64,000 nucleotides of DNA from Gossypium raimondii (taxonomy: Eukaryota; Streptophyta; Magnoliopsida; Malvales; Malvaceae). Both the position numbers and the translations under genes were made by a program. Numbering within the stretch: the first letter of the stretch is position 1; every line of letters begins with the position of its first letter. The stretch spans positions 25,110,001 to 25,174,000 of the forward strand of contig NC_068569.1 of NCBI RefSeq assembly GCF_025698545.1. Reading direction: 5' to 3'. Below the pieces are notes generated by a model. That model was not told the origin of the DNA. It ran no database searches and worked only from the letters and a program-made list of their open reading frames with translations. This document shows positions 1-64,000 of this stretch, one piece after another.

Positions 1-296
1 TTAAATGAAAATTGCTAGTGATAGGATTTGAATTGTGAGCATGAGAAATTGTGAATTGAATAAAAAGAAATGAAGCATTGAATTGCATGAGTATGTATCG
101 AGTCTCGTAGGCCCTATTTATTATAAATATAATATTTTGAGGATATATTGTGAAGAATTATAAAAGCATGTTAATTATTTAAAAGTTTTAATTTAGATGA
201 AATTTTATAACTCGGTTCAATACGTTTACAAGTGTATGTGTTCTAGTAATGCCTCGTACCCTATTTCGGTGTTGAATACGAGTAAGGGGTGTTACA
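1..296 (+). mobile_element. 3' end of a gypsy-type LTR, entering from the left edge
   Basis: The stretch ends in GGGGTGTTACA at 286-296, a typical plant Ty3/gypsy LTR terminus, and directly abuts copia coding sequence read on the other strand from about 300. The copia frame (a conserved block ending RNLISLSTL) stops being recognisable exactly at this junction, so the gypsy LTR appears to have inserted into an older copia element. The 5' end of the LTR lies outside the window, so I cannot say whether it is solo or part of a full element, nor check its target-site duplication (the right-hand copy would be AGAGT at 297-301). Confidence 0.6.
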
Positions 297-1448
297 AGAG
301 TACTCAACGAAATTAAATTTCTCTTTAATTCTGGAACATGTCGTGTGTCACTAAGTATTCTGACAACTCCATCAAACATATTAACTTTAATTGTTCCAAC
401 ACCTGTAATTCTACATGAAACATTATTTCCCATCAAAACAACACCTTCAGACACTGTTTCGTAAGTTGTAAACCAATCCCGATTGGGACTCATGTAGAAG
501 GTGCAACCCGAATCAAGGATCCACTCTTCGCTCACTTTAGAATTGTTGATAGAAGCGACTAGAAGTTCATCATCGCTGTAGTCTTCTACAGCATCAGCTG
601 TACCGAAATTTTTTGGTTGTTTTCCATTTTGATTCGTAGCCTCCCTTTTGATCTTGTTCTGTAGCTTATAACACTCAGATTTAATGTGTCCCTTCTCCTT
701 GCAGAAGTTACAAGTTTTACCTCTGTTTGAAGACTTCGATTTATCCTTAGATTTACCATGAGAATTTTGTTCCTGTGTCCTTCCATGATCATCATCAGCA
801 TTCTGATATTGTCTTTCACGAACAATGAGACCCTCTCCCTGAGAGTCGATTTTAACCACAAGATGTTTCATCTTATCATACGAGGTTAAAGAATCACAAA
901 CCTTACCAACTGTGAGAGACTCGCGGCTATATAAAATCGTATCTCTAAAGGTTGAATAAGACGAGGGCAACAAACAAAGTAGAATCAACTCTAAATCTTC
1001 CTTATCATACTGAACCTCCATGGCCTCCAAGTTTGAGAGAATTTTTTAAACACTGTTAAGTGTTCGTGCATAGATGCACATTCCTCCAAACGATGAGCAT
1101 AAAGACGCTGCTTCATATACAGCTTGCTAGTTAGAGTTTTCGACATACATATTTGTTCCAACCTCTTCCATAATCTAGCGGCGGTCTTCTCCTTCATCAC
1201 ATCCTGCAAAATTTCGTTATACAAATGCAGATTTAATTATGCTAATGCCTTTCAATCCTTGCTCTTCTTCTATTCCTCCGTCAATGTTGAAGGCATCTTA
1301 TCCACCCTTAGCAGGGCTTCCTCTAAGTCCATCTGTGCAAGAACTGCTGCATCTTTATCTGCACAACGCGAATCTGGTGTTGCGATCCAACAACGAAATT
1401 TCATACTTCAAATACGCAATTACCGTGATTGAGATGAACAACCCAGGA
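297..1448 (-). pseudogene. Ty1/copia gag-pol remnant (gag, zinc knuckle, protease start)
   Basis: On the minus strand the order is gag (UBN2-type, about 1390-1000, with block LYMKQRLYAHRLEEC), then a CCHC zinc knuckle at about 710-675 (C-x2-C-x4-H-x4-C within CNFCKEKGHIKSEC), then the protease active-site block WILDSGCTFYMSP near 490-525. The reading frame is broken by stops near 1200-1290 and by a frameshift near 1020, and it is cut at about 297 by the neighbouring gypsy LTR, so integrase, reverse transcriptase and RNase H are missing here. The order gag-knuckle-protease and the adjacent primer-binding site at 1449-1460 identify it as copia. It is a dead fragment. Confidence 0.85.
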
Positions 1449-1460
1449 GCTTTGATACCA
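1449..1460 (-). promoter_or_regulatory. Primer-binding site of the left copia element
   Basis: The minus strand reads TGGTATCAAAGC immediately inside the LTR terminus. This is the usual copia primer-binding site complementary to initiator methionine tRNA. It fixes the LTR edge at about 1464, where the plus strand begins TGTAAAA (the minus LTR ends in ...TTTTACA). Confidence 0.7.
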
Positions 1461-1463
1461 ATT

Positions 1464-1960
1464 TGTAAAAATAAAATAAAATAGAATATCGGTAATGACA
1501 ATATATCACAAAGAAAATAGAAATAAAATAAAGAACACAAATTTTTACGTGAAAACCCTTTTGGGAAAAAAAACCTCGAGTAGAAGAGAAGAAAATTTAT
1601 TATGTCGAATTCGAATGATTACAAAAGTAGACTATATCTATTTATAGGCTTGCAAAACCATATTCTAATAGGAGTGTAGTAAAATTGAAACAGCTTATTC
1701 TGGCAGAGGAGAAGAAAATTCACTATGTCGAATTCGAATAATTACAAGAGAAGTAGACTATATATATTTATAGGCTTGTAAAACCATATTCTAATTAGAG
1801 TGTAATAAAATTGAAACACCTTATTCTAATCAATATTAAATAGATGAAGTTTAATAAGGTTTAAAAACCTAATTCTAAAATAAAATAAAATAAATATAAT
1901 TCTATAAGAATTTTACTTTTATTTTATTTTATCACCGTATTTTATTTAAATAAAGATTCA
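1464..1960 (-). repeat. 5' LTR of the left copia element (distal end uncertain)
   Basis: The LTR starts, as read towards the right, with TGTAAAA beside the primer-binding site. It contains two TATA boxes on the minus strand (TATAAATAG at 1639-1647 and TATAAATATATA at about 1763-1772), because a segment of about 123 bp is tandemly duplicated (1583-1705 and 1706-1828). The outer end is not certain: no clear TG...CA partner or target-site duplication could be fixed, and 1960 is only where the similarity to LTR-like sequence fades. Confidence 0.45.
1583..1828. repeat. Two-copy tandem repeat, period 123 bp, inside a copia LTR
   Basis: The block GAAGAAAATT...TATGTCGAATTCGAAT starts at 1588 and again at 1711. 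The copies stay aligned through the TATA region, the TTTATAGGCTTG block, the CCATATTCTAAT block and the AAAATTGAAACA block. Copy-to-copy differences are scattered substitutions, so the duplication is not brand new. It doubles the core promoter of the LTR. Confidence 0.8.
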
Positions 1961-3139
1961 GTCACTTAATTCTAAGAGTGTATATGAAGTATAATAAGAA
2001 AATTAGAAGATATATATAAAAAGAAATGAGACACATGGTAATTTTATAATTTATTGAGTTAAAAGAATGTACTACTAATGTACCAAATATTTATCCTTGA
2101 AATATATATGAAAAATATTTAAAAAATATCCATAAACCTAAAAATGTACACTAACATAGACAAATATTAATTAGTACCAAAACAAAAACAATCCATCGAT
2201 ACGATACTTAAAAACCTTGAGGTAAATCACCAAGTCGAACAGTGAACAAGATGTTAAAGTTGAAAAAAACCTAAAGCCTCAAATATCAACCTCGAAGTTT
2301 TATTTTATATATAATATATAGTAAAACTAAAACAAAAAATTAGCATCAATTCAAGGGGCATGCATAATTATAATAGCATTTCATCTCATGCACAACTAGT
2401 TTAAATTTACAAGTCTATAGGCAGTGCTAACTGTATAAACAATTTTGAGTTTAAATTCCTTATCCTCTTGAATTACAAGTATTTGGAATTTAACCTACTC
2501 GTGTTTCCGATCTTCAAATGAAACATTATCCACACTGCACAAGCCCGCATCGTTTAAGTTCCTAGTCTTCCTGCATTACAAGAATCAGATGGATGAATCT
2601 CTACTAGCAAATAGATAAACAAGTTGATACTACATAAAAGGATGAGCATATACCTATACTTTACATGCTAGTATTCAGTTCATTCTCAGTTCAAGCACAG
2701 TGCTTCTCCAGCTCTCTCATTGAAGTATCACTGCCCCTTGAGCTGTTGTTTCATTTTTCACTCACCAAAATCTTACTTATTTCAATCTTGTTATTCCTCA
2801 TCTACGGACATTACAACAAATTACATTTGGTTATCAAAAAATTAAAAAAAAGAACATGATAAGCTTCAGATTTCAGATTCTTAGTTTTATACTTTTATTC
2901 TCTATCTTTACTGATCTTCTGGTAAAAGCAGTGATTGTTTTCTTTTTGGAAGTATTTAAGGATTATTTAACTATCCCAGGCCAAAACAAGAACAGAAAAA
3001 GAAGCAAAGGTATGCAGATCAGCATTTTCTGGTCTCCGTATAAGCACATTAGATACAGGAAGCAACCATCAATAATTAGTTTTGAGAGAAAACAGAGCAT
3101 TTAAAGTAAATAAGTTGAATCATGAATTCATGATTCTGA
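1961..3139. other. Intergenic stretch without recognised gene
   Basis: AT-rich sequence. Short open frames near 2665-3104 have no recognisable domain or codon pattern, and no splice-compatible partners were found. It lies downstream of the 3' end of the exonuclease gene, which ends at 3861 on the minus strand. I see nothing specific here. Confidence 0.5.
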
Positions 3140-3720
3140 AAAGGGTGTAAATGAGATAATTGTACTTGTAAGCTATTTGAGTTCAATTCAAAAAAAGCTC
3201 AAATTCAATTTGATCTTTGTTGAGCAGAGCTCAAACTTGAGCTATTGAGTGACCCGAGTTCGAGCTATTCAGGAGCCTAATCAAACTTTTTATTCATAAT
3301 ATTATTTAACATTAAATTACTACTTTTCCCTTAAAATATATAAACTTAAACCCAAACCCTAAATTTTGTTTTCTAATTTCTTCCCTTCAGCCCTTCTTCT
3401 CTCCCTTGTGTCTCTCCGTAAAATCACTTCTTCCTTTCACTTCTTTTTTATTTTTTTTATTACTACATCAGCTTTAAAAAATTCGTTATTTAAATAAATA
3501 AAAAAGAACGTATACAAAATGAGCACGAGAATGTAAATAGCATACACAAGGCTAATTGAGCCAAGCTTGAAAAGTTTGATGTTTTTTAAGCTGAGCTCAG
3601 CTTAAATGATTGTGTCCAATAAGTCTTGAGCTGAGTTTTGAGCAGCCAGTCTCAAATCAAGCTCGAGCTCGAGTTTCTTACTATTCAAGCTCAGCCTGAC
3701 GCTATTAAAGACCTAATTCA
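3140..3720. repeat. GAGCTC-rich element with inverted arms (MITE-like candidate)
   Basis: Both flanks (about 3160-3290 and 3560-3715) are made of AAGCTCAAA, TTGAGC and GCTCGAGCTCGAG words in opposite orientation, around an unrelated AT-rich centre with runs of T. The right arm holds the self-complementary GCTCGAGCTCGAG at about 3660-3673; the left arm holds CGAGTTCGAGCTATTC near 3250-3265 against TACTATTCAAGCTCAGC in the right arm. No target-site duplication could be fixed. Such GAGCTCGAG-type elements are common in plant genomes. The family assignment is inference. Confidence 0.4.
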
Positions 3721-3860
3721 GGAGACACCAAAAGTAATCTTGAAAATTAGAAACTGCCAAGAATGTATGCTATGCAATACAGCAGACACCAAGTCATTTA
3801 ATTTCCAGATTAGTCTTTTATGTAATCATGTAATATTGGAACCTTACCAGCACTTGGGGC

Positions 3861-6800
3861 TTAACCATTTGAGAAATTAGATCTACTTTCACGAGTAGAT
3901 TTATTAGTTTCTTCCAACAGTCTAAAAAAGTTAGATAAAACATTTGCATCGTTACTTGTGTCCCTTTCAAGCAACCATTCTTCTTGAAGATGAACATCAA
4001 CGTCCCTGTAGAATAAATGGGGAAACTTTGGAAATCAAGAACCACATATAATTAAGGAACAAAACCACAGGGAGACTTTGACCATAAGGAAGGAAATATG
4101 TTACCTCCTCAAGGCTAGGACTTCATAATTTCTCCACAGATAATCAGCATACTTTGTGAGGGCCTCTTGTGCATACTGTCTGCCAACAGTTCTCACTGAT
4201 GCTGCATTTAGTAAGTTTTCCAGTGAACCATGCTTTTTTAAAAGCTTTAAGGCAGTTCTCCGACCAAAACCAGGAACCAAATGTTGAATCCCAGGAACGC
4301 CATCAACCTCGTCACCCATGATGCATCCTACAAAATTACTTAATGATTACTTATGCACATCATCCTAAAGGTGGTCTAGAACACTAGGAAGAAATAAGGA
4401 TACGCAAAGTCAAGGAACATTCATTTACCGAAAACCAAAAATATGTATTTTTCAAATTACAGTTTCCTAAATAAGGAATATTGTGTGTGTATTAGCTAAG
4501 ATTCTGTCAATATTTCAATGATTGTTATCCCTAACTTTAAGGCTGTTTTTTAGGGTCAACATTCCTAGAATTAGTCTGTTTCCTAATATAGAGTTTCCTA
4601 GGTTAGGCTCACTAAGTGTATATATATCAGTGTAATGTCTTGTGAATAAAAAAGCTTGATTTTAACATGGTACCAGAGCCGTTTTTTAGCTCAATTTCTG
4701 AGATTTTTTTTATTCTTTGTCTGGCAACTTCTCATTCTCGATCAACCCTCAAGCCTATAGAATTTGCTCAAAAGCAACATGGCTGAAACTGTCAAAACCA
4801 GCAACACTGGGGATATCTCAGAAGTTTCTGTGAACAACTCAAACCCAACAAGTGAGTTGCAGAACATCCAAGCAGCTTACAGGTTAAATGGGAAGAATTA
4901 CCTGAAGTGGTCTCAACTGGTTCGTACGTTCTTGAAGGGAAGAGGAAAGCTGAGTCACCTATTCGGAACTGGACCTAAGGAAGGAGATCCTAAGTTTGAT
5001 GCTTGGGATGAACAAGACTCTATGGTAATGTCTTGGTTATGGAACTCTATGATGCCAGAAATTAGTGATACATGCATGTTTCTTAACACAGCCAAAGAAA
5101 AATGGGAAGCTGTGAAACATACTTATTCTAAAGTTCGAGATGCTGCCTGAATTTATGAAATCAAGACAAAGATTTCATCTACCAAGCAAGGAAGTTGGTC
5201 AATCACAGAGTATTCAAATCTGTTGCAAAGCTTATGGCAAGAGATGGATCACTACCAATGCATTCAGATGAAGTGCAGTGAAGATGCAGCACTCCTGAAA
5301 AGTTTCGTTGAAAAGGATCAATTTATGATTTTCTTGCTGGATTAAATGTTGAGTTTGATGCAATAAGAGTTCAAATACTAGGAAAAGAGGTTCTACCATC
5401 ACTAAATGAGACAATTGCGATTGTTCGTGCTGAGGAAGGAAGAAGAGGAGTTATGATTGAGAATAGTCAGGTGGATAGTTCAGCATTGGTTACAAAAGTT
5501 GTAAATGAGAGGAGATTTGGCCTGGAACAGCCAACTAGCAAAGATAGTAGGCAGACAGAACTTACAAGGCCTATTAACAGGGATTCCTTATGGTGCACCT
5601 ACTGCAAAAAGCCCCGTCACACTAAAGAAAGATGCTGGAAACTCCATGGGAAGCCACAGACAACGAGTAAAAATTTTTCAAAAAAAAGTGGACAACCAAA
5701 AGGACAAGGGAAAGCACATACAGCAAGACAGCTAGCTAGAGTCAAGAATCATCTGTTGAGTTCAATAAAGAAGAAATTAAGAAGTTGAAGAATCTGCTGA
5801 GATCATTGGAAAAATCTTCTTCAACAGGTACTTATAGTTTGGCTTTTTCAGGTATATCCTCTTCTCAATATTCTAAAGTCTCGGATATACCCATCAAAAG
5901 TTCTTGGGTCATTGACTCAGGAGCTACAAACCACATGACCCATTCCTCACAAAAATTTGTTTCATATACACCTTGCCTAGTAATAGAAAGATAACAGTAA
6001 CCGATGGTTCTGTGATCACAATGGCTGGTCAGGGTGATATTGTTATAAACAAAACTCTTACTTTTAGAAATGTCCTTCATGTTCCAAAACTGTTTAACAA
6101 TCTTCTATCCATCTAAAAAATTACCAAAGACTCTAATTGTAGTGTGGTTTTCTATCCCAATCGATGTGTTTTTCAAGAACAGAATACGAGGAGGATGATT
6201 GGACATGCAAAGGAAGTAAATGGCCTATACTATCTTGAAGAATCCAGTGGACAAGTTAGTGATTTGAATTCCTCACCTTTATCATTCATCTCAGAATCTG
6301 TTAAAACCAATAAAGACCAAATTTGGCTCCATCACCTCCGCCTTGGTCATCCATTTTTTAGAGTCCTTAAAGTTATGTTTCCTTCATTGTTCAAAGGGTC
6401 AACTGTTGAAAATTTTCATTCTCGGTCTTCTGCCCAGCCAAACACTCAGTCCTTGCCTGCCAACCAGCCTGCCCAACTCGAAACTATGCAGCCCGAAACA
6501 GAGCCTAATACACCCAAATCACAAGAAGGGATTCAAGACACTACTCGTCCTTTACTGGTTTACTCAAGGAATAAGGCACCGGTGCAAGTTCAATCATCTT
6601 TTTCTTCTATACAATCAGCTACTATACAACCCGAGGTACTTGCTGAAACTACTTTAAATACTAATACTGAAACTACTGAAAATTCAAATCAGAGAGACTA
6701 TGATTTTCCCATTACTATTAGAAAAGGGACTTGGTGAAATTACCGAGAGGAAAGAAACCAGTGGGATGTCGATGGGTGTTCATAATGAAATATAAGTCAG

Positions 6801-9800
6801 ATGGTTCTTTGGAGAGGTACAAAACAAGATTGGTTGCTAAAGGGTACACTCAAATGTATGGAATAGACTACCTTGAGACATTTGCTCCTATTGCAAAGAT
6901 GAACACTGTGAGAGTGTTGTTTTCACTAGCTGCCAATCGAGGCTGGAAATTACAGCAATTTGACATCAAAAACGCCTTTTTACATGGTGATCTTGAGGAG
7001 GAAGTCTATATGGATGTTTCACCAAGATTCGATCCAAATACATGACAGGTAGTTTGCAGACTAAAAAAAGCTTTGTATGGACTAAAACAGTTCCCGAGAG
7101 CTTGGTTTGGAAGGTTTACCAAAGTAATGCTCAAGTTGGCCAAGGAGATCACACTCTATTTGTAAAACACTCATCTTCAGGGGGAGTGACTGCTTTATTA
7201 GTCTACGTAGATGACATTATAGTGACTGGTGATGATCTGGAAGGAATGGAGAATTTAAAGAAATGCCTAGTAAAAGAATTTGAAGTCAAAGAGCTCGGTA
7301 AGTTAAAATATTTTCTCGGTATTGAAGTGGCACATTCTCGGGAAGGAATCTTCATATCTCAGCAAAAATACATAATTGATTTGTTGACAAAGACGGGCAA
7401 GTTGGGATGCAAACCAGCAGAGACACCCATAAAGGTTAACCATAGACTTGAAGATGCACTAGAAGATGCAGTAGTTGATAAAGGTTCATATCAAGGACTT
7501 GTGGGGAAGCTCACCTACTTGTCACATACTAGACCGAATATTGCCTATGCAGTCGGTGTTGTAAGTCAATTCATTCACAACCCCAAAGAATCACATCTTA
7601 GAGCCGTGTATCAAATTCTACAGTACTTAAAGGGCACACCAGGTAGAGGAATTTTATTTAAGAAAGGGGAGATGTTAACCCTTGAAGCCTATACTGAGGC
7701 AGATTATGCAGGGTCTATTGTTGATAGAAAATCAACCTCGGGCTATTGCACTTTCCTAGGAGGCAACTTTGTGACTTGGAGGAATAAAAAACATAATGTT
7801 GTGGCTAAATCTAGTGAAGAAGCTGAATTTAGGGAGATGGCACTCGGGATTTGTGAGTATTATGGCTGAAAATCATTTTGGAAGATTTGAAGATCAAGTG
7901 GGAAGGTCCAATGAAGTTGAATTGTGATAATAAGTCTGCTATCAATATTGCACATAATCCAGTTCAACATGATCGTACGAAGCACGTTGAGGTTGACAGA
8001 CATTTTATAAAAGAAAAGCTTGACAGTGGCTTAATTTGCACTCCGTTTGTGTCCACTGATAGTCAACTGGCAGATATACTTACCAAAGGATTGTCTGGGA
8101 AGTTCTTTCAGAAACTAGTAAGCAAGTTGAGAATGGATGATATCCACTTCCCAGCTTGAGGGGGAGTGTCAGATTACAGTTTCATAAGGAATATTGTGTG
8201 TGTATTAGCTAGGATCCTGTAAATATTTCAATCATTGTTATCCCTAACTTTAAGGCTGTTTTTTAGGGTCAACATTCCTAGAATTAGTCTGTTTTTCAGT
8301 GTAATTTCTTATGAATAAAAAAGCCTGATTTTAACAGTATTGGAGAGCAATATATTCTTCTTATCACACAAGTCACTAGCAGAATATCCCTTCGGTCTGG
8401 AATCATTAAAGAATATGATCTAAGTACTACCTTTTTTACTTTTATATAATGGAACTTCCATGTTAAGTTTCAATTCTCAAAAATGTATTTACTATAAATC
8501 TTAAAAGTAATGGAGGAAAACCAACATAAATCAATCCCCTATGTGTGATAACTAGCTGGTTTAACTTGATCGGGATTGATTCTTCCTCTCAAAGTTGTTA
8601 TGGAACAGGCACTGCGTCATGCCATACTCCACACCATTACTTCTCCAAAAGAATGAAACTAAAGTAATCCTAGTAAATACATTTCAAACATAAAGTGGGT
8701 AGTTTCAGGTTATTTATCTTACAGGACCAGGTACTGCATGCCTAAAATAACACTACTAAAATATTTTACAGCCGTAAAGAGTAGCCAAAAAGCTATAGCA
8801 TCGAACATAATTTATCAACATGAATACAAATATGTTTAAAATTATATCAACGGTTTAATAATTGCAGTCTTGCTATCACCAAAAAATATTTGGTATGAAA
8901 ACTTACTAAGGCTCAAGTCAGACTGTGGATCACAATTATATTGAGCCATGTAGTGCTTCAGAGTATAAAAGGACCACCGCTTCAACTCCACCAGAGGCAT
9001 AACAATTTGAACATTTTCAGAAATCAGCTGCTTAAAATCCTTATCAGGAGAAGCAATAACCACGTGATATCCTCTTTCTAAAACTTGTTCCACCAGTGTG
9101 GCCACAACATCATCTGCTTCATTTCCTTCAACTTTTAGGACCTGAATGGTTTAGGTTATTAGATGAAACCAATAGAACAAAAAGGATAGATCAACCAAAA
9201 AATTAGTATCAACAAACCATCTGCATAATGTCCTCGGAACAACTATGACATTGAGGAATATGGTGGCATGTGGATTGAAGTCATAAGATGCAATGTTCTT
9301 TCCAACAAATAGGTATAGTTTTCTTCTAAAATAGATATATTTGAAATCTTAACAATTATTTGAATTAAGCTAGTTGCCAGTCTCTTTAGCCATCTGGTAA
9401 ATGAAACCAATCATCCTTGTTGTCCTGAAGTAAATTTAATGCAAGAACAAGTTGATTTGGCAATTTGCATACAATTGGTTTCTATATAACCTAAACAGAT
9501 TATGCTGGATACCAAAACACCACAATCATAATTGAGAGCATTCTTCCATAAATTTATAAACCATATTACTTTTATAATCTAAGCTTATAATCATTTCTAT
9601 TTCTCAGGATGAAAATAAAACTAAAGAGGTTCACTTACTGGCACATTGCATTTTCTAAGAACATCCATGATGAGCTGCTGTGATCTCCCAACTTGACCCC
9701 TGACATATTTTTTTGAAATTGTTGATTGTGGAAAGAATTTCCTCCTATGCGCTTTATATGAAGGTAATAACCGTCTTCGCAGCTCATTACAGTTGTCACC

Positions 9801-10774
9801 ATCAAAAACCTGCAACAAAAAGAGAAAAGAAGAAGAAGAAAGGTCTAACATCAACCATGTTGCTGCATCCACAAACGTAAGATTGAAGTTTGCTTTTACT
9901 TTTGCTACATCCTTTTTACATTTAATCGTTCATTCTTCAAAAATTGCTGAAAGGGAAAGCAAATTATAAATCGCAAAAGCAGCAACATCATATTTATTAA
10001 AACTGAGCAGTTAAGCAAATTGTAACACATATTCAAACATAATTTGATCATATAAAAGTAAAAGCTCGCATTTTTCTATTGACATAATAGATATTTTAAC
10101 TTTCAATTCTTCAAAAACATAAATAATTTCCTTTACATCCAAACAAACTTTTCGATTTTACTAGGAAACAAAGGACAAGCAGCATTCACCGAACGCAATC
10201 TAGGTGAACAATTTTAAAATTTCGCGAGCAATATTTGATTCTCCATACTACTAATTATTTTAAATGAGCAAAAGCGACTGTATGAAAGCAATATAAACTA
10301 AATGAAGTATTAAACACTAAAATTATTCACCAGATGCTTACTAAACTATTATGGGATAACAAAATTAAGAGATAAAAATCTTACGGCAATAACAGGGTCG
10401 GTGAGGCAGACTTGAGAGAAGAAAAGAGAAACCCAGTGACCAAAAGACTGTAAGCTTGGTTTATTTCCAGCATAACAAAGCGGATTAACGTCCAAAAAGA
10501 ATACCCTTTTCTTGCCTTTGCCCTCTTTTTTATATTTTTCAAGACATTCTCCTTCTCGCAAAACTTGTCCACCAACTGTTTGATTAAAAGACCCAAAAAC
10601 TGAGGACGAACAAGAAGCAGCAGCAACGGCGGTTCTAATCTTCCATGCTTTGGTGCTTGTTGGGACAACTTTGGTTGTCTTGTTTCTGGATTTCCCATTT
10701 GAAATTGAATTAAATGAGTTTGGGGTTAGACAAGGTGCGCGAGAAATCCAGGCTGCCACTGTAACGTCGACCAT
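3861..10774 (-). CDS. Pol I-type 5'-3' exonuclease (nuclear gene, probably organelle-targeted)
   Basis: Five exons, minus strand: 10774-10385, 9809-9639, 9141-8907, 4327-4105 and 4005-3861 (stop TAA 3863-3861). All junctions are GT...AG and keep frame, giving 387 aa. The N-terminal ~85 residues are Ser/Ala/Lys/Arg-rich without acidic clusters, as in a plastid or mitochondrial transit peptide. The nuclease core follows: FFLDVN (about 92-97), VFDGD (131-135), [19 protein letters not shown] (acidic metal site, about 191-203), SPDKDFKQL and [12 protein letters not shown] running into a helix-hairpin-helix ([20 protein letters not shown]). These are the metal-binding motifs of the DNA polymerase I 5' nuclease family; the closest relative I recall is Arabidopsis At3g52050. 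The polymerase part is absent, as usual for this plant family. Intron 3 is about 4.6 kb because of a copia insertion; without it the intron would be about 690 bp. Expected role: 5' flap or RNA-primer removal in organelle DNA maintenance (inference). Confidence 0.9.
4445..4449. repeat. Target-site duplication, left copy (GTATT)
   Basis: GTATT lies directly before the 5' LTR and recurs at 8337-8341 directly after the 3' LTR. A perfect 5-bp match of this kind is the normal insertion footprint of LTR retrotransposons and proves the element ends. Confidence 0.85.
4450..4667 (+). repeat. 5' LTR of the intronic copia element
   Basis: Begins TTTCAAATTACAG (the 3' LTR has TGTCAGATTACAG, so the terminal TG has mutated to TT) and ends ...TTTTAACA. 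It carries GTATATATATCAG near 4617-4629 as a likely TATA region and GAATAAAAAAGC near 4643-4654 as a likely polyadenylation signal. It is 48 bp longer than the 3' LTR because it keeps the segment around 4581-4628. Confidence 0.85.
4668..4680 (+). promoter_or_regulatory. Primer-binding site of the intronic copia element
   Basis: TGGTACCAGAGCC follows the LTR end CA without a gap. It resembles the standard copia site (TGGTATCAGAGC) complementary to initiator Met-tRNA. Confidence 0.8.
4779..8159 (+). pseudogene. Copia gag-pol, frameshifted, integrase core deleted
   Basis: gag starts at about 4779 (MAETVKTSN...) with block [20 protein letters not shown] and hits a stop at 5148-5150; gag sequence resumes to 5450. 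Zinc knuckle: [14 protein letters not shown] (about 5590-5635). Protease: [15 protein letters not shown] (about 5907-5950). Pre-integrase: [12 protein letters not shown] (about 6320-6357). The protein then jumps near 6400-6420 into a Pro/Gln/Thr-rich linker and the RT start [20 protein letters not shown], so the integrase DDE core is absent. RT catalytic block: [14 protein letters not shown] (about 7195-7240), RNase [15 protein letters not shown] (about 7720-7765), C-terminal block [15 protein letters not shown]. Stops at 7043-7045 and 7867-7869 split the RT/RNase H part. Confidence 0.88.
8157..8166 (+). promoter_or_regulatory. Polypurine tract of the intronic copia element
   Basis: GAGGGGGAG sits directly before the 3' LTR start TGTCAGA at 8167. 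This is the expected plus-strand primer position. Confidence 0.75.
8167..8336 (+). repeat. 3' LTR of the intronic copia element, with 48-bp deletion
   Basis: TGTCAGATTACAG...TTTTAACA, matching the 5' LTR over its whole length except for a 48-bp gap: after GTCTGTTT it resumes at TTCAGTGTAA. The missing part contains the TATA-like GTATATATATC, so the two LTRs of this element are not equivalent. The GTATT target duplication follows at 8337-8341. Confidence 0.85.
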
Positions 10775-13229
10775 TTTGCTTATCTCCTCCCTATCACATT
10801 GGAAACTTTATTTTTTATTCAGTTCTTTTTAACAACAGAAATGATTAAATACAAAAATGGATATCTAGTATATATTTTAATATTTTATCAATTTCATTTG
10901 AAATTATTAAATATATTTATTTGGGTAAAATATTTTCAATTTGTTTTAAATTTATAGTTTACATTATTTGTGTTATAAAAATAAAAACAATAATAAATTA
11001 ACTTCTAAACCATAAATAGTACAAATTAATAATATTATCCACGTGTATAATTAATAGTACACTATATGATAGCTACAATCAATATTATTTATATATATAA
11101 AAAAAATGTCACACAAATATTTAATCGCTAAAAAAATTATAGACTCATGAAGCTTAATAAATAATATAATAGAAATGAGGAGGAGAGGCGGAGGCTGACC
11201 AACAGAGAGGAAGGGAGGACGATTGTTTAAGCACATGATGATTAGAGGAAAGCTAGCCGTTGGATTAGGGAAGCGGCATAATTTATATAATTTTTTTATT
11301 CATTTTAATTATTTCTTAATATGAATTCTACTGATTTTAGCATTTTATTGGTAATTTTGTATGCAAGTATAATATTGTCCAGTGCATTGCAAAACAAATC
11401 AAGCTGTAAATTAAAATGAAGATTTTAAGATTCTTGGACATTAAAATTATTTTAGTAAGTATTTTTATTTATAAAAATATTTCTTTATGACTTTAATTGA
11501 GAATTAAATTTATCTTTTAAGCACAAAAAAACCTATATATTTCAATTTAGGGTTTATTAGTTTTTAAATTATTCTAGTTTAGAAAATAAGATTCAGTCGC
11601 CTTACAACATCATTTTAGCATAAAAAATGAGAAGAGCCTCTTGATTGGGTGTTAGATGACATATAGTTAGTGAACCGGAACGATCAGTAATTGTTGTGTT
11701 TAGTCCACTGAATAACAAATTAACACAACCAATAAAATGAATGGTCGGATCCGTCAAGCAAGTTTAAACAACTTGTGCAGTTGAGGCCGTTGATTTAAGT
11801 CGGGTCCTTCTAATTCGCAAGGCTAGCGAGGAATTAAATCGTGAAAGTTTATTTCAAGGTTATTCGCTTAGTAAGTATTAGTTGTCGAATTGTTCTCGCA
11901 ATTAATTTAGAATCAGAAGGGTTAGTGGTTTGAGGTTATTCCTAGAACATTATTAACTGACTTATTGATTGGAAGAGAAAATCTATTGTCCAGGATTTGT
12001 TTGAAGCTGAAGTCAAATTCGTGTTTGAAGTTGGAACTTTCAATTTTGCTTGTTTACTTTTACAGTGCTCAATTAGTTTTTTATATTTATATTTATTTAA
12101 ATTTTAATTATTTATTTTATAATTATATTAAATTTCTCTTGTATTTTTGCAGATTCACATAAATTCTTGGTTATAAAAAATAATAAAATTAATCAATCTA
12201 ATCTTTATAGGATCGATATTATTCATCATACTGTGAATTTAATTAAATTTTGTTTTAAGTATCAAAATTTATTTTTGATTGATTCCACAATCCACACCAT
12301 TGAAGGGTGGGAGAAGTGGAGGAAGGCGAAAGAGTAGAAGTAAAAAAATGGGAAAAGAGAGAGGACAGCTGGGTTGAAACAGGAGACGGAGAAAAAGTGA
12401 GGACTTGGGGAAGAGAAAGTCAAGGATTGGGAACCCTAATGCTACTGCATGGCATCAATGTTAAACAGTTCTCCTCGAGATACTAAAAAGAAAGAGAAAA
12501 GTATCTATAGGAACCTCTTTTATTATGATTGGAAGAAGAAACGTTTATTTTGTCACACATTTTGCCCTTCTTTTATAATAACCCTCTAACCACAATAAAC
12601 AGATGTCAAGTGTATTTTAAATTAAATCAAAAACTTATTGCATTAATTAAAACAAGTTAATAAACACTAGCATGATGAAATCAAAAGAAAATCAACAAAT
12701 TTCTTAATGTTGATGGTCATCACCCTCACTTCAACTTCCACTTCTCACCATATGAAGAATTCCAGTGTTCCACCCCAAATACATGTTCATCTCAATAAAA
12801 TTTTTTAAATATGAATCGAGATTCAACTTAATTAGAAATAAGTGATTTGTCAAGTGAACAAGAAGAGTGATACAAATTCGAAAGGTTGATTCTTTTATTT
12901 TTTTCTATTTTTATAGTAATTTCAACATTTAAATCAAAGGATAATACATATATATATTTAAGTACATTTAAATTATGTTTTTTGATATCAATCGAGATAA
13001 AACTCAATCTACATATTCATAGTTGAGCTAAATCTATACTATCTTTTTCATAAATTTGATTTCTTTGTCATTTAAGAAGCGCATCAAAAATTTCATAGAT
13101 TTTATTATATTGGATTTAGATGTTCATTTTCTCAATAAATTTTTTATTCTAAAAGATGATTTTTTTCAATTTTTGCTTATTCTTTTGTGAATTTGTTATA
13201 TTAGAAATAGTAATTTTGAACTTGCATAA
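10775..13229. other. Intergenic region upstream of the exonuclease gene
   Basis: No coding sequence is supported. 10775-11300 would hold the exonuclease promoter on the minus strand; I could not pick a single TATA box. About 11650-12290 is less AT-rich and resembles a decayed gypsy leader or 3' region (for example a GGATCGATATTATTC block near 12210), but no ends or domains could be fixed. 12300-12450 is a purine-rich stretch without other signal. The rest is AT-rich. Confidence 0.4.
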
Positions 13230-14350
13230 AATATTTCTCTCAATCATTTTGCTTTGGTTAGAGTTTTGCTTTAATTAATCATAGTGAAAATCAAATGAAA
13301 TAATCCTTAATACATTTATGTTACATTTGGTTATTAATGTAATAATATCTGAAGAAAAATTTATTTAACACATGTTTTAAAATACTTAGACATAAAATAA
13401 AAATAATTAATACACATTTAAACATAAAATTAGAAATATGAGTAGAAGTTTTATAAAAAATAAAACATCTTCAGAATAAGTGAAAAATTTTCCTTTTTGC
13501 CACAAATAAGTCGTGTGAGTGGCTAAAAAAATACCAACTGTGTTTAATTTATAGCTAATCAAAGGCTAAAACACGTGAAAAAAATAATATTCCAACCAAA
13601 CATAGCATTATAGTAACAATTTTTTTTTTGTTGATCCTCTATTCACTTTGAATATGATTTATGTCTTACAATGAGAGATTATATCTTTGGGATACCTATT
13701 CGAAACTCATTTCTGTGATGAATCAAAGCATGACAATTTTGATTTGGTATGGTAAGTCAAATGACTAGTTTTACGCTGTTGTCACATGAGATTATATTCT
13801 ATAGATACTTGTGTGATTATACAAGTAAAATTTTTCATGATAGATCATGTTCGATGAATTTTTCCAACATATTATATTAGTCTTAGTTCAGTTGGCATTG
13901 ATATTAATGCCAGCGCAGGAGGATGTAAGTTGGAGCATGCTTAGATGCGTTTATCTTACTATTTAAAGGTTGAGAGTGATTGTTAGTAGTTTTAGGCGTG
14001 GTATAAGAAGAAAAAGAAAAGCTAATCATGTACCAACAAGAACATGTTTATTCATATACTTGATAATCTTATTATCAAACTCATTACACTTGTTAGATTG
14101 GCAACCAAATTTAAAATTATAATCAAATAAATAGGGGGGAAAGATAAAATCAGTTGAAATTATCAAGGAGAAGGATAAATAAGCAAGCTTAAACTTGCAT
14201 TTTTATTTAGTGAATTACATTTTTTTTCTTTTCTCTCTTTGTTTTAAGAGATTTTATTAAAGTACACAAGAGACCCTCTCATAAATACAAGTGATAATTT
14301 AGAATGAATCCATGAGAGGAATGCGTGTTTAGAAAATAGAAAGAAGTGAT

Positions 14351-14813
14351 TCAAGGGCACTTGCCATTCTTGTACTTGGCATAGCAAGGGCATACTTCCT
14401 TGTTAGCAGTAGGGCCAGGGGGCACACACCCATCGCAGGTGTTGCAGCAAGCGTTGCATGTTTTAAGGCACATCTTCGGCTTCCATGACTTGCTGCACCT
14501 TGATGCACACTTCCCCTCGCATTCTGGGATTAGGGGTTTTCCATTAATGCATACATTCATATATAAAGCTTTTTATATTCGAAGAGTATAATTATTCATA
14601 AACTCTCTTACCTGGCCTTTGGACTTGGGCTTCAACCATTAGCATCCCAATCTAAGAATTGTCAAGAAAAGACATGATTAGTTTTGTGTTGGTACCTTAA
14701 AATCATGATGGATTGCAACATAAATTGCTGTTTAAAACCTTAAAATAAAGTACCTCGCAAACTAGGAAAAGACACAAAACAGCAAGCAAAAGGGTTGTCT
14801 TAGTGGTGGCCAT
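14351..14813 (-). CDS. GASA/snakin family cysteine-rich secreted peptide, copy 1
   Basis: Three exons, minus strand: 14813-14754, 14651-14612 and 14523-14351 (stop TGA 14353-14351). Junctions are GT...AG and give 90 aa. Residues 1-28 or so (MATTKTTLLLAVLCLFLVCE then IGMLMVEAQ) form a signal peptide; the C-terminal 56 residues (35-90) hold the 12 cysteines of the GASA domain, from C-x3-C-x3-C through TCNACCNTC to VCPCY and a final KCP. I chose the acceptor at 14525-14524 (CCCAG) because it yields exactly 12 cysteines and an 88-nt intron; another AG near 14565 would leave an intron of only about 43 nt. The spacing NTC-x2-C differs from the more common C-x-C here. GASA peptides are gibberellin-responsive apoplastic peptides acting in growth and antimicrobial defence (family knowledge). 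Coding sequence is identical to copy 2. Confidence 0.92.
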
Positions 14814-14895
14814 TCTCAAACTTGTTTCTCTTTATGTGTGTGTCCTTTCCTTTTTTATTGTGGTTCATTTCAATGCTAAGGTGTGGGGGGGGGGG

Positions 14896-14902
14896 GTTTA
14901 TA
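14896..14902 (-). promoter_or_regulatory. TATA box of GASA copy 1 beside a 12-G tract
   Basis: The minus strand reads TATAAAC about 83 bp upstream of the ATG, a sensible TATA position. A run of 12 G on the plus strand (14885-14896) touches its 3' side. The second gene copy has only 7 G there. Confidence 0.65.
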
Positions 14903-15267
14903 GGATAGAGGTATGAATCTCAAAACTAATTTTAGGAAGCTAATTTCTAATATTAGACAATTTAGCCATTCTTTTAGGAGTAATTACCCCAAATATATAT
15001 AAAAGAGGATAAACAAAACATGAATACCATCCTCAAACTTAATTTTCTATATAGTTACTCCCTAATTACAGTAGATTTGTTTTACATTAATTAAGTTTCA
15101 CTTCTTTATCTTCCTTCAATTATAATTAATTATATCCCTTTTATAATTCTTTTCTCTTTATCCATAATCATTTATATATATAAATTAGTTTTTTTTCATG
15201 CTGATTGATTTGTGTATTAATTAAAATATATTATATGTAAATATTAAAAACATTTCATCAATAATAT

Positions 15268-17414
15268 TGTCGAAACCATTTTTTATTTTGAAAAAACGGG
15301 GTCGACTTTTAAAACGAAAATGGAGTCGCCACCAATCTTTTTCGAGATGTGATCTCGGGCTCGGGAGTTGGTTACGCACGAGGAAGGATTAACACCATCG
15401 TAACGCCCAAAAATTGGTACCTAGTTGATTAATTAATGTCCTAATGTCGAAAAATTAAAAATTCGAAAAGAAATTTAAAAATATGATCATTTTATTAAAA
15501 AAAGAATGGTGTATTTCACATTAATCGAGAAAAAGAATTGTATCCCGTGAGTTAGGACACAATATCTCTAATCCCAACACGAGAATAAACACCAAAAAAT
15601 TATTTATTTTTAGAAATTTTGATCATCTTGGTTTTGGAGAAGAAATCATATCTAGTAAGTTGGAACTTTTCTGATTCCCAAGACAATTTTTTAAAAAACA
15701 TGTTTTTTTTTTAAAAAAGGGGTCGTATATTTGGAATTATCAAAAAAAATCGAGACCCCGTAAGTTAGGATACAATCTTTTCGAATTCCAAAATATGAAG
15801 TATTTTTATTTTAAGAAAAAAATATGCATTTGGGTCGAAATTAATGCGATACTTGAAATGTTACACGAATAAAATATTAAAACGACGAATAACGAGAATA
15901 CGAATGTAAAATAACAATGATCACATAATATACATCACTTTAATATTAAAAAACAACAAAATGAACAATAATAATGAATAATAAAGGTATAAGCAATAGT
16001 ATAAAAAATATAAGAAGACAATATCAAAATTAAAAGAAATTAATAAATAAATACACAAAATAGCGTTGAGGAAATTAATCTACGAAATATTAAAATGATT
16101 ATTAAAAAAGGTGAAATTAGGGTTATAAAAATAATAACATTAAAAATAATAAATAATCTAAAGTTTTTGAAAAAATAAAAATAGGAGATAAAATAAAATA
16201 AATGCATTTAAAGTCTTTAAGTTAGGAAAAAATATATATATATATAATGGAAATAATAGTATAAAACTAATTGATTTAAAGATATAGCTACAATAATAAG
16301 TACATAAATAAATAAGGTAAAATAATAATAGCAATAATAATTTTGAATTAATTAACTTAATAATAAAATAGTCAAAATGACAAAATAAGATTAAATTGGG
16401 CTTTAAAACAAAGTTTTGGGGCAAAATTGGAAATAAACGCAAAAGGGAGGACTAGATTAAACGCGCGGATGAGATGGAGGGACTGAATGGGAAATAATTC
16501 CCACCCTCCAAAACGCACAGTTCCATCAGGGACTAAAATTGAAGCCGGGATAAATTATAGGGCAAAATAGACCCTTCCACAAAAACACACGGCTCCTAAG
16601 GTTGGAGCGGGTCCGGTCTCGGGTTCATGGCCAAAATAGCGTTGTTTTGGTGCCTAAGAGGCCTGCAGGGCCTATAAAAGCCAAGTTTTAAACAAAAAAA
16701 TCTATTTAGCCCCTAGTTTCAAAAAAAAAAACTGAAAGCTCTCCCCTCTTCCTTCAAAGATTTCAGAATCGACCACTCGGCCGGCCACCACCATGGCCAC
16801 CGATCACCGGCTATGGCAGCCATGCATCCATTGTGGTAAAAAATCAAAAATATTTTTTGGGTATTTTCGACTCCCGAACCTGAAAAACACTGATTTTTAT
16901 CTGAATCGGCACCTCCCTCGCAAAAAGGTACGATTTTTATCCTTTTCTTCTTCTTTTTTGTTTTCTTAAAAAAATAAAAATAAATAAATAAATAAGCCGA
17001 AAAAAGAAAAAATGGCACAACTACCTTTGAAAATGATCTATATTTGAATTGATTTTTCTCTGTTCTCTTTTGATTCATTCGTAAGTAATAAAATAAAATC
17101 AGGGCCTTTTTTATAGCCCGAAAATACAACTTATTTTCCTATTTTTTTCTATTTTTTACACTAGTTTTTTTGCTTTTGGACTCTTCTAGTTTGTTTTGCA
17201 TGTGCAAGGACGTGGCGGCACACGCGGGGGAGGCGGCGGCAGCTGGAGGCTGTTGTTATGAACGTGGCGGATTAGGGTTTTTTGTTTTATTTTTCTAAAA
17301 GTGTTTTAGGATGTTCTGTTGGGCTAGGGTTTTAGTTATTTGGGCTGATTTGTATTTGTTTATTTCTTGTGTTTATTTTGGGTTTTGGGCCTAGGCTAAA
17401 ATTGGCTTATTACA
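15268..17414 (-). repeat. 3' LTR of the gypsy element (2.15 kb, full length)
   Basis: TG...CA ends, with the polypurine tract complement GCTGCCCCTCTTTACT just outside at 17415. Holds the GTCGCCACCAATC block seen in many plant gypsy LTRs. A TATA-like CCTATAAAAGCC at about 16672-16683 reads on the plus strand, opposite to the coding strand; whether it is used is unknown. Several long open frames in this LTR (for example 16719-17129) are low-complexity and were not called genes. Confidence 0.8.
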
Positions 17415-17430
17415 GCTGCCCCTCTTTACT
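17415..17430 (-). promoter_or_regulatory. Polypurine tract of the gypsy element
   Basis: The minus strand reads AGTAAAGAGGGGCAGC immediately before the LTR start TGTAATAAGCC. Its position and orientation set the element on the minus strand. Confidence 0.75.
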
Positions 17431-17564
17431 CATTGTCGTGTAACGAAAATGGAGCAAAAACTTAAAAATAATCAATTTTGCCTGGTCTTGCAAAGTCTTA
17501 ACCTCTCTTGGTGCTCCTCTTCTTCAAATAGCCTAATTCCAGCCCACTACGTCTTGTTGCTTCG

Positions 17565-18260
17565 ATCGACTCTACTGCAACTTCAGATACAACTTGTAGC
17601 TTCAATCTACTCTGTCGCGACTACTGCAACTTCAAAGGTATGGGATTTGTCGTTTTAATCCGCTCCACTGCAACTTCAGGGAGATAGGATTGATGGCTTC
17701 AACCTACTTCATAGCAACTTCAGGAAGATAAGGCTGGTGACTTCAATTTGCTGCACTGCAACTTCAGGAAGATAAGATTCGCCATAATTTGTAGCTTTAA
17801 TCTGTTCCACTGCTACGCCAGGGAAATAAGATTCGATGTCTTCAATATGCTCCGCTGCTACTTTAGGGAGATAAGGCTGGTGGCTACAATTTGCTCCACT
17901 ATAACTTCAGGAAGATAAGATTCACCATAGCTTGCAACTTTAATCTATTCCACTACTACACCAAGGAAAAGATTCGCTGTCTTCAGTCTGCTCCGCTGCA
18001 ACTTTAAGGAGATAAGGCTGGTGGCTTCAATCTGCTCCACTGTAACTTCAGGAATATAAGATTCGCCATAACTTGTAGCTTTAATCTGTTCCACTGCAAC
18101 GCCAAGGAAATAAGATTCGCTGTCTTCAGTCTGCTCCGCTGCTACTTCAGGGAGATAGAATTATTGGCTTTAATCTGCTCCACTGCAACTTCAGAGAGAT
18201 AAGATTCACCAACTTCTTCAATCTATTCTACTGCAACTTCAGTGGTATAGGATTTGTGGT
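17565..18260. repeat. Minisatellite in the 3' non-coding part of the gypsy element
   Basis: About 15 diverged copies of a unit with core CTCCACTGCAACTTCAGGGAG and tail GATAAGATTCGCC or GATAAGGCTGGTGGCTTCAA. Measured spacing between cores is 44, 44, 54 and 45 bp (17671, 17715, 17759, 17813, 17858), so two unit types alternate. A second, shorter series around 18530-18610 repeats TTCAATCCACTGTA-like words. Internal minisatellites between integrase and LTR are known in large gypsy elements. Confidence 0.8.
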
Positions 18261-19861
18261 TTCATCGATTTGTTCTCTGGGGAACATGACCTGTAGAATC
18301 CATTTCATGGGCCTATTTATGCCTAGTGATTAGGATGTTATAATCGGAATGAATCAAAATCTCCTAACTAGATGTGTATGCATGAATGCAAAATGTCATG
18401 AAAATGATCCCTTAATGTTTGAGTTATTATTGCTCGTTGTTCATTAAGGCTCTATCACCGACACGTTAGAACGCCATCTTGTTCGGCAGGTATTTCCACA
18501 GAAACACTTATATTTTACTTAATCAGATTGCCCCCACTGTAGTCTTCAAGGTTCAATCCACTGTAATCTTCTAGGTTCAATCCACTATACTTTTGGGATA
18601 TAAAATTTGAATCATTTTCCTCCCACTATAATTTAAGAGTGTAAGATCTGGCTCTTTCTCAATCCTCTCCTACTACAATTCAAGGATACAGGATCTGAAT
18701 CTCTTCGGTCTCCTACACCATTCCCAGGGTGTCATACCAAATGTTTATGCACAATTGTATAACTTTTTTCTCCAAGAACAACCTCTTCCTATTACTCGGT
18801 GATCATTGCTTGCTTGTTCATTGAAGCTATATCACCAACACGATATCTTGTTGTTGTTTTTTCAATCAATACTTTTGACAACAAAATCCAAAGAGATAGT
18901 TTTAATTTAGACTTTTCCTTCTTAGATATTTCAACCTTTAAACTTGGTGTGTTCTAAACAATAGTCCTGTTTCAGGTTCTTGTATTATTTAGAAACTTCT
19001 AGAGTAATATGCAAAACTTCCCTTGTGAAAGTATTATTAGCCTATTAATCATTATTCTAACGCAACATGCTTGCAAAAAGATTATAAAAATGGATAAAAA
19101 TAAAATTGATTTAGAGCATAGCTCGGAATGAATAAATTATCAAGGATGATATAAAAAAAAGAATTGATTGGGAACACGCATCTTGAAAAGAAATGAAGTA
19201 TTCCAAGAACAACAAATTTAATATAAATAGTATGTAGAGTAGGTACCCCAGATATTGCAGCTTGATCTTCTCTATACCAACTTTCTGAAAAACTGTTTTT
19301 TGAATTTGACATATGTTTAGGAGATCTACAGTACTTTTTCGATGCCCCAGATGTCGCATCCCCTTTCCTGTTGATTTAGGTATAACAAGATCACCGCATG
19401 ATCCATTTTGGTCAATATTTGAGCTGCCCTTTTCGAGTTTTCAACTCAAATCCCCTTTGGTCTCAAGGCGCCATTTCCGGGTTTTCACCTTGGTCTTTTT
19501 TTAGGACTCAAAGCGCCCTTTGCGGGTTTTCACCTTGGTCTCTTCTCCTTTTTCAAGTGAAGTACTTCTTGACTGGATCTGAGTTTACAGGATTAGGCAA
19601 GTTTTTACCATCTATTTCACTCAAAACCAATGCTCCTCCAGAAAAGGCATTTTTTACAACATAAAGTCATTCCTAATTTGGCATCCATTTCCCTCTAAAA
19701 TCCTTTTGTAGAGGAAGGATCTTTTTCAACACCAGGTCCCCTTCGTGGAATTTTCTCGGACGAATTTTTTGTTGTAGGCTCGTATCATTTGTTTCTGGTA
19801 CATCTGACCGTGGTGAATAGCTTTTAGCCTTTTTTCCTTCTATTAGGTTCAACTGATCATA

Positions 19862-20862
19862 TCAAGATTGGATCAATTCTACTTCATCCAACTTTAGCTC
19901 AGCCAATACCCAGAGAAAAGGAATTTCAACTTCAATGGGTAAAATTGCCTCCATACCATAAACCAAGGAGAAATGTGTTGCCCCGGTGGAAGTCCTGATT
20001 GATGTTCGATAAGAAAATAGGGCAAATGGTAATTTCTTATGCCAGTCCTGGTAAGTCTCAGTCATTTTCCCCACAATTTTCTTGATATTTTTGTTGGCTG
20101 CCTCAACTGCACTATTCATTTTTGGGTGATATGGTGACGAATTATGGTGTCTGATCCTGAATTGACTGCAGAGCTCTGCTATTGAGCTATTGTTCAAATT
20201 CAACGTATTGTCAGATATGATTCTTTCAGGTATTCCATTTTCAAGAACTTGCTGACTGCTGACTTTATGACATTAGCACACGAAGCAGCTTCTACCCATT
20301 TAGTGAAGTAATCAATAACCATGAAGATGAAACGATGCCTATTAGAAGCCTTCGGTGATATTGGCCCGATGACATCCATACTCCACGTGGAGAAAGGCTA
20401 TGGAGAAGTCATAACGTGAAGAGGTAAAGGAGGTGCGTGTATTTTGTCTCCATAAATTTGGCATTTATGGCACTTCTTGGTATAATTGATGCAATCTTCT
20501 TCTATGGTGGACCAGTAGTACCCGAATTTCATAATCTGTCTAGCCATTGTGAAACCACTGGCATGCATTCCGCAAATACCCTTTCGGACCTCCTCCAAGA
20601 TTTTCTTAGCCTCCACAGTGTCCACACATCTTAATAGTACCTGATCATTTCCCCTTTTATATAAGATCTCCTCATCTAAGACATAATCATTGGCTAGTCT
20701 TCTTAGAGTCCTCTTATCATTCTCAGCTGCCCAGTCATGATACTTACGATTCTTCACATATTGTAATATATCTTGATACCAAGGGCTGTCATCCTTTTCT
20801 CCGTATTCGATATTGTAACAATGAGCTGGGGTTTCATAAATGCTCATCTGTTTAGGCTTCAT
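19862..20862 (-). pseudogene. Gypsy integrase, frameshifted
   Basis: N-terminal zinc region at about 20600-20440 reads GICGMHASGFTMARQIM...CHKCQ: the first His and both Cys are present, but the second His of the HHCC site is Phe. The core starts MDVIGPISPKASNRHRF (about 20380-20330), and a frameshift near 20240 is needed to reach the ISDNTLNLNN block and the catalytic Glu region (NSAVEAANKNIKK, about 20120-20080). The C-terminal part (GYRTS-like SYRTSIRTSTGATHFSLVYG) follows. It cannot be active as it stands. Confidence 0.85.
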
Positions 20863-21038
20863 ATCCTATTGTCTGTTCACTTTGATTATGGAGGCTAGAG
20901 TAGCCAACGCGTCGCCATCTGGTTTTCTTCTCGTGGGAGATAGCAGAAATAAATGTCATCAAACTCTTCAATCAATTCGAGAACCAGCTTTCGATAACTA
21001 GTTAATTTGGGATCTCTCGTTTCCCATTCACCTTTGAG

Positions 21039-21266
21039 TTAGTATATCACCAATGATGAATCTCCATATACCTCTAGTATCGCATTAACTTTATCTGGGT
21101 CGATCTCAATTCCTTTTTCACTGACTATGAAGCCTAACAGCTTTCCTGATCTACCTCCGAAATTGTATTTTGATGGATTGAGCTTGAGCTGAAACTTCCT
21201 CAATCTTAGGAGCAATTTCCTCAAGACTTGAACATGTTCATCTTCTTTACTGAGATAGTATATCAC
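21039..21266 (-). pseudogene. Second copy of a reverse-transcriptase segment, in frame inside RNase H
   Basis: Minus-strand protein with VQVLRKLLLRLRKFQLKLNP...SGKLLGF...IEIDPDKVNAI, a near repeat of the RT segment at 21568-21800. Here it is preceded by RNase H sequence (VIYYLSK) and followed by YGDSSLVIYQLKGEWETRD of the second RNase H, all in one open frame. The normal centre of the RNase H region is missing at this place. Confidence 0.8.
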
Positions 21267-21311
21267 CCTTTCTTTCTTTCCTGTAGTATATCACCCTTTC
21301 TTTCTTTCCTG
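21256..21311. repeat. 28-bp tandem duplication in gypsy RNase H
   Basis: TAGTATATCACCCTTTCTTT... occurs at 21256-21283 and again at 21284-21311 without a gap or mismatch that I can see. It lies exactly at the upstream joint of the inserted RT copy. Confidence 0.8.
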
Positions 21312-21567
21312 TCTTATCATGTTGGCCTAACACACATCCCATAGAATTGTCAAACATCGTTAAATACAGTATCAGCGGCCTATCTGGACTAGGTGGTGAC
21401 AGTACTAGAGTATTAGACAAGTACGATTTTACCCTGTCAAAAGCTCCCTAACATTTCTCGTCCCACTCACCTGGATTATGTTTCTTTAAAAGATGGAATA
21501 TTGGATCATATTTTTTGGTTAATTGTGAAATAAATTGGGCAATGTAATTCAATCTTCCTAGGAAACC

Positions 21568-22107
21568 TCAAACTTCCTTCTGAGTACGTGGTGGAGGTAA
21601 TTTTCGTATCGTATTAACTTTATCTGGGTCGATCTCAATTCTTTTTCCACTGACCATGAAGCCTAACAGTTTTCCTGAGATAGCTCCGAAAGTGCATTTT
21701 GATGGATTGAGCTTGACCTGAAACTTCCTCAATCTTAGGAGCAATTTCCTCAAGACTTGAACAGGTTCCTCTTTTTTTCTGGATTTTACAATCATATCGT
21801 CGAAGTAAACCTCGATTTCCTTATACATCATGTCATGAAACAAGGCTACCTTGGCTCTTTGATATGTTGCTCCTGCATTCTTTAAACCAAATGGCATCAC
21901 TTTATAGCAAAACGTTCCTCACAAGGTGATGAATGTGGTCTTTACCATATCTTCGGGATGTATCTTTATCTGATTGTATCCGGAGAAGCCATCCATAAAG
22001 GAAAACAGAGAGTAGCCTGTTGTATTATCCACTAAAGTGTCAATATCAAGCAATGAGAAATTGTCTTTTGGGCTGGCCTTTTTCAGTTCCCTATAATCCA
22101 TACACAT
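21568..22107 (-). pseudogene. Gypsy reverse transcriptase, one stop/frameshift
   Basis: Blocks in order: MCMDYRELKKASPKDNFSLL, FMDGFSGYNQIKIHPEDMVKT, MMPFGLKNAGATYQRA, and YFDDMIVKSRKKEEPVQVL, whose FDD is the catalytic motif (YFDD variant of YxDD). A stop at about 21910 separates the first two from the rest. It continues into RKLPPPRTQKEV, the usual end of the RT domain. Confidence 0.85.
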
Positions 22108-22313
22108 TCGTACTTTCCCATCTTTTTTAGGGACTGGGACGATATTGGCTACCTATTCGGAATACTTGACCGCCTGTAAGAACCCAACATCAAACTACTT
22201 TTTGACTTCCTCCTTTATTCTTAGCACAATATCCTGCTTTATCGTCTGAAGTTTCTGCTGGACTGGCTTGCAATCCTCTCTTATAGGAAGGTGATACACT
22301 ACAATGTCAGTGT

Positions 22314-23745
22314 TTAACCTAGGCATATCCTGGTATGACCATGCGAAGACATATTTGAATTCTTAGAGTAACTCAATGAAGTCTCGCCAATCTTTGTGGT
22401 AATGTCAGTTCCAACCTTCACCTCTTTTCCCTCTTCCAAGCTCACAATTTCTATTGATTCCTTGTGAGGTAGGATTTGTTTTTCTTCGTGTTCTACCATC
22501 CTCAACAAGTCTGGAGATAAACTACAGTCTACGTTATCTTCAAAGTCATGCGATCCCTTTAAACACATGTCTTGTTCAAAAGGAAATTCTGAGTTTGTAG
22601 CAGTGTTATTCATGTCATTGATATTTAGGGACGTATTGTAGGTACAAAAGAATAAACAAAGAATGTATGAATTTATGAATAATCATTTGTACAGTGTAAC
22701 TATGAATGAATAAAAGAATGATTTGGAAGAAAATCCAAAAGAATGAAAGAATCAAAGAGAATTACTCGTATAGAATGAAAGAATATTTGCTCAAAATGAT
22801 TGCAAAGATATACTTCATTAAAATAATAATGTTTAAACATTAGCATATTTCACAAATGGGTTCTTATCACTTCTTAGGCTAAAAGCAATAAGAGCGTTCT
22901 GAACATTACTCTGAGTAAGCTTTAAATACTACAGGGATTTCTTCTGTAGTCCAATTGCTTAGCATGCTCCCAGGTTTATAAGGGCGGATATCTAACAAGG
23001 TCCCTCTTTCAGTTGTTCCTTTATGAATGGCATTGATGTGAACGTTTCTCAAAATTTTTTTAATACTTTCTCTTATTGGCGTCTTTCGCTCGGGATGATT
23101 AATCCTTTCTGACATAAAAATTTCGGCTATGCAAGGGAATATCATTGGTTCCCACTTGATTTTTTCCCCACTCACGCGTGCCCTTCTTCTTTCTTGCCTC
23201 TTCTCTAACTCTTTCCTTCTTTGTCTTGTATTTGACTTGTACCCTAAGCCAAAACGGTCATGCTTGTCCTTTAGCATTGGAGTCTCAACTCTTCCCTGAA
23301 GATGTCTCCCTAGTACTTTTCTCGGTAAGACTCATCTTCCTACTATCAATTGTAGACCCATTCTCGTAGTCTTGGACATTTTTGGTACCGGAATCCTGTT
23401 CTCCTCAGTAATAAATGTTGCATTCACAAATTCTAAAGACAGAAAATAATATTCAACAGCTTCATCATCTGTCTCCAAGTATGGTGCATCACTAGTTACG
23501 GCCGCTATAATATCCTCTTCGACATTTACTGTCACCAGCTGACCTTCTGACACTTGCTTCAACTTTTGATATAGTGATGACGGTACAGCCCCTGCCGAAT
23601 GTATCCAAGGTCTCCCTAACAAACAGTTATAGGAAGGCTTGATATCCATTACTATAAAGTCCACATCATAGGTAGTTGGGCGAATTAACAGAGGTATTTC
23701 AATTCTTCTCAAGACTTTCCTTTTTGTACCATCAAATGCTCTCAC
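22314..23745 (-). pseudogene. Gypsy protease and spacer
   Basis: 23745-23332 carries the C-terminal half of an aspartic protease-like domain (VDFIVMDIKPSYNCLLGRPW then IHSAGAVPSSLYQKLK), the usual layout upstream of RT in this lineage. 23277-22906 (GLGYKSN...) and 22613-22314 are spacer parts of pol before RT. The active-site DSG-type block should lie further right (about 23800-24300) and is broken by stops. Confidence 0.65.
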
Positions 23746-23999
23746 TATATTTTAGCATGATTTCATGTGAGAGCTGTCCACATGAAACCTATTTAACGTG
23801 GACAAGGGCAAAACGTTCAATACCGATACATTGTCAATCAGAACCCCTTGTAATGTGTACCATTTGCATCTGGTAGTAATGTGCAGAGCTTTAGTTGATC
23901 CCATACCCGTGGTGGTATTTCATCGTCATTGAACAAAATAAAGTTATCAGCACTTATGTTGTTAACCAGTCAATCCAGTTTATTGACCGAAATATCATT

Positions 24000-26311
24000 G
24001 GCCACGTATGTCTCATTTAGCACTTTCATCAATGCACTTCGGTGTACCTCCGAACTCAAGAGTAAAGCTAATACAGATATGCGAGCTGGTTGTTTATGCA
24101 ATTGCTCCACAACACTATACTCGTTGTGTTTCAAAAACTTCAGAAATTACCTGGCTTCCTTCTTTTTCACTGGCTCATTAATTGGCGGCTCAAGTTCAGC
24201 TATTTTTCTCTTCTCTTATTCCGTCGTCAGGGCTTTTCCTTTTACCGATTCTGTTCGAGCATATATCAGATCGTAACATCTCCCACTATGCGTATGAGAA
24301 CCTACATCCTGATCCTTCTTTGAAGCACTGGATAAATCTTTCTTTCCCAGATTTGCCACATCACAATTATAATTCCAGGGTACCCTCTTACTATCTTTAT
24401 AAGCAAAGACTGCAGGTTTCTAAATTATGATATTTGGTGTCATCTGTACTCCCGCTTCATTATTTTTAGGTTGCGAGATGGTGACCACAGAATAATTAAC
24501 TTTTGGAACCTCTATTGTTGACTATGACGTGCATATACTTCCCACTTTTTTAACTTTTTCACAGAACTCCATCTCTTTATTGTTTATCATGCCTTGCACC
24601 AATGCTCTGAATTCTTCACACTATTGGATCTTGTGCCCCACTTCATGATAGAACTCACAGTAGTTCCTCATCTTTTCGTAACTTTCTTCTGAATTCAAAA
24701 TGATTGACCCCCTTTTTACCATCTCTTTCCAGACCTATCTCAAAGGAGTTTTTATTTCTGCAATGTTTATCTTGATTCTTCTTCCCACATCTTCACTCAT
24801 CGCGTTTACCCCATTATCAATAAGATTGAGTTACGGATTTTCTGCATTAGATGGGTCATCGAATTTAACAATGCCCATACTAATGAACCTTTCAACTAAC
24901 TTTTTGAAGGCACTGCAATTTTTTATCGAGTGCCCCGTGATTCCTGTATGGTATTCGCATTGGGCGTTTGCGTCATACCATTTGAGGTACGGAGGTTGTA
25001 TTGGCTTTAAGTAAAAGGAGAAATGACATGTGCATCGAATAAACTCTGATACAACTCCCTATATCACCTGGATTGTCGTAAATTGGGGTTTCTCAGTGTT
25101 TTGCTTTGCGCCAAATTTTTTTTTTGATGAACCTTGTTGACCAGCAACCACCTTTCTTGGCTGATTTACAGTAATCGATTTAGAGTAACCCTTATTATAT
25201 GTACTTGTATTGTTCACCTCGTTTTCTTGTGTTGTTCACTTCGTTTTCTTTTTTCCTCGAGGCTGACCTTTTGTTACTTTCTCCGGCATCTATATTTCCA
25301 CTTCTTATAGCATTCTCAATCATCTCGCCATTCATGACTATATCTAAAAAACTTTTTGTGGCACTTCCTAGCATGTGTGTGATGAATGGGGCTTTTAGCG
25401 TGTTGATAAAGAGCATCGTAGTTTCTTTTTCTAGGAGCGGCGGCTGAACTTGGATGGCAATCTCCCTCCATCTCTATGCATATTGCCTAAAACTCTTACT
25501 ATGTTTCTTTTCCATGTTTTGTAAAGTAATTCTATCAGGAGTCATATCGTTACATGACTATATTGCTTCATGAATGCTTGTACTAGGTCCCTCCACGAAC
25601 TAATCCTGGTACAACTCAATTGGTTCTACCATTTGGATGCTGTCCCCACCAGGCTATCTTGGAAGCTGTGTATTAGTAGTTGGTCATTGTTAACGTATCC
25701 AGCCATTCTTCTGCAAAACATAGTGATGTGAGCCTCGGGCAACTGGTTCCATTGTACTTTTCAAAGTCCAACATTTTGAACTTGTAAGGAAGTACTAAAT
25801 CTGGAACCAAGCTCAGATCTTTAGCGTCGAATCCATGATGATTATCAGCACTTTCCAATGTTTTGAATTTTTCTTCCAGCCATTTACACTTGTCTTCTAG
25901 CTATTTTGGCAATTCCACCTTCGCCTTTTCCTTTTCTGCCACTTCATCAAAATCGGGGATAACGGGATTAATTGGGTTATCTCTTGGGTTTGAACCTAAT
26001 CCAGCCTGAAAGTTCATTGGCATCGAAGCATCGACCTAAGATTGTTGAGGCCTAATTGTGACGGACGGTCTCCGCGGGTACATCTCAGCTTGGGCCTATA
26101 TAATTGGTGGAGTAAAACCTGGAGGATAGAGCGGCTCCTCATTATCTTCACTAGGGCTGGTCATGGGGCCTTTTCCTTGATCTATTATCCTAGCCAATAA
26201 TTGGGTCAACTGGGCCATCATATTTCTTTGAGATTCCAACATCTTTTCCGTCATATCTTGCTGAATTTTAGCTAGCTGCTCTTGCATTTGCGTTTGTAGT
26301 TGATCTTGCAT
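24000..26311 (-). pseudogene. Gypsy gag, fragmented
   Basis: 26311-26096 encodes a Gln-rich coiled coil (MQDQLQTQMQEQLAKIQQDM...) typical for the N-terminus of this gag. 25858-25673 has KFKMLDFEKYNGTSCP, the start of the retrotransposon gag core, and 25416-25195 continues with LFINTLKAPFITHMLGSATKSF. Stops and indels separate the pieces. 24000-25000 reads as the C-terminal gag and protease linker, also broken. Confidence 0.7.
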
Positions 26312-26954
26312 CTCCCTTTGAAGTTGTTCAAGTCTTTCTAATCTTTGGTCTATGTATTTTGTCTTAGCTCGGGTACCGTAATGATGTTTGGTTGGTAGGT
26401 TTTTTACCGATTTCCAGCTAAACTGAAATGATTTTAACCAATTAGGATCTTTTGGTGGACTTTAATACATATGATGTAATGTAATGCAAATGAATAAAAT
26501 GAATGCAAAAAGACATCGATTTTGATTCAATTCCATTTAAAAAACTTTACCAGAAAAAAAAATTCTTTACATAAAACAGATTACATATATGGCTTTGCCC
26601 TAATACTCAAAACTTTAATTTTTCTAAGCAGTAAAGCTAGCTCCTACCCCCGGTCTATTCCAGCTCGTACTTTACACTCAGTATATCAGCTTGTACTGCC
26701 AAAGTCTGTAAGTAATCGGCTACCTCTCGAATCTAAGTCACATCCTCTCCCATAACGTGATCTCTGTTTCTAACCTGGTTTTGACAAAATTGGAGCTGCT
26801 CTTTTTGACGCTCTTCACTGGCTTCAAGGAATTCAATCCGCATTTCACAGTTTTATAATATCATTTCTAATTCTTCCATTTTTCTTTTCATTTCCTCGAT
26901 CCTGTCTAAGCTCGCTCTTAGCTTTTAGTTCATCATTTTCATTTCGGTTTTGGG
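26312..26954 (-). other. Untranslated leader region of the gypsy element
   Basis: Between gag and the LTR remnant. No conserved coding and no clear primer-binding site on the minus strand. Short frames here are not supported. Confidence 0.4.
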
Positions 26955-27249
26955 GGAGCTCAACTATCAATAGAGAGCCTCCCCCTCATTTGTACTCACT
27001 CCATTCATTGTTTCATTATTCTTTGTGAATAAGAGAATAGAGAGCATTTACTCAAACACTTTGCGAGCGTCCTTTCTGTTGTTCTTTGTTGTTCTTCTTT
27101 TAGCATAAATCGCTTCCGCTCTTCAATTGGTGCCTTGGAGGAGTTCTAAAAGAATCCTCACTTGAGTTAAGGCTGACTTGGGCGAGTTTGGATGAACGGA
27201 TCGCCTAAGGCTGCACGGTTTGCGAGACGAAAGGTCTAGCCCCATGACA
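26955..27249 (+). mobile_element. Fragment of another LTR element (LTR end plus leader)
   Basis: Starts near GGGGGAGCTCAACTATC, runs through TTTGTACTCACTCCATTC, GTGAATAAGAGAATAGAGAGC and ATTTACTCAAACACTTTG, which look like the R/U5 part of a plant gypsy LTR on the plus strand. It then reaches TTCAATTGGTGCCTTGGAG (about 27125-27143), which looks like an LTR end and primer-binding site, and a leader with CTAAGGCTGCACGG. It replaces about 1.9 kb of the host element's 5' LTR. Family assignment is from memory. Confidence 0.45.
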
Positions 27250-27459
27250 CAAGGACGTGGTGGCACACGCGGGGGAGGCGGCGACAGTTGGAGGCTGCTG
27301 TTAGGCGCGCGGCGACTAAGGGTTTTTTGTTTTATTTTTCTGAAAGTGTTTTGAGCTGTTTTGTAGAGCTAGGGTTTTAATTATTTGGGCTGATTTGTAT
27401 TTGTTTATTTCTTGTGTTTATTTTGGGTTTTGGGCCTAGGCCAAAATTGGCCTATTACA
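27250..27459 (-). repeat. Truncated 5' LTR of the gypsy element (210 bp)
   Basis: Matches the last 210 bp of the left LTR (17205-17414), including CAAGGACGTGG, GCACACGCGGGGGAGGCGGCG and GGGTTTTGGGCCTAGGC, with scattered differences. The terminal TTACA and the AATAT flank are intact, so only the inner part was lost. Confidence 0.85.
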
Positions 27460-28572
27460 AATATTTCTCTCAATCATTTTGCTTTGGTTAGAGTTTTGCT
27501 TTAATTAATCATAGTGAAAATCAAAGGAAATAATCCTTAATACATTTATGTTACATTTGGTTATTAATGTAATAATATGAAGAAAAATTTATTTAACACA
27601 TGTTTTAAAATACCTAGACATAAAATAAAAATAATTAATACACATTTAAACATAAAATTAGAAATATGAGTAGAAGTTTTTATAAAAATAAGACATCTTC
27701 GAATAAGTGAAAATTTTTCCTTTTTGCCACAAATAAGTCATGTGATTGGCTAAAAAATACCAAATGTGTTTAATTTATAGCTAATCAAAGACTAAAACAT
27801 GTGAAAAAATAATATTCCAACCAAACATAGCATTATAGTAACAAACTTTTTTTTTTGTTGATCCTCTATTCACTTTGAATATGAGTTATGTCTTACAAAG
27901 AGAGATTATATCTTTGGGATACCTATTCGAAACTCATTTCTGTGATGAATCAAAGCATGACAATTTTGATTTGGTATGGTAAGTCAAATGACTAGTTTTA
28001 CGCTGTTGTCACATGAGATTATATTCTATAGATACTTGTGTGATTATACAAGTAAAATTTTTCATGATAGATCATGTTCAATCAATTTTCCAACATTATA
28101 TATTAGTCTTAGTTCAGTTGGCATTGATATTAATGCCAGCGCAGGAGGATGTAAGTTGGAGCATGCTTAGATGCGTTTATCTTACTATTTAAAGGTTGAG
28201 AGTGATTGTTAGCAGTTTTAGGCGTGGTATAAAAAGAAAAAGAAAAGCTAATCATGTACCAACAAGAATATGTTTATTCATATACTTGATAATCTTATTA
28301 TCAAACTCATTACACTTGTTAGATTGGCAACCAAATTTAAAATTATAATCAAATAAATATGGGGAAAGATAAAATCATTTGAAATTATCAAGGAGAAGGA
28401 TAAATAAGCAAGCTTAAACTTGCATTTTATTTAGTGAATTACATTTTTTCTTTTCTCTCTTTGTTTTAAGAGATTTTATTAAAGTACACAAGAGACCCTC
28501 TCATAAATACAAGTGATAATTTAGAATGAATCCATGAGAGGAATGCGTGTTTAGAAAATAGAAAGAAGTGAT

Positions 28573-29035
28573 TCAAGGGCACTTGCCATTCTTGTACTTG
28601 GCATAGCAAGGGCATACTTCCTTGTTAGCAGTAGGGCCAGGGGGCACACACCCATCGCAGGTGTTGCAGCAAGCGTTGCATGTTTTAAGGCACATCTTCG
28701 GCTTCCATGACTTGCTGCACCTTGATGCACACTTCCCCTCGCATTCTGGGATTAGGGGTTTTCCATTAATGCATACATTCATATATAAAGCTTTTTATAT
28801 TCGAAGAGTAGAATTATTCATAAACTCTCTTACCTGGCCTTTGGACTTGGGCTTCAACCATTAGCATCCCAATCTAAGAATTGTCAAGAAAAGACATGAT
28901 TAGTTTTGTGTTGGTTTCTTAAAATCATGATGGATTGCAACATAAATTGCTGTTTAAAACCTTAAAATAAAGTACCTCGCAAACTAGGAAAAGACACAAA
29001 ACAGCAAGCAAAAGGGTTGTCTTAGTGGTGGCCAT
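28573..29035 (-). CDS. GASA/snakin family cysteine-rich secreted peptide, copy 2
   Basis: Exons 29035-28976, 28873-28834 and 28745-28573, the exact counterparts of copy 1 shifted by 14,222 bp. The deduced 90-aa protein (signal peptide, then 12-Cys GASA domain) is identical, and I see no nucleotide difference in the exons; introns differ by isolated substitutions (for example near 28811 and 28914). Both copies keep start, stop and splice sites, so both should be functional. The likely difference in control is the shorter G tract beside the TATA box. Same functional expectation as copy 1. Confidence 0.92.
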
Positions 29036-29112
29036 TCTCAAACTTGTTTCTCTTTATGTGTGTGTCCTTTCCTTTTTTATTGTGGTTCATTTCAGTGCTA
29101 AGGTGTGGGGGG

Positions 29113-29119
29113 GTTTATA
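29113..29119 (-). promoter_or_regulatory. TATA box of GASA copy 2 beside a 7-G tract
   Basis: TATAAAC on the minus strand, about 78 bp upstream of the ATG. The adjoining G run on the plus strand (29107-29113) has 7 G against 12 in copy 1, which moves upstream elements by about half a helical turn. Confidence 0.6.
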
Positions 29120-29482
29120 GGATAGAAGTATGAATCTCAAAACTAATTTTAGGAAGCTAATTTCTAATATTAGACAATTTAGCCATTCTTTTAGGAGTAA
29201 TTACCCCAAATATATATAAAAGAGGATAAACAAAACATGAATACCATCCTCAAACTTAATTTTCTATATAGTTACTCCCTAATTACAGTAGATTTGTTTT
29301 ACATTAATTAAGTTTCACTTCTTTATCTTCCTTCAATCATAATTAATTATATCCCTTTTATAATTCTTTTCTCTTTATCCATAATCATTTATATATATAA
29401 ATTAGTTTTTTCCTGCTGATTGATTTGTGTATTAATTAAAATATATTATATGTAAATATTAAAAACATTTCATCAATAATAT

Positions 29483-30574
29483 TATTAAAAAATAATATTT
29501 AAAATAAACTTGAATGATTTGATATTACTCCAAATTATGCTTTTAGCTTTACTTCTAAAAATAGAGTTGGAATATAATTTAAAGATTAGAAAGAAAATAA
29601 AATTAAGTTAGTAAATAAAAATTACATTAAAAAGTTGTATAAAAATATATAAAATTTGTATGTAAATTAATAAACTGATCTGTATGATTTCAGTAATATC
29701 TTTAATATTTTCTCATTTATCTATTAAAGAAAGAAATATTTGATATATATTATATATGAAGTTCAGTTTTCAATTATTAAAAAAGGAGTCTACGAATAAA
29801 TGTGTAAAGTTTAAATTTCAGGGACTTGAAGCACATATTTATATTTTCCAATATAAGAACTTAATATTAAGAAAAAATTAAAATTGGATTAAGTGTATAC
29901 ACGTTTATATTTTTTTCCATAAGCAAGGTTTAAATCAATTATAACAAAGATTAGTAACATATATGAGTATTCAAGGTTGATAAATTTCTATAAAGAAATT
30001 GGATTGAAATAATATTCATTTTAAACTTTAGTCAATAAAGACACGTTGCAAATAATTAACATGCCAAATAGCAAAATTTTAACTTTAAATTACTATAATA
30101 TATATCAGATAGGGAGTAGGGATTGATCAGAGATAAAATTCAAAATTGATCAATAATACTTTTGTTTACAAAGTTTATATACTTTATGGTGATGGTGAAA
30201 AGCACTCAATGGTTAAGAATCTCTGTATTTTATTTAACAAGCCAAATTATTTTGTCTTTATAATTCAACCATTATATTTCAATCTACTTTCCTTAATCGA
30301 AAATATCATCTCTAACTATATATATATTTAATGATTGGATGATATTTTTAATTTTAATCATCAAAACGCTAAAAAATCTGAAGAAAAAACCAAAAAAATT
30401 GCCGCCATGAACCAAATATGCTTTGAAATGAACTACTAAATGGAGGGTAATGAGAACTGACCAAAAGTAGAAATAAATTTAATTATACTTGGAAATAATA
30501 AATGAGAAGAAGATTTTAAAAACAGTTGGCAAATAAAATAAAAAGCATGTTGGAGTAGAATCCTAAAGTCATAT
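29483..30574. other. Intergenic, AT-rich
   Basis: Unique flank of the duplication and the 3' side of the E2 gene. Frames at 30146-30331 and 30436-30675 lack any family signature. Nothing else seen. Confidence 0.5.
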
Positions 30575-31192
<618 letters not shown>

Positions 31193-31708
31193 TGCTGATT
31201 TCTCCACAAATTTGGAAAACAATAGACCAAAAAACTCCTACCTCTGTAAAAGATTTTAACAAAATCTTAACATCATATATCACACAAATAATAATTGTTC
31301 TAATAAATAAATAAACAATGATTGTAACACAAACTAGAGTTAAATGCATTGTTGTGGAGACTGTTAATGGGCATAATTGATGATGACAAAACAAAGAAAC
31401 AGAGAAAAAAAAGAATCCTTGAGAAACTGGGATCTAGAATAAATGAAAGAGCAGACCCAGATTATAACACAGTATCTCTAAACCCTAACATACCTCAGTA
31501 TATTAGCCCTAAAGCTTCTGATTTGAAGAATAAATTCATAGGTTGAAATTCTAAAAAGAAAAGAAAAAAAACCTCATATTTTGCGAAAACAATAAAAAAC
31601 AGCATTCAATCTTCATCAAAAATAAGATTTAATTTTTCTTATAGCAAAACCCTAATTAGATCATCAAAGAAATTTATATTTTCGTTACCTAAGTATACTT
31701 CTCAATTG

Positions 31709-31751
<43 letters not shown>

Positions 31752-31929
31752 TTCCCTAAGAAATAGAAAAGAAGAAGGAAAACCCTAACAACAATTAAAG
31801 TGAAAGAGGAAATAAATAAGGTAACCAACCAACCTATCTAGTTCTAAATATATGGCTTATAGTTTGAGATATTGATTTTCTTTTCTTTTCTTTTATTCTT
31901 TTTTTGAAAGAGATATTGATTATTGAGAG
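31193..31929. other. 5' UTR and promoter region of the E2 gene
   Basis: Likely spliced 5' UTR and promoter on the minus strand. It holds a long TA microsatellite (31713-31750). The short plus-strand frame at 31349-31546 shows no family signature. Confidence 0.4.
31713..31750. repeat. TA microsatellite, about 19 units
   Basis: Uninterrupted (AT)n between CCA and CTTCCC, about 520 bp upstream of the E2 start codon. Length is expected to vary between individuals. Confidence 0.95.
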
Positions 31930-32460
31930 GATGAGTCTGGCGACTCAATATCATTTATTTATTTATATAATATATTTTTTTATCAAAAATATTATTATAA
32001 TTAGTTCGTATTCTCATGCGGTACATGGGTTAAGTCATCGGGCTATTAATAAAATCGATGTTATCTATCTTTCTCTATTTGCATTACCTACACCAATTGA
32101 AAGTTCTTTTTTCCATTTTTCTTCTACAATTCAATTTTTTTTTCATGAAATAACTTTTGACTTCACAAATCTATGAACCAAAATTCAAACAATTTTTTTC
32201 TGATCTCCAACACTAATCGTTAGATCGACTTGAATCTAAGGTATGTTTTTTTACTCGTCAATGGGTACTGATTCACCATATCGATTATCGAATTGTTGTT
32301 TGGAGCTCATTCGCGAAACTTTAAAAAAAAATAGTCCAATGACTTAAATAAAAACTTTTGAATAGTTTGATGACTTAAATGGAAACTTTTGAATAATTCA
32401 AGAATCAAATTATAACTTTTTTTTTGTTAAATGACCAAAAAAAAACTTTTTTTAGTAATA
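31930..32460. repeat. Dispersed repeat, copy 1 (related to 39060-39355)
   Basis: Shares a series of words, in the same order, with 39060-39355: ACAATTCAATTTTTTTT, then ATTCAAACAATTTTTTTC or the like, GATCTCCAACA(C/T)..., ACTTAAATAAAAACTTTTGAAT, AATAATTCAA and TTAAATGACC. The similarity is diffuse and the ends are unclear. Probably a non-autonomous element of unknown class. Confidence 0.45.
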
Positions 32461-32973
32461 TAATTACAAAATATTTTTAAATATATATTATTCTCCTATA
32501 ATTAAAATTATTAAAAATCATATAGTTTCAGATTTTACATTAAAGAAAATTTAATTAAATTTGGAATTTTTAATTTCTGTAATAAATTTTATAATACCAA
32601 ATATATTAAAATATATATATACCGGATTTTTATTCATTTTCTAAGTTATGAATGTAAGTAATATGATAATATCTACTATATTTAATTTATTAGACCTAAA
32701 TAATTTTATTAATATCTACAGTCTTGAGTACGCTTTGATAATTTATAGGTATAATGTTAATATTAGGTTAGTGTTTCATGTAAAATTGATTTAATTAATT
32801 ATATAAAATAAATAATTTAATTAAATAATAAAATATTATATTTAACTTTATTATATATATAAATAAATTAATTTCATGACTCAAATTATTAAAATTTTAA
32901 ACTGATTTAAAAGTTGTAGAAAGTTGCTTAGTGTTACGTGGTCTAGGAGATTGAAAATAAGTCAAGTAAAATT
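32461..32973. other. AT-rich intergenic stretch
   Basis: Very AT-rich, ending at the left target duplication AAAAG of the gypsy LTR. No feature seen. Confidence 0.5.
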
Positions 32974-32978
32974 AAAAG

Positions 32979-45426: not shown

Positions 45427-45449
45427 GGGCCTATAGCTCAGAGGATTAG
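45427..45449 (+). pseudogene. 5' fragment of plastid trnR-ACG
   Basis: GGGCCTATAGCTCAGAGGAT then TAG matches the first 23 nt of plastid tRNA-Arg(ACG), acceptor arm and D-arm start. It stops there because nuclear sequence resumes. It lies downstream of 5S as in plastid genomes. Confidence 0.75.
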
Positions 45450-45450
45450 A

Positions 45451-45735
45451 AACTTATTGCATATTTGAAATAAGTGATTTTTATTTATATCTAACAATCT
45501 TATAACTATTTCGTACTCATGGATGTGTTGTACGTTGTCAAGTCTTGTTAGGATCTTTTTCTTATATGTTGAATGATGAAAAAAAAAATCATATGTTAAG
45601 TGTTGGATTTAAAAGTGAAAATTAGAAAATTTTATTTTTTTCTTAAAGAATACACTTGCGCGGCGTAATCTCAAAGAAAAAAAAATTAGAACTTCATTAA
45701 CTAAAGTTAATGTCGAACTTATTGCATATTTGAAA
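45451..45735 (-). repeat. Target duplication around the plastid insertion, copy 2
   Basis: 45451-45470 (AACTTATTGCATATTTGAAA) is the end of repeat unit 1, displaced to the right side of the plastid DNA. 45472-45713 repeats 44412-44643, and 45716-45735 repeats the 20-bp end again. So the plastid DNA sits inside the first of two tandem units. The repeated DNA is copia RT on the minus strand. Confidence 0.88.
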
Positions 45736-48054
45736 CGAATATGTGTTATTTATCCACTATGTAAAATATTTTGATATTATACGATTTCGATAGATGCTTT
45801 TATAAAATAGTCAAATATATGTTATCAACTTGCCACTTTTTGCTTGTGAGATTGATTGCTCAAATAATTAGATTAAGAGCAAAACACAATTAAACAACCC
45901 ATCTTACTATGATGGCTAGCTTATATCTCAAACATTTAATAATTATTGTATGTCAATTTTAATAATAGTTGCAAATCCATTTGCTTATACACAAAAGATT
46001 ATGATATTTTATATAGAGTAATACTTGCATGCATCAAGTCAATAATTTATAAATCATATTAGATTTGACGTTTGGTTAGAAGCCAAATATTTCACATTTT
46101 TTAAAATATAGATGTGCAATATATGTTCAATTACTCCACCACAATAGACAAAATCGATTATGAATGTATATTGGACATTAGTCTCCTATTATTGATATTT
46201 TTAACATGATAGACCAATTGGTTCAAAAAAATCAATGTAAAAGAAAAATAATGACTCAAAATCAAGATGATTATATAGTGGACATAGATACTCGATCTAA
46301 AACATAACTATTCATAAAACTTTAAAAGAATTCCAAGTACTTGAAAATGATTTTTTTAAATAAAGAGATAGATAAGTTATGTCAATATAAGAAAAGTTGA
46401 AACCAAAATGAAAAAGTTTTCGATAATGTTCTTGCATTATATATTAATGTTGAAATAATGAATAAAATGAGGCTGAAAATCCAGAAAATTAATTGGTGAA
46501 AATGAAAAATAAACCATATTTTAAATAGAATTAAATTCAATTCCAAAGTGTAAAGGTTTTAAACCTATAATTCTAAGCACCTAAAAATATAAAGTCAATA
46601 GGGTGGAAATTAGTAGTCTGGGAAATGAAAAAATTTGAAGTTCTAAAATATAAATAATGACTTAAATATTAAGTGGGTTTTCACAAAATTTTAGTATTGT
46701 TTATGAACAAGATTTTCATAATTGAAATGGTGGTTGAATCGGTTAGGTCATCGGGTCGTCGGTGTAATTGATTTGGACATTTGAATGGTGGTTGTATCAG
46801 CTCACGACTCAATCAATTTAAAGTATTTCTCCGGTCCAATTGACCGGTTCAGATCAATTCGTAACCATGATTGATTATGAAAAGATATAATGTTTTTAAG
46901 TGGTGGATGCAATCAACTTTAGATATCTTATTAATTTAGCATGTCATGAAAAACTTGATATGCGTTTAATGGTTATTATTATAACATTTTGTATGTATAA
47001 CTACATAGTGAAATCTATACTACGATTTTTGAAAGATTTAGAATGTTAGAAGCATATAAAATTCCATGAAAATTATTCAATATGCGTAATGATTGAAATA
47101 ATTTAGACATATGTGATAAAATAGTTGAACGAAGATTGCAAAATGATCCAACATGCTTATATTTTTTTATAAAAAATTAAGATCATAATTTATTATAATT
47201 TTGTATATCTTGATCTAAATGTTATTGAAACTCCTCAAAAGATTACAAAATAGTAAATTATTAAAAAAAGATTTGAGAGCAAAATACTCAACTTCACACT
47301 AAGCATATAAATTTTTTATCGATATTTAAAATAAAACACATCAATTAAGTATGCTAATGGTTGTAAAAAACACAACACATCATCTTGATAAAAGAATCAT
47401 TGGTCCAGGAGTTGGAGCAGAAGCATCATATTGCAGTGCTATAAATTAAATATATTTCTCTTAAAATTTTCTTCACTTATAACCTTAAGAAGAAGAAGAA
47501 TATAAATGTTTTAGAATTCAAAATTAAAATAGTTTTGACCTACTAAATTATGTGTATAATATTTCTTTTTAAAATTTAGTAAAAATTTAAAGAAGCATAT
47601 TATATATTTAGAGAAAATATTATAAATAATTTAATTATAAAATGAATATTCATTGTAATAAAAGTTAGAAATAAAATTTTATACCATTACGTTTATAAAT
47701 ATATTAATATATATTTTTTTGACAATTAAACTACTGATATAAATTATAAAAATAGGGACATAAATTTATTTGATATAAATTACTTTAAAAATTACAAGTG
47801 ATAACATAATGATTTTTAGTTTTATTAAAAAAAACTATTTACAGAATATAGCTTCTTAATTATTCTTTTTTAAGAAAATAGCATTTATTATATTAAATTA
47901 ATAAATTTACTTTTTCTATTTCTATTTTCACTCACAAAATGCAAAATTTGTAGTAATAGGAGGAAAAAGAAAATCCAAATCGGGAAGCTTTGAGCTTTGT
48001 TTCCGGCTAATTGTAAAAATACGTTGTCTCCATTGAAGGAGAGTGGAAGCGTGC
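45736..48054. other. Intergenic, AT-rich, with a CGGTT-rich patch
   Basis: 45736-46600 probably continues decayed copia sequence, but no motif is certain. 46720-46870 has GGTTGAATCGG, GGTCCAATTGACCGGTTC and similar words, the diverged wording of a common plant repeat. The rest is AT-rich without gene signal up to the CDPK 5' UTR. Confidence 0.4.
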
Positions 48055-48080
48055 GAGAGAGAGAGAGAGAGAGAGAGAGA
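48055..48080. repeat. GA microsatellite (13 units) in the CDPK 5' UTR
   Basis: Uninterrupted (GA)13, 23 bp upstream of the chosen start codon. GA/CT tracts in 5' UTRs or core promoters are common in plants and may affect expression. Confidence 0.9.
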
Positions 48081-48103
48081 TCCCATCTGAGATATTTGTG
48101 GCA

Positions 48104-51100
48104 ATGAATAAGAAAATTGCAGGATCGTCCTCGAGACCAAGAAAGCCCACAGGTACGGTTTTACCATACCAAACCCAGAGAATAAGGGACCACTATTTCT
48201 TGGGCAAGAAGCTTGGGCAAGGCCAATTTGGCACCACCTACCTATGTACCGACAAGGTTACTGGTATCCGTTACGCTTGCAAATCTATCCCAAAGCGCAA
48301 GCTCGTCTGCCGTGAAGATTACGATGACGTCTGGAGGGAGATCCAGATCATGCATCATTTGTCTGAGAACCCATTCGTGGTTCAGATCAAGGGAACTTAC
48401 GAAGATGCCGTGTTTGTTCATTTGGTTATGGAGCTTTGTGCGGGTGGGGAACTTTTTGATAGGATCGTGGCTAAAGGTCATTATAGTGAAAGAGAGGCTG
48501 CTAAGCTTATCAAAACCATTGTTGGTGTCGTTGAGGCTTGTCATTCCCTTGGGGTTATGCATAGAGATCTCAAACCTGAGAATTTCTTGTTTGATACTCC
48601 CGCTGACGATGCCGTTCTCAAGGCTACCGATTTTGGCTTGTCCGTCTTCTATAAACCAGGTTGCTTCTGGGTTTTCTTTTGTTTCTATGTTACTCTTGAT
48701 TCTCTTTAATTAAAGGTGCTTTTTTTGGTTGAATGATTAATGTAGTTCTGTAAGAACCATGAATAGAGTTTTCTCTGATTTTGGTTTAATTATCTGATTG
48801 GACGTTGAGGATTTTATTCATTCTTCGACACCTTGCGGTAGGATATTGATATCTGATATTGGTTGTTTCCATGGTTGGGATTTCCTTTTGATTTTATTGT
48901 AATCATGTTGTATTAAATTGAATTGATTCTTTGAAAGTCTTGGGATAATTAATTTTCACCGTGATGATTCACTGCATGTTCTTCAGGTACTGTTCATTAG
49001 GATCAATTTCCCTTAGGATGTAATGCTTGGTGTGTATTTTCCAAAATTCATATTAATTTAAAAAAAAATTGTGAGGAACTTCGGTTCTGGTCTTTTGAAT
49101 GGAACAATGTTCTGTTTTGCATAGACCATCTTTTACGAAGGTTTTATGGTTTCAGTTTTTGTCCATAATTAATGCACTAAATATCTAATTCAATTGAATA
49201 TATTAAATGAGATGGTTCAATGATCAGCATGTTTTTCGGAAAACTCCTTGCTGATGTAAAGATTAGCACCATTAGATTATTGTGTTGTGCTTCATTACTA
49301 AACTCTGCTTGTAGGAATCAGCATTGAATTGCACCTCTTGCATTCACTAATGCTTTGCCTTATATTTTTCTGTGAATGTTTTCTTTCATGGTTAATGGGG
49401 CTTACTTTTTTTTTTATCCTTTTTCATTCCAGGACAGTATTTTAGTGATGTTGTTGGGAGTCCCTTTTATGTTGCGCCAGAGGTTTTGTTGAAGCATTAT
49501 GGACCAGAAGCAGATATATGGAGTGCTGCTGTTATCCTATACATCTTGTTGAGTGGGGTTCCGCCATTTTGGGCAGGTATTCATTTCAATACTGTACTCC
49601 CTGCAACGGTTAGTGCCATTCTTGTGTTCTCATATCGTAAATGTACTTACCTTCCCTCTCAACTTGCAGAAACTGATTCAGGAATCTTCAGACAGATTTT
49701 ACATGGAAAAGTTGATTTTGAATCTGAGCCATGGCCTAGTATCTCTGAAAGTGCAAAAGATCTGTTAAGAAAGATGCTTGAAAGGGACCCACAGAAAAGA
49801 ATTACTGCCTATGAGGTTCTATGTAAGTTATTTGAATACTATGCGATATATTTTATTATTTCTTTTCTATAACATGGGAATGACAGCGTCCTATCTTTAT
49901 TGTATGTGTATAAGTCACAATTGTGGGTTGATTTATGCATCAGGTCACCCATGGATTGTGGATGACAGAGTTGCCCCAGACAAGCCTCTGGATTCCGCTG
50001 TATTATCACGTTTGAAGAAGTTCTCAGCAATGAACAAACTTAAAAAGATGGCTCTGCGTGTATGTGATTTTCCTGTTTTTCATCTTACTAATGATCTCTA
50101 GTTATAGGAAAATTTTCCCCAGAATCTGACAGTGAACTCATTATTTAGTTATCTTTTTTACTGAATTTAGCATCTTCTTGCTGAAGGATTTTTATTGCAT
50201 AATTTGTGTTGTAGCTTTTAGAAAGTAATGAGTGATATCTAAAATTAGAATGAATCCTGTCTTGGGCCACGAGAATAAAAATCATCAAAAACCTGAATGT
50301 TTATGAGATCAGTAATATCTGATATAAAATTAGAGATAAGAAAAATAGTATGCCAAAGTTGAGTAATAAGATATGACAGTTCTTGGCATATGAGTATTAA
50401 TGTTGTTTTTGCTATTACACTGTAAACTATGAGTATGGTCTTATGAAAATGTATTTTACGTCTGAAGCACAGGTTTGTGGCATAATAAATAGAGAATAAG
50501 AATGGAAGTTTATCTAGGTATAAGATTCAGCTGCATTTTACACTCGATCATGGAAGATATAATTTGCAGCTTTTGTTAGCATGGTGTAGCACTGTGATCC
50601 AATGCATTCTGCATTTAAATATGTTGGGTGTTTATATTTGATATGGAACCCAACTATTGCTTATTTTAATTCTTCACTTGGGTAGCATTATCAGTTTTTG
50701 TAGAGATACAAGCTTCTCCTTTCCCTTCCCCTTTCACTGAACTTTTACTGTTGATTTTTTGTGTCTGCGTTGGACTCTCATGTTTATGTCTCAGGCTTGT
50801 TTTACGCGAAATTGTTTGCGGTGAATCAAAATCCAGTTTTGGCTAAAGAGGGCTTAGTCAGACGGAGTTTAGGGGTCTGGGCTTTGAAAGGTTTCTAGGC
50901 AGAGGCATTTATGTTGTCCATAATGTTGAAATATTGTTAGGAAGCTATCATACTGAAATGATAGCCCCTGTAGTGGGCATCTCTTTTTGCTAAAATTGGT
51001 TGTTGCTGAATTGTGGTGGTGCGATCTTAAATTTCCTATTCCTGAAAATCTTCTTGAGCTTGATATATGTGTAGCGGACATTCTTCTTAAAATAACAAGC

Positions 51101-52976
51101 TTCAAACCATCAGCACCCACCAAGCAAGGGGAAGAAAAAGAAACAAAAAGAGAAAACAAAAGGAGCTGTTCATGCCAACAACTCACACAAAGGGAGGGCT
51201 AGAGATAGGGAAGAAGCAACGGTATCAGTAGCAGAATTTATTTCCATTTTCAGTAATGTTATAAATCATGGTGGTATAAAAAAAAGTAGCTTATCACACA
51301 AGTAACAAGTTCATCCATTCATATTTTTTGTTGTTACAATGATTCTGGGTCTGTGGTCAGCTGCATAATAGAATGCAACGTCCATTCTTCATTTTTGTTT
51401 CTCCAGCAAAACAAACTTTTGGTGTTGGCTAGCTTAGCTTGGGATTAGTTGGGTGGAGGCTGGAGTCTGGAATTTAACTTGTCTTAGCCTCGATGGTGGA
51501 CATCATTTTTAGCATTAGTTGTTTGGAGTAGAAGTCAGGATTCTAATCTCTTAAACTTTGATGCATATTAACTTCATCCGGGGCTTGTGATAAAATACTA
51601 CCTCATACCATCCTTTCACCCTAAGAAGTAAATCTGCTAGCAAGTAGTTTCCTGAGAACTATAAGGGGCATGGACTGCAGCTTGGGATGGAAAGAAGCCA
51701 AAACTATTGTAACTCTGTTTTTACTCAAAAAATTTTGTTTTCCTTTTCGGTTACATTGTTCTGCTATAATTCATGATTGTAGAAAAATAGTTTATTTCTC
51801 AAAGTTTATCCCTTCATATTCGTACAATGAATACAACTTCCAGTTGCCATCTTTGTGTTGTTTGACAAAACAGGCATATGCATGAAAGAAAGCAGCCACA
51901 AGACTTAATTTTCTGTCTTGGTTGTTTGGGTCACTCTGGCAAATACTATTCCTTCTTAATATTTATATATGTTTCACACATCTTTTATGATGGAAAATAA
52001 ATTCTTTTGCAGGTCATAGCAGAGAGACTCTCTGAGGAAGAAATTGGTGGCTTGAAAGAGTTGTTCAAAATGATTGATACAGACAACAGTGGGACGATTA
52101 CATTTCAGGAACTCAAAGATGGTTTAAAGAAAGTGGGATCTGAACTTACAGAAACGGAAATCAAGGCTTTAATGGAAGCTGTAAATACACCTTTTTGAGT
52201 TATTGAATTTAATGTTTGTGCCATAATCTAAGTTTGGTACTCTCCACTATTACAACATGGTCGAGTCTCACAATTTCAGTTATTATTGCCTTGGGTATTT
52301 TGGCAGGCTGATATTGATAATAGTGGAACAATTGACTATGGTGAATTCCTTGCTGCTACACTGCACATAAATAAGATCGAGAGAGAGGAAAACTTAGTTG
52401 CTGCTTTCTCCTTTTTTGACAAAGATGGTAGTGGTTATATCACCATTGATGAACTTCAACAAGCTTGCAAAGAGTTTGGTCTAGGTGATGTGCATCTGGA
52501 TGAGATGATCAAAGAAATTGACCAAGATAATGTAAGTATATCAGGCCAATTGGACATTCAAACTTGAAGTTATTCTTTCACATTCTCCATTCTAGAAGTT
52601 ATATAGACATGGTTTTCACATATCATCATCATGGTCACATCGATGTTATCACTGAGATGAACGTGTACGAGTATATTTATATTGGAAAAGATGAATGTAT
52701 TACTTGTAGAGTACAGTTTAGCATTAAAGTTTCTGTTCATTCTAGCTAGATACGTAAGCATGTAGGGATAAAACATCAAAATTGCAATTTCTTATTCGGA
52801 GGTGTTCTTATGATTACATAAAATTGCAGGATGGGCGAATAGACTATGGGGAGTTTGCTGCAATGATGAGAACGGGTGATGGGGGTATGGGAAGGAGCAG
52901 ATCATTGAGAAGCAGCCTAACCTTCAGTATAGCTGATGCGTTTGGAATGAAAGACCCAACACAGGATATTAAATGA
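48104..52976 (+). CDS. CPK12: Calcium-dependent protein kinase, CPK12 type
   Basis: Seven exons: 48104-48659, 49433-49576, 49670-49822, 49944-50059, 52013-52180, 52307-52531 and 52830-52976, all GT...AG, 502 aa. An ATG two codons earlier (48098, MAMNKK) is also possible. Kinase: glycine loop GQGQFG (38-43), Lys60, HRDLKPEN (153-160, catalytic Asp155), DFG (176-178), APEV. Then the autoinhibitory junction ([20 protein letters not shown], about 305-324) and four EF-hand loops at 345-356, 381-392, 417-428 and 451-462, all with the D-x-D/N-x-S/D-G pattern and Glu at position 12. The N-terminus ([20 protein letters not shown]) and the tail ([10 protein letters not shown]) fit Arabidopsis CPK12. 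There is no Gly at position 2, so no myristoylation is expected. Ca2+ released during stress or ABA signalling activates such kinases in cytosol and nucleus. Intron 4 is 1.95 kb. One oddity: subdomain IX reads DIWSAAV instead of the usual DxWSxGV. Confidence 0.95.
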
Positions 52977-55250
52977 AACCATGTTACTCGGATATGAGTG
53001 TCGGATACAGGTATGTATCCAACACAGGTATGTTTAAAATTTTCAACGTTTTTCCATGTATTTAGAAGGTCCTTGAATTGTTATATCTCTATACCGATGT
53101 TCGAATATGCACATCCCAAACGGGTGTCGAACACAGGTATTTCAAGAAACGGAGAGTCGTAACAACATAGAATGAAATCCAATCTCTTGCATAGTTAGCT
53201 GCACTTTGTCAAACTGAAATCGAAAGTTAGTTACACTGACGTAACGTTCCATTTGAGTTGCCATAGGGTGTCGATGCTTCTTTAGGTTGATGGATGAATT
53301 TTATTCACTCATTTACTTAGGAATGTGAAGACCGTCATTTTCTTGCCTAGCTTAATAATGGTTAGAGGAAATGGCTCAGCTGCTATGCTTTTCAGTAGAA
53401 TAAATAGTCAGTGTAGTTCACTAATTGTCGGCATGATAGAAGTTTGTAGCCATCAGACAATTAGTGCTTGTAATTTTCTATTTATAATGAAACAATAATG
53501 TTTGTTGCTTTAATTTGTTTACCTTCTTATATAGTTTTTTTTTACACATCCACACTCACAAACAAACACAGGAGAAGAGTTTCACTTGTACTAATGAAAA
53601 ACTGTTAGTTTTACAGAATTCTGTTATTTTTACACTCTTTATATTTTTCATTTTAATTATTGTATTATTAATTTATGCATACCAAAGTTTTAAGTTATTA
53701 TTATTATTATTATGTTTTAAGTTATTTAAGTATGGGATAAATCTAAAATTATATATAAACTTTGATTTAATGTGTAATTATATACATGAATTTTAATTTG
53801 GTGTAATTATACACGTGAAACTTTAATTGTGGTTCAAATATATACTTTAATCATGCACATTTAAATAAATAAATACATCAATTTATTTTTATATTGGATA
53901 AATATAATTATTTATTTATGTAATATATAAACATAAAACGATGTTATATTAATAATTGTGCTAACAGTTTACAAGAATTGGATCAAATCAAAATTTCATG
54001 TATAGAATTATATAAAATTAAAGTTCATGTATATAATTAAATATCAAATTATAATTTTAAAATTTAATAAATTACAAATGAATTTGAATAAATTATTTCT
54101 ATTTCCAACCATAAACGTATGGTGTTTGTAAAACTTCTTAATTATTTAAAAAATAATTGTGGTAACCTTTTGACATTTAATTTTGGAAAAGAATAACATG
54201 TATCACCTAAAAACTTTATCATTAACCAAGTTAAATAAATAAAGATAAACAGTATTTTAAAGGTTGTTTATAAACGAACTCAACATTGAATAAAATTTTT
54301 CAAACTTGTTTATTGTTTCATTATCATATAATTATTTGTGTGCTTATTATATTTATAATATAATAACTATTAATATTTTATTTAATTATTCTATATCCAA
54401 AAATAAGATATATATATGTGTTTATTGTTTGTTTATTATTCACGAACATCACTCGTGAATTGTTGAATTATATGTTAAAAGCATATTCACGAGATTATTG
54501 GTTTAAATTAAACTAATTAACATATATTATTTATTTGAATATAAATACGCATAGCTTTAAATATAAATAACCAATAAAAAACATTGTTGAAAGATAATTA
54601 TAAAACGAACATATATAATATCAAAAATAAAAACAACCCAAAAAACAAACCCAAGTCCATCAGTCCAAAAATGGATATCAAATTGAACTTAATATTTAAA
54701 AAATAGTCGGCAGAATGATGAAGAGGAAGGTTAGCATGAGTTCGATATGTTAATAGTAAAGTGGGTATTGCGGTGCAGGCCTAGGAGGAGGCAAATTCAG
54801 GTGCCAATCTTATCTCTCTGCTTTCGTGTTAATTAATGGTAGTGCTTATCTTCTGATGTTTCTACTTCGCAGTCCACTTTTTATTACTCTTACAGCCTCT
54901 TTAGTTGACTGCAGTAGTCCACGCCCTTTCCTTGTTTTCATCATTTGGTGTTCAATACAATGCCATTCTACATTCTAAAAAAATTACATAATCATATTGT
55001 ACTTACCTAATTACTCATTAAGATTTCATCAGTCTCCAATAATAATGCAAACATGAAGAGAGAGTGAAAGAGAAAGAGGGGATAGCTTCTATAAATGTAC
55101 TGGTGAATTTTCCCTATCCTGCAAGAAACCATATGAGCTGCTGGAAAATCCTTTTGTCGCCAACACAGTAGATTCCTATGGAACTAGATGCTCCATATAA
55201 ATAAGTGAAGACATTTTCTATGAAAATACCATCCTAACTAGCAAGAGATG
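52977..55250. other. CDPK 3' region and AT-rich intergenic
   Basis: 52977-53530 is the likely 3' UTR and flank of the kinase gene. The frame at 53515-53796 is low-complexity. 53800-54700 is AT-rich with no signal. 54740-54960 is a less AT-rich stretch without recognisable content. Confidence 0.4.
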
Positions 55251-55254
55251 TCAG

Positions 55255-55440
55255 GATCAATTCTCCTACAGAGTTATAATTACAACATGTACCCCTACAT
55301 TTTGCCCAACATCCACTGATTTATAACAGCATATAAAAACATGGTTTATATCTTTTACTGCCCCACATCTACAACAGCTTGTCGATATACCGATTCCTTT
55401 CTCCACCAATCTATTACTCTATTCCTCAACACATTCCAAA
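55255..55440 (-). pseudogene. LINE reverse-transcriptase zinc-binding (zf-RVT) remnant
   Basis: The minus strand near 55400-55325 reads GIGISTSCCRCGAVKDINHV then FICCYKS, matching the C-x2-C...H-x3-C spacing of the zf-RVT domain at the end of plant LINE reverse transcriptases. Upstream WNVLRNRVIDWWRK could belong to a following part in another frame. No other LINE domain is left. Recognition is by pattern only. Confidence 0.4.
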
Positions 55441-56330
55441 CAAATATAGATTAATACTAGAATAATTTATAATTAGTCAAATATGTTTTGGGAATTAGAA
55501 TTTCTAGTAATGGCAAGAGGGTGTATTACTATGTTAATAATTTTACAGTAATTACACTCCCATTTAACACACTCTTAATAAACAAATATTAAGACAGTTT
55601 ATGGTATTTTGTTTAAACTTGAAGAGGGTAAGTGGATGTTTTCAAATTTTAGGGTAAATATATTTTACACTAAACCTTGATAAATGTCTTTTACCTTATT
55701 TTTGTATTTAATTTTATTGAATTTAAATTGTATAAACCCAAATAACTCAAATGTAAATCCTAATTAATTTAGAATCAAAATTGATGCTAATCTAAGTACT
55801 AAATCTAAGTTTCTGATTGAGTCTTAATTCGGTCGGTATGGAGATTGTTGTCAATGCAGAAAAATATGGATTTGAGTGTGCTGAAGCATATTATCTTCTA
55901 TTTAAGGATTGAGGAGTTATAGGTAGTTTTTAGACATTGTATCAAAAATAGCAAGATATGATCAGAAATAATTCAAAATTTTTAAAACTTAAATTGATTA
56001 AATAGCAATCGATCCAACTCGAAATCAATTCAATCTACTCGTCCCATAAATTTCTTTATTTTGTCACTATTTTTATTTTTTCAACAAGTAATGAATTCGA
56101 GTCATACAATCTCTAACCCATAATAATTGCTCGAGTCAAAAACAATTTTATTCACGAAGCAACCTTTCTTTTGGGTTGAACTGTTGTATGTGTAGTGTCG
56201 GCCACCCAAAGTCCTTAAAACACTTTTTGATGAACCTAATTTTAGGCAAAGAGGTGATGCTTTCGTCCGAAAGACAAATGTTCATTTCCCAAGATCAATG
56301 ATGATGTCCCAGAATTCTAACCTTCATTCA
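55441..56330. other. Intergenic, AT-rich
   Basis: No coding or structural signal seen. Confidence 0.4.
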
Positions 56331-56600
56331 TTGAATTATAATGTAACTCTGCATTGACGTGGATCATGCTATCAAATCAAGCCACTCACCTAAACAATCC
56401 TTGCTTGCTGGTTGGCTGCCATGCATTGTGCCATTTATCTTTTCTCTGCTAAACTAATTTGTCGCTCGTTGAATTATATGTATATATAACTCTGCATTGA
56501 TGCCGATCATGACATCAAATCAACCTTACGAACCATATGAATCGTTGGTAGCTGGTCAGCTCCTATGTGATGTGTCAATTCTATTCTCACTACAAAACGA
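56331..56600. repeat. Two-copy diverged tandem repeat, about 140 bp
   Basis: TTGAATTATA..TAACTCTGCATTGA(C/T)G..GATCATG(C/A)(T/C)ATCAAATCAA starts near 56331 and again near 56471. Similarity runs on through CTGGTTGGCTG / CTGGTCAGCTC and GTGCCATTTATCTTTTCTC / GTGTCAATTCTATTCTCAC. Roughly 75-80 % alike by eye. Confidence 0.6.
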
Positions 56601-56790
56601 TCTATTTACATCGTTGGTAACTTTAAAAGATGTACCCCAACTGCATTCACCAAAGTGAATGTTAATATGTATTAAGTATTTTTATCAAAATAATGTATTT
56701 TTAATGTTTGAAACATTTTAAAGTAGATACATTAACCAAATCATGTATCTTTAACGATTAAAGTTAATTTTTTAACAGCTTTTTTCAGCC

Positions 56791-57841
56791 AATATGGGAT
56801 TATCCACTTTGCATTACCAACATTCTCCTACTAATGTAAAAAAAAATTGAATTTTTTTGTAAACGTACATGAGAAAAGGTAAACGTGAGAAGAGCAACAA
56901 CGAAATTAGTCGCTTAAGCACTAGTATCTTGTTGATTTGAACTAGTACATAATTAAATGAGTGATTCTTCTATTTAACAAGTGAATGAATTTTGAACTTT
57001 TTAATATAGAAGTTAACTCATAACACAAGACTAATCTCAAATGCAATTCAGGTTTTGCGATAGATCAACAAATTTTAACCAATACACCTCAGGGTGTTGG
57101 CAAGTGTTCTAGAAAGACTGCCTAATGTATTTCATAAAAGATGACTAGTTCTTCACACTTACGTAGATGATTTCATCAAATCTATCTTAATATAGATTGT
57201 CTGAATCAAGACTATAGAATCACTAAAAACATTTACTAAACTCATCCCCTAAAATTTAAATTCAATGAATTTATCAAGTTGCTCTCAATAATATGTTTGG
57301 AATTGAATTCTATAACACTTATAATAAATCATAAAATCTAAGTTCCAAGACTCTAGATGTCATAATATATGTAATTTTATTCGTAAAAGTATATTTTAGA
57401 ATTTTATTTTATGAAAATTATTATGTTTATTGTGATGACATGTCAAAATGTTTTATGATTAACCTAGATAAAACTTAAAAGAAAAATAGTCTTATGATTA
57501 ACCTAAGAAAAAATTCTAAAATGAACTAACTCGGTGTACTTTATCAATTTTAGATTTGGGTGTTCAGTTACATGTAGAGAAATATCAACACCTATCCTAA
57601 ATTCCATTTCTCTTTTATACGTTCAACATAATTAAACTCAATCTTTCTAAAAAGGTCCTCGTCCACTCACGAAACAAGCTTACAAATCGACCCCTCTTGC
57701 CAGCTTCATTAAAAATGTTTTGAAATACTTGTCGTGCTTCTACTATTGAGCTATCTAAGTTATCCGCATTTCACTCCTTATCATGTATAGTATAGATATT
57801 GTATTTTTTTTTTTTTATGTTTGGTTTTCGATGATGGTGTT
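56791..57841. repeat. Tandem unit part A, copy 1
   Basis: Repeated at 60246-61255 in the same orientation. Landmarks: GGGATTA(T/C)(C/T)CA, GAAGAGCAACAACGAAATTAG, AATGAGTGATTCTTCT, TTGGAATTGAATTCTATAAC, AGGTCCTCGTCCACTCACGA, CTTGTCGTGCTTCTACTATT. No coding found. Confidence 0.85.
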
Positions 57842-59526
57842 GGTACTAGTATAATGGTGTTATGTTGACAAGTGGACTCATCGAAAAAGGTGGAGTCATG
57901 ATTGTGGTTCGTAGTCATCCTGGTTGGATTCTCTCCTCTTAAAGAGAATTCAAATGTTGATGATGTCACCATTGGAATCTCCATATTGCAAATAAATCAA
58001 AAAAAATGTTTTGGACTACTAATAGAGAGGTCCCTAACTTTAGTCAAAAGTAAAAAAAAAAAGTCACGCCAACAATCTAATTATGGATTAGTGGAAATTT
58101 TAACAACAATGAACAATTCGAGCAATTATATTAATTAGAATGACTAAATTGATAAAAAAATTAGAGTAACAAAAACAGAAAAATTGCTATTTTAGGATGT
58201 CTTGCAATGTAATTTGGCCTAAATAAAATTAATGAATAAACAAACAACTAATCATCTAATAATAATTAACTACCACAAACCAATTAAACTTTCTCACAAG
58301 TTAATGACCAAATGAAATAATTTAAACCATTAAAATTAAAACTAATATATTAATTTAAATTGTTAATCCAATATAATTAAACCAACAAATCTATAATTTA
58401 TACCAACTCAAATTGGTCCTAAAACTAACTCTAATTACTAACTCACCCCCCCAAAAAAACTCTCAATGACAGAACCAATGATCATATCAAATCAATTACA
58501 TAAACTAACCTCAAAACAAGTAGTAAATGGTAGCAAGCAGCTTAATTCAAATTTTAAAAAAATGGCAACAAAATTTGTAGCAAAAATCGACAAGTACCAA
58601 CAATTTTTTTTACTTTTTATTTTTATATTAGTTCAATTCAGTCTCTAAATGAAAATGAAAATTCAATTTAGTCCCAGAATTATACAAAAATTCAAATAGA
58701 TAAATTTAAAAAAATCAAAATTCAATTTAGTGTAAACTTAAGCTTTACACAAACTTGTATAACTTTTATAAATATTTATTTATTTAAAATGATGCATTCC
58801 ATACTCTATTCCCATAAACTATATGCAAAATGTTTTGAGTAAATTAAAATATTTAAAAATTGTTCAATATAAAATACTCTTAACTATTAAATGTATATTA
58901 AAAATAATATTTTCAACCAATGTGATAAAGATATCGATTGATTTAAAATTTTACGATTTGATTTTTACAATTATATTTGTTGAGCTAACAATCATTCTCT
59001 TAATATATATATATATATATATATAAAGTTAATATAAACATGTAAATTAACATAGTTCTATACTAGTGTAAGTGGATCTTTCCTTATTCACATACACTTA
59101 TGAGAAAGGATCCATGTATGCTATCATAAAATTAAGCTTTACATGTATAATTTTATGATATATATTTACATAATTCTATTGTCGTATTTCATGTTTTATT
59201 CATCTAAATGATGCACTTTGAGTTTTGAGTAAATTAAAATGTTTAAATATTTGTTTTGTATAAAAGATCTCTAACCGTTAATTATATATATGTTTTCTGT
59301 CGATATGATAAACATGCTAAATTCATTTGAAAATTTGCGTGTTTGAGCTTTGATAAGGAGTTAAGAAAATACCAAGAGATTGATAGAAGATCTCTAGTCT
59401 ATAAATATTTGTTCAATATAAAAGACTTTTAACTGTTAAATATATACTAAAATAATAATCAGCCAATACAATAAAAATGACTAAACAATTAAAAACTTTG
59501 CATCTGACGGGTACAACCATATTGCT
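57842..59526. other. 1.7-kb segment present only in the first tandem unit
   Basis: Lies between parts A and B of unit 1, absent from unit 2. AT-rich, with a (TA)n run at about 59002-59025. No coding domain; the 57781-57984 and 57902-58138 frames have no family signature. No TG...CA ends or target duplications were found that would make it a clean insertion. Confidence 0.55.
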
Positions 59527-60245
59527 AAACCCAAGCATCAGTTTATTATTAATATATATAATCATATAAAAGATCATGCAAGTGCCTGAACCTAACATAG
59601 TTTTTTTTCATTGATATAAGTGGAGACTGGGCAGAAATATTGAGAGAGATTAAAGTGTTGTTCGGTAATTTGGCGCTGTGAATCAAAGGATGAGAACGAG
59701 GTTGATTGTGGCCATTTTCCTTTTGGGTTGTACGAGACAGTGACACAAAGTATGGTAGATGGAGAGATTAAGGAAGAAAAGAAAAGAAGAATAAAACAAA
59801 TCAGTCATGAGAGCATTAAATCTCTAACACCATATAAGAAAAAAAAAACAAATTCGACCTTGAATATCCTTAAATTTATATAAATATTAGTATAAATTTA
59901 TAAGTTTTTAGGAAAATTCTTTAACTAAGATGAAGACTAATAAATCATAGAATAATAGCCCTTTTGTAATAGTCACTTAGTATAATAATATTTCGCTATA
60001 ACGGTTAAATTTACGATAGAATCAATTTTTGTGTTTTATTTTAATCTTTTATAACAAAATTTTACTTATAAACATCTATAGTTATGAAGTACATTCTTTA
60101 TTAAGTTAGTTTTTATAACAACATGTTGTATAAAATTTTAAGTAAAATTTTAACTATTTTATATAAGTAAGCCTATTAATTATACTTTATTAAATAAAAA
60201 TGATATTAATTAAAATATTTTTTCAATACAATGTTTAAATTTCAC
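59527..60245 (-). repeat. Tandem unit part B, copy 1 (with copia gag trace)
   Basis: Repeated at 61258-61925. The minus strand at 59746-59549 reads NNTLISLNISAQSPL...NYVRFRHLHDLLYDYI, which follows the pattern of the gag N-terminus of copia elements (TLISLNAxxQxPLKLT...NYxxWRxQFxxLLxG). A TGGTGTTAGAGATTTAATGC (minus, about 59831-59812) sits where a copia primer-binding site would be. Strongly decayed. Confidence 0.6.
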
Positions 60246-61255
60246 ATAATGTGGGATTACTCATTTTGTATTACCGACATTCTCTCACTAATGCAAAAGA
60301 ATTGAAAATTTTGTGTAAACATGAGAAGAGCAACAACGAAATTAGCCGATTAAGCATTAGTATTTTGTGGATTTGAACTAGAACGTAGTGAAATGAGTGA
60401 TTCTTCTCTTTAACAAGTGAACGAATCTTGAAATTTTTAAGATAGGGGTTAACACATGACACACGACTAATCTCATATCCAATTGATGTTCCGCAATAGA
60501 TCAACAAGTTTAACCAATGCACCTCGGGGTATAGGTAAATGCTCTAGAAAATCTACCAATGTATTTCATAGAAGATGATTAGTTCTCCACACTTACGTAA
60601 ATAATTTCATCAAGTCTATCTTAATATAGATTACTCGAATCAAGACTATTAAATCATTAAAAGCATTTCTTAAACTCAACCTCTCAAATTTAAATTCAAT
60701 GCATTTATCAAGCCTCTCTCAATAATATGTTTGGAATTGAATTCTATAACACTTATAATAAATCATAAAATCCAAGTTCCAATACTCTAGATGTCATAAT
60801 ATATGTAATTTTATTCGTAAAAGTATATTTTAGAATTTTTATTTTATGAGAATTTTTATTGTGATAACATATCGAAAAGTTTTATGATTAACCTAGATAA
60901 AACCTAAGGAAAAATACTAAAATGAACTAACTCGGTGTACTTTATCAATTTTAGACTCGAGTGTTTAGTTACATGTAGATAAATATCAACACCTATACTA
61001 AATTCCGTTTCCTCTTTAACGTCTTAATTTTATACTTTCTACATAATTAAAACTCAATCTTTCTGAAAAGGTCCTCGTCCACTCACGAAACAAGCTTACA
61101 AATCGACCCCTCTTGGTAGCTTCATTAGAAATGTTTTGAAATACTTGTCGTGCTTCTACTATTGAGCTATCTAAGTTATCTGCATTTCACTTCTTATTAC
61201 GTATAGTATAGATACTGAATTTTTTTTATTATGTTTGGTTTTCGATAATGGTGTT
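60246..61255. repeat. Tandem unit part A, copy 2
   Basis: Second copy of 56791-57841, starting immediately after part B of unit 1. Divergence consists of many point differences and small indels, so it is an old duplication. Confidence 0.85.
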
Positions 61256-61257
61256 AT

Positions 61258-61925
61258 AAACCCACACGTCAATTTATTATTAACTTATAAATCATATAAA
61301 AGATTATGCAAGTGCCTAAACCTAACATAGTTTTTTTCATTGGTGTAAGTGGAGACTGGGCAGAAGCATTGAGAGAGATTAAAGTGTTGTTTGGTACATT
61401 GGTGCTGTGAATCAAAGGATGAGAACGAGGTTGATTGTGGCCATTTTCTTTTTGGGTTGTAGGAGATAGTGACACCAAGTATGGTAGATGGAGAGACTAA
61501 GGAAGGAAAGAATAGAAGAATACAACAAATCAATCGAGAGCATTAAATCTCTAATACCATATAAGGGGGAAAAAAAACAAAACTAAATTCGACCTTGAAG
61601 ACTTTAATTATGAGATACATTGAACGTAGCTAACTAGAAAATGCCTTCATTATGTTTTGAGCAATACTTTGTTATAACGGTCAAATTTCTAATAGAATTG
61701 ATTTTTATGTTTTATTTTAATCTTTTATAACAAATTTTCACTTATAACAGCAATATTTATAGTTATGAAATACATTCTTTATTAAATTAGTTTTTTATAA
61801 CAACATATTGTATAAAATTTTAAGTGAAATTATTAACTTTTTATAGAAGTAAGCCTATTAATTATACTTTATTAAATAAAATGATATTAATTAAAATATT
61901 TTTCAATAAAATGTTTAAATTTCAT
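61258..61925 (-). repeat. Tandem unit part B, copy 2 (with copia gag trace)
   Basis: Second copy of 59527-60245, joined to part A at the word AAACCCA that also starts part B of unit 1. The minus strand at 61478-61269 carries the same gag-like frame (NNTLISLNASAQSPLTPMKK) and TGGTATTAGAGATTTAATGC at about 61558-61539 as PBS-like site. Confidence 0.6.
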
Positions 61926-64000
61926 ATAAAAATTTATTAATAATATTTTATTAAATGAAAATAATATTTAACAAGTGGAATTGAAGATATCAATTCAATA
62001 AATTATTACATTCTCGATTAATAATTTAATATGGAACATTATAACCATATAAATTAATTAATTAATTTAATTTGATAACTCGTGCTAATTAATTGAACTT
62101 ATTAGATTTATAAACTTCATAATTAATCATGTGAAAAATGTAAAATAAAGTAGGCATAAAAGTAACAATTATCTCTCTATAATAGTATGATGTTAAAGAT
62201 ATATAACGGGCAAAATTTTAAGAGACAAATAAGACTATTATAGAGAGATGACTGTATCGTTCCGATCAAATTCTATAAATGTAAAAATTTATATAAATGA
62301 ATAATGCAAAGATGAAAATGTGATGGCAGGCAAATATGATTATCTTTTTCCTTTTTTTCTTTTCTTTTTGTTCTCTATTTCCTTTCTCTCTCATTCTTTA
62401 CGTAGCAAACAACCCCCACAACAATGAACCTTCATTGCTTACTTGTCCTTTTAAACAATGGTTGTAAATTTCCGATTAAAGCATCTCAAATAATTGGGGA
62501 CAGATATTATATATACTAGCTGTTGTAATATATATATATAAAGGGAATTGTTTTAAAGCATGATTTGGCCTAAAACATATGGTTGGTTGAAATAGCCTCC
62601 ACAAATCGAAACAATGTTCCTTGCAAATCCCACCCTACCCAACACACCGCCCACAAATAAATAAATAGAAAAAATATAAGGCATCCCTTCACTAAATATG
62701 GAAGGTTACATGAATGAAAACTAAGTAAAGTATAAAGCTAAAGCACCTGCTGCATCCATTCCCTCCTTATGCTTTCATTCAATCATCTCTTTTTCAACAC
62801 TATAATTGGTGTTTATTTTCATGCTCCTTAATTTGTATATGCATATATGCATAACCTTAAATCAAATAGATTATAAGTGTAACCATTCAACTGCTTGAAA
62901 TCAAAGATTTAGTTGATATAATGTAATGTAGATTTAATACGTAAAATTTCGTGTAAATAAAGTCAAATATTATTTAAATTGAATTAGATAGGGTGATCAT
63001 GTACTGATTTTGGATATAACAATTTGAATCAATCTATGAGCGGATTGCTTGTAACTAATTAAATAAAAATATAAAAAATTAGAGGTTGAATTAGTAGAAT
63101 TAATTTTATATTTTTAAACTTTGTGATTTTTTAATTTTATTATTATCGGACCAATAGTTAAACTAGTTGAACCAAAACCGATAATCTAACAAATTCAACC
63201 ATCAATTTGATTATTAATACAAAATATAAAAGCATATTACATTATAAACTCGAAAAGAATCATAGGTCATTAGAATGAAACTTGAATTTTGATAATTTAT
63301 TAAGCATTCAACTTACAAATTACAAATAATTAATCTAAATACGAGATTATAAAAGATTAGGTAAATGATTCATAGAGATTTTTGTATTAGGAGTTAGATT
63401 ACAATTTGCTTCCTTTACTAAAAAAATGAGTAAATGAGTAAAGAAGCAATGTGTAACTCATATTGAGGTACATGAAATAATTTTAATAGTAGAAATTGAT
63501 GAAATTTTTAACAAAAGAGGTGTTTACTATTTGATCAAATGTATAATAATTAAATTGTTAATATTTTAAATAGAGAATAAAATGTAGTTTTAACTTTTTA
63601 ATATAAATAACATTTTTAAGCAGAAGATTAAGGGGTCAAAGACTTAATTAATATCATTTGAATCTACATCTTATGGGGGGAAATAGTCCAGATTGAATAT
63701 CTGCGTCAAAATTAGGGTGTGATATGCACATTTAAGAACCGAAAGAAAATGAGAAAAAGTAAGTGAGTTGAAAGTGAAAGTGGATGAAGTGGTCCATTGA
63801 CGGGCAGATTAAATAAAAAAGAAAAAGTCTGCCTTTCCCATACCTCCATCGCATCGTTTGTATTTGTAGTCTACGATCACGCGCCGATGACGTGCCGGCT
63901 GAGAATCCAATTTTTGATTTGTGATGCCCAATAGCGCAAACAAAAGCAAGTGGGGAGGGTATGGGAAGTATCCAAGTGATTTGGGGTTAGTGGGCATCAC
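61926..64000. other. Intergenic, AT-rich; GC rises at the right edge
   Basis: No gene supported. 62335-62400 is pyrimidine-rich. At 63830-64000 the base composition becomes more balanced, with GATGACGTGCCGGC near 63886 (an ACGT core), as in a promoter or first exon, but the open frame on the minus strand has no recognisable family, so nothing is called. Confidence 0.4.

What the first reader, a model, noticed from the sequence alone, without database searches (positions are those of the whole stretch)
13230..29482. 12-kb gypsy element sits exactly between two copies of a 2-kb direct duplication
13230-15267 and 27460-29482 are near-identical direct copies, and the whole space between them is one LTR element with intact TG/CA termini. 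The element is flanked by AATAT on both sides, like a normal 5-bp footprint. The same AATAT(T) also occurs at the left start of copy 1 and at the right end of copy 2. Three readings: (a) a microhomology-driven tandem duplication at AATATT, then insertion exactly at its junction; (b) an insertion at the left AATAT followed by an unequal exchange through the 5-bp microhomology with an uninserted chromosome; (c) exchange between two insertions at the two AATAT sites. (b) needs the fewest coincidences. The result duplicated an entire gene.
Basis: partly seen in the sequence, partly recalled or inferred. Interest (0 to 1): 0.75.

Follow-up and report, generated by a model that had tools for sequence, protein, structure and literature searches.

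The report
Cotton gene duplicated around old retrotransposon
A 2-kb stretch carrying a small plant peptide gene (GASA) exists in two near-identical copies exactly on either side of a decayed retrotransposon, most likely because a later repair or copying error used the element's short target-site repeat to copy the neighbouring gene, a local oddity rather than a new kind of system.

Summary
X1 (13230-15267) and X2 (27460-29482) are direct copies: 30 substitutions in 2,021 aligned sites, 11 gaps. Between them lies only a minus-sense Ty3/gypsy element E (15268-27459), with AATAT at all four edges. Each copy has the same GASA coding sequence, best hit Gossypium.

The element is less intact than reported: its right LTR is cut to 210 bp (left 2,147), and pol has stops and a frame change.

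Two pairs inside E (LTR pieces 21/210, internal repeat 15/176) differ more than X, also on transversions alone (14/386 versus 17/2021, p=1e-4). So E probably preceded the duplication. This speaks against reading (a). It weakens (b), whose E-free and E-bearing chromosomes should differ by at least E's age beside the insertion; the left 150 bp show one substitution and one gap.

I prefer templated repair or a template switch: E old, X copied once through the AATAT target-site repeat and rejoined at E's edge. LTR clocks are imperfect and no relative genome could be searched, so the route, and which copy is new, stay open.

The parts
13230..15267 (+). X1, left copy of the direct duplication (2,038 bp), beginning and ending with AATAT
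14351..14813 (-). GASA gene copy 1; exons 14754-14813, 14612-14651, 14351-14568 (splice sites inferred), 105 aa, open
   Evidence: PF02704 E=3.8e-15; Gossypium best hit
15268..27459 (-). E, Ty3/gypsy LTR retrotransposon, 12,192 bp, decayed
   Evidence: relatives of its integrase piece in Gossypium
15268..17414 (-). full 3' LTR of E (2,147 bp); 454 bp separate it from the GASA-1 start codon, same orientation
   Evidence: purine-rich stretch directly next to it at 17415-17430 (read by eye)
27250..27459 (-). truncated 5' LTR of E (210 bp left of about 2,147), 21 of 210 sites differ from the 3' LTR, no gaps
21568..22152 (-). reverse transcriptase pieces (RVT_1, above Pfam's cut-off) interrupted by an in-frame stop at 21919-21921
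21250..21447 (-). RNase H piece (RT_RNaseH_2, E=1.6e-9)
19862..20865 (-). integrase pieces: H2C2 zinc binding (above Pfam's cut-off) and rve core (two weak matches, E about 0.001-0.002, below the cut-off, in two different frames); in-frame stop at 20398-20400
21077..21781 (-). internal 176-bp direct repeat of E: 21077-21252 and 21606-21781, 15 of 176 sites differ, no gaps; used as a second clock
27460..29482 (+). X2, right copy of the direct duplication (2,023 bp), beginning and ending with AATAT
28573..29035 (-). GASA gene copy 2; exons 28976-29035, 28834-28873, 28573-28790, same protein as copy 1

Best explanation
E inserted first at one of the two AATAT sites flanking X, making its normal 5-bp repeat, and then decayed in place. 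Much later a break or stalled fork at the outer edge of E was repaired by copying. The free end ending in AATAT primed at the other target-site copy across E, which matches by construction, copied X up to the AATAT at its far end, and then rejoined E's edge at that 5-6 bp match. The product is flank-X-E-X-flank with one E and AATAT at every edge, and it needs no E-free chromosome. Shown here: the anatomy, the microhomology, and that two pairs inside E are more diverged than X. Inferred: that this means E is older, the break, the template switch and its route. By symmetry either X1 (E originally at the left site) or X2 (E originally at the right site) can be the new copy.
For: AATAT at all four edges and junctions exact to the base. 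One E only, with none at the outer edges, so not ordinary sister exchange between E copies. E pairs 36/386 versus X 30/2021, p=3e-13; transversions only 14/386 versus 17/2021, p=1.1e-4. Truncated 5' LTR and broken pol. The best-scoring database relative of the integrase piece is 79% identical over its full length; the highest identity among the 120 listed of 325 hits is 82% over 75% of it. Low divergence at both edges of X, 3 substitutions in 300 bp, against a gene-converted older duplication. Plant break repair with copied filler is documented: PMC3706897 passages, PMC3445842 passages, PMC4423477 passages.
Against: A 2-kb filler is long: repair duplications in vertebrates reached at most 619 bp (PMC2671141 passages) and rice excision fillers 1-123 bp (PMC4423477 passages). 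The break must lie at E's edge and AATAT must be used twice. LTR clocks misorder events: about one fourth of nested plant elements showed higher LTR divergence than the element they had inserted into (PMC7251063 abstract). Here the LTR clock is also short and uneven: the inner 131 bp hold 19 differences and the outer 79 bp only 2, change-point p=0.04, and 2/79 is close to the rate in X. On LTR transversions alone the excess over X is weak (6/210 versus 17/2021, p=0.017). The two E pairs have no gaps while X has 11, although X is richer in long single-base runs (9 versus 1 in the LTR piece and 0 in the internal repeat). The internal repeat could predate the insertion.
Confidence: 0.4

Rival explanations
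1. One reading: E at the left AATAT, then an unequal exchange or templated repair with an E-free homologous chromosome, joined at AATAT(T).
For: Gives the exact structure with one E and explains flank-X1 continuity with long homology; E older than the duplication fits.
Against: E-free and E-bearing haplotypes split before E inserted, so X next to the insertion should differ at least as much as E's clocks say; the left 150 bp of X show 1 substitution (and 1 gap), P=5e-6 if the true rate were 10%, but only P=0.08 if it were 2.8%. Recombination between haplotypes could also have erased the signal.
Confidence: 0.25
2. Insertion-coupled repair: E's integration intermediate broke at one side, the end copied X from the E-free sister chromatid and annealed to the 5-nt target overhang at E's edge. 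Insertion and duplication are one event.
For: Explains why the junction is exactly E's edge and the target 5-mer with the fewest coincidences. Repair of this kind during target-site filling is described in PMC3445842 (passage). The outer 79 bp of the LTR differ at only 2 sites, like X.
Against: Predicts equal clocks; the LTR pair is about six times more diverged (K2P 0.109 versus 0.018 for non-coding X), and transversions alone still differ.
Confidence: 0.15
3. One reading: two related insertions, one at each AATAT site on different chromosomes, and a homologous exchange inside them, leaving one chimeric element.
For: Explains exact edges automatically and lets the LTR difference be that between two family members rather than age.
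Against: Needs two insertions of one family 2 kb apart into the same 5-mer (AATAT occurs once per 238 bp in the window), both younger than X's 1.5-1.8%, although E is decayed.
Confidence: 0.08
4. One reading: tandem duplication at AATATT first, insertion later exactly at the junction.
For: Geometry fits; AATATT occurs 4 times in X1.
Against: Two pairs inside E are more diverged than X, and X is young up to its edges.
Confidence: 0.06
5. Assembly artefact joining two haplotypes or subgenome copies.
For: Reads were not available; the copies differ by only 1.5%.
Against: A false join would have to fall on a 5-6 bp match exactly at E's edge, with no longer overlap.
Confidence: 0.06

Closest known systems
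Repair-mediated duplication by synthesis-dependent strand annealing (PMC2671141, passages)
   Same: Nearby DNA copied into a break with short microhomology, leaving a direct local duplication.
   Different: Those copies average 162 bp with a maximum of 619 bp and mostly lie within 5 kb; here 2 kb and a gene were copied across 12 kb, and the match used is the element's target-site repeat.
Gene duplication by strand-annealing repair coupled to TE insertion, as described for wheat (PMC3445842, passages)
   Same: A gene-bearing fragment used as filler at an element edge.
   Different: There the repair accompanies the insertion; here E looks older than the duplication.
Tandem direct duplication by reversed-ends transposition of maize Ac (PMC3744419, abstract and passages)
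   Same: Direct copies with a transposon exactly between them and none at one outer breakpoint.
   Different: A DNA-transposon reaction with 8-bp repeats; E is an LTR retrotransposon, which does not excise (general knowledge).
Unequal recombination between LTR retrotransposons (PMC7251063, abstract and passages)
   Same: A recombination outcome that involves LTR elements and their flanks.
   Different: The passages that I read treat loss of elements and solo LTRs, not gene duplication. Exchange between sister-chromatid copies of E should leave further elements at the outer edges (own reasoning); none is present.

Membership tests
Ty3/gypsy LTR retrotransposon | Two LTRs with TG/CA ends | tested here: inconclusive
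   Outer ends intact; left LTR full, right LTR only 210 bp of about 2,147
Ty3/gypsy LTR retrotransposon | RT, RNase H, integrase in that order on one strand | tested here: met
   RVT_1 22152-21568, RT_RNaseH_2 21447-21250, H2C2 20862-20398, weak rve 20397-19865, all minus; reading frames broken
Ty3/gypsy LTR retrotransposon | Gag and protease upstream of RT | tested here: inconclusive
   None of the six upstream pieces scanned matched a gag or protease family (23332-23745; 22909-23331, 24834-25058, 25198-25473, 25676-25900 and 26099-26461; the last had only weak matches to unrelated families)
Ty3/gypsy LTR retrotransposon | Polypurine tract next to the 3' LTR and primer binding site next to the 5' LTR | tested here: inconclusive
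   Purine-rich stretch next to the 3' LTR read by eye; no primer site recognised by eye, the place where it should lie appears deleted
Ty3/gypsy LTR retrotransposon | 5-bp target-site duplication | tested here: met
   AATAT on both sides; in the preferred model one of them may derive from the end of X
Tat lineage of gypsy elements | Second (RVT_3-type) RNase H between RNase H and integrase (recalled as a Tat mark) | not tested
   Found in relative P0016 and listed for many hits; not sought in E itself
GASA/Snakin peptide family | C-terminal cysteine-rich GASA domain | tested here: met
   PF02704 E=3.8e-15 in residues 49-102
GASA/Snakin peptide family | N-terminal signal peptide | not tested
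   No signal-peptide program used
Repair-mediated (strand-annealing) duplication | Microhomology of a few bases at both joints | tested here: met
   AATAT at all four edges
Repair-mediated (strand-annealing) duplication | Copy size as in described cases | tested here: not met
   About 2 kb here against at most 619 bp in vertebrates (PMC2671141)
Repair-mediated (strand-annealing) duplication | Empty ancestral site in a relative or allele | not testable with these tools
   No plant genome reachable; the genome search unanswered
Reversed-ends transposition | DNA transposon with transposase and terminal inverted repeats | tested here: not met
   E encodes reverse transcriptase pieces and has LTR sequence in direct orientation at its ends

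The most novel reading that the evidence does not exclude
The target-site repeats around long-dead LTR elements act as ready-made microhomology that lets repair copy a neighbouring gene across the element, so that old insertions keep seeding precise duplications of flanking genes without transposing again.
Probability: 0.3. Interest if true: 0.55.

Novelty: new variant of a known kind. Interest (0 to 1): 0.36.

Why it matters
If right, an element need not move or recombine with another copy to duplicate a gene: its 5-bp footprint is enough. The signature (direct copies flush with an element, the target 5-mer at all four edges, element older than the copies) can be searched for in any plant genome. 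Here it also put a full LTR 454 bp from the GASA-1 start codon in the same orientation, while GASA-2 continues into the right flank, a ready pair for testing expression divergence of two genes for the same protein.

Tried and rejected
Similarity beyond the element edges: not found. A second E or LTR elsewhere in the window: none among self-matches over 60 columns at E up to 1e-10. Gene conversion making an older X pair look young: not excluded, but the edges of X are as similar as the middle. X differences are unevenly spread (10 in 130 bp near 13453-13574, scan p=0.004; 23 of 30 in the left part, p=0.015), which fits a slippage-prone stretch or partial conversion; part of the clump is a TA-register shift. 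Faster decay of methylated LTR sites: 9 of 15 LTR transitions are in CG or CHG context, so transversions were also compared alone. X as a mobile element of its own: I saw no terminal inverted repeats by eye; not tested further. Species: genus Gossypium inferred from one protein differing at 1 of 90 shared residues from P0001 (my count on the output, after leaving out the 15 residues that a different splice site adds); the species was not identified. The eight paper searches listed no paper whose title or shown start of abstract reports this locus; that is not proof that it is unpublished.

Full report
What is there. The longest direct repeat in a self-comparison of the window is 13229-15268 against 27459-29483, 97.6% identical over 2,042 columns. 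Base by base, X1 (13230-15267) and X2 (27460-29482) differ at 30 of 2,021 aligned sites (13 transitions, 17 transversions) with 11 gaps. The four edges read ...GCATAA|AATATTTCTC (left of X1)...CAATAATAT|TGTCGAAACC (X1 into E)...CTATTACA|AATATTTCTC (E into X2) and ...CAATAATAT|TATTAAAA (X2 into the right flank). No similarity runs past the element edges.

The gene. Each copy encodes the same 105-residue protein on the minus strand from three exons (inferred splice sites). It matches Pfam GASA, and its best of 14 database hits is a Gossypium protein that lacks 15 residues, as a different splice site would give, and differs at one shared residue (my count). The 318-base coding sequences show no difference in the alignment. 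X holds 454 bp upstream of the start codon; beyond that, copy 1 meets the full LTR of E in the same orientation and copy 2 continues into the right flank.

The element. E (12,192 bp) runs on the minus strand. Reverse transcriptase, RNase H and integrase pieces lie in gypsy order; the two rve core matches are weak and below Pfam's cut-off, and the pieces scanned upstream of RT matched no gag or protease family. The 3' LTR is 2,147 bp (15268-17414) with a purine-rich stretch beside it. The 5' LTR is reduced to 210 bp (27250-27459). In-frame stops lie between the two reverse transcriptase pieces and between the integrase zinc-binding and core pieces, and the frame changes inside the integrase core. 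A 176-bp stretch is repeated inside E. The integrase piece matches 325 proteins, 120 of them listed; most of the named ones are from Gossypium. The best-scoring is 79% identical over the full piece, and the highest identity listed is 82% over 75% of it. Only proteins of 0.55 to 1.75 times its length were eligible.

Order of events. LTR pieces differ at 21 of 210 sites, the internal repeat at 15 of 176, X at 30 of 2,021. LTR versus X: p=9.7e-10, and transversions only p=0.017. Both E pairs versus X: p=3e-13, and transversions only 14/386 versus 17/2021, p=1.1e-4. K2P is 0.109 for the LTR pieces and 0.018 for non-coding X, a ratio of about 6. So E most likely stood in place before X was duplicated. 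Cautions: the LTR difference is concentrated in the inner 131 bp (19) and nearly absent in the outer 79 bp (2), change-point p=0.04; neither E pair has gaps while X has 11; the internal repeat might be older than the insertion; and a survey of plant elements found that about a fourth of nested elements have more diverged LTRs than the older element around them (PMC7251063 abstract), so LTR clocks can put events in the wrong order.

Gene conversion. If X were an old duplication made young by conversion, stretches near the ends of homology should be spared. The outer 150 bp on both sides together hold 3 substitutions (and 2 gaps) where 30 would be expected at 10% (P=5e-10); against a rate of 2.8%, close to the LTR's transversion rate, the contrast is weak (P=0.03). 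This argues against (a) rescued by conversion but does not exclude it.

Why (b) is weakened. In (b), X1 comes from an E-free and X2 from an E-bearing chromosome. These lineages parted, at the insertion site, before E inserted, so X near the site should be at least as diverged as E's own clocks. The left 150 bp show one substitution (P=5e-6 at 10%, P=0.08 at 2.8%). Long recombination between haplotypes could also have erased the signal, so (b) is not excluded.

Preferred mechanism. The two target-site copies beside E are a perfect 5-bp match across E. An end at E's outer edge that ends in AATAT can prime at the other copy, synthesise X, reach the AATAT at X's far end and anneal back at E's edge. 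This yields what is seen with a single E, no second element and no E-free chromosome. The route is inferred. Copied filler in plant break repair is documented (PMC3706897 passages; PMC4423477 passages), also coupled to element insertion (PMC3445842 passages), but the filler and repair-duplication sizes given in the passages that I read are far shorter than 2 kb. Maize Ac can place a transposon exactly between direct copies, and the authors used the absence of an element at one breakpoint to argue against recombination between elements (PMC3744419, abstract and passages). The same absence speaks here against ordinary sister exchange between E copies. E-first with a microhomology joint, by either route, I put at about 0.65 in all.

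Limits. No plant genome could be searched, the genome search did not complete, and the species is unknown below genus. Which copy is new cannot be told from one sequence.

Noticed in passing
44408-45713: Two direct repeats (44408-44643 and 45468-45713, 89%) flank a stretch holding a full-length 5S rRNA match (45057-45173, 49 bits); possibly a 5S-derived or small terminal-repeat element.
   Followed up: partly
4452-8294: Short direct repeats of about 130 bp (93%) around plus-strand ORFs, one with an RVT_2 match (6997-7866): probably a copia-type element with short LTRs.
   Followed up: partly
56783-61929: Set of direct repeats (56783-57841/60240-61255 at 83%, 59526-59876/61257-61609 at 88%, 59987-60249/61663-61929 at 88.5%), a second duplicated block.
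   Followed up: no
53757-54057 and 33415-33488: Two self-complementary stretches: about 300 bp at 72% and 74 bp at 86%.
   Followed up: no
17647-18211: About four copies of a 143-bp tandem repeat inside E, next to its 3' LTR.
   Followed up: no
21256-21312: Perfect 28-bp tandem repeat next to the internal 176-bp repeat of E, another local copying event in the same element.
   Followed up: no
48020-52567: Plus-strand protein kinase piece (Pkinase, 48020-48709) followed by ORFs with kinase-like and calcium-binding-like stretches by eye, probably a calcium-dependent protein kinase gene.
   Followed up: partly
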